Source of the DNA: Tetracentron sinense
Taxonomy: Eukaryota; Streptophyta; Magnoliopsida; Trochodendrales; Trochodendraceae
Assembly (NCBI GenBank): GCA_015143295.1
Contig: CM026567.1
Span: 10,124,416 to 10,188,415 of the forward strand
Direction: 5' to 3'
Length of the DNA stretch: 64,000 nt
Made by a program: the position numbers and the translations under genes. Positions 1-64,000 of this stretch are shown here, piece by piece. A model generated the notes under the pieces. That model ran no database searches. It was not told where the DNA came from and worked only from the letters and a program-made list of their open reading frames with translations. Position 1 is the stretch's first letter; each line of letters begins with the position of its first letter.

Positions 1-1165
1 ATCTCAAAAATGGAAAAGTTGTGCTGCAGCCTAAGCGCGATCAACCGTGATGGTGGTGGGTGTAGCGGCAGATACCGGGAAAGGGTGCGGGCGGTGGGCG
101 GCTCCACCAGCTACCCTGGTATTACCGGGGTCTAGAACGCTCCATCAACATTTAACTTAGTTTCCGTGAAGTGCCGGATCCATTGAATATGCGTAGAGTG
201 GCTTTTAGCGTTGTGTGTGGGAAGAGGATACTCCTTGTGAAGCGAGGCTCCAGTCGGTTGTGGTGTTGGGGTGTGAGGGTAAATTGCCCAGCTCCAACAG
301 CCAACCTTTATTCTAGCAATGAGTATGTCTGGAGGCTTCCGAATATTTTTGAATCTTCTCAGAATCGCTCCTTCCAAATTTCCCAAATGAATGAGCAGAG
401 GAAGCATATTGAAAAGAACATTGTGATGGCCTTTTATAAGCTCTGAACCATCGCCTCAGAAGTCATTGTATGGTATCACTGGGCTGCAAAACATGGAACA
501 AAGACCTGCAAAATAATTCCAAATGCTAACTGTAAGATCACTGTGGAAAAGAAGGTGAGTTAGAGATTCAATATTTCCAGAATTACAACAATAGCATCGA
601 CTAACAAAAGAGATACCTGTAGATTGAATCATATTATCTGTCGATATGGCACCATACATTACCTTCCAACCAAAGATCTGAATTTTTTTTGGAATATTTG
701 AATTCCAGATATTTAACTCCAATCCTTACAAGCATGAGAGTTGCGAATCGCATCCCAAGCAGATTTAACAGTAAACTTACCATTAGGATTGAGGTTCCAA
801 ATGAAAAGATCATCTGAATCAGAAGTAAAGTAACCAGGAGATTGAATTTTTGTCTTCAATTGATCAGTGATATAGTCACTAACAAGATAGAAATCCCAAT
901 TACCATTAGAATCCACATATTTGAAATGAGAGGAAAATATTGAGAGGATACAAAGCAAGTTCTATAAGAGGAACTTCACCAAACCAACGATCTAACCAAA
1001 AGTTTATCTTAGTACCTTTTCCAATTAATGCAGTAGATTTAAGGATCACATCTTTACATAAATGGCTAATTTTAATCCAAGTTTTGAAGCACCAGAACTA
1101 TAAGATGCCTGCCATATATGATTAAAATGAAAAAATAAATGGAGATGACAACACTCACAGTAGGA
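1..1165 (-). mobile_element. LINE (non-LTR retrotransposon) 3' fragment, degenerate
   Basis: Read on the minus strand, conceptual translation gives the C-terminal part of a plant LINE ORF2. From about 1120 comes HIWQASYSSGASK; from about 1018 to 965 a KINFWLDRWFG motif, the region just before the reverse-transcriptase zinc-binding domain; at about 790-750 GKFTVKSAW; at about 715-510 a zf-RVT-like segment with a C-Y-C-C cluster (SRCYCCNSG) and H-L-LFH; and at about 165-135 the start of an RNase H-like domain (KLNVDGAF). Frameshifts and stops separate these pieces and the reverse transcriptase itself is absent, so this is a dead fragment. It runs off the left end of the window and joins Ty3 gag sequence near 1170. 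Domain names rest on motif recognition only. Confidence 0.72.
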
Positions 1166-1174
1166 GAATCCTGG

Positions 1175-1691
1175 AAAGTTATGGGAAGCTGTTTTCAATG
1201 TGGTGACCAAGGCCATATAATTCAAGATTGTCCCTGTCGTCACTTGTCGGCTCAGTCTTAGGGGAGTAGGCCCCCTATTAGGCAGGCATCACAGCAAAGA
1301 TCTTCACCGGCATCGAGGCCCACACAGTCTACCCGGCCTCCTGGCCAAGCCACCCAGGGTCGAGTTTTCGCCCTGTCAGAGAGAGAAGCATGTGCATCCG
1401 ATGATGTCGTGCAAGGTACGCAAGGATACTAGAGTTTTAAGTTGTGAATGCTAGTTATTATATGATGCGTTATAAAATAGGTTGCCTATGTATGATGCTT
1501 GTTATTGTTTGAAATCTATTGATATTAGTTATTTACTCGCACAGGCGCTTTATTAGTTAACAAATGCCTAGCCCGAGTGTTGATCGACACGGGATCCACC
1601 CACTCCTTCGTCTCACCAGGTTTTGCGAAGGGTTTTACGTTCGAGTCTAGTCCGTTGGAGCGGCAGTTAACCATTACGACTCCGCTAGGCA
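1175..1691 (+). pseudogene. Element A, 5' internal fragment: gag zinc knuckle, intron, protease start
   Basis: This is a Ty3/gypsy fragment with a CCHC knuckle (CFQCGDQGHIIQDC, C-X2-C-X4-H-X4-C, near 1191-1235), a Q/P/S-rich linker with one in-frame TAG, the conserved GRVFAL segment, then ASDDVVQG ending at the exon edge at 1415. After an intron-like gap (1416-1544) the protease frame resumes with [19 protein letters not shown] is the aspartic protease active site. The frame stops after TTPLG at 1691, where element B is inserted, and continues at 22998 with GKSVDTDRIY. The 5' LTR and most of gag are gone; the left junction abuts the LINE fragment. The protein is inactive. Confidence 0.85.
1416..1544 (+). 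other. Intron-like segment between gag and pol of element A
   Basis: The segment is 129 bp, with donor GCAAG|GTACGC and acceptor CGCACAG|GC. It is phase 1: the G before the donor plus GC after the acceptor gives the glycine codon of VVQG-ALLVN. If it is not removed, the gag frame reaches TAG four codons into the segment. Position, phase and donor match the segments at 5175-5327 and 12688-12829. Splicing is inferred, not observed. Confidence 0.7.
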
Positions 1692-3552
1692 TGTGGAACC
1701 CCGAATCTTCATTTCACTAATTAGTGAATAGCGTATGAATAATGTTCAAGGTAGTTTGATAAACATGTGGGTTTATGCTAATGGAAATGTTTGGATTTAT
1801 AGTGTGCATGTGTTAATGGGTGTACATGGCCCAAAGGAGTGTGTGTTAAGCATAAAAGGGTGTTAGAATTGGATTGGAGAAGGTTCAAGTAGTATAAAAA
1901 GGCTATTTGCAGCAAAACAGGGGAGCACCAATCGCTCGGTAATAACCACCGATCAACCGGTCAGCACTGATCGCTGGGTGACAACCACCGATCGACTGGT
2001 CATTTACCGATCGCTCGGTAGTTTTTGACTGGTTAACTAATTTGTATTGCAAAAAATTTTAGAGGGGGTGTTTTCAACCGATCACTCGGTTGAATCCTAA
2101 CCACCGATCAATCAGTTGTAGGCAGATTTTCTTCATTAAGGGTTTTTGAGTCTTTAGCCACTACCCCCTTGCCTATTAAAGGCTTGGTTCGTGCCTTAGG
2201 GTTTCAAAAACCCTTAGTGCACTGTTTTGAGAGGATTTTGAGAGGAAGAAGAAGGAGGAAGCTAGGGTTTGCTCAAAGCTTGAAGAGAAGATCAAGTCTC
2301 TTCCCTCCTTTGGTGTTTTCAACCAAGAACTTAAGGTTTTCACGTGTTCCAAGCATTTGGGATCAAAGTCATTGATTTCACCAAGGTAGATACACTCTAC
2401 TACCCATCTAGTGATACTACAAGTTACCACATGATGACTCTACTCATTCTATACTATAAGTCTTGATTTTTTATGATGTGAGATGTTGTTTTTATACTTG
2501 GATGTAAACTGGTATTATTATGCACTCTATATGTTTGGTTAAATGCCTCTAAGGGTTTTTGGTGATTAAATGTGTTACTCTCATATGTCCACATGTCTCT
2601 CATGAACCGGTGTTTTCCCATCGATTTCTCAAAGTTACAAAAAGGGTTTTTGAATAAGTGACTTAAATGATGATTCTAAGAAACTCCATGATATTGTCTA
2701 AGATCGGTTCACAAGCTCTAAGGATCATGATACACTCACAAGAACTCTATGATAATGTCTAAGATCGTTTCACAAGCTCTAAGGATCACAAAAGAATTTG
2801 CTCTAAGATCTCTATGGTATTGGCTCTATGGTTTTGCTCTATGGTATTGCTCTATGTCTCTACGGATCATAATTAACTCTAAAGAACTCTATGAACTCCA
2901 AGAACTCACAAGGCTATGATTATCGCATGACTCACACGATTTTGGTTTTGGATTTCATCATATGTGTTATTTCACGGTTTCCATGCTTTGATATGTTTTG
3001 AGGATTTCATTCTCCATGATTCGCATGCTCTATGCTATTATTGCTTTACTGTTAGTAGTATGTATAAGTTGAATATTCCACGCTCAGCCGATATTTGTTA
3101 TCATCAGCAGGTGCCTGGGTTCCTTTCGATTTGTGCGGTATGGAGCCTTGGGTAGAGGAAGAGTATTACGACCCGGAGTCTTCTATGGACCACTACCGGG
3201 ATGATGGCCCGCTAGTTAGGCGTCGTGACTTTGATTTTTGTTGACAGACTCAGAAAGACTTGATATTGTGCTAAGTGAGAGTGGGACTTGTCCACTTCAC
3301 ATTTTGGATACATATACATGTGTATTTTGTTGGTTCATACTTGGACCGAGAAATAGGAGTTTTTAGTTATGTTTTGGCTTCCGCTATGTTAGTTATATTT
3401 TGCTTCCGCTATGTGTTTAAATCGTTTCCGCTATGTATGTCTGTGTACTCTAACAGGTTTCTATGTGTGCCTTATGTATCATATGGGAGGTATGATACGG
3501 CGGTCACGAGTCAAAGTATCCCTAACTCGTAGGGGTATTTTGGGTCATAATA
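1692..3552 (+). repeat. Element B 5' LTR
   Basis: The LTR is 1861 bp, begins TGTGGAACCCC and ends CATAATA, where the 3' LTR has CGCGACA; every difference in that heptamer is a C-to-T or G-to-A transition. U3 carries a cluster of ACCGATCG-type palindromes (about 1926-2115), then a weak TATA (TATTAAA, 2174-2180), a transcribed leader with a donor-like CACCAAG|GTAGAT near 2386, a degenerate hairpin near 3069-3089, and the short PWVEEEY frame (3098-3244). Confidence 0.9.
3098..3244 (+). CDS. LTR short reading frame, element B 5' LTR (PWVEEEY family)
   Basis: The open stretch is 48 codons in the frame shared by all related LTRs here, with core CGMEPWVEEEYYDPE. The ATG of other families is TTA here, while the acceptor-like CAG|GT next to it is kept (ATCAGCAG|GTGCC). 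It therefore has no start codon of its own and would be read only as a spliced exon, or it is a relic. Function unknown. Confidence 0.3.
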   Translation, partial: LSSAGAWVPFDLCGMEPWVEEEYYDPESSMDHYRDDGPLVRRRDFDFC

Positions 3553-3556
3553 GACT

Positions 3557-3568
3557 TGGTATCAGAGC
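3557..3568 (+). promoter_or_regulatory. Primer binding site of element B
   Basis: TGGTATCAGAGC lies 4 nt after the 5' LTR and matches the complement of the 3' end of plant initiator tRNA-Met, the usual minus-strand primer for Ty3 chromoviruses. Confidence 0.9.
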
Positions 3569-3916
3569 TCTAGGAATCGGTTTCCCTTAGGCTAAGCGAA
3601 AGTGAGTACTCTGAGTTGAACTTAGAACTCAGATGGACTTGTGTGTAGGCTTGCTACCATGAAATAACCGATATCAAGCGAATCCTTAGGCTGGTCTAGG
3701 GTCCTAGTTTAGATGTCAGTTTAGACTACGTCTGTAGTCTTATTCCAAGAGGGTAGATACCCAACCCAAGGATCTTAGCTATGCTAGAAAACTCTAAGTG
3801 ATAACTGTATTATTATGTGTATACTTTGAGGCATACTATATGCAGGTATTAGCACTTCATGATAATTGAATTGCTATATGTTGTGTGAGGATTGGTATCC
3901 AAGTTAGACTCATATT

Positions 3917-5174
3917 TTGCCATTGTTCTCAGGATTTGACATCATTAAACGCGGCAATCGGGGTCTTGGTTACCATACTCAGAGATCCGAGGGTGAGGTT
4001 CTAAGAGAGGAGAAGCCGCTTCACGTCACGAATGCTATAGATTGCATAGCAGAGACTTTGGCTTTACTGGTAGCCAGACCTACTATGGCTACTCCTACCC
4101 CACCGACTACTCCTGTGCATCCGCCGGTGCATCACACCGCGGGGCTTGAAGTTTTTCGGAGACTACGGCCTCCTACATTCTATGGTACTCTGGACCCAAT
4201 GGTGGCAGAGGCATGGATTATGCAGTTGGAGAAGACCTTTCGGGCTCTCCGATGCACTGAGGAACAACAGGCTGAATGGGCTTCCTTCATGATGGAAGGT
4301 AAAGCCGAACATTAGTGGAGAGCTGCCCAAAGGCAGAGGGATGTTGCGAAGGCAGGGGAACCTTGGACTTGGGCGGAGTTCCTAGACACCTTCCGTGAGC
4401 AGTATTTTCCTAGATTTATCCAAGAACAGAAGGCAAAGGAATTTATACTTTTAGAGCAGGGAGCGATGAACATGGCCGAGTACGAGGCTAAGTTCACCTA
4501 ATTGTCAAGATTTGCTCCGCATTTGGTTACGACAGAAGACCTGCGGGTCAGAAATTTTGAGATGGGATTAAAGGCATTCATCCATGATAGGGTGTCCATC
4601 CTCCAAGTAGAATCCTAGAGGGAAATAGTGGGAAAGGTGAAGATCACCGAGAAGAATGCAAAGGAGTCTATCAGGAGAAAGGATAGTGGCTTCGGGAGGA
4701 GCATGTTCCGGGGTTAGTCTAGTGGTTCGTCACAGTTCGAGAAGAGGACCAGGACTGCACCATATCATTTCTCTCAGCCGATGCCGTCTCAGAGGCCTCA
4801 TTTTGTGCCTCAGGCACCGCGCCCTAAGACGTCACAGGCTACAAGAGTTATGCCTCCGGCTTCCTCCACATCGCAGGCATTCGAGGAGTGTGCCATATGT
4901 GGTCATCGACACAAGACTGGGGATTGACAAAGGTTATCAGGTGGATGCTTCCACTGTGGTGAGGTTGGCCACGTGATTCGGGATTGCCCACACAAGCAGT
5001 CACAGACTGGGCCACAGGGAGTCTGACCTCCAGGTAGGCAGACTTTGCTTCAAGGGTCTTCATCTCAGGCCTCCAGATCCTTGCCGCTCACCCAACAGCC
5101 TCGTCAAGCTAATCAGGGCAGGGTGTTTTCTATGACCAATAGAGACGCACAGGCATCTGATGATGTTGTACAAG
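3917..5174 (+). pseudogene. Element B gag (broken)
   Basis: Alignment with element C puts the original start near 3942, where ATG has become ATT; it lies just after an acceptor-like TTGTTCTCAG (to 3932). Recognisable parts are the gag core (FRRLRPPTFYGTLDPMVAEAW), the WAEF...YFPR segment and the double zinc knuckle near 4890-4990, the first of form CX2CX3HX4 with its last Cys turned to TGA, the second intact CCHC. There are several stops, including TAG at 4315 and 4498. The exon ends at the CAAG|GTACGC donor (5174/5175). Confidence 0.82.
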
Positions 5175-5327
5175 GTACGCGCGAGTTTGATATTGTTAAA
5201 GTTCTACAGTTACCATGATGTGTTGTATATGTATATATATATATGCTAAGTGATGCTTATTGTTATGCGCATGTTAATATGTATTATGCATGTAGCAAGT
5301 TATAACTTGAGTAGCGATAATTCACAG
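5175..5327 (+). other. Intron-like segment between gag and pol of element B
   Basis: The segment is 153 bp, with donor TACAAG|GTACGC and acceptor TTCACAG|GA, phase 1 (G+GA, glycine of VVQG-SLLIN). Unspliced, the gag frame ends at TGA 14 codons in. The body is AT-rich with a (TA)n run, unlike the flanking coding sequence. Confidence 0.72.
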
Positions 5328-7439
5328 GATCATTGCTAATAAATGAGTGTTTAGCAAGGGTGTTGATGGACACAGGATCCACTCATTCATTCGTCTCGCC
5401 TAGTTTTGCCGAAGGCTTTACTTCTGAGCCAAGTAAGCTATCTCGGGATTTGTCCATTTCAACTCCACTGGGTAAGTCTGTTGAGGCAGATAAAGTGTAT
5501 CTAGGCATTGTTATTCAAGTTATGTAGCATGAGTTGTCGGTCAACCTGATCATTCTGGAAATTCAAGATTAGGATTTCGATGTTATCTTAGGTATGGATT
5601 GGCTCTCAGCTCACCATGAGCATGTGGCGTGTTTCGAGAAGGTGGTGAACTTTAAACCAGCGGGGTTGAAACCATTTCACTTCAGGAGACTTCAGAGGAG
5701 AGACATTGCTCGTTTTGCAGCTCTCAGTCTCGCGAACATAGAAGTACGAAGCTCCACATCCATTTTGGTGGTGTGTGAATATATGGATGTTTTTCCTCCT
5801 GATCGGGCGATTAAGTTTGCGATTGAGCTAGGTCCAGGCATGACACCGATTTTGAGGGCTCCGTATAGAATGGTTCCTATCGAACTTAAGGATTTATAGG
5901 ACCAGTTGGCAAAATTGCAAGGCCTTGGCTTTATCCGGCCAAGTGTCTCACCTTGGGGAGCTCCTGTACTCTTCGTGAAGAAGAAAGATGGGTCGATGCA
6001 AATGTGTATTGACTATAGGCAGTTGAACAAGGTCACTATCAAGAATCGTTATCCATTGCCTCGAATAGACGACTTGTTTGATCAGTTGAAGGGTGCGAAG
6101 TTCTTCTCAAAGATTGACCTTCGATCTAGTTATCATCAGTTGAAAATCAAGAAAGAAGACATTCTAGAGACGACATTCAGAACCCGATACGGTCACTACG
6201 AGTTTTTGGTTATGTCTTTTGGTCTGACTAACAGGCCAGGTGCATTCATGGATTTGATGAACCAAGTGTTCAGATCGTCTCTCGATCAGTGTGTGATCGC
6301 ATTCGTAGATGATATCAGTGTGTATTCACAGACACAGGATGATCACACGAGAGATCTTTGCCTTGTATTACAGACTCTTCGAGAGCATAGTCTGTATGCT
6401 AAGTTGAGCAAGTGTGAGTTTTGGCTAGACAAGGTGTCTTTTCTTGGCCATGTGGTGCCTGCTGAAGGTATCTTAGTCGATCCTACAAAGATTGAGGCAG
6501 TGATGAATTGGGAGAGGCCGAAGAGTGTTACCGAGATTCATAGTTTTCTCAGCCTGGCAGGGTACTATAGGAGGTTCGTGGAAGGATTTTCCAGCCTAGC
6601 GGCACCGCTTACTTACCTCACGCGAAAGAATGCCAAGTTCATTTGGAGTGACAAGTGCGATGCAAGTTTCTTGGAGTTGAAAAAGAAGCTTACCACAACC
6701 CCTGTTCTCACGGTTCCATCTAGAAACGGTGGCTTCGAAGTCTACAGTGATGCTTCACTTGTCAAGCTTGGGTGCGTTTTTATGTGGCATAAGCAGGTGG
6801 TGGCCTATGCTTCTCGTCAGTTAAAGGAGCATGAGCAAAACTACCCCACACATGATCTAGAGCTTGCCGTAGTTGTCTTTACTCTAAAGATTTAGCGTCA
6901 CTACCTCTATGGGGAAGAGTTTGTTGTGTTTATAGATCACAAGAGCTTGAAGTATCTCTTCTTGCAAAAAGAACTGAATACAAGGCAGCATCGATGGATG
7001 AAGTTCATGAAAGATTATAATTGTTCCATTCAGTACCATCCGGGTAAGGCAAACGTAGTAGCCGATGCACTTAGCAGGAAACCTTACGGGGTTATGGTTC
7101 ACTTGAGAGTACAAGAATGGAACTTATTGAAAGATATATGTAACCTAGACACTACTCTTAGGCAAGTTACATACGGGCCGGTGATGTCAAACATCTCAAT
7201 TAGGCCACATATATTGAACCAGATCAAGGAGTTGTAGAGTTCGGATGCTGAGTTGCTTGCTTACCGAGATAAGTCGGTTAGTAGTGGCAATCAGGAGTTT
7301 GCTTTGAATGGTGATGGTGCTATCACATACAAAGACAGGTTGTGCGTTCCTACCGACATAGCGTTGAGGAGTGAGATCTTGGACGAGGCTCACCAATCCA
7401 AGTACACGGTACATCCGGGAGGTACCAAGATGTACCAAA
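5328..7439 (+). pseudogene. Element B pol, 5' part: protease, RT, RNase H, start of integrase
   Basis: The protease ([11 protein letters not shown]) is near 5360. RT has [11 protein letters not shown] and the catalytic FVDDI near 6307. RNase H follows with [11 protein letters not shown] and [11 protein letters not shown]. The integrase zinc-finger start is [16 protein letters not shown], ending at 7439. Stops lie at 5525, 5570, 5897, 6893 and 7235. The frame continues at 19836 after solo LTR X is removed (NLKKHYWWRNMKREV). A short deletion removed the PEELPGL part of the protease-RT linker. Confidence 0.9.
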
Positions 7440-8756
7440 TGTTGGACATATATGCCCTCGAAAGCCAATAAGAGACTTTTCTATGTTGATTAGACAAGCA
7501 TCATATTCACACAACCAACTATAAAGGGTATTTATATTAATTACTGTCTCATATGATGATGACATAAAGTTCCTTAGGTAACATTGTAGGAAAATCATGC
7601 AAAGGTTGCGAGGAGATATGATTTTCCGGTTCCTTGTAGACATAATATTGTTCGAAGCCTCTAGAGTACTGGTTGGGCGCCGTACTTCATCATGGCTTGC
7701 ACATGTGTAGTTCTATGAGATAGTGTGATGAATCTCATTCACAGAGAGTGGTGACTCTTGACTAACATGTGAGTATATGTAGCAAGTACATAATACTGAA
7801 CGGGGTCACTAGTGGATACCCTATGGAATACACTGTCAGATTGTATTAGGGTTATCCATTTGAAAAATTGTCCTTAGACTTAAGAGGTTAACATCTTCTC
7901 AAATATTTGTCTATATGGCTTTGATGTGCCAATCGGCAATGTCCAATACACAGGACTAACTCCGAGAACGTTTGGTCATGTACACAATGTTTGGAGAAGT
8001 GTGTAAACACTCAATAAGGAATCCACAACTCCTTAATTAGAGATAATGATATCAAGGTGATATTTGTTGAACTGAACTGTTAAATCCAGTACTGATGCTT
8101 TTTGGTAAAATGGTCTTTATCGAAGTTGATATTTTCATTATGGAAAAGTATATATAAATATATATATGTCAGTTCTTTTCTAATGTTTCTTCAAAAGTGT
8201 TTTGGAGGTTCAGTTCAATGAAAAAAGTAATCATGAGAAAGTGTTCTATTCATAAGCTAGGGAGTAAGACAGTGGAATTGTTCCAATCTCGAAAGCTTAC
8301 AAGTGATATCGGAATGTGGAAGGATTTATTTGTAAATATATTGTGAGATGGTACTTACAAGCAATACTCTAATTTCTAGAGGTTAATCACATTGTGTTAA
8401 TGGACATTAATTGTGATTGGTGGAAGTCCAGGGATATAGATAAAATTCTATAATCCTAATGGAGTGTAGGAAAGGTGTTTCCTAGTAACAATGCTTGAAC
8501 CAAAAGGTTGAGTACTTGGTCCCACAACCGGAAATAGGAGATGTAGAGCCCCAGACTTTTTCATGCTTAATACATGACACTTCCATAGTCAATTTGCCTT
8601 TAAAGAGGTATAATTAATAAATAACGAAGAAATTGGAAATTTCAAAATGTCAGAAATGTTCCTTTTCGAAGTACGAACCCAACGCAAGTTGAATCGTCAA
8701 AATCAGACGAACAAGTCAAAAGATATGGCTAAAACAGTCTGGACCTACAGGCAATC

Positions 8757-8850
8757 GTAGCTCGGTTATGCGCTAAGGACGTAGCTCGGAATGCGCTAAG
8801 GACGTAGCTCGGTTATGCACTAAGGTCGTAGCTCGGAAGGCACTAAGGAC
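8757..8850 (+). repeat. Tandem 24-25 bp array in element C U3
   Basis: There are four units of CGTAGCTCGG followed by a variable TTATGCGCTAAGGA-type tail. The array is repeated in the 3' LTR at about 16476-16570. It lies upstream of the 25-bp array and may act as a promoter or enhancer repeat. Confidence 0.75.
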
Positions 8851-9003
8851 GTACTCTGATAACGTATACGTTGTACATCCGTTGTGCAACAGACAACAGG
8901 TACGTCGTGCAGCAGACAACATGTACGTTGTACAGTACAATGGGAACGTTGTACATAAGACAACGGACAACGAGCTCAGCACTAGGCACAACACAACGCC
9001 CAA

Positions 9004-9215
9004 CTAGTAGGCACTATTCATAGCACAACGAGTTGGCACTATTCACAGCACAACGAGTTGACACTATTCACAGCACAACGAGTTGGCACTATTCACAGCA
9101 CAACGAGTTGGCGCTATTCACAGCACAACAAGTTGGCACTGTTCACAGCACAACGAGTTGGCACTATTCACAGCACAACGTGTGTGGTACTGTTCACAGC
9201 ACAACGTGTTTGGTA
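9004..9215 (+). repeat. 25-bp tandem array in element C 5' LTR
   Basis: About eight units of GTTGGCACTATTCACAGCAC plus AACGA are present, the last ones diverging to GTGTGTGGTACTG. The 3' LTR (about 16722-16910) has seven units, one fewer, so the array has changed length since insertion. It occupies the U3 position where the other families carry ACCGATCGATCGGT palindromes. Confidence 0.85.
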
Positions 9216-10621
9216 CTCGTGTTGTTGCAGAAATTTCAGTAAGGGTATTATGGTCTTTTGTCAGTTCACTCTTACCTTAAGAGTTTAACCCGAGCCTTTA
9301 GGGCTCATTCTTAACACTTAGAAAGATTGGAAAGTTAGAAAAAGGGGAGAAGGCGATTCCAAACCTAGGGTTTTTCTTTGGAAGAGAAATCAAAGGGGTT
9401 TTGAGACCCTACATTACTTCAAGCTCGGCTCTTCTCCAAGATCTCGGCTCAAGCACTCGTGGAGAGCGTTCTCCAAGCTAGGGCAGTAGCCTCACGGTCG
9501 TTTGTGGAAGGGGTTTCTTCCTCATATCTTCAAGGTCGGTACTTCTTGCTACCCTCCTAGTTATAGTTCCTCTTTTCCCCTTTATTTCTTTTGATTTTCT
9601 TTCATTTACACATGTGCAATGAGATGGATGAATGGTGAATGGTGAATGGTGAATGGTGAATGGTGAATGGAGATGGAATGGGCGATTGGATGCCAATGGT
9701 TGTGTTGTGATGATTAAAATGGAGAGGGCATTGTTCCAATAATGAACATACATGCATGATCTGAGTAAAACTCATCTAGAAAAGCATGTTGTAGGGTAAA
9801 TGAATAATGAACACACCATGTTTGATGAATAAAGTGAGCTGTAAATTAGGAAATGCATGCCTAATAAATTATGAATATTGCTAGGGCCTATGATAGTGTG
9901 TTCTTGCTTTCCCTAAATGATATGAATATTACATTGCTCAATCATTGATGTTATATGTGTTGTGAAATTACCCAAATGTCATATTTAAATTTAAATGCAA
10001 ATATGTACACGGTTCCCACGAGCACGGCATGCATGACATGATTTATCGAGGTTTTCAAGAACATGGTTAGATGTGGGACATATCCTACGATATGTTTTAC
10101 CTCGCTTTTCACAAGAAGACAAGAACCAACATTCCACGAGGGGTCTCCCCTCACTCACAAGTGCATATCATGAAGAAGGGCCTCCCTTCCCTCGCAAGTA
10201 CATACATATCATGAAGAAGGGTCTCCCTTCCCTCGCAAGTGCATTGCATAAAGAAGGGTCTCCCTTCCCTCTCAAGGCATCTCTCAAGTGCATCTCACAA
10301 GGACATCTCACAAGTGTATCTCACAAGTTACATGATCACAAGCAAGCACGCATGACATGCATGATATGACACGTATGACACGCTCGACAAGATCAAGCAA
10401 GACAAACACGACAAGCTTTCAAGTACGAAAAGATATTTCAAGTCAAGTCAAGTGCACAAGATTTCAAGGGTTTTACCGGCTTTTATGAATGCAACATGAT
10501 GAATTACATTGCTTTACTTTATTGTCATGATATGAATCATTCCTGCTTTATATGCGTGAATTATTTCCTGCTTTATGTATGCTGTCCGTATGCTATGACT
10601 GTTGGTTAGTGCTTTATACCC

Positions 10622-10642
10622 GCTGAGTATTCCATGCTCAGC
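10622..10642 (+). promoter_or_regulatory. Conserved LTR hairpin (element C 5' LTR)
   Basis: GCTGAG, nine bases, CTCAGC; the stem extends inward to 8 bp with one G-T pair around a TTCCA loop. It lies 10 nt before the ATG of the short LTR frame. Equivalents: 18295-18315, 22513-22533, 3069-3089 (weak), 26671-26691 (weak), and on the minus strand 31150-31170, 38835-38855, 44321-44341 and 61985-62005. Element D LTRs have a different stem at the same place (GAGTAAC-TT-GTTACTC, near 33843 and 46645). Confidence 0.7.
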
Positions 10643-10652
10643 CGTGCTTCTT

Positions 10653-10772
10653 ATGTCGGCAGGTTCTGAGGGAGCTGCTGCTCCATTTGATGTTTGTGCT
10701 CCTGGTCCATGGGTGGAAGAGGAGTACGTCGAGGAGCCTTTGGAGGAACCTCCTGTAGAGGGTTATCTGTAG
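10653..10772 (+). CDS. LTR-encoded short ORF, 39 aa (element C 5' LTR)
   Basis: The frame runs from ATG (MSAG) to TAG. It is acidic and proline-rich, with core APGPWVEEEYVEEP and tail EEPPVEGYL. No known domain is recognised and there is no signal peptide or membrane segment. The same frame is present in eleven LTR copies of five families in this window, and the PWVEEEY codons differ mainly at third positions. An acceptor-like GGCAG|GT overlaps codons 3-4, so it may instead be the second exon of a spliced LTR transcript (donor at 9534/9535). Function unknown; whether it is translated is not shown. Confidence 0.45.
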   Translation: MSAGSEGAAAPFDVCAPGPWVEEEYVEEPLEEPPVEGYL

Positions 10773-11081
10773 GTGGTGTTGGATTCTGAGTGGATTAGCT
10801 GTGGGTGAGATGAGAGTTAGATTTATGTATTTTGGCGGGCATGTCCGCGCTTTCTTATGGATTCCTTTTTGTGTAAAACTTGGATTTAAGTATGTATATA
10901 CATAGAGGTTTGTTAGTCTTCCGCTGTGCTATGTTAGAGTATGTTTCCGCTGTTTATATCCTCTATTGTATATGCTCTGTGGGTTTTTGTAGGTTGGTTT
11001 GTCAAGCAAGTCATGTAATCCATGATTAGTCGTCCAAAGTTCACTCTAACTCCTAGGGTGGGTTTTGGGTCGCGACAGAAG

Positions 11082-11093
11082 TGGTATCAAAGC
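11082..11093 (+). promoter_or_regulatory. Primer binding site of element C
   Basis: TGGTATCAAAGC starts 5 nt after the LTR. It matches the initiator tRNA-Met type site except for A instead of G at the ninth base. Confidence 0.88.
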
Positions 11094-11438
11094 TTAGGCT
11101 TTAGGTCTCTAGGGTCACTTAGAATCTTATATCACGGCTTGACAAGAGCATATGTTAGGAAACAAGTTAGGAAGAAAGTAAGTCGGAAGAGAGTCTTGAT
11201 TCCAAGCGTAAGACTAAACTTTAGTCTTAGTCTAAAATGGTTGCTTTAACCAAGTACGGTCCTAGGTACGCTAGAACACTAAAGTATAAGTATAATGTGA
11301 TGAATACTCTGATGACTTGATGTGATGTATATTAGTATTATACAACTAATACAAATTGAATTATTGTGAAATGGCATTGGAATAAATTGCGGTTTCAAGT
11401 GAGACTCATGTGGTGCTATTGTTCTCAGGACTTTAGTC

Positions 11439-12803
11439 ATGAGGCGGGGCACACGGGGTCGTGGACCACACACCAGAGCTTCCTCTTCTTCACGGGATGA
11501 GGATGAGTAGCCGGACCTCTCTCAGGTCTTAGGCTCTATTGCTGAGACACTCGCCATACTGGCGGCTCGGCAGACTATACCATCATCGGCGGCACCTACT
11601 CCACCGCCCGCAGCTCCAGTACATCGTACCACTGGAGTTGAGGCATTCAGGAGATTGAGGCCTCCACCCTTCCATGGGAGTGTGGACCCTCTTGCTGTGG
11701 AGGCATGGATCCTCCAGATGGAGAAGATCTTTGCGGTCCTCTCGCCTACAGAGGAAGATAGAGTAGCATGGGCAGTTTTCATGCTAGAAGGTGAAGCCCA
11801 CCATTGGTGGTTGTCTGTATTGAGGACGCGAGATTTGACCATGCAAGGTCAACCTTGGACTTGGGAGGAGTTCAAAGATACTTTTTACAAGAAGTATTTT
11901 CCGATTGGAGCACGGGAAAAGAAAGAGAGAGAATTCATCAACCTTGAGCAAGGTTCGATGTCTGTGGCCGCTTATGAGGCCAAGTTCTCGGAGCTATCAC
12001 GCTTCGCGACACATATGATTGCCACTGAGGCAATGAAGGCGAGGAGGTTTGAGCAAGGGCTCAAGGATGTCATCATGGAGAAGGTATCAGTCTTTAGGCA
12101 CGCCACTTACGCTGAAGTGGTGGATAAAGCCTTGTTGGTTGAGACCAACTCTGAGGCGGTGTCCAAGAAGAGGGAAATGACGAGAGGCCAATCCAGTAGT
12201 TCAGCACCTCTAGAGAGGCGGGCTCGTACCGGCCCTTATCAGTATGCGTGGCCAGCACCACCGATGAGGCCATCTTATGCGCCTCCAGCTCCATGGCAGT
12301 ATGTGCCTCAGGCACCGCGACCTCAGGCTCTTCTGGCCCCACGACCTGTTGCACCTCAGACGATGAGGTATGCTCCACCTCCGGCCCCTCCGACTTATAC
12401 ACATGAGGTCTGCACTTCATGCGGCCGAAGGCACCCGGCAGGAGATTGCCAAAGGGCATCGGGTGGATGCTTTCATTGTGGTCGCCAGGGCCATATGATC
12501 CGGGATTGCCCCAGTCGGCATTTACCAGGCCAGTCTCAGGGGATTGGGCCACCAGCACGCCCAGCAGGATCATATCAGGCGTCATCTCAGACTACCCGGT
12601 CTACACCTCAGTCTCGCCAGGTGAACCAGGGGCGTGTATTTGCTTTGACAGAGGGTGATGCACTTGCATCTGATGAAGTGGTACAAGGTACGCGTTTGGA
12701 GTTATTTTCGTTATTAGTGCTTATTATGTTGTGTTTTATTCCTTGTGTACATACTTGGTATGCTATATATATATACCTATGTGTATGCTCTGTTAATGCT
12801 TGA
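11439..12803 (+). CDS. Element C Gag (single premature TAG)
   Basis: Capsid/nucleocapsid polyprotein of a Ty3 element. The start ATG at 11439 follows an acceptor-like TTGTTCTCAG (to 11428). The N-terminus is MRRGTRGRG and is followed at codon 24 by TAG (11508-11510); the frame is then open to a TGA at 12801-12803. The gag core spans about 11655-12010 (WILQMEKIF, WAVFMLEGEAHHWW, YFPIGAREKKEREF). The nucleocapsid has a CX2CX3HX4C knuckle (CTSCGRRHPAGDC) followed by a classic CCHC (CFHCGRQGHMIRDC) near 12468. The predicted splice donor at 12687/12688 follows VVQG; without splicing, 38 residues of hydrophobic tail are added before the stop. Apart from codon 24 the gene looks functional. Confidence 0.88.
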
Positions 12804-12829
12804 ATTGACGTAACTAGTTAAAATTTCAG
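12688..12829 (+). other. Intron-like segment separating gag and pol of element C
   Basis: The segment is 142 bp, with donor GTACAAG|GTACGC and acceptor AAAATTTCAG|GA, phase 1. It is T-rich, with a (TA)n run near 12764-12773. Removal joins G12687 to GA12830-12831 (glycine) and fuses gag in frame to [20 protein letters not shown] of the protease. Unspliced, gag ends at 12803 and the pol frame is closed upstream by TAA at 12811. It matches the segments in elements A and B and the donor in D. It is probably a genuine spliceosomal intron retained in the genomic RNA. Confidence 0.75.
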
Positions 12830-15800
12830 GAACCCTACTAGTCAATGAGTATTTGGCTCGAGTATTGATTGATACCGGGTCTACTCATTCGTTTGTCTCG
12901 CCGAGTTTTTCAGAAGGCTTTTCTGTAGAGCCAAGTCAGCTAGAACCGGAGTTAGCCATTTCGACTCCTCTCGGCAAAACAGTATTGGCAGATAAAGTGT
13001 ATAGATATAGTGTGGTCCAAGTTGGAAGCCACGAGTTGGCGGTTGACCTCATCGTCCTTGGATTCCAAGACTTTGATGTTATATTGGGAATGGATTGGTT
13101 AGCAGCACATCATGGGCATGTAGCTTGCTTTGAGAAGATGGTACTCTTCAAGCCGGTAGAAGGAAAACTATTTCACTTTCGAGGGTTGAGAAGTAGAGAC
13201 ATTGCACGCTTTGTGGCGTTGAGCTTAACTAACCCTGAAGCAAAGGACTCATCGACTATTCCGGTTGTGAGTGAATTCCTGGATGTATTTCCAGAGGAGT
13301 TGCCAGGATTGCCTCCAGATAGGGAGATTGAGTTTGTGATCGAGCTTGCACCAGGCACAGCTCCTGTTTTCAGGGCTCCGTATAGAATGGCCCCTATTGA
13401 ACTCAAAGAGTTAAAGACCCAGTTGGAAGAATTACAAGGTCTTGGTTTCATTCGACCAAGTGTCTCACCGTGGGGTGCCCCGGTGTTGTTTGTTAAGAGG
13501 AAAGATGGCTCGATGCGGATGTGCGTCGATTACAGGCAATTGAACAAAGTCACTATAAAGAATAGGTATCCCTTGCCTAGGATTGATGACTTGTTCGATC
13601 AGTTGAAGGGAGCGAGATTTTTCTTGAAGATAGACCTTCGATCGGGTTATCACCAGTTGAAGATTAAGGTGGAAGATGTTCCCAAAACTGCTTTCAGGAC
13701 TCGGTATGGACACTACGAGTTCTTGGTGATGCCTTTTGGACTCACGAACGCGCCAGCAGCCTTTATGGATTTGATGAACCGGGTGTTCCGGCCATACCTT
13801 GATAGGTGCGTGATTGTATTTGTTGATGACATTTTGGTCTATTCCCAAACACGGGAAGATCACACACGCGACCTATGCCTTGCTTTGGAAATGCTAAGAG
13901 AGCACAAGCTATACGCCAAACTTAGCAAGTGTGAGTTTTGGTTGGAAGAGGTGGCATTCCTAGGCCACGTTGTATCAGCGAAAGGCATTTCGGTGGATCC
14001 AAAGAAGATAGAGGCAGTCATGAGTTGGGCGAGGCCCAAGAGTGTCACGGAGATACGCAGCTTTCTTGGGTTGGCAGGCTACTACAGGAGATTTGTAGAG
14101 GGTTTCTCTAGCCTTGCAGCACCGCTCACTTACCTGACAAGGAAGAACGCCAAGTTTGTATGGAGTGATAAGTGCGAAATCAGTTTCACGGAACTGAAGA
14201 AGAGGCTTACTACAGCCCCTATCCTTACTGTGCCATCTGGACCTTATGGGTATGAGGTGTATAGTGATGCCTCACATGTTGGACTTGGGTGTGTACTCAT
14301 GCAGCACAAGAAAGTCATTGCCTATGCATCGAGGCAATTGAAGGAGCATGAGAAGAATTACCCCACGCACGATTTGGAGCTTGCCGCAGTCGTGTTTGCA
14401 CTCAAGATCTGGCGACATTACTTATACGGGGTGGAATTCTATGTATATACGGACCACAAGAGCCTCAAGTACCTCTTTTCCCAAAAGGAATTGAATCTAA
14501 GGCAACGGCGTTGGATGGAATTTTTGAAGGACTATGATTGTACCATTCAATACCACCTGGGTAAAGCAAATGTAGTGGCTGATGCTTTGAGTAGAAGACC
14601 CCCGAGGTTATTAGCATGCATGTTGGTGCAAGAATGGAAGCTACTTGAAGACTTGGCAAATCTGGACATTAATGTGAATGACTCTGTTCGTAGTCCTATC
14701 TTGGCAAATGTCACGGTTCGGCCATACATTATAGGTTTGATCCAAGAATACCAAGCCACGGATGCTGAATTGTTGGCTTATCGGGACAAGAAAGTTGCTA
14801 AGGGTAGTGAGGACTTCTCTCTCACTAGTCGGGGTGCTATCACATTCAAGGGAAGGCTGTGCATCCTAGCCAATGCAGATCTTCGAAGAGAGATTTTGGA
14901 TGAAGCACACCGTTCGAAGTACACAGTGCATCCAGGGGGTACAAAGATGTACCGGAACCTCAAGAGTCACTTTTGGTGGTGGAATATGAAGAGGGAGGTT
15001 GCGGAATATGTAGCACGGTGCTTGGTGTGTCAACAGGTAAAAGCAGAACACATGCGGCCCGCAGGTCTATTACAGTCCCTTCCGATTCCCAAGTGGAAAT
15101 GGGAGAACATATCCATGGATTTCATAGTTGGCTTGCCAAAAACGGCAAAGGGCTCAGATGCGATATGGGTAGTAGTGGATCGTTTGACAAAGTCCGCTCA
15201 TTTGTTACCCTACCGTACTACCTTCAACTCTAGTCAGTTAGCCGCTTTGTACATCAAGGAAGTGGTGAGGTTACACGGAGTGCCCGTTAGTATTGTGTCA
15301 GATCAGGATCCAAGATTCACATCACGATTCTGGAAAAGCTTCCAGGAGGCTATGGGTTCCCGACTTGATTTCAGTACCGCTTTTCATCCACAGACGGATG
15401 GACAAACTGAGAGAGTGAACCAAGTCATTGAAGACATGCTTCGGGCTTGTATGTTGGATTTCAGAGGCAGTTGGGAAGAGCACTTGCCTTTGGTTGAATT
15501 CGCCTATAATAACAGCTATCAGGCGAGTATCCAAATGGCACCATTTGAGGCCTTGTATGGGCGAAGTTGTAGGTCTCCTCTCTATTGGGATGAGGTAGGA
15601 GAAAGGAAAGTACTTGGTCCGGAGTTGATTGAGCAAACTCCAAACACAGTTAAGATCATTCGGGATCGATTGAAAGCCGCTCAAGATCGCCAGAAAAGTT
15701 ATGCGGACACGCGCCGTAGGGAATTGGAATTTCAAGTAGGGGATCAAGTTTTTGTGAAAGTATCTCCTAGCAAAGGGATCACGAGATTTGGAAAGCGAGG

Positions 15801-16155
15801 CAAGCTCAGTCCTCGGTATGTTGGGCCTTTTGAGATTATCACACGAGTTGGTGAGGTTGCTTACAGGGTAGCTCTCCCACCTCACATGGCTACAGTTCAC
15901 AACGTCTTCCATGTGTCTATGCTTCGGAAGTACATTGCGGATCCTTCGCATGTCATAGACTTGGAACCGTTGGAGATTCGAGAGGACCTCACCTTGATTG
16001 AAAAGCCGGTTCAGATTTTGGATCGAAGATATCAGGTGCTTCGCAACAAGACAATCCCTTTGGTTCTTATGCAATGGCAACACCATGCTCGGGAAGAAGC
16101 TACATGGGAGCGTGAAGCCGAAGTCAAAGCAAAGTACCCAGAATTAATTGAATGA
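12830..16155 (+). CDS. Element C Pol polyprotein: PR, RT, RNase H, IN, chromodomain
   Basis: The frame is open from the acceptor to the stop, with no internal stops. Counting from the TTG codon at 12853: aspartic protease DTG at residues 7-9; RT with [12 protein letters not shown] and the catalytic FVDD (DD at about 325-326); RNase H with VYSDAS (D about 472); integrase zinc finger from H686 to C723-C726; DDE triad D756, D817, E853 (35 residues between the last two); GPY/F motif ([13 protein letters not shown]); and a C-terminal chromodomain-like tail ([13 protein letters not shown]...EEATWE). It has no in-frame ATG at its start and would be made only as a Gag-Pol fusion after splicing of 12688-12829. 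Functional apart from the upstream gag stop. Confidence 0.95.
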
Positions 16156-16224
16156 GTTATTGTATGAAGTCTGTATATGACTTGTAATGTTGTTCTTTTT
16201 GGTTTGTAATGCAAGTATCGTCTG

Positions 16225-16242
16225 AATTTCGAGGACGAAATT
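16225..16242 (+). promoter_or_regulatory. Pre-PPT hairpin of element C
   Basis: AATTTCG-AGGA-CGAAATT is a perfect 7-bp stem, 5 nt before the polypurine tract. It is present in decayed form before the PPTs of B (near 21095), A (near 24844) and D (near 36775). It may help define the PPT primer or the 3' end of the internal region. Confidence 0.6.
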
Positions 16243-16247
16243 TCTGT

Positions 16248-16260
16248 AAGGGGGGGAGGA
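16248..16260 (+). promoter_or_regulatory. Polypurine tract of element C
   Basis: AAGGGGGGGAGGA lies directly before the TGTAGAGCCCC start of the 3' LTR; it is the usual plus-strand priming site. Confidence 0.92.
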
Positions 16261-18750
16261 TGTAGAGCCCCAGACTTTTTCATGCTTAATACATGACACT
16301 TCCGTAGTCAATTTGCCTTTAAAGAGGTATAATTAATAAATAAGAAAGAAATTGGAAATTTCAAAACGTCAAAAATGTTCCTTTTCAAAGTAGGAACCCA
16401 ACGCAAGTTGAATCGTCAAAATCGGACGCACAAGTCAAAAGATATGGCCAAAACAGTCTGGACCTACAGGCAATCGTAGCTCGGTTATGCGCTAAGGACG
16501 TAGCTCGGAATACGCTAAGGACGTAGCTCGGTTATGCACTAAGGTCGTAGCTCGGAAGGCACTAAGGACGTACTCTGATAACGTATACGTTGTACATCCG
16601 TTGTGCAACAGACAACGGGTACGTCGTGCAGCAGACAACGTGTACGTTGTACAGCACAACGGGCACGTTGTACATAAGACAACGGACAACGAGCTCAGCA
16701 CTAGGCACAACACAACGCACAACGAGTTGGCACTATTCACAGCACAACGAGTTGGCACTATTCACAGCACAACGAGTTGGCACTATTCACAGCACAACGA
16801 GTTGGCGCTATTCACAGCACAACGAGTTGGCACTGTTCACAGCACAACGAGTTGGCACTATTCACAGCACAACGTGTGTGGTACTGTTCACAGCACAACG
16901 TGTTTGGTACTCGTGTTGTTGCAGAAATTTTAGTAAGGGTATTATGGTCTTTTGTCAGTTCACTCTTACCTTAAGAGTTTAACCCGAGCCTTTAGGGCTC
17001 ATTCTTGACACTTAGAAAGATTGGAAAGTTAGAAAAAGGGGAGAAGGCGATTCCAAACCTAGGGTTTTTCTTTGGAAGAGAAATCAAAGGGGTTTTGAGA
17101 CCCTAGATTACTTCAAGCTCGGCTCTTCTCCAAGATCTCCGCTCAAGCACTCGTGGAGAGCGTTCTCCAAGCTAGGGCAGTAGCCTCACGGTCGTTTGTG
17201 GAAGGGGTTTCTTCCTCATTTCATCAAGGTCGGTACTTCTTGCTACCCTCCTAGTTATAGTTCCTCTTTTCCCCTTTATTTCTTTTGATTTTCTTTCATT
17301 TACACATGTGCAATGAGATGGATGAATGGTGAATGGTGAATGGAGATGGAATGGGCGATTGGATGCCAATGGTTGTGTTGTGATGATTAAAATGGGGAGG
17401 GCATTGTTCTAATAATGAACATACATGCATGATCTGAGTAAAACCCATCTAGAAAAGCATGTTGTAGGGTAAATGAATAATGAACACACCATGTTTGATG
17501 AAATGCCAAGATGAATAAAGTGAGCTGTAAATTAGGAAATGCATGCCTAATAAATTATGAATATTGCTAGGGCCTATGATAGTGTGTTCTTGCTTTCCCT
17601 AAATGATATGAATATTACATTGCTCAATCATTGATGTTATATGTGTTGTGAAATTACCCAAATGTCATATTTAAATTTAAATGCAAGTATGTACACGGTT
17701 CCCACGAGCACGGCATGCATGACATGATTTATCGAGGTTTTCAAGAACATGGTTAGAGGTGAGACATATCCTACGATATGTTTTACCTCGCTTTTCACAA
17801 GAAGACAAGAACCAACATTCCACGAGGGGTCTCCCCTCACTCACAAGTGCATATCATGAAGAAGGGCCTCCCTTCCCTCGCAAGTACATACATATCATGA
17901 AGAAGGGTCTCCCTTCCCTCGCAAGTGCATTGCATAAAGAAGGGTCTCCCTTCCCTCTCAAGGCATCTCTCAAGTGCATCTCATAAGGACATCTCACAAG
18001 TTACATGATCACAAGCAAGCACGCATGACATGCATGACATGGCACGTATGACACGCTCGACAAGATCAAGCAAGACAAACACGACAAGCTTTCAAGTACG
18101 AAAAGATATTTCAAGTCAAGTCAAGTGCACAAGATTTCAAGGGTTTTACCAGCTTTTATGAATGCAACATGATGAATTACATTGCTTTACTTTATTATCA
18201 TGATATGAATCATTCCTGCTTTAAATGCGTGAATTGTTTCCTGCTTTATGTATGCTGTCCGTATGCTATGACTGTTGGTTAGTGCTTTGTACCCGCTGAG
18301 TATTCCATGCTCAGCCGTACTTCTTATGTCGGCAGGTTCTGAGGGAGCTGCTGCTCCATTTGATGTTTGTGCTCCTGGTCCATGGGTGGAAGAGGAGTAC
18401 GTCGAGGAGCCTTTGGAGGAACCTCCCGTAGAGGGTTATCTGTAGGTGGTGTTGGATTCTGAGTGGATTAGCTGTGGGTGAGATGAGAGTTAGATTTATG
18501 TATTTTGGCGGGCATGTCCGTGCTTTCTTATGGATTCCTTTTTGTGTAAAACTTGGATTTAAGTATGTATATACATAGACGTTTGTTAGTCTTCCGCTGT
18601 GCTATGTTAGAGTATGTTTCCACTGTTTATATCCTCTATTGTATATGCTCTGTGGGTTTTTGCAGGTTGGTTTGTCAAGCAAGTCATGTAATCCATGATT
18701 AGTCGTCCAAAGTTCACTCTAACTCCTAGGGTGGGTTTTGGGTCGCGACA
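16261..18750 (+). repeat. Element C 3' LTR
   Basis: The LTR is 2490 bp with the same start and end as the 5' copy. Differences include one fewer 25-bp unit, fewer GAATGGT units near 17325, a small ATGAAATGCCAAG insertion near 17499, and loss of about 12 bp in the CATCTCACAAG region near 17990. Confidence 0.95.
18326..18445 (+). CDS. LTR-encoded short ORF, 39 aa (element C 3' LTR)
   Basis: It encodes the same peptide as the 5' LTR copy at 10653-10772, with ATG and stop intact. The preceding hairpin is at 18295-18315. Confidence 0.42.
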   Translation: MSAGSEGAAAPFDVCAPGPWVEEEYVEEPLEEPPVEGYL

Positions 18751-19835
18751 GGAGATCCCTTTAAATCCCACACACAAGGACCTTCTTAAAGTATTTAATT
18801 TAATTTATAATTAAATTAATTAATTTCTCTAAGTAATCACTATATGGTATAGTGAAGCTCTAAAAGGTGGAATCACATTAGATGTGAACAAGCAAATGGG
18901 TAGGACCCATTGGGGAATATTTTTAAAGAATTATTAAAGTGACCAAAAGGGTTTAGAACCCATTGGGAGCGTGTGGAGTGGGGCCCACCTAGGGTGGGAC
19001 GCCCACTTCAAGGAGGAATAATAATTGTTATTATTTTAATTAGTTTCTAATAACTAATATCCTTGTTAGATAAGGTTAGTTAGTTAGTTAGAGTTGGTTA
19101 CTAATTAAAGATTCCTTGTTGGACAAGGAGTTTACTAGTTTCTTGCTAATCAAGAAATCCTAATTGGATTAGGATAAGGATAAGATTAGTTGGACACTAA
19201 TGGATGAGATTAGTTTCTATTTTGATTATTCCTAATTAATTATGGAGAAACCAAATAGGAAACTAATTGAGGAATCCTTATTGGATAAGGATTAGGAAAC
19301 TTTGGTTGCAAGCAACCAATAAAGCCTATAAAGAGGGTTGGACGTCCAAGGCTTTGTGAATTCTTTAATTTTCCAGAATTTCCAAATTTGGAAACCTCTC
19401 CCCTCTCCTCAAATCTCACGCCCAGCCCCTCTCTCTAGTGGTGTACGGTCAGCTTAATATTTCCCCACCTTCTTCTCTCTTGGGTTTTTAGTTTTGAAGA
19501 TCAAGAAGAGAATCAAGAAAGGTTCTTTATAATAAAAGATTGGATCTTTTATTCAAGATTCCTAGAGCTGGATATTTGGAAGGGCCATTAGCTTCCATTA
19601 GAGAAAGCTTTAAAGGAAAAAGAAGGTTCTTGTAAATCGACAGGAGACTTGACACTTGTGAAGTTTTGCGAGTACTATTCTAACGTGGATTTGACTTAAC
19701 AATTTCAAAGTCGCAAAGGTGATGTTATTCCTACCTTCATTGAATAAAATCAATTAGAATCTTAGTCAGATCTTGGGATTCGATGTATGCCTCCCAAGAA
19801 CTGTGTTTCTAAAATTAAAAAGAGGCATACTTTCA

Positions 19836-21039
19836 CCAAAATCTCAAGAAGCACTACTGGTGGCGAAATATGAAGAGGGAAGTCAACGAATATGTTTTAA
19901 GATGTTTAGTGTGCCAACAAGTGAAGACCGAGCATCAGAGGCCGGCAGGTCTTTTACAGTCCCTCCCTATTCCGGAATGGAAACGAGAGAATATCTCAAT
20001 GGATTTCATAGTGGGCTTGCCGCGGACGGCGAAGGGTTCTGATGCTATTTGGGTGATAGTTGGCAGATTGACAAAGTTTGCACACTTTCTTCCGTACCGG
20101 ACTACTTTCAGTTCGAATTAGTTGGTGGCTTTGTATGTTAAAGAGGTGCTCCGTCTGCATGGGGTGCCGATTTCCATTGTTTCTGATCGAGACCCTAGGT
20201 TTACTTCCAGGTTCTGGAAAACTTTTCAAGATGCTATGGGTTCTTGTTTAGATTTCAGCACCACCTTTTATCCTCAAACTGATGGACAGATTGAATGGGT
20301 AAATCAGGTTGTAGAAGATATGCTCCGAGCTTGTATGTTGGACTTCCAGGGTAGTTGGGGGGAACACTTGTCGTTGATTGAATTTGCCTACAACAATAGT
20401 TACCAGACAAGCATCCAAATGGCGCCTTTTGAAGCTTTATATGGTCACAGTTGTAGATCTCTTCTATATTGGGACAATGTGGGTGACAGAAAGGTACTGG
20501 GTCCTAAATTGATTGCGCGGACCGTAGAAATGGTCAAAATCATCAGGGAACGATTGAAAGCTGCTCAGGATAGGCAGAAGAGCTATGCAGACACTCGCCG
20601 CAGAGATTTGGAGTTCCAAGTTGGGGATCGAGTCTTTGTGAAGATTTCGCTGAGTCGGGGAATCATGCGGTTCGGGAAGAAAGGAAAGCTCAGCCCTAGG
20701 TACGTGGGGCCATTTGAGATCATCACTAGGGTTGGTGAGGTTGCTTATAGGGTAGGCCTACCACCTCACATGGTAGCGGTTCATAATGTATTTCACGTTT
20801 CCATGCTTAGGAAATACATTCCGGATCCTTCCCACGTCATTGCTCTTGATCCTATGGAGATTCGAGAAGATCTCACCTTGGTTGAACAATCAGTTTAGAT
20901 TTTGGATCATCGAGATCAAGTCTTGCGTACCAAGACTATCCTGTTAGTCCTTGTGAAGTGGCAACATCATTTTGCAGAAGAGGCTACGTGGGAGCGTGAA
21001 GCTCAAGTGAAGGAAAAGTACCCTCACTTGTTTGCGTAG
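19836..21039 (+). pseudogene. Element B pol, 3' part: integrase and chromodomain region
   Basis: This continues the integrase from 7439: zinc-finger CLVCQQVK, catalytic core ([43 protein letters not shown], where the E region is altered from TERVNQ), GPY/F ([13 protein letters not shown]), and the chromodomain-like tail ending YPHLFA at TAG 21037-21039. Stops include TAG at 20119 and 20896. Not functional. Confidence 0.9.
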
Positions 21040-21120
21040 TTTCCTTCGTTGGATTTTTTGTATTTTGTTCTTGTTATGTTTCTGTTGGTGTCGTTCCAAT
21101 TTCGAGGATGAATTTCTTGT

Positions 21121-21132
21121 AAGGGGGGAGGA
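21121..21132 (+). promoter_or_regulatory. Polypurine tract of element B
   Basis: AAGGGGGGAGGA lies immediately before the 3' LTR start TGTAGAACCC. Confidence 0.9.
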
Positions 21133-21617
21133 TGTAGAACCCAGAATCTTCATTTCACTAAGTAGTGAATAATGTGTGGATTTATGCTAATGGAAATGTT
21201 TGGAATTATAGTATGCATGTGTTAATGGGTGTACATAGCTTAAAGGAGTGTGTGTTAAGCATAAAAGGGTGTTAGAATTGGATTGGAGAAGGTTCAAGTA
21301 GTAGAAAAAGGGTTTTTGCAGTAAAACAGGAGAGCACCGATCGCTCGGTAATAACCACCGATCGACTGGTCAGCACCGATCACTCAATGATAACCATCAA
21401 TCGACCGGTCATTTACCGATCACTCGGTAGCTGTCGACTAGTTAACTAATTTGTATGGGAAAAAATTCCAGAGGGGGTGTTTTCAACCGTTCGCTCGGTT
21501 GAAACCACCAATTGCTCGGTAAACCACCGATCGTTCGGTCCTGACCACCGATCGATCGGTTGTACACAGATTTTCTTCATTAAGGGTTTTTGAGGTTTTA
21601 GCCACTACCCCCTTGCC

Positions 21618-21624
21618 TATAAAA
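21618..21624 (+). promoter_or_regulatory. TATA box of element B 3' LTR
   Basis: CTATAAAAGGC sits after the palindrome cluster and before a purine-rich leader (GAGGATTTTGAGAGGAAG). The 5' LTR has TATTAAA at the same place, and the element A LTR has TATAAAG at 25357-25363. Confidence 0.65.
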
Positions 21625-22542
21625 GGCTTGGTTCGTGCCTTAGGGTTTCAGAAACCCTTAGTGCACTGTTTTGAGAGGATTTTGAGAGGAAGAAGAAGGA
21701 GGAAGCTAGGGTTTGCTCAAAGCTTGAAGAGAAGATCAAGTCTCTTCCTTCCTTTGGTGTTTTCAACCAAGAACTTGAGGTTTTCACATGTTCCAAGCAT
21801 TTGGGATCAAAGTCATTGATTTCACCAAGGTAGATACACTCTACTACCAATCTAGTGATACTACTAGTTACCACATGATGACTCTACTCATTCTATACAA
21901 TAACTCTTGATTTATTATGATGTGAGATGTTGTTTTTATACATGGATGTAAACTAATATTATTATGCACTCTATGTGTTTGGTTAAATGCCTCTAAGGGT
22001 TTTTGGTGATTAAATGTGTTATTCTCTCATATGTTCGTATGTCTCGTATGAACTGGTGTTTTCCCATGGATTTCTCAAAGTTACAAAAAGGGTTTTTGAA
22101 TAAGTGACTTAAATGATGATCTAAGAAACTCCATGATATTGTCTAAGATCGATTCACAAGCTCTAAGGATCATGATACACTCACAAGAACTCTATGATAA
22201 TGACTAAGATCCTTTCACAAGCTCTAAGGATCACAAATGAAATTGCTCTAAGATCTCTATGGTATTGGCTCTATGGTTTTGCTCTATGGTATTGCTCTAT
22301 GTCTCTACAGATCATAATTAACTCTAAGGAACTCTATGAACTCCAAGAACTCACAAGGCTATGATTATCGCATGACTCACACGTTTTTGGTTTTGGATTT
22401 CATCATATGTGTTATTTCACGGTTTTCATGCTTTGATATGTTTTGAGGATTTCATTTTCTATGATTCGCATGCTCTATGCTATTATTGCTTTATTGTTAG
22501 TAGTATGTATACGCTGAGTATTCCACGCTCAGCCGATATTTG

Positions 22543-22707
22543 TTATCATTGGCAGGTGTCCAGGTTCCTTTCAATTTGTACGGTACAGAGCCTTGGGTAG
22601 AGGAAGAGTATTACGACCCGGAGCCTTCTATGGACCACTACCGGGATGATGGCCCGCTAGTTAGGCATCATGACTTTGATTTTTGTTGCAGTCTTAGAAA
22701 GACTTGA
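22543..22707 (+). CDS. LTR short reading frame, element B 3' LTR (PWVEEEY family)
   Basis: The open stretch is 54 codons with LYGTEPWVEEEYYDPEP. It has no ATG at the conserved position (TTATCATTGGCAG|GT) but the acceptor-like CAG is retained. It is extended at its end relative to the 5' LTR copy because TGA became TGC. Confidence 0.3.
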   Translation, partial: LSLAGVQVPFNLYGTEPWVEEEYYDPEPSMDHYRDDGPLVRHHDFDFCCSLRKT

Positions 22708-22997
22708 TATTGTGTTAAGTGAGAGTGGGACTTGTCCACTTCACATTTTGGATACATATACATGTGTATGTTTTTGGTTCATACTTGGACCGAGAAATAA
22801 GAGTGTTTAGTTATGTTTTGGCTTCCGCTATGTTAATTATATTTTGCTTCCACTCTGTGTTTAAATCGTTTCTGCTATGTATGTCTGTGTACTTTGATAG
22901 GTTTCTATGTGTGCCTTAAGTATCATATGGGAGTTATGATATGGCGGTCACGAGTCAAAGTATCCCTAACTCCTAAGGGGTATTTTAGGTCGCGACA

Positions 22998-24788
22998 AGG
23001 CAAGTCGGTTGATACGGATAGAATATACAAGGACAGTGTGATGTAAGTGGGGCAGAATGAACTATTAGCCAACCTCATCATCCTAGATTTCCAAGACTTG
23101 GATTTCGACGTCATCCTAGGGATGGATTGGTTGTCAAACCACCACGGCCATGTTGCATGCTTTTAAAAGATGGTGAACTTCGGGCCGGAAGGAGTTAAGC
23201 CATTTCACTTTCGAGGATTGAGAGAGAGGGAGTCACATGGGCTTGTTGTATACAAGATGGTTCGAGAATGGAAGTTGTTGGAGGATACCTCCAACCTCGA
23301 CATTAGCTTCGGTCATCCTACTCATGGGCCATTGATGGAAAATCTCACGGTGAAACCGTGCATCATTGATCGGATCCGGGAGTTGCAAGTAACGGATGCC
23401 GAATTAATTGCTTTCCGTGACAAGGCGGTTAGTAAGGGAAGTGATGACTTCACTACAAAGGGAGATGGAACTATCACATTCAAAGGGAGAACATGTATCC
23501 CCACCAACGAAGAGCTTAAAAGAGAGATCATGGATGAAGCTTACCGGTCTAAGTATACCATTCACCCTGGGGGTACCAAAATGTATAGAAACCTCAAGGG
23601 ACATTTTTGGTGGTGGAACATGAAGAGAGAAGTAGCAGAATATGTGTCTAAGTGCTTGGTGTGCCAGCAAGTTAAAGCCAAACACAGGAGACCGGTAGGT
23701 CTCTAATAGTCCCTCCCTATTCCCGAGTGGAAATGGGAACACATCTCTATGGATTTTACTGTGGGGTTACCGAGGATGGCTAGAAACTCCGATGCTATAT
23801 GGGTTGTGATTGACAGACTGACGAAGTCCGCCCATTTCTTGCCATACCGGACTACATTCAATTCAAATCAGTTGGCTGCATTGTATATCAAGAAAATAGT
23901 TCGGTTGCACGGGGTGCCGGTGAGTATCGTGTCAGACAGGGACCCTAGATTCACTTCCAGGTTCTAAAAGAGCTTCCAAAGCGCAATGGGTTCACGGTTG
24001 GACTTTAGCATGGCCTTCCATCTACAGACCGATGGGTAAACTGAGAGAGTGAATCAGGTGATAGAAGACATGCTCTGAGCCTGCATGCTAGACTTTAAAT
24101 GTAGTTGGGAAGATCACCTACCTTTGGTGGAATTCACCTATAATAACAGTTATCAAGTGAGCATCAAAATTGCGCCTTTTGAGGTTTTGTATAGGAGAAG
24201 TTGTAGATCCCCGTTGTATTGGGATGAAATTGGGGAAAGAAAGGTTTTGAGCCCAAAATTGACTGAGCAGACCGCAGACAGGGTCAAACTTATCCGAGAA
24301 AGGTTAAAGACCGCACAGGATCGACAGAAGAGCTGCACTGACAACCGTATGAGAGATCTTGAATTTCGAGTTGGTGACTTGGTTTTTGTCAAGATTTCAC
24401 CAACCAAGGGTGTTATGAGATTTAGGAAGAGAGGCAAGCTCAGTCCGAGATACGTGGGTCCTTTCGAGATCATCACAAGAGTCGGTGAGGTGGCTTACCG
24501 TGTTGCCTTGCCCGCTCATATGGCAACGGTCCATAATGTATTCAATGTTTCTATGCTTCAGAAATATATCCCGGACCCATCCCATGTCATTGAACTTGAT
24601 CCAGTAGAAATTCGGGAGGACCGCTCCCTAATTGAGCAACCAGTGCAAGTCTTGGACAGGCGAGATCAAGTCTTGCGCAACAAGACCATTCCCTTGGTCC
24701 TTGTAGATGGCAACATCATTCGGTAGAAGAAGCTACATGGGAATGAGAGGCCGAAGTGAAGGAAAAGAATCCTCAACTGTTTATTTAG
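22998..24788 (+). pseudogene. Element A pol, 3' part: protease remnant, large deletion, integrase, chromodomain region
   Basis: It resumes the protease frame (GKSVDTDRIY), reaches [14 protein letters not shown], then FHFRGLRER near 23224. Within a few codons it jumps to KMVREWKLLEDTSNLD, which normally follows RNase H, so all of RT and RNase H is deleted at about 23229. Integrase follows with [68 protein letters not shown] and the tail ending at TAG 24788. Several stops are present. Confidence 0.9.
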
Positions 24789-24879
24789 GACTTGGGCATT
24801 CTTTTTTATTTTGTTATGGTTTTGTACATGTATGTATCATCTAAATTTCGGGGTCAAAATTTTTGTAAGGGGGGGGGAA

Positions 24880-27113
24880 TGTAATGCCCCGGAACTTTTC
24901 GCACCTAATGAACAGTGTTCTCATAACCAATTGGCCTTTCACGTAGTCTAATTAATAAATAAAGAAGAATTTGAAAATTCTAAAATACCAGAAATGTTCT
25001 CCTTTGAATGACGAATCCAATGCAAGTTGAACCTTCAAAATCCGATGAGCGAGTCAAAAGTTATGACCGAAACAGTAAAATGGATTCAGTGTCAAAATAT
25101 GCAGAACAACAATCATTTGGTCCAAATTAGCGATCGGTCGGTCCACAACTGATCAATCGGTATCTATCAACTGGTCCAAAAATTTGTATAGAGAAATTTT
25201 CCAGAGAGGGTGTTTTTAACCGATCATTCGGTCAAAAACACCAATTGCTTGGTGGGAGACCAATCGCTCGGTCATAACCACCGATTACTCGATCCTTCGC
25301 GTTTTGCAGAAATTTCATTAAGGGTTTTTTCATCTTTTGGGCATTCTACCCTTGCCTATAAAGGCTTACTCGAGCCATAAGGGTTCATAAATCCTAAGGC
25401 ATCATATTTTGAGAGAGAGTGAGAGAGGAGAAAAGGGTTTTCTCCTAGGGTTTCAACTTGAAAGAATCAAAGGTTTAAAAACCCTAGATCATCACAAACC
25501 TTGGATTTCTTCAAGCCCAAGCCTCAAGCTCATGTGGAGTTCTTTTCCAAGCTAGGGCAGCATCTCCCACGGCATTCACAAGGATTTTCCTCTTTTTGTT
25601 TTCAAGGTTAGTACACCCTACTAACTCCCTTAGCAATAACCTAGGTTTTTCCCCTCGAAAATGATGATTCTTGATCTTGTGTTCTTATTTTCTTTGAAAT
25701 GTACCATCTTCCCTAAATATAAATAAGATAAATAAAGGTGTGGAATGTATGGATGGATGTAGATGAGGCAATTGGATGCCATGTTGTGGTGATGAATGTG
25801 TGTTGGAAAAATGGTGGATGGGCATTTCAAGCATAATGAATAAACTTTATGTGGTGTGATGAAATATATGCACTAAGAAATTGAAATGAAATGACTATGA
25901 ATGTGTTGCACGCCATGTGTTTGATAAAAGACCTAAATGAGAATTAAATGGATTTAATGAAGAACATGAAAGTATGATCTATGTAGTTTTCTTAAAATGG
26001 TAAATTATCTAATGTTATGTATGCTAGTCTAAATTTTCATATGATTATGTTAGGAAATGAAATGCTACACTCATGTGATCCTTTCAGTGAAGCATGTCAT
26101 CATATTTACTACAAATGTTACACACACGCACACATGCATACATGAATCGGTTTTTCTAAAGTATATGGACACAAGAAATAACAAGAACAAGAATGTGATT
26201 CACGAAACGAATGATAAAGCTAGACATCGGACTAGTCAAGGATAGGGCATATCCCTAGGATATGTCATAGGGATATCGCAAGATATGTCATACCTAGCTC
26301 ACAAGAAAACAAGACAAAGAGGTTGGTGTACCCTTTTCTATATATATATATATATTTTGTTGAAGGGAATTTACATTCCTGGCTCACAATTCGCTTCAAA
26401 GGCACTAACCTCTGGCTTACAAGTATACAAGCAAGTCAAGTCAAGATCGTGACAAGAACAAGCAAGACAAGTGATTCCAAGCAACACAAGACAAACATGT
26501 GTGATTCTCACAAACAAGACCAAGACAAGAAACAAGTTTTCAAACATGACAAACAAGTTTTGAAAGAAACACGACAAGCTATTTTTAAGAATAAGACATG
26601 ATTTTTAAAGCACGAGTTTTACCGGAGTTTTGTGATTGTTATTGCTATGGTTAGCTAGTAGCTTGTACTCGTTGAGTATTTCATACTTAGTCGTACTTTT
26701 ATGTCAGCAGGCACATGGGTCCCTTTCGATATTTGTGCCCTGGGTCCTTAGGTTGAGAAGGACTACGGCGTGGAAGAACCATATGAGGATTCGGTAGTTA
26801 AGCCTCATGCTGAGGCGAGGGACTTAGACCATTGGCCCCACGGGGGTAATTATTAGTGAGATAGAGTTGTATTATGTCTTTTGTATTTTGGTAGGTGGGC
26901 ATGTCCACCTTTGACTTGATATGTTATGTGTATAAACTTAGAATACTGGTTTGAGTTATAGAAGAAAAGAAAAAGTTGGTTCACGCTTCCGCACTCGATT
27001 TATTATTGTTATTATATCATGTTAGCCTTGTTCATTACAGGATGGTTTGACAGGTACGAATAGTCACCTCTAAAGTATCCCTTAACTCGTAGGGGGTATT
27101 TTGGGGCCTAACA
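24880..27113 (+). repeat. Element A 3' LTR
   Basis: The LTR is 2234 bp, TGTAATGCCCCGG...GGGGCCTAACA, preceded by a PPT (24867-24879). It contains the conserved U3 block (about 25008-25070), GATCGGTCGGT/CAATCGG motifs (25128-25292), TATAAAG (25357-25363), the leader with AAGCTAGGGCAG (25550-25561), a donor-like TTTTCAAG|GTTAGT near 25607, a weak hairpin (26671-26691), and the short frame (26701-26856). The partner 5' LTR is missing. Confidence 0.88.
26701..26856 (+). pseudogene. LTR-encoded short ORF, element A 3' LTR (one stop)
   Basis: ATG (MSAG) is present; it runs TWVPFDICALGP, then TAG where other families have TGG (W), then VEKDYGVEEP on to a stop at 26856. It is a decayed PWVEEEY-family frame. 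Confidence 0.4.
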
Positions 27114-27213
27114 CCCACAAACCTTAGGGACCGCCATTTCCCATTTTAGTGAAATGCACAGTGGCTTTCGGCTTAGGCATGTAGGGGTTGGGCCTAATTT
27201 GGCAAAACCCATA

Positions 27214-28349
27214 AATGGCAGTAATTGGATTACCGCCATTCCCTTACTGGCTTAGTTCAGGAATGACGGTAATACAATTACCGCCATTATCTTTTTCCTA
27301 CAAATGCGTATCAGGCTCCCTCCTGGCCACCTTAGGTTGCATCCACTGTGTCTCCCATGCTACCAGTAATGCCATAAGTTCCCCTGGCCTTCCCCTCATC
27401 TCTATAAATAGTCCCCTCCATCCACAGTTCAACCCAGTCCAAAAAACCCATAGCCAAGCTCTGCTCCATTTCGGCCAGCCCAAACTCTCCTGTTCCAACC
27501 TCACTCTCCCACCTAGGAAGGATTTATACCACTCCAGGGTCTATCCCAAGCCTCCACCAGCTCCTCCAGGCCCGCCCACCACTGCTCAATCCTCCATCTG
27601 CTTGTAGTCACTGTAGAAGGGTAGCTCCCCTACCCCCTTTTCTCTTTATTGCAAAACCAGTGTAAGACCCTCTGGTCCTACTTTAGGAGGTCCTTATTTT
27701 CTATTTTTTTCATCTTACAGTAGCTTTCAGCTAAGGATAGGGGTCCCCCTGCCTTAATCTTAGGCATAGGGGAACCCCCTTCAGGTGATCAACTCGGGTA
27801 CAGCCCCCCATTAAGCATGGAAACTTCCCAAGGTGTTCTAGGGGACCCTCAGTTCATGAGGCATCCCCTATTAAGAAACTGGTCCAGCTTCAGTGGGAGA
27901 AAAGCATTTTTCTAGGCAAAACCAGAAATGGCAGTAGAATAACTACCGCCATTTTTGGCCTTATGGTTTGCAGCCCTTGTAACTCAGGTTAGTGTGGGCC
28001 CTGGTCTAGTCCAAGACCATGTTTGGACTTCTCGTATCCCTGCCTACCTCCCCTAGTTACACCAGGCCTTAACCTTGACCTTAACCACGATTAAAATGGC
28101 AACAAACCCAAAGTTAGTTAATGGCGGTAGTCTATCTACCACCATTTTAGACCAGGGTGTATTCAGCCCACTGTGGGGTCCACTACAGACCTCCCCCTGG
28201 GCCCACCAAAAGCCCAGGGTCTTACCTGGACTACCTGCTTCACCCCTGTGGGTTCAGAACCCTGAGGGATCAACCCTAACCCCAGTTACAGACCAGCAGA
28301 CCTGGGTTAGTCGGAAACTGAAAATGGAGGTAATCCATTTACCTCTATT
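27214..28349 (+). repeat. Five dispersed 27-nt stem-loops (10-7-10)
   Basis: Copies at 27214-27240, 27262-27288, 27927-27953, 28120-28146 and 28323-28349. Each has a 10-nt arm of the AATGGCGGTA type, a 7-nt loop with unrelated sequence, and a 10-nt arm of the TACCGCCATT type. The last copy has AATGGAGGTA with TACCTCTATT, a paired change at one stem position. Confidence 0.75.
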
Positions 28350-28453
28350 TCTGGTTTTCTACTTTTCTGGGCTTTGCACAGGGCCCAGACTAGGTTGGAG
28401 GCTAGTCTAGGCCCTGTCATGCTCCCTGGGCCCAAATAGACCCTTCTGAACCC

Positions 28454-28765
28454 TTAACCATGGTTAACCCAGTGTTTGGTTAACTTTTAATCATGGTTAA
28501 GCGACCCTTAACCCATAAAAATCTAAATAAATGCTCAAAAATTCAAAAATATTCTGAGATACCCAAAATGTCCTGCTTTGACCATTTAACCATGGTTAGC
28601 AATCCTATCCATGGTGACCTACATTTTAACCATGGTTAAGCACTCCCTTAACCCATGAAAAAATCTAGAAAAATCTCAAAAGCATCCAAAAAACTCAAAA
28701 AGACCAAAAATACTGTTTTCGGACCTTTTTACCATAGTTAGCATCCATAACCATGGTTAACACCT
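28454..28765. repeat. Cluster of TTAACCATGGTTAA palindromes
   Basis: Perfect 14-bp palindromes lie at 28454-28467 and 28626-28639, a one-base variant at 28487-28500, and further near-copies around 28585, 28608 and 28748. They grade into ACCCCGGTTAGC-type motifs up to about 28960. Confidence 0.7.
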
Positions 28766-29473
28766 ATTTAACCCCGGTTAGCAACCCTAACCTCGGTTAA
28801 ATCCATCTTTGACCTACTGGGCCTATCTTGCAGCCTACCGGGCTCACCCTTGGCTTATCGAGCCCAATCCCAACCTACCGGGCTTGACCACACCTATTTA
28901 ACTGTGCTTGATTAGTTTGATATAACCCCGGTTAGCAACTCTAACCTTGGTCAAACTTTACCTTGGCTTACCGGGCCCGAATCCTAGTCTACTAGACTAC
29001 CCCTTTACCTATCGGGCCCAATACCTTACACTTGACCAACCTCGGTCAACCAAGCCCTAACCTCCTGGTTAGATCCATTAGCCACTCTTGGTGCACACAC
29101 ACACACGCCCTAGCCTTAGCACAGGCTCATGTACTAGAACTACGCTCGCTCTGATCTCACCCAAATGTGAATACATAGCCAACCCAACCCAGGTTCGACC
29201 TTGGTTTAACTTTTCTTTCTTAAGATTAGTCTTATCTTAAACACTTAGGCATATTAACAAACTTTAACATTAACTGGCTAAACCTAGAGAGTAGGGAACC
29301 GTTGTAAAATAGAATCCTCAGGGTGCCTAACACCTTCCCCGGACTTAACCAAATCTCTTACCCTAGTCTCAATCATAGACCAACACCTTATCCAAATCTC
29401 AGGGACTTATCCCTTCTGAATAAATAGATGGCGACTCTAACATATACCCATGAGTAAAATCTTGTGCTCACAG

Positions 29474-29764
29474 AACCATATTTAAGATTTCCGTTTCATT
29501 ATTTATTGATTTGTTAAAATAGGATGTGAATAACCAAAATTATGATTTCCGTTTCATTATTTATTGATTTGTTAAAATAAGATGTGAAGAACCATATTTA
29601 TGATTTCCTGTTTCATGATTTTTGAATCGCTAAATTAGGATGTGAATAACCAAAAATATGATTTCTGTTTCATTATTTATTGATTTATTAAAATAAGATG
29701 TAAAGAACCATATTTATGATTTCCTGTTTCATGATTTTTGAATCGCTAAATTAGGATGTGAAAA
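29474..29764 (+). repeat. 58-bp tandem array, five units
   Basis: Units begin AACCATATTTATGATTTCC or AACCAAAA-TATGATTTC and end AGGATGTGAAT or AAGATGTGAAG. Units 3 and 5 are almost identical, and units 2 and 4 resemble each other, giving a 116-bp two-unit pattern. It lies between the Tat-like remnant and element D's LTR. Confidence 0.8.
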
Positions 29765-30999
29765 ACCCTATTAAAAAAATTATGTATTATTCAACAAGGG
29801 GATTAGGAAATTTCATTGGAGTGTGTGGATTTATGAGGAGAATGGGATGAATGGATGAAAATTCAATGGATGAATTATGGTGAGATTTAATTATATGTGA
29901 GTTTGATTTTATGTTTATAATTCCTGAGAATTATCATTAATGAAAGGTATTACAATTAGGATATTGGTTGTGATTAAACAAAAGGGGATTTTGATATTAA
30001 ATTAAATCGTGACTTGTGTGTATTTTTTATTGTTGAATCATTGGAAATATGAAAGGTTGTGCGTTTGTTTTATGTTCTTTATACGTGATATACGTCTGGG
30101 TAAATGAACCTTTGATGAAAGTCAAGCTTGCCTAGGCCTGGTTAACATAGTGGAGTGAGACACTATGGTGAGATGTCCTATGGCCCTTGACGATTAGTCT
30201 TACGTGTAATTTAAACAAAAGGTGTATCATTGAGCATTCACGAATGAAAAATATCCATAAATATTAAGAGAGAATCTAAGACACTAAGAAAATTATAAGT
30301 AAGACCAAAAGTAAAGTAAGTAAGTAAGAAAGAAAGACACACGAAAGCAATAATGTATGTTATGTTTTGCACCATCGAATACCATTAAAAGGGCAAGAAG
30401 TATACCAAAGTAAGTAAGCCGTCGTACTGGAAAATGTATTAAGCCGTCTGTGCCGGATAATGTACGAAGGGTGGTATCTCGGTAAAGTAAAGTATAGTAA
30501 CCCTTCCTTACAAGGTAAAACGGTATTTTAAGTTATTACTAATGCATATGAATGTGTTGTTCATGGAATGATAAAGTATGAAATATGAAAAGGTAAGAAA
30601 AGAAAGATCTCAAAAGATGCTAGTGTCTTGCTTCAAGATAAGTTTCCAATGGTACTAGTTATCTGGCTTCAAGAAAGATCTCTAAGAAAAGTAACAAAAG
30701 AAATAAAAGAAGTGTAACGCCCCAATATACCCCCTAGGAGTTTAGGGATACTTTATGCGTGACTATACGTACCTGCCAAACCATCCTGTCATGAACAAGA
30801 TAATTAAAGTACTAAACAATGATAATCAAAGCGCGAAAGCTAAACATAAATGCGGAAGCGTAAACTAACTTTTTCTTTTCTTCTAAGATTTCCAATATAG
30901 TATTCCAAGTTAACATATATACAACATGTCTAAGTCTAAGGTCGACAGGCCCACCTATCAAAATGTCAAAATACATAAGCACCCTCTCGTACTCTCCCC

Positions 31000-31140
31000 T
31001 CAACAGTAGTCGAGGTACGGCCACACGTCGAGGTCTCGGTCCGCTTGAGACTGCAGTGGGATAGATGGTTCTCTCTCCTCGATATACTCTTCCTCGACCC
31101 AAGGCTCTAGGTCGAGGGCTCCCTCAGTACCTGCCGACAT
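31000..31140 (-). CDS. LTR-encoded short ORF, 46 aa (solo LTR E1)
   Basis: It runs from ATG (MSAG) to TGA, with TEGALDLEPWVEEEYIEE and C-terminus WPYLDYC. It is intact and in the same frame and position as in the other LTRs; the acceptor-like GGCAG|GT overlaps codons 3-4. Confidence 0.42.
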   Translation of the reverse strand: MSAGTEGALDLEPWVEEEYIEEREPSIPLQSQADRDLDVWPYLDYC

Positions 31141-31443
31141 GAAAGTACGGCTGAGCATGGAATACTCAGCGAGTACAAGCTTCTAGCTATCCATAACAAT
31201 AATAAACACGCAAGGAGTAGTACAATACCAATCATCAATTCCAGGCAATAGTAAGATCATAGAATCAAACAATATTAAACATAGAGCAATATTATCATCT
31301 TGATGTGCATGAATGCAAGAACGCCGACAAAACTTATGCTTGAAAACCCGTTTCTATGTCTCGGTATGCATTGTAAAAATCATGTATGCGTGCATGCATG
31401 AATGTCTTGTCATCATCTTGTAACCTTGCATCTTGTAACTTAT

Positions 31444-31831
31444 GAGCCAGAGGCTAGCACCTGAATCTCCCTGGGCTGCCAACCTCCTTGATATGCAATG
31501 CACTTGTGAGCCAGAGGTTAGTACCCGAATGTCCCTGGGCTACCAACCTCCTTGATATGCAATGTCTTCTTGTGAGCCAGAGGCTAGCACCCGAATCCCC
31601 TTGGGCTGCCAACCTCCTTGATATGCAATGCACTTGTGAGCCAGAGGTTAGTACCCGAATGTCCCTGGGCTACCAACCTCCTTGATATGCAATATTTTCT
31701 TGTGAGCCAGAGGCTAGCACCCGAATCCCCCCTAGGCTGCCAACCTCCTTGATATGCAATGCACTTGTGAGCCAGAGGTTAGTACCCGAATGTCCCTGGG
31801 CTACCAACCTCCTTGATATGCAATATTTTCT
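31444..31831 (-). repeat. 64-66 bp tandem array in solo LTR E1
   Basis: Six units start GAGCCAGAGG on the plus strand at 31444, 31508, 31574, 31638, 31704 and 31769. Alternation of CACTTGTGAG and TTTTCTTGTGAG junctions gives a two-unit pattern. It lies in the LTR region between the donor-like site and the hairpin. Confidence 0.85.
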
Positions 31832-34308
31832 TGTTGTTATATGCATATGCAATTGAAATCGTGGTTCATGCTAACATGCGTGCTCGTGTATGTGTCAATA
31901 GTGACCATCGTGGAATGAGGATAGCAAGAGAGATATGGCATCATAATTCGATTCATCATATAAGCATAGGAGCACTTAAGAAATTTGCACATTACTTGAT
32001 CACATTACTTGATCAATTCATCATTCATAAGAGTACATGCATGAGGCCTATTTCCATTTTCTTCATTCAAGTCATTATTTCATAGTTTAGGTATTTTGTC
32101 AAATACTTAGCATGCAAGTTTCCTCATTGTTCATTTTCTCATTTTTAGTGCATATTTTACATTCAATCACACAATGTAAGTTTATTATTTGCGTAATGCC
32201 CATCCTCCATTTTCCAATCCACAACCCACACATACCATACATCACCCATTCGGCATCCAATCGCCACATCCAACATCCATCCAAGCATCCATACCATTTC
32301 TTTATCTTGTTTATATTTATTAGGGATGATACATTTCACAAGAAAGCAAACATAATAGCATAAATCACATTTCATAAAGAAAACTTAGATTTATTGCTAG
32401 GGTAAGTTAGTAGGGTTTACTAACCTTGAAGAAGAGAAGAAAACCCTTGAAAAACGCTGTGGAGAACGCTGCCCTAGCTTGAAATGGGACTCCACACGTG
32501 CTTGAGGTTGGATTTGAGAGATCCAAGCTTCTGAGATGGTCATGGATTCCAAAACCCCTTGATTTTCTCAAGTTGATGCCCTAGGGTAAAAACCCCTTCT
32601 CTCCTCTCTCACTCCCTCTCAAAATATGGCTAAGGGTGTTTATGAACACCCTTGGCTCGAGCCAACCCTTAAAAATAAGGGTGGAGTGGCCAAAAGGCCA
32701 AAAAACCCCTAAAAAAATTTCTGAAAATCGCGTAGGACCAATAGATGACCGATCTACCGGTAGTGGACCGATCGATTGGTGCTTATGACTGATCTACCGG
32801 TAGTGGACCGATCGATTGGTGCTTATGACCGATCTACCGGTAGTGGACCGATCTCTCGGTCTTGACTGGTGCTGCAGAACGCACTTCAGTATTTTGACCA
32901 TAACTTTTGACTCGGTGCTCCAATTTTGACGATTCAACTTGCTTTGGATTCGTATTTCGAAGAGGAACAAATTTTATGTTTTGAAAAAATTATAATTCTT
33001 CTTTATTCATGGACAAAAATTCCCCTAAAGCTGACTGGTCTGCAATGGGTTACAACAGCCCAAATTTACAGCCGACCCGATTTTGAAAATCCCACTTTTG
33101 ACTCAATCCCGACTCAAAATTAGAAAAAGTGATCAACATGAACCTTGAAGAGGGTTCTAATGGATTTCCAAAAATTCAGTAATCACTCAATTCTGAGCAA
33201 CGATGACTAAACTAGAGCCTTTTAAAGTTGAGGTAAATGCCGAAACATACCTTTTCGACACCTAGAATACCTCGAGTGTTTTCACACTCTTTTCCCCTTG
33301 TGTCCAACACCCTACTCACACCTCATAAATCATTCTTCATAAGTCTTTAACCCACCTCAATGATCATTAAATTCACACCGACATGCATAAGAGGCTCCGG
33401 CCTCTCTATGCCTCATGCACTAGCACTATTCACCAACAACCCATTGAAACACTTAGGGTATTTGTACCCTTGATTTCACCTACTTAGAGTATCTTTACAC
33501 TCTCTTTTTACGACTCAAACCATGTACCTAAAACCCTCAATTGACTAATCATAATATCAAGAACACAATGGGAGGCCTTAGACAAGGGCACCTTTCACTG
33601 GCACTATTCATAGTATAGTGAACTTGAATTTCCGGGGTTCTACAAGAAGAAAAGTAAGAAAAAAAAGTAAGAAATGAAGAAAAAACAAGATAAGTAAGAA
33701 AAATAAATACAAGTGAGCACTTAAAAGAATTGAAAAAAAAAATGTTTCTGCACTCTGATTTATGTATGTGAATTGTAATTGAATTGCTACTTGTATGCAT
33801 GTTGTCGTTATGATATTTCTTATTATGGATTGTTATATATGCGGAGTAACTTGTTACTCAGCCGATGACTTTTGTTTTTGGTAGGTTCGAGATTTGAAAA
33901 TTGTGCTGAGGATCCTTGAGTTGAAGAGGAGTACGTAAGGAAGATCTTGCAAGTAATCATCACGAAGAGGAACGGGATTTTGAGAGACAGTTTTACTATT
34001 ATTTTAGTTTATTAGAAATTTTCTGAATTTCAGAGAGATTGTAACCAGTTTATTATATTTCAATTTTAATTTGGGATATTTAAATTTGATACGATTAATT
34101 AAAGAGTTGAGAATCACGAGGATGATTCAGATTATGTAGGTTCAGTTTAATTACAAATTTTAATTGATGTTCAGTTGAAGTATTTAATGAAGAAATTTTT
34201 AAGTTCAGATTTTGGTATGCCTTTAAAGCTTATTAAATGGATTAAATCAAGTAAGTCACGTGTCAAAGTTCAACATTCTCCTAGGGGGATCTTGGGGCGT
34301 GATAGAAG

Positions 34309-34320
34309 TGGTATCATAGC
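34309..34320 (+). promoter_or_regulatory. Primer binding site of element D
   Basis: TGGTATCATAGC lies 5 nt after the LTR end; it is a one-base variant of the initiator tRNA-Met site. Confidence 0.8.
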
Positions 34321-36808
34321 AAAGGCATTAAGTCACCTAGGGCTAAGTGTCTTCTAAGTTGGAACTAGTGTTATTTTACTCCCGGTTTGAAACCAGAGGT
34401 CGTATCAGAGGAAAAGACTTTAGGCCCATATGAGATAGTTTTAAGATTATGAGGATTAAGGAGATTTACCAAGATAGACAAATGAATTGGTCTTAAATCT
34501 GAATTGATACCATGATGGATGTGGTATTATTAGGTTCACTAGGACCTATGTTTGTTATGAAATTGTATGCTAATAAAAGTTATTGTATGTTATTATGTGT
34601 TATTATGAGTTTGAAATGATACAGTGATAATTATATGTTAGGATGTCTGGTGTTCAAGTGAGACTTATGAGTTATTCTTAAATTCAGGTCGGATAACAAT
34701 AAAGCTAAGGCATTGAGTTCCTAAAAGTTAAGTATATTAGAAGGAAAATCCTGAACGAATAAGATTCAAATTCTTTAAGACTTAGGTTTTAGAATCATTT
34801 TAAACCTAGGTTGAAATAATTTTTCAATTAGACTTATGATTTGTTATTTTTTTTTAAGACTTTCATCATGAGGCACAACAACCAAAGTTGTTATTATTTA
34901 ATATTATTATTTTGAACATGAAATCTCTATGATAGTTGTTAATATGCTATTATATTATCATACATGAAATATTATATGTTATATGATATATGATTGTGCA
35001 ACTGATTACAACACGTAGTTATGTATATATCTTATTCACCTTACTGATCAATGAGTACCCAAAGCATATCGAACCGACATAATTTTTGACACATTCCTTC
35101 GTTACAAAAAATAATAACAATAATAATAACTAAATAAATAAATATAATCTTAGACAAGCTCATGGATGTTTGATGTACGTTTCTAGATACAGATGCGAGT
35201 TAATTCTACAGCACGTTCTATACTCAGTGCTTATTCTAAAAGTTCTAGATATAGATGCGCGTTAATTCTGCAGCACGTTCTATACCCAGTGCTCAATCCA
35301 AAGTAATAAATATATTATAAACTCTAAGAATAGTTTAGGTCTCAAAGTACAAAAACATTATACACATCTCATAAGCATCATACACAACATAAGTATCATA
35401 CATAGCGTACATTTCATGCATAACATAAGCATCATACACATCTCATAAGCATCATACATAGCATAAGCATCATAGATCTCATATGCATCATACAGATCTT
35501 AAAAGCATCAAGACGGGAGATCCACCGATCAACTGGCCTACTATGAGTTCGCCAAGAAATCTTCTAAGATAAAGATTCCTAAATGTAATTCATTTGAACG
35601 ACCACTAATTTATAATTTTTAAAAGTCTAAAGGTATTGATAGAATTCAATAAGCATAATGAAATTATGGGAAAATGTCTTCGAAGTACACTGTGATTCTA
35701 AAATTAACGAGATCCCTTTAGATCTCATATATTAGAATCTTCTTAATGTATTTAATTTAATTGTGAATTTAGTTAATTAATATTCTTCATAATAAATGAA
35801 GACTACTTATATATCAAGCTCTCTATATTATATATGATATCATAAATCAAGAGTAAGGTGTATAATAATTAGAGCCTAGCCTATCATGGACTTTCTATTT
35901 GATAATCTTTAATTAGATTAGAACTACAAAAAAAAAAATTAGGGCATTCCACCCTCTCACTCTATCATTAATTAGGAATTAGAAGATGGAAAAGAATCCT
36001 AATATGTTTAAGAAAGAGCCAAACAAAAAACAAATCTTTTGTGGGTAACTTACTATTATCCTCTCTTACGAATTGACTTTCATTAGAAACATGTTGGCCA
36101 TGAGATGATAATGGAGAGAAGTCTCTTGGTCGTGAGTTCCACACATCTAGGTAAGATTTACACTTATTTGACAAGATAAAGAATGACTTTAATGATTACA
36201 TAGGTTGCTTGTAAATAAATATAAATAAGTGTTATTATATGAGTGAAAATAAATAAATAAAATAGCTTATATAATTACATAAATTTTTTAAATATAATAA
36301 GTTTTATTAAGTTAAAAATTAAAAGAAAGAAAAAGTTATGATTACAAATGTTATTATAGTAATAGATGAAAAAAAATATAATAATAATAAATAATAATTA
36401 CATGAGATTCTTTAAGTATAATAAGTAAGAACTCCACATTTATAACTAAGTGACCGTGAGCTTTATCCATCCAATGAGCTCATCTCAACCGCCTCATTCA
36501 ACTACACAAGACAAAGTCTTTACCATCTCAAAATAAAATGCCCAAACATCAGATGATGCGATGCAAGGTACGTCCTACACTAGGATAATCTTAAATGAGA
36601 TATCTTAGCAAAATGAGCAAATTTTGTGCTAATTTAGGTTTATTATATTACGTTTAATATGATTGTGTCTGATAGATATTTGTATTATATGAGTATGTAG
36701 CTTATACACTTGATTGACACACTTAGGCAAACTAATTCGAGAAAAGTATCTAATTTGGTTGTTTAAGGTATATAATTTTGAGGACGAAATTCCTTTAAGG
36801 GGGGAGGA
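34321..36808 (+). pseudogene. Element D internal remnant
   Basis: An acceptor-like T-run (TTTTTTTTTAAG) is followed by ATGAGGCAC at 34868, matching the gag start of element C. Recognisable gag then disappears until about 36500-36567, where the end of gag is seen (QDKVFTIS, one stop, TSDDAMQG) up to the conserved donor ATGCAAG|GTACGT at 36567/36568. The intron acceptor, protease and pol are deleted; sequence passes to TTTTGAGGACGAAATTCC and the PPT (36795-36808). Between 34900 and 36400 the DNA is AT-rich, with a duplicated segment near 35185-35285 (ATGCGNGTTAATTCTNCAGC), CATAAGCATCATAC-type short repeats (35360-35510), and a piece like Copia LTR X near 35705-35800. Confidence 0.68.
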
Positions 36809-38684
36809 TGTAGAGACCTAAAATTTAGTTTCTCGATATTCGTACCATTTATATGAATTTCTTGAAATATGTGCCCGATCTTAAATGCATGTGTTCTAAA
36901 AAATGAATTAAAAGGGATGCCCTAACATACCCTCAACTTCAAGAAGTTTTAGTTTTGTCACCATTGATAAGAATCGAATGATTCTTAAAGCTTTTTGAAG
37001 GTATGGAAACCCTCTTCGAGGTCCAAATTTATCATTTTTCTAGGTTTTTAGTCAAAGATAAGTTAAATGTTGGATTTTCAAAATCGGGCTTGTTAAAAAA
37101 TCTGGGCTGCTGAAATCTATATCAAATCAGTCAGCTTTAGAGTCCATTTCGTTAATTAAAAACATAAAATTGGGACTTTTCTATTAGACAACAAATTATT
37201 CCCTTTTGAATGATGAGTACAACGCAAGTTGAATCGTCCAATTCCAATAATCAGGTCAAAAGAGTTAGACATGATGCCCATAAAATTCATTTAGATTGTT
37301 AGATTCTTATTAATTTGATTAAATAAGACTTCTTAATCTATTGTGTATTCATTATGAGTAATTAACCATGATCATAAGATGATCTATACGATATGAGATA
37401 TCGATAAAGGTCCTTAGGATATATTGTAGGAAAGTTATGTGATTAGATTATCATATGCAGATATAACTTTCCGGTTCCTTATACCTTATATAGTCACAAC
37501 TATGGGTGAAGCTGGGCACTTCACTTATATGGCTACCAGAATGCTAAGATGTTCTCAATAGTTGAGATGTAGTTCTATCTCGAACTATTGTAGTGGAGAC
37601 TACACATCAGCATATGGGTGCTTAAATGTACACTGGCTGATTGCATTCAATGAGAGACCTCTTTCATAAACATATTATCAGATAGTTGGTCTCTCATTCA
37701 CATTGAACAGTTTCGATGATTTTTTAGATCTGATGAGTTCATCTATGACTGAGCGGTGATCTGACTGTTTTGATTCCACTAACGTATTTTCTAACTTAGG
37801 GAATACAATACAGTGACAATTGGATAGTCAGAAAATTATTCGATTCATGATGAATTTTAAGCAAGAAATCCATACTCATTAATTTGAGAGATTATCCAAG
37901 TTCGGGGTAAGACAATTGATTAAGTTCAAATCCTGCGCAGGTGATTTTGAAAACAAAATAATTTTTAAATATACTTTTATTAAAAAGTATTATACTTATA
38001 AAAGGATTTTCTCAAAAAAAATTTCATGAGAAATTGTTTCTCATGACTTAATCATAAGTCTTGGAAATCCGAATGATTTGCAATGGGCTATGGGTTAGAT
38101 AGTATGTCAATCTCAAAGGCCCATTAGGGATAATGTATTTGGAATGATAAATCGAATTTAAAAGTTCATGTGGCGGGATCCGTAATGGTCAATGTTCATA
38201 CACTGGGATTCAATAGCAACATGGATATCTCACGTCACTTGCAGTTCTGATGTAATTCTCGTTTAGGGTCAATAGGATAACATTGGATAAGCCAGGGTAA
38301 GAATATCTCAGAGCAATTTGTGGAGGAATTGACTAATTATTGAAATATAATTCCCTTTATAATAGAATTAAAATCCAATGGTTGGGTTGCATAAGGATTA
38401 TGTAACGCCCCAAAATACCCCCTAGGAGTTTAGAGATATTTTAGGTGTCACACTGCGAACCTATCAAACCATCCTGTAATGCACAAGATAAAATACAGTA
38501 CTCATAACGATAATCAGAGCGCGGAAGCTATCATATATGCGGAAGCGTAAACAAATTTTCATTTCTTCTGATGATCCAAAATAGTATTCCAAGTTAACAT
38601 AAATACAAGACATGTCTAAGCCTAAGGTGGACAGGCCCACCTATCAAAATATCAAAATACACCAAACTCTCTCATACTCTCCCC

Positions 38685-38825
38685 TCAACAGTAGTCGAGG
38701 TATGGCCACGCATCGAGGTCTCGGTCCGCCTGAGACTGTAATGGGATAGCCGACTCTCTCTCCTCTGTATACTCTTCCTCGACCCAAGGCTCCGGGTCGA
38801 GGGCTCCCTCAGTACCTGCCAACAT
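38685..38825 (-). CDS. LTR-encoded short ORF, 46 aa (solo LTR E2)
   Basis: It runs from ATG (MLAG) to TGA, with TEGALDPEPWVEEEYTEE and C-terminus WPYLDYC. Intact. Confidence 0.42.
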   Translation of the reverse strand: MLAGTEGALDPEPWVEEEYTEERESAIPLQSQADRDLDAWPYLDYC

Positions 38826-39120
38826 GAAAGTACGGCTGAGCATGGAATACTCAGCGAGTACAAGCTACTAGCAGACCATAACAATAATAAAAACACATAA
38901 TAGTAATATCATACAAGCAGTAATAGAAACGTCACACAGAAACAGTATAGGGCATGACACAATACAAGCATCCTGACGTGCGTACATGAATGCGAAAATG
39001 CCGATAAAACTCATGCTTGGAAACCCTTGTCATGTCCCGGTATGCCTCGTAGAAATCATGTATGCGTGCATGCATGAATGCATGATCATCATCTTGTAAA
39101 CCTCCATCTTGTAAACTTGT

Positions 39121-39506
39121 GAGCCAGAGGCTAGCACCCGAATCTCCCTGGGCTGCCAACCTCCTTGATATGCAATGCACTTGTGAGCCAGAGGTTAGTA
39201 CCCGAATCCTCCCTGGGCTACCAACCTCCTTGTTATGAAATGCACTTGTGAGCCAGAGGCTAGCACCCGAATGTTCCTGGGCTACCAACCTCCTTGTTAT
39301 GCAATGCACTTGTGAGCCAGAGGTTAGTACCCGAATCCTCCCTGGGCTACCAACCTCCTTGTTATGAAATGCACTTGTGAGCCAGAGGCTAGCACCCGAA
39401 TGTTCCTGGGCTACCAACCTCCTTGTTATGCAATGCACTTGTGAGCCAGAGGCTAGCACCCGGATGTCCCTGGGCTACCAACCTCCTTGACATGCAATAT
39501 TTCTTG
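39121..39506 (-). repeat. 64-65 bp tandem array in solo LTR E2
   Basis: Six units start GAGCCAGAGG at 39121, 39185, 39250, 39314, 39379 and 39443. Units 2-3 and 4-5 form a near-identical pair, i.e. a 129-bp duplicated block. They match the E1 and E3 units. Confidence 0.85.
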
Positions 39507-42500
39507 TTGTTTATTATATGCACATGCTCTTGAAATCTCGGTTCATGCTATCATGCGTGCTCATGTGCGTGCCAATAATAACAATCGTGGGAATGCGCTT
39601 AACAAAAGAGATATGGCATTACAATTCAATTCATAATATTAGCATAGGTAACTTGAGTAATTCACATGACATTGGATCAATTCATCGTCTATAAGAACAC
39701 ATGCATAAAACCTATTTCCATTTTCTTCATCTAAGTCGTTTATTCATAGTTTAGGCAATTTGTCAAACACATAGTATGCTATTTTCCTTCATGGTTCATT
39801 TCCATCCTTTTAGTGCATATTTTCCATTCAATCACACAAAGGTAAGTTTATTATTTGTGCAATGCCCATCCTCCATTATCCAATCCACAACCCACACATA
39901 CCATACATCACCCATTCGGCATCCAATCGCCACATCCAATATCCATCCAAACATCCATACCATTTCTTTATCTTGTTTATATTTATTAGGGATGATACAT
40001 TTCACAAGAAGGCAACCATAATAGCATAAATCACATTTCATAAGGAAAAAAACCTAGATTATTGCTAGGGAAAGTTAGTAGGGTGTACTAACCTTAAATC
40101 AAGGCTTGATCCTTGGTAGAAACCTTGATTGAAGCTCCAACTTGAAAGAAGAACACCTTTGCTTGAAGGAGACTTGAGTTGGGGAAGAAACCCCTTTCAA
40201 AAACGTGCTTGGGTTGCTGCCCTAGCTTGGAGAATGGAACCCCACACGAGCTTGAATTGAAATCTTGAAGAAAACGTGCTTGGGGACGATCTAGGGTCTT
40301 CACCCCTTTGATTTCTTCTCCAATGGAAAACCCTATTTGCAAATCCCCTTCTCCACTCTCTCTATCTCTCAAAATCCCTTAAGTGTTGTGAATGAAGCCC
40401 TAAAGGCTCGGGCAAGCCTTAAGGAGAAAGGGTTTAACCCCCAAACGACGATAAAGCCCTTAATGAAAATTCTGAAAAACACGAAGACCGATCGATCGGT
40501 GGTTATGACCGATCGATCGGTGGCCTACCGAGCGATCGGTGTTTATGACCGATCGACCGGTCAAAAACTCACTCTCTGGAAAATTTCCCCATACAAAATT
40601 TCTGACCGCGCGATAGCTACCGATCGATCGGTTATGGACCGATCGATCGCTGACTGGACCGAGCGATCGGTTCTCTGTATGTCTGGACTGTTTTGACCAT
40701 ATCTTTTGACTCGCTCGTCGGATTTCGACGATTCAACTTGCGTTGGGTTCGTCTTTCGAAAACGCACATTTCTGACGTTTCGGAATTTCCGATTTCTCCC
40801 TTATTTATAAATTAGACTATAAAAACGGCCAATTAGCTACGAATGTGCTATTCATTAAGGATGAAAAAGTTCGGGGTGCTACAGATTAAGATGAGATAAA
40901 GTTAGATTGCAAAAAGGAGTTTAAAGCTCCCCAAAACTCACGCCCCTTTAATGCTCACGCCCCCCTTGTGGACTCCTAGTTTGATTTGGTTTCCTACTTT
41001 GGTGTAGGATGTTGACTTATCCCTTTTAATTAAGGAATTTCTTATAATAGGGACTCTTTAATTAGTAGGATTACTATAACTAAAGTAGTTATAGATTAAG
41101 TAGGAGTTTATTTAATTAATATTAATAGTTATTGTTAATTAATAAATCCTATTAGATAAGATCAAGTTGGAGTTGGAGTAGGATTAGGATAGGATCCTAG
41201 TCTATATATATACCAACACCCTAGACCTTAAAGCACTTTTCTCCAAAAACCTTTCTCTCCACTCCTCTCTCTCTCCAAACCGTGAGCCCTAGGGGATACC
41301 CCTAGGGATTTTTGTGAGCTACTAGGTGTTCCAAAGTCGGGTTTTGCAAATCTAGGGTTTTGAACCTTAGTGTTTTTGGTGATAGAAGGTCTTTACCATT
41401 ACTCCATCTTCTTCCTCTTACTTTTATAATTTCGAAGGAGATTCTAAAGCTTCATGGGGATAGTGAAGAACAAGGATTGAGCTTCTAGTATTTTTTTTTG
41501 AGAAATCTCTACTAAGAGTTCTGACAGTTCGAGTGGATTAAGTTTCACCAGTGAAAAGCATTCACTGAGGTGATATGACTAAAACACTTAGATAATTTTG
41601 ATGCTTTCTATGGTGTTAAGATCTAGGAGATCCAATTTCAGCATAAATTTTTATCTGGATCCCCATACAAGTTGTATCAGAGCTCATGGTTAGGAGTATT
41701 TTTTTGTTTATTTTGATAAGGTAATTAAATGGATGATTTAATTCATGAGATGAATTAATTTAGATCTATTTAATATTGCTCGTAGTTTTTATTATTTTAT
41801 TTGTTCATGAGATGAATAAATAAATATTTATTATATTATTGAATGAGATTTGATAATTAAATAAATTTTAAAAACTATTATTATATGTGATATAATTAAA
41901 TTTAAAATAAAGAGTTTATTTTGAAATTCCTTTTAAATGATTTGATCATTTAATATATACTTATTAATTATTTAAAATAATTAATAAATGATTTTTCCCA
42001 TAAATAGATTTTATTCGAAAAATTATAAAACCCTAATTTATGATATGATCATATTTAGGATTTCGATTCTCTTATTTTTTATTTAAATACTAGATAAAAA
42101 TAGAACCAATCTCGAATAATAGTAGAACTAATCTATATGAAAGGATCTTGCATTCGAGAAAGGATCTTGCATTCAGGAAAGAAATAAAATTTTGTAGAGA
42201 TTTTAAGAAAATTCTATCTTATATTTTAAAAATAATTTTATGAAAATTGTTTTATGGAAAATATAATTGTTCTATTTTTTCCGGGTTTCATCTATATAAG
42301 ATATAGTTTTTTATCTGGCAATATGATAATTGTTATCAATTTTTAAATCCTTTTAATAATAAGAAAAAGTACTCCATCACCATGTAGCATCTATTTAATA
42401 TGAGATTATAGTTATGGATCATATTTATGATAAATTTTTTATCATTCATGTATTCATATTAGAGGTTAATATGTACTAGGTTTTGGCAATCTGTAAACGG

Positions 42501-43353
42501 CAGATTCATTTGGTTTCCCTGAAAAGGGTGAATAGAATACTGGTTTCCCTAATGTCATTTAAATTCTATTTAATGCATTGGTAGAGATGCTGCGAAAGAG
42601 GATGTTGCGATGTGATCTCAATAAGATGATAAAGGAATGGATCGCGAAGGAGTTTGCGAGCTACCTTTATTCTTATCACATTCCCTTCCATCCATGCATT
42701 TTAATTTATTGACCCATAACGATTAATCTCGTATACTAATGTTTTATTTTATCATGAGATGATATCTGTTTATACGTTTTATTATTCTGTTGAAATAATT
42801 GTCCTTGATATATCATGTGTATATAAGACTGGGAACAAGTCCCTAAGTATTATGATTTTCTACCATACACTATGTGATCCTATAGTGGGGAGTGTGAGTA
42901 AGCTGACAGGCCAAAGTCGGGCCCAATCCCTCTCACCTATGAGTGAACATGGTGAAATCTAAATAAGCAAATAGTGGGAGCAATAACGCTAAAGCATGAG
43001 CTTTCATTAGGTGTTTATTAGGTTCATGGTAGGTGGGCACATGAATAAAAGATATTATATAATAACGCCAAAGCGTGAGTATAACATCCTTTATAGATCA
43101 GACAGGAGATTAAATGCTCCAAGATTCACAAGATGAGATCTATGAAATCGGAGAAGATAGTTTCTATCTGCCTATTCAAGGCGATGTGATGATGTGCCCA
43201 AAGGTAGGATCACATTAAGCCAATATCTAGGTTTTTGATGTCAATTAATTCTTCCTAAATTAGCAATACCATTAGAAACAGAACCATAATCTAATTGGTA
43301 TTAATGAATACAATAGATCCCTAATACTATCTAGTTTTTCATTTGCTTAGATC

Positions 43354-43824
43354 ATGACAGGCCTAAATCCATTGACTGAAATTCTTCATGATGAAAAGTT
43401 AGTAGGAACTAACTATGTAGACTGGAAAAGAAAGATTAGAATTGTATTTGCCGTGGATAACCTTGACCTATGTCTTAAGACACCTAAGCCCGAAATTCCT
43501 CCAAATGCTTCACCGGCCCAAAAGGCTGAGTTAAAGCAATGGGAGAGGTCCAATCAGATGACAACTCCAGTCAGGGAGCACATGATAAAGATGATAGGCT
43601 TATTGAATGAACTGGAAATTCTTAGTGGAGAGATGGATGTCATCACTCAAGTTGACACTGTTCTACAGTTACTCCATTTGTCCTTCAATTTGTTCGTGTT
43701 AAATTATAACATGAACAAGAGTGAAATGTCACTAAGTGAGCTTATGAACTCACTTGTGGCTATAGAAGATTTAATCAAAAAGTCAACTAAAGGTGAAACT
43801 TTAATCGTCGATAAACCTGAGTAA
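43354..43824 (+). pseudogene. Copia gag fragment
   Basis: Open for 156 codons. The N-terminus MTGLNPLTEILHDEKLVGTN is followed by YVDWKRKIRIVF, then the second half (VREHMIKMIGLLNELEI, FVLNYNMNKSEMSLSELMN), typical of Copia gag (UBN2-like). About 80 residues seem to be missing between WERSNQMT and TPVREHM compared with the usual layout. It stops where element D's LTR resumes. Confidence 0.8.
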
Positions 43825-43887
43825 GTCGTCGTACTGGAAAATGTACTAAGCCGTCTCTGCCGGATAATGTATGAAGGGCGGTATCTC

Positions 43888-46177
43888 TGTAACGCCCCGA
43901 AATACCCCTAGGAGTTTAGGGATATTTTAGCTGTCACACTGCGTACCTATCAAACCATCCTGTAATGCACAAGATAAAATACAATACTAACAACGATAAT
44001 CAGAGCGCGGAAGCTATCATATATGCGGAAGCGTAAACAAATTTTCATTTCTTCTGATGATCCAAAATAGTATTCCAAGTTAACATAAATACAAGACATG
44101 TCTAAGTCTAAGGTGGATAGGCCCACCTATCAAAATATCAAAATACACAAGACCCTCTCATACTCTCCCCTCAACAGTAGTCGAGGTATGGCCACGCATC
44201 GAGGTTTCGGTCCGCCTGAGACTGTAATGGAATAGCCGGCTCTCTCTCCTCTATATACTCTTCCTCGACCCAAGGCTCCGGGTCGAGGGCTCCCTCAGTA
44301 CCTGCCGACATGAAAGTACGGCTGAGCATGGAATACTCAGTGAGTACAAGCTACTAGCAGACCATAACAATAATAAAACACACAATAGTAATATCATACA
44401 AGCAGTAATAGAAACATCACAAAGAAACAGTATAGGGCATGACACAATACAAGCATCCTGACGTGCGTACATGAATGCGAAAACGCCGATAAAACTCATG
44501 CTTGAAAACCCCCGTCATGTCCCGGTATGCCTCGTAGAAATCATGTATGCGTGCATGCATGAATGCATGATCATCATCTTGTAAACCTCCATCTTGTAAC
44601 TTGTGAGCCAGAGGCTAGCACCCGAATCTCCCTGGGCTGCCAACCTCCTTGACATGCAATGCACTTGTGAGCCAGAGGCTAGCACCCGAATGTCCCTGGG
44701 CTACCAACCTCCTTGTTATGAAATGCATGGTTTTCTTGTGAGCCAGAGGTTAGCACCCGAATCTCCTTAGGCTACCAACCTCCTTGTTATGCAATATTTT
44801 CTTGTTGTTTATTATATGCACATGCTCTTGAAATCTCGGTTCACGCTATCATGCGTGCTCGTGTACGTGTCCATAGTGACAATCATGATAATGAGAATAA
44901 CCAAGATATGACATTACAATTCAATTCATGATATGAACATCGGTAACATAAGTAGTCTGCATAACATTTGATCAATTTATCATTTATAAGAACGCATGCA
45001 TAAAACTCATTTCTATATCCTTCATTGAGATCATTTATTCATAGTTTAGGCATTTTGTCAAACACTTTCATACGTTATTCCTTAGTAGTTTATCTCCTTC
45101 TCTTTTAATGCATATTTTCCATTCAGTCACACAAGGGTAAGTTTGTTATTTGTACAATGCCCATCCTCCATTTTCCAATCCACAACCCACACATCATACA
45201 TCACACATTCGGCATCCAATCGCCGTATCCAACATTTCATCCACACATCCACACCTTTTCCATTATGTTGTTTATATTTAATGGGGGATAACACATTTCA
45301 TAAAAAGGAAAACATAATATAAGGAATCACATTTTTATATAGAAAACCTAGATTTTTGCTAGGGAAAGTTAGTAGAGTGTACTAACCTTGCTCAAGGCTT
45401 GATCCTTGATGGGAAACTTGATTGAAGCTCCAAAAGGGGTAGGGAACAACCCTTGCTTGAGGAAGACTCGAGTTGGGGAAGAAACCCCTTTCAAAACGTA
45501 CTTGAGATGGCTGCCCTAGCTTGGAGAGTGGCTCCCACACGAGCTTGAGCCTTGAACTTGAAGCAAATCCAAGTTTGAGGACGACCAAGGATGGTCCACC
45601 CCTTTGATTTCTTCCTCAATGGAAACCCTAGGTCAAAACCCTCTTCTTCTCACTCTCTAGCTCTCAAAATGCTAAGGGTTGTGAATGAGGGCTCAAAGGG
45701 TCGAGCAAACCCTTATGGGTAAGGGTTTAACACCCAAAAGACAAAAACGCCCTTACTGAAATTTCTGCAAAAACGCGAAGACCGAGCGATCGGTGGTTAT
45801 GACCGATCGATCGGTTGCCTACCGAGCGATCGGTGTTTATGACCGATCGACCGGTCAAAAACTCACTCTCTGGAAAATTTCCCCATACAAAATTTCTGAC
45901 CGTGCGATAGCTACCGATCGATCGGTTATGGACCGATCGATCGCTGACTGGACCGAGCGATCGGTGCTCTGTATGTCTGGACTGTTTTGACCATATCTTT
46001 TGACTCGCTCGTCGGATTTCGACGATTCAACTTGCGTTGAATCCGTCTTTCGAAAACGAACATTTCTGATGTTTCGGAATTTCCGATTTCTCCCTTATTT
46101 ATTAATTAGACTACAAAAACAGCCAATTAGCTACGAAGGTGCTATTCATTAAGGATGAAAAAGTTCGGGGTGCTACA
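43888..46177 (-). mobile_element. Solo LTR E3 (minus strand)
   Basis: The insertion is 2290 bp, minus-strand TGTAGCACCCCGAAC...GGGGCGTTACA. TSD ATCTC (43883-43887) and ATTTC (46178-46182), one mismatch. It is very close to E2 but has only three tandem units (44605, 44669, 44740). It has a palindrome cluster at 45779-45965, the U3 block at about 45978-46050 and a hairpin at 44321-44341. Confidence 0.9.
44171..44311 (-). CDS. LTR-encoded short ORF, 46 aa (solo LTR E3)
   Basis: It runs from ATG (MSAG) to TGA, with TEGALDPEPWVEEEYIEE and C-terminus WPYLDYC. Intact. Confidence 0.42.
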   Translation of the reverse strand: MSAGTEGALDPEPWVEEEYIEEREPAIPLQSQADRNLDAWPYLDYC

Positions 46178-47105
46178 ATTTCGGTAAAATGTAGTATAGT
46201 AACCCCTTTCCTTATGCGGTAAAACAGTATTTTAAGTTATTACTAATGCATGTGAATGTGTTGTTCATAGAATGATATAGTATGAATTATAAAAAGGTAA
46301 GAAAAGAAATATCTCAAAAGATGCTAGTGCCTTGCTTCAAGATAAGTTTCCAAGGGTACTAGTTATTTGGCTCCAAGAAAGATCTCAAAGAAAAGTAAGA
46401 AAAGAAGAAAAGTAAGAATGTAAGAAAAGTAAGAAAGTAAGAAAAGTAAGAAAGGAAGAAAAAAAAGTAAGAAATGAAGAAAAAACAAAATAAGTAAGAA
46501 AGATAAGTAAAAGTGAACACATAAAAGAATTGGAAAGAAAAGATGTTTCTGCACTCTGATTTATGTATGTAAATTATAATTGAACTGTTACTTGTGTGCA
46601 TGTTATCGTTATGATATTGTTTACTATGATTTGTTATATACACGGAGTAACTTGTTACTCAGCTGATGACTTTTGTTGTCGGCAAGTTCGAGATTTGAAA
46701 ATTGTGCCTAGAAGCCTTGAGTTGAAGAGAAGTACGTAAGGAAAATCTTACAGGTGATCATCCCGAAGAGGAGCGGGATTTCGAGGGATGATTTTACTAT
46801 TATTTTAGTTTATTAGAAATTGTTTAAATTCCACAGAGATTAGAACTAGTTTATTATGTTTCAGTTTTAATTTGGGATATTTAGATTTGATACGGTTAGT
46901 TAAAGAGTTGAGAATTATGAAGATGATTCAGATTATGTAGGTTTAGTTTAATTACAGATTTTAATTGATGTTCAGTTGAAGTATTTATTGAATAAATTTT
47001 TAAGTTCAGATTTTGGAATGCCTTTAAAGCTTATTAAATAAATTAAGTCAAGTAAGTCACGTGCCAAAGTTTCACATTCTTTTAAGGGGATCTTGGGTCG
47101 GGATA

Positions 47106-47913
47106 ATTTTAGCCGTTTGAGTGTTCCAGCAAGCAGTCGTCGACAATTGCACTGGTGCACTGTCTAGTCTTTGACGAGTGAAGGTTAAAAATTTCCTTCA
47201 GCTACTATTAAGCCTACTCCTCGACGAGTTCTGAGACTGCAATTCCACTCGTCGTTGAGTCCTCTGTTTTTTAGCAGAAAACTCATCTTTACAAGACCAA
47301 TAAGATGAGAATTAATTTGTAGGTCTTTTAGTTTCCCTTTAACATGATTTAATAATATTTTAAGCTTTCCTAGGGCCTTAGAATGATATCCAAATTTGTC
47401 AAGGATTCCTAAGGTCAATCTAGGTACTTGAGCGTCTCAACTTTCCAAATTAATGAGGAATTTTTCATAAATCGTAGACTCTTTCAAAATAATTAAATAA
47501 AAATAGTCTTTAAACCTTCTTGAAAGATAGTTTTCATCTTGATCTTGGATCTTCTAACTTGAGTATGCCTTCATGATCTTTATTGTTGTTTATGATCCAA
47601 CTTGCACTTTGGGATTGATCTTGAATTCAACATTGAATATGGATGATTCTTCTTGATTGGTTATTCTTAGACATGTGGATTTTTTTCCATACATTATGCT
47701 TTGAATGTTGGGCTAATGTTTTTGCAATTTGAATTTTACATAAACTTCATGGAAACATTAGTACTAAAATTATCATTTCATTATTATGTTAGCATCAAAA
47801 TTATTAGGGGTATACAGGGTTGTAACCTTTAGGCTAACAAATACTAGCTTGCTCTCAAGCTTTTACTACTTTCAGCCTCCACTAAGAGTAGACTAGTCCG
47901 CTTATTATTATTA
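47106..47913. other. Non-coding, unassigned
   Basis: No gene is seen. The first 180 bp have CTCGACGAGTT and CACTCGTCG motifs reminiscent of LTR U3 palindromes; the rest is AT-rich without recognised domains. Confidence 0.4.
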
Positions 47914-48085
47914 GAGCAATGCTAGGTCCATTTTCTGGTCGTCCATTCTCTGGTAGTTTTTACTATTTTTATAGAAGAAGACAAAATAAATATAGTAAGA
48001 CCCACAAAAAAGTGTCTTACAATTTTATCTTCTTGTATGGAATTAGGGGAGAGTGGATAACCGAAAAGTGGACCTAGCATTGCTC
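47914..48085. mobile_element. MITE, Mutator-type, 172 bp
   Basis: The terminal inverted repeats begin GAGCAATGCTAGGTCCA at both ends and continue with mismatches. The flanking 9-bp TSD TTATTATTA (47905-47913 and 48086-48094) is perfect; 9 bp is the usual Mutator size. The target is AT-repetitive, so the TSD is slightly less certain. Confidence 0.75.
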
Positions 48086-48126
48086 TTATTATTAATTATT
48101 ACAATTTAAATATGAAGCAGAGTTTT

Positions 48127-48213
48127 GCATCATAGGGAGCTCCCTTTTTACACTAAGGGGGAATAATTACACATTTGCCCCCCTTAGTGTAAAAAGGGAG
48201 CTCCGCATGATGC
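48127..48213. repeat. Long perfect hairpin
   Basis: Inner arms of 26 bp (48136-48161 and 48178-48204) contain GGAGCTCCCTTTTTACAC and its complement around a 16-bp loop. Outer arms GCATCAT/ATGATGC extend it to 48127-48213. It could be a tiny foldback MITE or the footprint of one; no coding. Confidence 0.7.
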
Positions 48214-48539
48214 TGAGCTCCCCATGACAATTAACCTCTAATTATTATTAAAAATCGACTGTTCTCTAAAGGTCTAACTGCTCTATTAAGTATTAATGGA
48301 AGACACTCTATTAACTGAAGCGGTTGACTGTTTTTCACGTTACCTCTATGAGTATTGACACCCGACATATCCACGTGCGATCTTCTGAAAAATTTATTTA
48401 CTTTCCAGTAGACTGAACGATACTCGAAACTGTTAGTGGCCATGCTTTGCAGACTGAGCGATGCTCGACACTGTTGGTAGTCATATGCACATGAGTCCTG
48501 AGCCTATGACGTCTCTCTCTCTCTTCACTTATCTGTCGC

Positions 48540-48566
48540 AATATATATATATATATATATATATAA
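48540..48566. repeat. (AT)n microsatellite
   Basis: About 13 AT units. The surrounding 48214-48750 shows no gene. Confidence 0.9.
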
Positions 48567-48749
48567 TTTTTCCTCTTAGTTACATTTTTTTTTTTTTGTG
48601 ATAATTCTAACTAACCACACAGAGCGCACACACACGCCCTACAATCTCAACGTCAAGCCTATAACCACACACTCCCTTTTAATTACATTCTACTCTTATT
48701 GCACTCTCTTTTGCGAAAAGATAGATTTTGTGTCAGCTTATGTAGACTT

Positions 48750-48995
48750 TTTTTTTTTTTTGGGTAAACGTGGGGTGTCCAGATCTCAAGATTACGACTA
48801 ATCCCTATGTGCTGCCTGGGGATACCCTCTTGTCTGGCAATTGATAACGGGGTGCTCCCAGACTCAATCTCGAGAGCTCCGGGTCTACAATTCATCTTCC
48901 AATCTAGAGAGAGTAAGGGTAGCACAAGGAAAATAATCACCTCCACTACGTTGGTGGAGCGAAGGGAGGTGTTTCGGGTCCCTTTTTTTTTTGTC
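48750..48995 (-). mobile_element. SINE-like element
   Basis: On the minus strand a TAGTGGAGGTG stretch (A-box-like) is followed by GAGATTGAGTCTGG (B-box-like), and the sequence ends in an A-run (a T-run at 48750-48762 on the plus strand). This fits a degraded tRNA-derived SINE; no clear TSD. Confidence 0.4.
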
Positions 48996-50340
48996 ACATG
49001 TCTCCTTTTAGCTCCCTTTAAATATAGTTAAAATTCATCAATCCTTAAGGTTAAAACATCTACCCTTGAATTTTAGAAATAAATAAATAAATAATTAATC
49101 ACAAGAATTAAAGCAGGAGGGATCATTTAACGTCCACTAAACCTATAAATATTTGGATGATATGGCACAAGGGATCACTCACACTCACAGAGTATTTGTC
49201 TTATTAATTCTAACAAGTAGCCATAGATAAATAATACCGACACCACAAAATAATGGTTAAATAACCCAAGAAAATAGTTCCAAAAGGTAATTTTCTATAG
49301 CGATATAGTTGGAATAAGAGAAAACATTGAATAATATATCACCCCCATAATGTAAGTACTACTTTGTTTGGGGTTCAAGATATTCAGTTAGGCCGCAACA
49401 CCGGTTAGTATCTGTTGTACGCTGTTCTAGGTTAGCGAACCAAGAAAATTTTCAGTCATTACACTCCTCGAGACTTAATCCAAGTGGACTAAACACCACC
49501 AATGGGGCAAGCTTTGCTTCCCCAGTAAGTAGTACTTAGAGCTTTTTATTTAGAAGAAGTCAACAAGAAAAAATAGGAAAAGGGCCCCTAAAATACATGA
49601 ATGACAAAAAGGAAAAGATGCTTGGGCATGAGAAGACTCCTCATCATATTTAAGAGCACATACACTTGATTCTATTGTTGATTCATAATTATGTTAATTA
49701 ATTCTTCCAAAAGCATATGATATTTCGCTAAATTAACCACTAAAATTTGTACAATAAGTTGTTTTTTTTTCTGTGTTTGTGTTTCCTCATATCAATCAGA
49801 TATCATTGGATATGATCAATCGATTATGCTTTCCATAAAGTATTTCTAATTTTCCAGTGGTGTTAAACTCACAACCACGCATATTAATCTCTTGATTTTA
49901 TGAAGTTGACAAATACCAAATGGCCCTCACTTAACAGCCTTCTCAAAGATTTGACAAATTGATGTGCCCCTCAACTCGTGATACTAGTGGGCAGCTTATC
50001 TCTACCAAAATTTCTTAATGGCGTATATGTCATTATCGTTCCATGTCCTCCTCTATCAAAAAGTGGTCGTAATTTCTAAAAAATTAGGGTTTCGCATGTG
50101 GTCGGTCATCAAAATCATCGAATTGATGTGTCCCATTTGCGTATGTAGCCCTAAAATTGTCGAATCAGGGGATATGAGACATATAGACCAAGGATTTGAT
50201 GATCCAAGATAATTTATGGGATGATTAGGACATCTAGATCAATGCCATTGCTTGGCTATCTGGTTTTGGCCCAATCAACTGGTTTGCATGTGCGTGAACC
50301 ATGACAATGAGAGGAGTGCTAACCCTACTCTCAGTCTCCA
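48996..50340. other. Non-coding intergenic DNA
   Basis: AT-rich; no conserved coding or repeat domain recognised. Confidence 0.4.
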
Positions 50341-50344
50341 CCAA

Positions 50345-50605
50345 TCACCTGTATATTTTGCATGAAAGATTCTTTTTTGTGACAAGGGTGTCTGGACCTC
50401 TTAGAGCACTTGATTAATCCCCCGAGCACATGCAGACCCCCAACCACACACACTAGATAAGTAGGGATAAATCCCTGAGGATTACCAACGGGTAAGGGGA
50501 TGGAACTCAAGACCTCTGCTTCCTGGGGCATGGTCGTGGCGAGCACACCACCCTCCGGTTGGTTACATGAGAGAGAGTGCTTTAACCATTGCAAATTGAA
50601 CAAGT
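50345..50605 (-). mobile_element. SINE-like element
   Basis: On the minus strand AATGGTTAAAGCAC (50590-50577, A-box-like) is followed by AGGTCTTGAGTTCC (50515-50502, B-box-like), and the 3' end has an A-rich CACAAAAAAG near 50370. tRNA-derived SINE structure is probable; flanking repeats are not evident. Confidence 0.42.
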
Positions 50606-50754
50606 AAAACCATCTAATATACCATGGCTAAAGCAAATCACTTCAACCAATACATGATCCAACAAAGCACCTTACTAACATGCATGTACTCGGTTCGTTA
50701 AATACTGGGATAGGCAAGATTGCTTAAGTGTAATGCATCTATTACCTAAGTCAT

Positions 50755-51185
50755 ACCATAGTTACCAGAGTGAGAAGCGAAAACAAGAAGCAAAGTGAAA
50801 GCGAGAAACGGGAAGCGAGACTAAAAACAACCTTAGGAAACGGAAAACGAGAAATGAGATATAGGCTCCTCATTCCCATTATGTTATTATGGGTAATTAT
50901 ATATTTGATTTTTATCTTACATGAGATTTTTGTGGAAAAGTAGGTACCTTAGGTTCCAAACCGATGATCTTGCTTAGAGTCTACACCATAGGCTATAGAT
51001 TGTGGTCTACCTCATCACTTCACACATATAATTTCATTTGAATATTAAATGAAATGTGATGGAAGCAAGCTTTCTAGGAAGCCAGTCGTCTGAAGAAACG
51101 AATTTGTATGAGAAAGCGAGTCTGGGAAACGAGTTTCTTGAGAAGCGAGCTTCCCACTCTGTACATAGCTTCCCTGCAACTATGA
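50755..51185. mobile_element. Foldback-like element rich in GAAGCGAG motifs
   Basis: The ends CATAGTTACCAGAGTGAGAAG and the complement of the right end (CATAGTTGCAGGGAAGC, then AGAGTGGGAAGC) are similar inverted repeats. Arms contain many GAAGCGAGAAACG-type words. A decayed MITE-like insertion about 330 bp upstream of the LBD gene. Confidence 0.35.
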
Positions 51186-51323
51186 GTCATACATTCATGC
51201 ATACATATAAAAAAAGAAGAGATGGGGCCAAATATCTTGTGAATATGGATGTTTTGTCGAGTAAAATCTTAAGGATGGTTCTTGGTGGGACCCCACAAGA
51301 TATCCTATCTTTACTTATTTTTT

Positions 51324-51334
51324 TATATATAAAA
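51324..51334 (+). promoter_or_regulatory. Putative TATA box of the LBD gene
   Basis: TATATATAAAA lies about 180 bp before the start codon and is followed by a long CT-rich leader (TTCTTCTTTGTTTC...) typical of plant 5' UTRs. Confidence 0.5.
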
Positions 51335-51515
51335 TCGACCATCTCTCCTTAGCTTCCTCACTTCTTTTCTTTCTATGCAACGTTTCTTCTTTGTTTCTTC
51401 TTCTTTTTATCTTTATTCTAGTAGTCTTGTCTTTCTTCCAAGGCAAAGTGCCATACTTTACTGGTTATTTAGTAGCAAGGAGTGTTGAGGATACTCATCC
51501 TAGCTACTAAGAAGA

Positions 51516-54446
51516 ATGAGGGAGACTGCAGGTAGGAAACAAGGAGCTGTATCACCCTGTGCAGCATGCAAGCTTCTTCGGAGGCGGTGTGCGCAGGATT
51601 GCATCTTTGCTCCTTATTTTCCAGCCGACGAGCCTCAGAAGTTTGCTAACGTGCACAAGGTGTTTGGTGCAAGCAATGTCAACAAGATGTTACAGGTTCA
51701 ACTTCATCTCTCTCTCTCTCTCTCTCTCAAGCTTCTATAAAAATTACTAAACCCCACTATTTCCATTTGAATTATGAAAACCCTCCAAATGTCCATGTTC
51801 AGAGCTAATGCAACCAACAGGAAGTGTCATTTTCAGTTATTTTTGGGGTCTAATCAGGAGTTATAGTGTCGTTTATGTCAATTCAAGTAAGAGATAAGGA
51901 AGTAACTGCCTATTTTTGACAGTGAGGTCATAGTCAAACATAAAATTTACTTCACTATTAGTGTTAATTACTAAAGTGGTCACTAATTTTTCATATAAAT
52001 TAAGTCAGGCATGCCCTCAAAGTTCTCATTGTTCCATCCATCTCATACTTAGGCTAAGGTTCATAATGGGCCAAACATAATGATCAAACCACATCACCAA
52101 TATACATTCCCATTTTTTGTCCAATATGCTGAAGAAGGAACAGTAGACCCTATAATAACTTTTAATAAAGATTTAAAAAATGATTTTATCATATAATAGA
52201 GAAGTATTTACTATTTTACATAATATTAGTTATTAGAGGGGCAAACTGTGATTATTTTAGTCATTTCGAAAACAATCTAGATAGCTTTCTCACCTCTTTT
52301 GGAACTATTCTCCCTCTCTAAAAAAGAAATTATGATATATCCTTCGTTTTCTACTTCCAATGTAATTTATTTTTCATTCCTATACCACTTCTTACTAAAG
52401 CTATGTTTGGTTGCCAAGAAAATAGGTAAAAATATGGAAAAGAAAAGAAAAGAAAATTTCATATTTCTAATACAATTCTTAGTTGTGTTTTGTCTAATTT
52501 TCTTTTCTTTTCCATGTTTTCACTAATTTTCTCAGCAACCAAACATAGGGTAAGGGTGTGTTTGTTTGGCGAGAAAGTGAGGGAAATGAAAATAAAAGTT
52601 TGTTTTCTTGCATTTTTCTTGCGTTTGGTTTGCAAGAAACACACTTTCATTTTTTTGCAGTACTTTCTCAATAGTGAAAAGCTTTCTCTCAAAACTTCAT
52701 CCATCTTTCGATGATTATTTTGTGAGAAAATTTAAGTTTCTTATCTTTTACTTTCTTTTCTTTCACCCACTTTCTTTTCAAATGAATGCACCCTAATGCC
52801 ATCTTTAATTGGTTGTCGAGAAAATAGGTGAAAACATGAAAAAGAAAAGAAAATTTTAGATTTCTAATACAATTTTTAGTTGTGTTTTGTCCAATTTTCT
52901 TTTCTTTTCCATTTTTTTTACTTATTTTGTCAACAACCAAAATAGGATAAGGGATTCCCTAGTACTACTATAAAAGAGCATGTTAATGAAACAGCTTACT
53001 TTCGGCTTTACTTACACTTATATCATTAGTTTTGAGAGGATCAAGGATGGCCTTGAATCATGACAATAGTTAGGATGATGAAGTTGTGCCTGTCATACCT
53101 ATGTTCAATTCAAGTGTCGGACTTCCGATGAATTGTTATAAGTTTCACTTCAGTAACGTGATAGGAGGGTCTACTTCACCCACGAATACTTCTTGTTAAT
53201 TGGATATCAGTCATATCAACACCCATAGTGGGTCACAAAAACGGCAATAGCATAATTTCTACATTTCTCACCAACTCTTATATGAAAATAGTAATTCTAA
53301 TCTGGGTCACAATATTGCTTATTTTCTATGTATTTTCCAAAAAGAAAGATGACTCTGCATGTGGATCATTTGAAATTCTTTTATTTAAGAAAGTGGGTCA
53401 TATTGATAGCCACTTATGCTCATAATAGTTCCTAAAGAAGGGTTGTTATCATGTACCTGACACAAAAGTTAAGGATTTGTAAGGGTTTCCAAAATTTAAA
53501 ATGGGAAAATAATCCCCTCCTCGCGGGGTGCGGCAAGGAGGGTGCTTGTCCCCTCTTTTCTCACCATGTGTCCCCCATTTTAACTCTCTTTTACGATGGT
53601 TATGTTTGACTAACTCTTAATGTTCATATTTTTAACCTTGTTTTTTCTTATTAAAAAAAACAAGGTTAAAAATATTAACTACCATTAAAGACAATTAACG
53701 ATTAGTTAAAAAGACACTTGGAGAGAAAAAGGAGGAATGAGGCTGCGAGGAAAAAAGTATTGCTCTTTAGAATTAGCTTAACTGACGCAATCATGACATC
53801 TCCTCGACGTTTGCCATTAGTTTGAACTTGGGCCCATACATAATTTAGTCACTTTTTATTGAAAGAGTGATGCTTCCGAGACCGTCTTAGGGCCGAGACT
53901 GGATTTCAGGTGGGGCCCACCATGTGATATGGACCTGAAATGCTGTGTTCTTAGAGCACGGTCTCGGCCCTAAGATGGTTTCAGTAGCAAAGACATCATA
54001 GTAAATATTAGTCTAAATTACTTGATTTATTTAGGTAACATAGTATCAGATATACGGTCTTATCAAATACGGGGAAAGGAAAATGCGAATGACTAGGAAA
54101 GCATAAGTCTATGTTGGGTTTTGAATATTTGCAGGAGTTGGCTGTGCATCAGCGTAGTGATGCTGTTAGTAGCATGGTGTATGAAGCGAATGCTCGGGTT
54201 CGAGACCCAGTTTATGGATGTGTAGGAGCCATATCATCTCTACAGCAACAGATCGACGTCCTTCAGACCCAGCTAGCATTAGCACAGGCTGAGGTGGTAC
54301 ACATGAGAATGCTGCAGGTAGCATCTATGTCGGCTGATAATGCTTCACCCTCCTCGAAGCTAATAGCTCCACACACCAAGTCTCTTTTTGGCATAGACAT
54401 GGTGGTAGACCAGGCCAACATGGGGGAGTCCTTGTGGTCTTGCTAG
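51516..54446 (+). CDS. LBD4-like: LOB-domain (LBD) transcription factor, class I, LBD4-like; exons 51516-51695 and 54135-54446
   Basis: Plant-specific nuclear DNA-binding protein. Exon 1 encodes 60 residues: [19 protein letters not shown] begins the C-block (C15-X2-C18-X6-C25-X3-C29), followed by [20 protein letters not shown] and [10 protein letters not shown]. Donor TTACAG|GTTCAA and acceptor TTTGCAG|GAGTTG give a phase-0 intron at the position usual for class I LBD genes (MLQ/EL). Exon 2 encodes 103 residues: [26 protein letters not shown], then the coiled coil [19 protein letters not shown] and the C-terminus GESLWSC at TAG 54446. Total 163 residues, close to Arabidopsis LBD4 (recalled length about 170), which also ends in WSC. 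All key residues are intact. LBD proteins act in organ-boundary and vascular patterning; the exact role here is inferred. Confidence 0.93.
52401..52548. mobile_element. MITE M1, 148 bp
   Basis: Terminal inverted repeats are CTATGTTTGGTTG... and CAACCAAACATAG; the interior is nearly palindromic (AAGAAAATAGG / ATTTTCT). TSD not clear. Relatives at 52797-52946 and 58139-58266. Confidence 0.7.
52554..52793. mobile_element. MITE M2, Tourist/Harbinger-like, 240 bp
   Basis: The ends are GGGTGTGTTTGTTTGGCGAG and, inverted, GGGTGCATTCATTTGAAAAG. The flanking 3-bp TSD TAA (52551-52553, 52794-52796) is typical of PIF/Harbinger MITEs. Confidence 0.72.
52797..52946. mobile_element. MITE M1' (M1 family)
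   Basis: GCCATCTTTAATTGGTTG...CAACAACCAAAATAGG; the same interior as M1 (GAAAATAGGTGAAAACATG). It directly follows M2 and its TAA. Confidence 0.65.
53505..53757. mobile_element. Foldback MITE F
   Basis: The central stem ATATTTTTAACCTTGTTTTT (53626-53646) pairs with 53653-53675. Outer imperfect arms pair CCTCCTCGCGG...CTCTTTTCTC with the complement of GAGAGAAAAAGG...CTGCGAGG. No TSD assigned. Confidence 0.55.
53872..53988. mobile_element. MITE N1, 117 bp
   Basis: Inverted ends share CTTAGGGCCGAGAC, with an outer GCTTCCGAGACCGT against GCTACTGAAACCAT; a palindromic GGTGGGGCCCACC centre. Same family as 55721-55865. Confidence 0.65.
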
Positions 54447-55709
54447 CTTCGCTTTCCTTCTTTTTCTAGTACTATTATAAGCTTTCTTTAGCATGTGCTT
54501 GCTTCTTTGTTACTGATTTTGCATCTATTCTTACATACATCCTTAGGTAATTAATGATTATGATAGATAGATAGATCCACCCACTATAGTTTTGCAGGGT
54601 GCTCTTTATCATTAACCATATTGTAAATATGTTCAGGTTACGAATATCAGTTAGTAAAATAGTTATAGTTATGGGAATTTTTTTACCTTCTTTTTTTTTT
54701 GCCTAACTGGCCCCTTTTCTCTTTGTTCTTCCCCCAAGTGTACAAAATTTGTTTTTTTTTTTTTGACCCACAAGTGCACAAGCACGCACATAGTACAATA
54801 GAGAGATCGTGAAATTAAGAGGATGCCTTTTACAAAGTAACAAGTGCAGTCATATCCCATCCCGAATAAGGGGTGTTCTTTCCCATCAGTCCAAGCTTTT
54901 GGGATCAATGGTTGCGTCTAAGTATGCATCATTTAGTATCAGAGCAAGCCCAACGTCACGGTTCTGGATAGGACCACGGAAAAAAATCCTGAGAATTACC
55001 TCATGTGAAATCTAATTTTTGGTTGGATGTAACTAGCACCAAATTGTGTTGGTCAAACAATCTTGAAACCTTAAGATAAATAATAAGACTTATAGATAAA
55101 ACTTGATTGATTTACCATCTCCACAAACAGGATTTTACAAAGAGATTACAACTACGAAGAAAAATCAATGAGTAATCTAAAATAATCATAAGCGAATTGA
55201 ATTCGATTAAGATTGTGATGAAATACACTGTGATGATAGAATATCCCACAAATTACAAAGAGATTACAAATTACAATATTGTGAGTAATTAAGAGGGGGG
55301 CATGGACCAATGAGGTCAGCCTTAGGTTTGCAATTAGATATCAGGTACTAAAACTATTTTCCAATTACAAATTATCACAAAAGTACTTGCTTTTCATAAT
55401 ACTTTGCGCTAATTTATGGGGGATGGAACGATATTCCGTGACTGACATTCATAGAAGTTAACCTTATAATTAATGGTAAAAATTCGGTCATAGTACTGTT
55501 GGATGCGTTGGTCCCAGATTGGATGTGTCTCTTCTGCTGGATTTCATGTTGTAACTGAAGGACAAATAGAGAAAATGCCTGGTAAAGGGGATATCAAATG
55601 GGCCAAAGAAAAATTCTCTAATAGGATAGAGAAGACGGGCCTGGATAAGGGACCTAAATTGGGCCTCTAATGAGACGAGTTCAACTTTGTAGTGGTTTGG
55701 GAGGAAACA
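54447..55709. other. Downstream of the LBD gene; retroelement LTR-end fragment inside
   Basis: Most is AT-rich and non-coding. At about 54745-54975 a fragment ends with TAGTATCAGAGC (54934-54945), a one-base variant of the tRNA-Met PBS, preceded by CCAAGCTTTTGGGATCAATGG, which looks like a plant retroelement LTR end. No domains. Confidence 0.4.
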
Positions 55710-55720
55710 AGTCGGACAAA

Positions 55721-55865
55721 GCTTTTGAGTCCCCTTAGGGCCGAGACCACCGAGACCGTGCTCTAAGACCACGGGATTTCAGGTAGGGCTTACCATGTGA
55801 AATGGGCCCCACTTGAAATCCTGTGCTCTTAGAGCACGGTCTCAGTCCTAAGGGGTCTCAGTAGC
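55721..55865. mobile_element. MITE N2 (N1 family), 145 bp
   Basis: The left GCTTTTGAGTCCCCTTAGGG and the complement of the right GCTACTGAGACCCCTTAGG are inverted; the centre has ATTTCAGGTAGGGC / ATTTCAAGTGGGGC. Flanks GTCGGACAAA and AGTCCGAAAC may be a decayed 9-bp TSD. Confidence 0.62.
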
Positions 55866-56042
55866 AGTCCGAAACAAGTCCCCATAATCTATATTTTTTA
55901 GAGAGAGAGAGAGAGACGTCATCAGTATAGGGAACAATTATTGACTGTAACTGGGATATCCTATGGTGGGTGAACCTTTGATATATATAGACCAAGAATA
56001 CCATGGTTTAAAAATTCAAAAAGTTGACTCGACTCGAAAGTT

Positions 56043-56045
<3 letters not shown>

Positions 56046-56084
<39 letters not shown>
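56046..56084. repeat. (TA)n microsatellite
   Basis: About 19 TA units. The surrounding 55866-56480 shows no gene. Confidence 0.9.
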
Positions 56085-56088
<4 letters not shown>

Positions 56089-56479
56089 GGTACTTACTAA
56101 TTTATTGGTATTCTATCCAAGATCGAACCACAAATAACTTGAAAAACATGGGTAAAAGAATCAAATGTAGGCTAGTTTTACAACCTAAAAATCAGGTAAA
56201 ACCAAACCCATATTAGGTTGGTTTTGTATCCCCAGAAAAATTTGATACAAAATTACTTAGACATTTGAGTTTAGGTTTTAGAAGATAAAAATGACAAAAA
56301 TACACTTATGTGACTCGACCGAGTCACCTGAATATCTCGCCGAATAGTGTCTCCTTCAAGTGTTGATGTGACTCGACTTGAAACCCGATTGAGTCGAGTA
56401 CCTCGACCGAGTTTCAAGTTGACTTACTGAATTTTCAAACTATGGAGATTACAACACATAAAAAAGATAATACAGGTAA

Positions 56480-57030
56480 GGTATATGTCTTTGCGATATA
56501 CATTACAGTTACGTCTTGGATATATACATGACAGTTTATCTTGGAGGGCGATTGGATTTCTTTGGACACTATCACTCCCCTTCAAACTCATGTTGGCTAA
56601 GATGAGTTTGCTTTGGAAGACCTTTGGTAAAATGTTTGTTGTCTGATATTTAGTTGAAACAAAGAGGATACAAATATCATCCAATACAATCCTTTCTCTA
56701 ATAAAATGATAAAAAATTTCAATATGCTTGCTTCAGGCATGAAAAATAGGGTTGGCTTTCATATAAGTGACACTGACATTGTCATAATATAGAAGGTGGA
56801 GACAAAGATGCATAGGTTAGGGAGTAAGGAACATAGCCATAAAATATCAGCTATAGTGGTCGCCACTGCTCTATATTCTGCCTCCACAAATGATCTTGAA
56901 ATAATTGGTTGTTTCTTGTTCCCAGTGATATTAAGTTTGAAGCAAGAAATACAAAATATCAAATAGTTGATTGTCTATCGTCATGGTTGCCTATTCAGTC
57001 AACATCAGAAAAGGCAATGATTTGAAAAGT
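56480..57030 (-). pseudogene. Copia RNase H fragment
   Basis: On the minus strand: decayed DD.RSTIDY-like start near 57000, then NKKQPIISRSFVEAEYRAVA and WLCSLL (the SRS.AEAEYRA signature of Copia RNase H) near 56915-56815, then VSTKYQTTNILPK (from HVSTKDQLADIFTK) near 56660. Frameshifted and truncated on both sides. Confidence 0.75.
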
Positions 57031-57868
57031 CCTAGTGGTGTGAGTACCCCTGCTTCAAGGAAATTAGGCACCTCTCCTCTCTTCCCCACTATGAACATGA
57101 AAATTAGAATCATTCTAAATAAGAAAAAGTTAAATAAAAAATAATCAAAAAAAGGTCTCGACCTATTCTAATTTGAGGGAAGAATAGGACCTCTAATCAA
57201 ATAATGGATATATAAGGCACTCATTAAAAATTTAGGTAAGGGATTAAGTTGAGCTAAGGGAATGTGTTAAGCACCCTTAGACTCCCACCAAAGGTGATTA
57301 TTAACACCCTAAACTTATTTTAAACAATTAGAAACCTAATTATAATTCCTAAATTAACAAATGATAATATTGAATCATGCTTAAAAAGAAATATGCTAAA
57401 ATGAATAATCACATCAAATTGGAAACAAATATCAAACTAGGAATATGTACCATATGTAATTAGAATCATCCACAATTCAAGCAAGCATATAAAGGAAAAA
57501 AATTTGATTAATGTTTGGGTCGCACCCATAAGGGGTGCCTATTATTCCTCGAAAAGGGAAATTAGACTAACTTAGTTCATATTTTTCATGCAAGCATACA
57601 CGCATACAAGCACATAAATAAAATAATCAACTAAGTAAGCAAATATGGTATAAATATTCATGCAAAGAAAATCAAAAGTTCACACAAGTAAGAAAACAAA
57701 TATATATAAATCATCATGAAAATAAAAATTAAAAAAACAAATGCAAGAAGGCAAGGAAGACAATTTATTTTGGATTTTTTTTTTTTGAGATTTTTTTTAA
57801 TGGCCTTAATAATTTAAGCTCATGTAAGGAATTGAGCATGATGCATTAGCAAGATTAATCTACCCTAA

Positions 57869-58134
57869 GGGTGCGCTTGTTTGGCGAGAAAGTGGGTGCA
57901 AGAAAGAAAAGAAAGTGAAAGAAAAGAAAGGAAAAAGAAAAGAAACTTAAATTTTCCCAGAAAATTACCATCAAAAGATGGATGAAGTTTTTGGAGAAAG
58001 TTTGCCACTATTGAGAAAGTGTAAGAAAATGAAAGTGTGTTTCTTACAAACCAAAGGAAGAAAAGTGCATGAAAGCACACTTTTCTTTTCCTTTCCCTTA
58101 CTTTCTAGCCAAACGAACACATCCTAATGCTATG
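57869..58134. mobile_element. MITE M2, second copy, 266 bp
   Basis: GGGTGCGCTTGTTTGGCGAG...inverted GGATGTGTTCGTTTGGCTAG, with TSD TAA at 57866-57868 and 58135-58137. Its core is in the opposite orientation to the copy at 52554-52793. Confidence 0.72.
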
Positions 58135-58138
58135 TTTG

Positions 58139-58266
58139 ATTTTCAAGAAAATAGGCGAAAACATGGAAAAGAAAAGAAAATTTTGGATTTATACTACAAT
58201 TTTTCGTTGTGTTTTGTCCAATTTTCTTTTCCATGTTTTTACTTATTTTCTCGGCAACCAATATAG
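58139..58266. mobile_element. MITE M1, third copy
   Basis: GCTATGTTTGATTTTCAAG...CGGCAACCAATATAGG; it directly follows M2 through the same CCTAATGC junction as at 52791-52799. Confidence 0.65.
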
Positions 58267-59320
58267 GTTAAGTGAAAGCTATGGGTAAAGAAAAGACGTT
58301 AAATTCTATACAATTTGAAATATAATAGAAAAATACCTAGAACAATGGCATTGGTACAAATCTGAAGAAAAATACTGTTACTAATCAAACCAAAGGGGCC
58401 GCCATTTGGAACAACATCCCAACTTTAATCACCCCTTTTTGCATCCTTGGAGGACCCATGGAATCCCGTATTGCCTTTGAGATATTGTTTAAAAAAATGC
58501 TTCAATTTTTTTTATTATTACTAAAATACCCTTATTTGTAAGCTACTAAAATTTCCTTGACTTATTTAAAAACATTAAGGGATCCTACCTTATCCTAATC
58601 TAAAATAAATAATTTTTTAGAAATTTATAATTTTTTAGGAATAAATAAATACTCTTAAATTAGGATAATTTGTAATATGCCAATAGAAGGTGACATGTGT
58701 CCTCAAGAGGAATGTGGAAAACTCTAAAATACTTAAAAGGGAGTTTAATCACTGAAAATAATAAAATATTTTAAATTTAGAATTAAAATACTTTAAAAAG
58801 AGTCAAATTAGAGAAGAAAAATATGAGAATAAGACACATTTAGAAACCAAAAATACAGAATTAAATTTTTGGATCCCACAAGGTGGGATGCTTGGGGGAA
58901 TTTTCATTTTTATTTTCTTCTCATACCTGAATTAAAACTCCTACCTTGATCTCATTTCTTCCCCAAAAACCTTTAATTCCACAAAAGGACATCTAAAATC
59001 TTGAATTTCTAAGGAATATTTGTGAGAATCTTTGAGTAATTTTTTTGAAAAATCTCTCGCTATTGTTTTTCTTTTACAATTACTTTAAGGAGCCTTTTTT
59101 GAGCTTAAATCTCTTCTTGCATTTAACAAAAGAAGGATCACAACTAAGAGAAAACTTCTTCATTTAACAAAACAAGGATTATTATTCTTCCTCTTCTTTT
59201 TCCATTTTCTTTATTATTTTACTTATTATATTCATTTATCTCGCTAGGATTTTTCTTTGTAGAGAACCATCCTATGAGAAGTTTAGAGAACTATGAATGT
59301 GGTGGATGAAGAATATGGGG

Positions 59321-59880
59321 GACCTTAATAAACATCAGTCCTGCACTCCTTCGGACCTTAGATTCATGACAAAGGATATGAGGGAATCGTGATGAAGGAT
59401 ATGAGAGACCTTAACAAACCTCAATCCTACACTCCTCCGAGGGGACGTCATTTGTCTCAGATTTGTGATGAATGATATAAGGAACCTTAAAAAAAACCCC
59501 AGTCTTGCACTCCTCCCAGGGGACGTTATGCGTCTCGGATTTGTAATGAAGGATGTGAGGGATCTTAACATACCTTAGTCCTGCAGTCCTCCAAGGGGAC
59601 GCAATATGCCTCGGATTTGTGATGAAGGATATGAGAGACCATAACAAACATCAGTCTTGTACTCCTCCAAGGGGAGGTCATGGACCTCAGATTCTTGAGG
59701 AAGGATATGAGGGAGCTTAACACATCTCACTGCACTCCTCCGAACGAGGGGATGTCATGCGTCTCAAATTCATGAAGAAAAATATGAACGAACTTAACAA
59801 ACCTCAATCCTGCACTCCTCCAAGGGGACATCATGCACCTCAGATTCGTGATGAATGATATGAGGGGCCTTAATGAGTGT
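59321..59880 (-). repeat. About 77-bp tandem array, seven units
   Basis: The period marker GACCTTAAC recurs at 59321, 59407, 59483, 59561, 59637, 59713, 59790 and 59867 (spacings 76-78, first 86). Units contain TCCTGCACTCCTCC, AGGGGACGTCATGCG and CAGATTTGTGATGAAGG. It lies just 3' (minus strand) of the Tat-like integrase. Confidence 0.85.
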
Positions 59881-59899
59881 TTAGATTTGAGTGTGATGT

Positions 59900-60488
59900 A
59901 GTTAGTGTAATAAACTCAGATCATAATGGACTACTACTGAAAGCACCTTTTGAGATTGAAAATATCTCATGGCTTTTGTACCAGCTTTCCTTGCATGTGC
60001 TTCAGGTGGTATACTCCTAGTCCACTGATCTTGGTCGCAGTGTATGGGCCTTCCTAGTTTGCCACTGTTTAGCTCTCGGATGGTTAGGAAAACTTTCGGC
60101 AAGATGAGTTCCCTGACCTAGAATGTCTTGAGCTTGAATTTTTGGTTGTACGATCTATGCAAATGTATCTGATATGATGCCATCTTGATTGTTTTCTGCT
60201 CTTGTCATTCCTCGACTAGGTCTAGGTGTAGCACCATTAGTTTCCCTTTCTCTGATTGCTTTGCCAGCTTAGATCTAGGAATTGGGAGACTGATTTCAGT
60301 GGGGATGAAGACCTCATTTCCATATGCAAGTGAGAATGGGGTTTCCCCTATTGGCCTTCTCGGAGTTTTCTGATATCCCCAAAGGATGTTTGGCACCTTT
60401 TCTATCCCTCATCCCTTCGCTAAGTCAAACCTCTTTTTCATTGTGTACAGGATGTTTTTGTTTGAGGCCTAGGCATGCCAGTTTCCCT
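59900..60488 (-). pseudogene. Tat-like Ty3 integrase C-terminal fragment
   Basis: On the minus strand: KKRFDLAKG, then NILWGYQKTPRRPIGETPFS and LAYGNEVFIPTEI (60390-60280; compare the usual LWAYRTTP...GETPFSL.YG.EAVIP), then KVFLTIRELNSGKLG near 60100 and a frameshifted GVYHLKHMQGKLVQKP. The fragment starts where a Copia-type LTR is inserted (60489). Confidence 0.8.
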
Positions 60489-61564
60489 TGAAGGGAATCC
60501 AGATATAAAATTATGCGAAAAATTGGATCCCGATGATCTTTACACCATAGAATACAAATAATTATATCTATATGTTTTAGTAATATTACATCGGTGAATG
60601 ATGTTCACCGGTGAAGCAAAAACCAACTCGAACCGTCAGAACTCTTTGTAGAGATTTCTCGAAGAAATACTCTAAGCTCGATCCTTGTTCTTCGCTATCC
60701 TTGCTCAGCCTTTGAATCTTTTCTTGGTCTTGAAAAATCAAAGAGAAGAAGAAGAAGTTGTTGGTGTAGACTTTCTATCACCCAAATACTAAGGGTTCAA
60801 AAACCCTAAGCCTTTAAAACTTGAAAACACCAAAAAGGGGGGGCCACGAAAATCCAAGGGAGGAGTCCCTTGAAGCTCATGGTTTTGGAGAGGAGAAATT
60901 TTGAGAGAGAAAGATGTCTCTCACGTTTTTGGTGTTGGGAAATTTATAGATTTAGGAAGTAATCCTAATCCAAATCCAATTTGGAAACATCCCTTAAAGA
61001 GAGTTACTAAAAATTGACTTCTAATTAATTAGTTGTTACAAACCTTTTAATTTGGGATTTCTTTTCCTAAAAGGATTCCATAATTAAAGGGGGTGTAACT
61101 AATTCCTAGATTCTAGGAATCCCAACAACCTAACTAACTCCTAACAATTAGGAATCATTAACCAAATAGGAAACCCCACAATGGGGTGGGCGTGTGCTCA
61201 TGGGGGGGCAATGAGCCCTTGTGCTTGGTTTCCAAGTTTTAACAAAACTCCATGTTTTTCTCATTTGTTTCTTGTTTACCAAGATTGGAATCTAATCCCA
61301 TAATTTAAGGAATTAATAAACATTAATTATTCAACTAACATTATCCTAATCTAATTAGGAAACACTAAGTGGGCACCCCACCCTAGGGTTTTAATCCATG
61401 GGCTTGGGCCCACTAATAAGGTCCATATCTTATGGGTTTAATGAATATGGGTCAAACCTATTTCCCTTTATTTAATGTTAATTAAATAATTATAAATATT
61501 CTCCATTAATTTAATTTAACAATTAATTTAAACCATAGATTAAATTTTAATCCATTTTATTAAT
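60489..61564 (-). repeat. Copia-type LTR (X family), minus strand, partial
   Basis: On the minus strand it ends ATATCTGGATTCCCTTCA at 60489, matching ATCTGGATCCCCATACA of the LTR at 37263-41669. It shares the FACTS-like leader words GATCCTTGTTCTTC and TTCACCGGTGAA. It is interrupted at 61565 by a C-family LTR; its remainder lies beyond the window. Confidence 0.65.
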
Positions 61565-62755
61565 TGTTGTGACCCAAAACCCACCCTACGAGTTAGAGTG
61601 AATCTTGGACGACTATTCATGACTTGCTTGACAAACCATCCTGCAAAAACCCACAAGGCATATACAATAGAGGACAAAATGCAGAAACATATTCTAACGT
61701 GGCACAGCGGAAGACTAACAACCCTCTATGTATATATATATGTGATCCAAGTTTATACAAAAATACACAAAAGAAAGTGCGGACAGGCCCGCCAAAATAC
61801 ATGAACATATATCTCTCAACTCACCCATAGCTATTCACTCAGAATCTACTACCTCTAATAATAACCCTCTACCGGGGGTTCCTCCACAGGTTCCTCGACA
61901 TACTCCTCCTCCACCCAAGGGCTCGGAACACAGATATCAAAAGGAGCAGCCACTCCGCTATCACCTGTCGACATAAGAAGTATGGCTGAGCATGGAATAC
62001 TCAGCAGGTACCAAACACTAACCAACAGCCATAGCATAGCAAATACAATATAAGACAGGAAGCGATTCATACCATAACAAGAAAGTAAAAAAATTCATAT
62101 TCATGCTTGCATTTCATAAAAACCGATAAATCTCTTGAAAACATCGTGCACTTGAATTGACTTAAAATCCTCGTTTCGTGCTTTAAACTCGTTTTGTCAT
62201 GTGTCTTGTTTTGTCGTGTCGTGCAGTGTCATGCGTGTTATGCTTGTAGCATGCGTGTCATGCGTGTACCATGCTTGTCATGCGTGCTTGTTTGGGAATT
62301 TAACATGCTTATGTACTTGTGAGATGCGCTTGTGAGATGCCTTGAGAGGGAAGGGAGGCCCTTCTTTCGTGATATGCCTTGAGAGGGAAGGGAGACCCTT
62401 CTTTAATGCAATTCACTTGTGAGTGAGGGTAGACCCCTCATGGAAGGGAGGGAAGTGTATACTCCCTCCTAAGAAATGCTTGTTCTTGTCCTCTTGTCAA
62501 AAGCGAGGTAAAACACATCGTAAGATATGTCCCACCCCTAACATCCTTACTCTTGCAAAACCGTCGGTAAAACATGTCATGCATGTCTTGCTCGTGGAAT
62601 CGTGTGCATACTTTCATTTGAAATTAAATATGACAATTGGGGATTTTGCAATACATAGAACATCAATAATTTGAGCAAATCAATATTCATACCAATTTAG
62701 GAAAAACAACATATCACACTATCATAACCCCTAGAAATTTCTGTAAGCTTCTAAG
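61565..62755 (-). repeat. Element C-family LTR, minus strand, partial
   Basis: It begins TGTTGTGACCCAAAACCC, the complement of the C LTR end with two C-to-T changes, and proceeds through the short ORF (61855-61974), hairpin (61985-62005) and the AAGGGAGGCCCTTCTT-type repeats (62340-62440). It is interrupted at 62756 by an E-family LTR. Left flank TTAAT is the candidate TSD. Confidence 0.82.
61855..61974 (-). CDS. LTR-encoded short ORF, 39 aa (C-family LTR)
   Basis: It runs from ATG (MSTG) to TAG, with APFDICVPSPWVEEEYVEEP and C-terminus PPVEGYY. Compared with element C it has many synonymous and few conservative changes. Confidence 0.42.
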   Translation of the reverse strand: MSTGDSGVAAPFDICVPSPWVEEEYVEEPVEEPPVEGYY

Positions 62756-64000
62756 TGTAGCACCCCGGACTTTTCATACTTAATGAATAACACTTTCGTG
62801 CCTAATTGGTCTTTCTCATAGTCTAATTAATAAATAAGGGAGAAATCGAAAATTCTAAAATATCAGAAATGTTTGTTTTTGAAAGTCGAATCCAACGGAA
62901 GTTGAATTGTCGAAATCGGACGAACGAGTCAAAAGATATGGCCAAAATAGTTCTGATCTGTAGAGCACCGATCGCTCGGTCCATTCACCGATCGATCGGT
63001 CCAAAACCAATTGATCGGTAGCTATCGACTGGTCAAAAATTTTGTATGGGAAAATTTCCAGAGAGCATGTTTTTGACAGGTTGCTTGGTCAAAAAACCGA
63101 TCGCTCGGTAGGCAACCGATCGATCGGTCATAACCACCGATCGCTCGGTCTTCGCGTTTTTGCAGAAATTTCAGTAAGGGCTTTTTCGTCTTTTAGGGGT
63201 TAAACCCTTTCCTCTTAAGGCTTGCCCGAGCCTTAGGGCTTCATTCACGATACATAGAAGATTTTGAGAGATAGAGAGAGAGGAGAAAGAGGGTTCTAAC
63301 CTAGGGTTTCAACTTGAGAGTGAATCAAGGGTTTAAACACCCAAGATCATCCCAAAAGAGCTTGGGTTCAGCAAATCCAACCTCAAGCTCGTGTGGGGTT
63401 CCCATTCCAAGCTAGGGCAGCGATCCTACGGCGTTTTGCAAGGGCTTTCTTCCCCAAATCAAGCCTTCTTCAATCAAGGGTTCTTCCCTACCATTCGGGG
63501 TTCTATTTTAAGGTTTCATCAAAGTCAAGCCCTGATTTCAAGGTTAGTACACCCTACTAACTTTCCTTAGCAATAACCTAGGTTTTCTATTGTAAATGGT
63601 GATTCTTTATATCTTTCTTTCCTTTCCTATTAATTGTATCATCTAAATAAATATAAACAAGATAAGGAAAAAGGATATGGATGTGTATGGAATGATGATG
63701 GAGGCGATGGGATGCCAAATGTATGATGTGTGATATGTGGTGTGGGAAATGGAAAATGGAGGATGGGCATTTTACAAATAATAAACTTACCCTTATGTGA
63801 TTGGATGGAAATTATGCATTAAAGAAGAGGAAGATGAACTATTAATGGACATCGTATGTTATGTGTTTGATAAATGCCTAACCTATGAAATGATGACTTA
63901 AAGGAATTGGATGTAAGCCTTATGTAATTGTTCTTGTAAATGATGAATCAACCAAATGCTATGTTGATCACCTAAATGTTTGCATGATATGCTATGAATT
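62756..64000 (+). repeat. E-family LTR, plus strand, runs off the window
   Basis: It starts TGTAGCACCCCGG, with CTAAG before it as candidate TSD. It has the U3 block (about 62885-62945), palindromes ACCGATCGCTCGGT and ACCGATCGATCGGT (62968-63150), the leader AAGCTAGGGCAG (63410-63421) and a donor-like TTTCAAG|GTTAGT near 63543. Whether it is a solo LTR or the 5' LTR of a full element cannot be seen. Confidence 0.85.

Follow-up and report, generated by a model that had tools for sequence, protein, structure and literature searches.

Elements and LTRs of the window

The window, by which is meant the whole 64-kb stretch of DNA analysed here, consists of plant DNA with nested Ty3/gypsy elements throughout. 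The element labelled C extends from an LTR at 8542-11077 to an LTR at 16261-18750, and the gag and pol genes between them are recognizable by their Pfam domains. Matches to RVP_2, RVT_1, RNase H and Integrase_H2C2 lie above the Pfam cutoffs, whereas rve, with 25.8 bits against a required 32.6, and Chromo, with 20.0 against 25.1 (E = 6e-4), fall short of theirs. Other LTRs in the window carry the labels A, B, Cm (C-like), D, E and F, and the features discussed below are collected in Table 1. Two of the E copies, E2 (38401-40883) and E3 (43888-46177), look by eye like solo LTRs; again by eye, TAATC stands on either side of E2, and GAAAT and GAGAT border E3.

Tekay/Del chromoviruses are described, in the available part of the source, as having long LTRs (1.1-4.8 kb), the att ends TGTAACACCC and a U5 att of the GGG type (PMC4029996). 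The complete LTRs in the window measure 2.2-2.5 kb, within the Tekay/Del range, and taken with their att ends they fit that description. The LTRs of E2, E3 and F start with TGTAGCACCC, one base off the Tekay/Del att, and those of C and A are further off; at the other end, E1-E3 finish in GGGGCGTTACA and C in GGGTCGCGACA. In LTR length, LTR ends and protein domains, the C element resembles the chromoviruses of that source as far as its available part describes them, and the elements may be called Tekay/Del-like.

Table 1. Features of the window, as predicted or read from the sequence (a slash marks a splice junction)
Feature	Position	Strand	Remarks
B 5' LTR, putative leader exon 1	1829..2385	+	after last upstream ATG; ends CCAAG/GT; start is the last-ATG boundary only
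B, proposed leader intron	2386..3932	+	55 ATG in 1547 nt; acceptor TTCTCAG/GA; gag ATG not intact here
B 5' LTR, tail exon	3111..3244	+	
B, predicted gag-protease intron	5175..5327	+	153 nt
C 5' LTR, putative leader exon 1	9252..9534	+	after last upstream ATG; ends CAAG/GT; start is the last-ATG boundary only
C, proposed leader intron	9535..11428	+	83 ATG in 1894 nt; acceptor TTCTCAG/GA, 10 nt before gag ATG
C 5' LTR, conserved hairpin block	10624..10644	+	just upstream of acceptor
C 5' LTR, tail exon	10663..10772	+	predicted acceptor after 10662; core 10707-10727; stop 10770-10772
C, gag exon	11439..12687	+	ATG 11439; ends at donor VVQ/G, phase 1; early stop in this copy
C, predicted gag-protease intron	12688..12829	+	142 nt, U-rich
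C, pol exon	12830..16155	+	PR-RT-RH-INT-chromodomain
C 3' LTR, tail exon	18336..18445	+	copy predicted as last exon in use
B 3' LTR, tail exon	22556..22707	+	frame extends beyond the usual stop in this copy
A LTR, tail exon	26711..26856	+	core W codon reads as stop
E1 LTR, tail exon	31000..31130	-	
D1 LTR, decayed tail exon	33885..34015	+	stop in core
E2 LTR, tail exon	38685..38815	-	
E3 LTR, tail exon	44171..44301	-	
D2 LTR, decayed core	46715..46735	+	acceptor unrecognised
C-like (Cm) LTR, tail exon	61855..61964	-	

The PWVEEEY frame and its codons

A sequence-only reading of this DNA had singled out a short frame at 10653-10772, with the core PWVEEEY, as conserved in LTRs of several families. 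The translation is as that reading gave it, and the conservation is borne out within the window and far beyond it. The core is intact in 8 of the 11 window LTR copies (on the plus strand at 10707, 18380, 3146 and 22591; on the minus strand at 61920, 31104, 38789 and 44275), and its W codon is a stop in D (33914 and 46715, plus strand) and A (26746, plus strand). A degenerate pattern of the PWVEEEY codons has 19,976 matches (9978 + 9998) in the 1.161-Gb source genome, and the reversed control of the pattern has 0 matches across it. By chance, on an iid estimate from the base composition of the window, 5e-6 matches would be expected in the window itself and 0.09 genome-wide.

The same LTRs can be found without reference to the core, by way of a conserved hairpin block. 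Scanning the window for this hairpin with up to 5 substitutions, which did not reach the D copies, recovers 9 copies, 8 of them with an intact core and one, A, with its stop. Allowing at most 2 mismatches, the hairpin has 16,043 + 16,027 matches in the genome, where the control pattern has none. The LTR sequence around the frame had been described as hardly alignable between families; this does not hold, for the hairpin and a YAG just upstream of the frame are conserved, as are blocks downstream of it as far as the LTR end. Covariation was considered as proof of the hairpin and rejected, there being none beyond controls. By eye, CTTCCGC or a one-letter variant of it lies 3' of the frame in the A, B, C and E LTRs (in C at 10910-10960), possibly as a 3' UTR or polyadenylation element.

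Variation among the copies is concentrated at third codon positions. Compared between the five families of the window, the core and one further codon show 13, 11.7 and 42.3 differences of 80 at positions 1, 2 and 3, respectively. Fitting a codon model to the 11 window copies, with a hand-set tree topology and stops treated as missing data, gave a dN/dS of 0.38 over 25 codons (LRT 11.7 against 1) and of 0.20 over the 14 codons FDxCAxx-PWVEEEY (LRT 14.7). The value for the core alone, 0.045, is biased because the core was noticed for its conservation.

More independent of that choice are blocks outside the search pattern, compared among window and genome copies of lineages that can be aligned without gaps. 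In the 7 codons that precede the core, rates of difference at positions 1, 2 and 3 are 0.17, 0.29 and 0.57 (8 lineages, p = 0.003 by column permutation); in the final 10 codons, up to the stop, they are 0.20, 0.34 and 0.49 (5 lineages, p = 0.02), and in the three codons directly after the core the third-position excess is borderline (p = 0.053). The end block takes forms such as LDRWPDLAYC and LDAWPYLDYC, of the type (L)DRWPYLDYC. A wider alignment of all non-core codons gave an omega of about 0.9, indistinguishable from neutral in a fit that converged poorly; the downstream and non-core fits had negative LRTs, meaning that they were unconverged. The core omega of this wider fit, 0.016, is not independent, since the loci had been chosen by the core pattern. 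Significant block tests and a nearly neutral non-core fit together indicate that strong selection is confined to short blocks, namely FDxCA, PWVEEEY and the C-terminal block.

The proposal that selection acts on a peptide is thus supported by the third-position excess and by dN/dS values well under 1 over the frame. Equal conservation of third positions had been set beforehand as the outcome that would speak against it, and position 3 is instead the one that varies most. Judged by its codons, the peptide is real and selected, and in this very abundant group of plant retrotransposons a part of the LTR, generally regarded as non-coding, seems to carry protein-coding sequence.

Two readings without a selected peptide can be weighed at this point. 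The conserved feature might be an RNA or DNA element only, either a splice acceptor with a purine-rich exonic enhancer or a promoter site, its codon pattern being accidental. The core is indeed purine-rich (GARGARGAR) and adjoins the acceptor described below, and among its conserved neighbours are the hairpin and other non-coding blocks, but the third-position excess extends beyond the core to two further blocks, spacing varies in multiples of three, the W and Y codons are conserved, and a C-terminal block is followed by a stop, all of which make this reading very improbable. Even smaller is the chance that the frame is a relic, a coding segment shared by descent from which selection has gone. 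Such a history would suit the broken frames of A and D and the near-neutral non-core codons; it sits badly with dN/dS values well below 1 for the core and the 14-codon block, and with the number of genomic matches to intact core codons.

Database searches brought to light a few relatives. Among 1009 candidates, a profile gave a single match (E = 1.3e-3), the small protein P0002, on a public contig of 753 bases; once P0002 had been added to the profile, its close kin P0003 and P0004, likewise from short public contigs, emerged as well (E = 1.9e-13 and 1.3e-8, 31 candidates). P0002-P0004 have the core PWVEEEY or PWVEEDY and end in DQWPYP(A/G)H. At E up to 1 there was no Pfam match for P0001, P0002 or P0004, and no PDB match for profile A2. 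The viral and prokaryote collections yielded no confirmed plant LTR; L001, the one inspected of two matches there, is surrounded by DNA with a GC content of 58% that lacks the motif. A search of the open-licence literature found no mention of PWVEEEY.

Probable splice signals in the LTR and at the end of gag

The position of the frame is tied to a candidate splice acceptor. A pyrimidine-rich YAG stands upstream of the core in 39 of 41 LTR copies, the 11 of the window and 30 genome loci sampled in their order on contig C1. In 37 of the 39, the distance from this YAG to the core leaves a remainder of 2 on division by 3, although it takes five different values (23, 26, 29, 35 and 44 nt); the exceptions are L015 (28 nt) and L021 (30 nt). 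Spacing between hairpin and YAG, measurable in 36 of the 39, is 21 nt in 19 copies, 20 in 9, 23 in 6, and 27 and 28 in one copy each, a mixture of classes that leaves no single phase upstream of the YAG. Since the phase is constant downstream and not upstream, indels come in threes downstream of the YAG only.

A second sample of 30 loci was selected by exact matches to the hairpin with the core left unused, 12 of them shared by position with the first sample. Cores could be aligned in 27, of which 18 have an intact PWVEEEY and 25 have the acceptor 26, 35 or 44 nt away. The loci L084, L092 and L094 combine the exact hairpin with the lack of a PWVEEEY-type core; by eye their tails are divergent, with VPW(I/M)E.. 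or YVLEEEYGEEEP in place of PWVEEEY, and they are perhaps diverged tail subfamilies.

Start codons are conserved much less well than this phase. An ATG start had been noted for the window copies C, Cm, A and E, where it is indeed present, but genome-wide the printed frames show an upstream in-frame ATG in only 17 of 30 loci; among the 13 without it, L008, L010, L012, L016, L026, L029 and L032 retain both an intact core and an intact frame. Phase locking to the acceptor and the absence of a conserved start codon argue that this is not a free small ORF but rather a coding exon that starts at an acceptor. It is well supported, from the phase relations, that the peptide is the product of a coding exon following a 3' splice acceptor and taking one base from the preceding exon; this exon, the tail exon of Table 1, most likely begins at 10663 and not at 10653, where the frame had first been placed. 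Of the free-peptide frame as originally conceived, therefore, selection on the peptide stands, and the stand-alone ORF with its own ATG probably does not.

A stand-alone small ORF nevertheless has some points in its favour. The peptide would then be made from its own ATG (MSAG...), as a uORF or free micropeptide, on the leader or on an LTR transcript. Where the ATG exists it lies just upstream of the acceptor, and some spliced leaders might have it as their first AUG, since at least 282 nt before the LTR donor described below are free of AUG in 6 of 9 LTRs (C5, C3, E2, E3, F and B5). The loci that lack the ATG and keep the frame speak against such an ORF, as does a frame locked to the YAG and not to the hairpin, and we consider it rather unlikely.

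An acceptor that opens a coding exon calls for a donor, and a candidate lies at the end of gag. The sequence ...GTNGTNCAAG/GTACGC, or one close to it, divides a Gly codon between its first and second bases (VVQ/G, phase 1). Such a phase-1 donor is found in 15 of the 17 gag-PR regions examined, which comprise 13 from elements recognised by paired matches, L045 and L048, and C and B of the window; L056 and L065 have none. When the predicted intron is skipped, VVQ reads in frame into PR over a YAG/G acceptor in 12 of the 17 regions, or 12 of the 15 with a donor, giving VVQ followed by G(T/A/S)LL(V/I)N...VL(I/M)(D/N)TGSTHS. The expected in-frame reading was not obtained in the donor-bearing L055, L057 and L060, and other in-frame YAGs lie close to the chosen protease acceptor.

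The predicted gag-PR intron is 124-153 nt long, and its 12 credible lengths fall in all three classes mod 3. In the length set, L055, L056, L059 and L065 had no measurable intron and the acceptor of L057 was misassigned (69 nt); the in-frame reading analysis gives 124 nt for L059. Content of T is 0.43 in the intron versus 0.22 and 0.36 in its flanks, as a mean of 13 regions, one of them with a misassigned acceptor. Were the intron retained, the Gag frame would meet a stop after another 2-44 codons, which are not the same from copy to copy. The gag-pol of C contains 8 donor-like sites, 6 of which can be aligned to B or A, and the gag-end donor (12688) is the only alignable one with AG before the GT and unchanged in B.

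The gag donor and the tail acceptor agree in phase, an agreement with a one in three chance of being accidental. With modest confidence, we take it that alternative splicing yields a Gag isoform whose final coding exon is the PWVEEEY frame in the LTR. Splicing from the gag donor to the protease acceptor would give Gag-Pol, while splicing from the same donor to the acceptor in the 3' LTR would skip pol and produce a short mRNA encoding Gag with an acidic, LTR-encoded tail. Structural Gag would thereby gain a tail absent from Gag-Pol, and the choice of acceptor would set the ratio of Gag to Gag-Pol. The parts of this scheme differ in strength: the coding status and the acceptor of the tail are well supported, and the gag donor is one that we infer. 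As for what the tail might do, a role in Gag assembly or host interaction seems most likely. A genome probe in which the gag donor was joined to a C/E-type tail had 2 matches, both of them mutated LTR acceptors, and so no spliced DNA copy was seen; as a single pattern spanning two family types, the probe is a weak test.

A phase-1 acceptor would suit any phase-1 donor, and the tail might accordingly be joined not to gag but to another upstream coding exon, through a pol donor, in RT or another part, or from an unrecognised exon. A conserved GTGAGT in RT (13931) has the required phase, but it lacks a G at -1 and its conservation is explained, by eye, by the RT motif KCEFW; nor do C, A and B share a conserved donor where pol ends. 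We regard such a partner as improbable. An integrase C-terminal extension spliced from the pol end was rejected on the same inspection by eye of these three pol ends.

Further putative splice signals point to a leader intron that starts in the 5' LTR. A conserved block of the 5' LTR ends in AAG/GTTAGTA in A, E and F, CAAG/GTCGGTA in C and CCAAG/GTAGATA in B, and the acceptor TTCTCAG/GA is common to C and B just 5' of the gag start, with a near-identical one in L045 and L048. The segment from LTR donor to pre-gag acceptor is, we infer, a leader intron, whose removal would splice an AUG-free leader exon in the LTR to a point just upstream of the gag AUG. In the LTRs with shorter ATG-free stretches before the donor, these measure 72 (A), 116 (E1) and 39 nt (B3). 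Absence of ATG is by itself modest evidence, because Markov shuffles expect only 0.9-2.4 per 300 nt before the donor, and the zero counts in C and B arise by construction, the stretch being taken from the last ATG. A coding leader exon 1 was rejected, as the needed phase meets stops ahead of the junction, 0 codons away in E2, 3 in B5 and 16 in E1.

By eye, the leader donors of the LTRs (9535, 2386 and others) lie in a short inverted repeat with family-specific letters, GTTAG..CTAAC or GTAGA..TCTAC, an arrangement that could place the splice donor inside a hairpin. The E LTRs contain tandem units of about 65 or 130 nt, varying in number, within the proposed leader intron (31438-31834, 39115-39498 and 44599-44805), and the C LTRs have short tandem repeats upstream of the leader block (8983-9307 and 16702-17001).

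Relation to known elements

Spliced RNAs that yield Gag without Pol have been described for EVADE/ATCOPIA93, as shGAG, and for BARE1 and Drosophila copia (PMC12786077, PMC3735527, available parts). In BARE1 the stop comes three residues after Gag (PMC3735527, available part). Short GAG isoforms also occur in two sunflower elements, Tyran and Varan, and the available part of that source has no Tekay among the expressed sunflower elements (PMC7730604). The present elements are like the shGAG systems in that splicing is predicted at or after the gag region, from a gag-end donor whose phase is conserved and whose motif recurs in nearly all regions (15 of 17). They are unlike those Ty1/copia systems in being Ty3/gypsy elements, apparently chromoviral, and in that the proposed last exon would encode a conserved peptide of the 3' LTR.

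In Ogre, intron removal between GAG-PROT and RT joins two polyprotein ORFs, and in its available part the source names Bianca and Ogre, and not Tekay, for separated ORFs of this kind (PMC6317226). Here too, removal of the predicted intron would restore one frame across two ORFs in most donor-bearing regions (12 of 15), but unlike the PROT-RT intron of Ogre it would lie between gag and PR. The nematode element Cer1, which is Gypsy/Ty3-related (PMC3315495), makes CERV from a spliced mRNA that combines gag-frame exons with an exon in another frame (PMC10309623, available part). CERV is an accessory protein of 517 aa and its added exon is not called LTR-encoded in the available part of the source, whereas the product proposed here is a short tail.

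Additional coding capacity in plant elements is also known in the form of aORFs and eORFs, among them the 5' aORF of Tekay, which are described in the available parts of the sources as belonging to the internal region (PMC7264820, PMC11728184). The PWVEEEY segment differs from such internal ORFs with a start of their own: it lies in the LTR and begins at a splice acceptor, an in-frame ATG being present in just over half of the loci (17 of 30). A protein encoded in an LTR is familiar from the MMTV superantigen gene; the tail resembles it in LTR coding and differs in that the superantigen belongs to an animal retrovirus and has a long ORF. For plant LTRs, no description of a coding exon was found in the available parts of the open-licence literature. 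Spliced Gag-only RNAs are already known in Copia elements, and it is the conserved tail exon inside the LTR that appears to be new.

LTRs are usually annotated as non-coding, and a coding exon conserved there, with about 20,000 intact cores in one genome, would alter the annotation of such elements. It would offer plant Ty3/gypsy elements a mechanism for balancing Gag and Gag-Pol, and would help explain the long LTRs of Del/Tekay. A bolder proposal, which we hold only tentatively and think somewhat less probable than not, is that the Tekay/Del LTR is organized as a split gene, consisting of a promoter with an AUG-free leader exon, a leader intron and a terminal exon for the Gag tail. If this is true, the leader intron would make up most of the LTR and so explain its unusual length, and Ty3/gypsy elements would have a route to extra Gag by splicing. 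Tens of thousands of LTRs, solo ones included, would carry an acceptor, a short coding exon and a polyadenylation region, and host genes could pick up such modules.

Elsewhere in the window, a truncated C-like LTR on the minus strand borders on the start of a new LTR on the plus strand, the two coming together within some 20 nt (62738-62756). Between E LTRs, at 43351-43824, lies an open frame of 157 codons that by eye resembles the gag of Ty1/copia elements.
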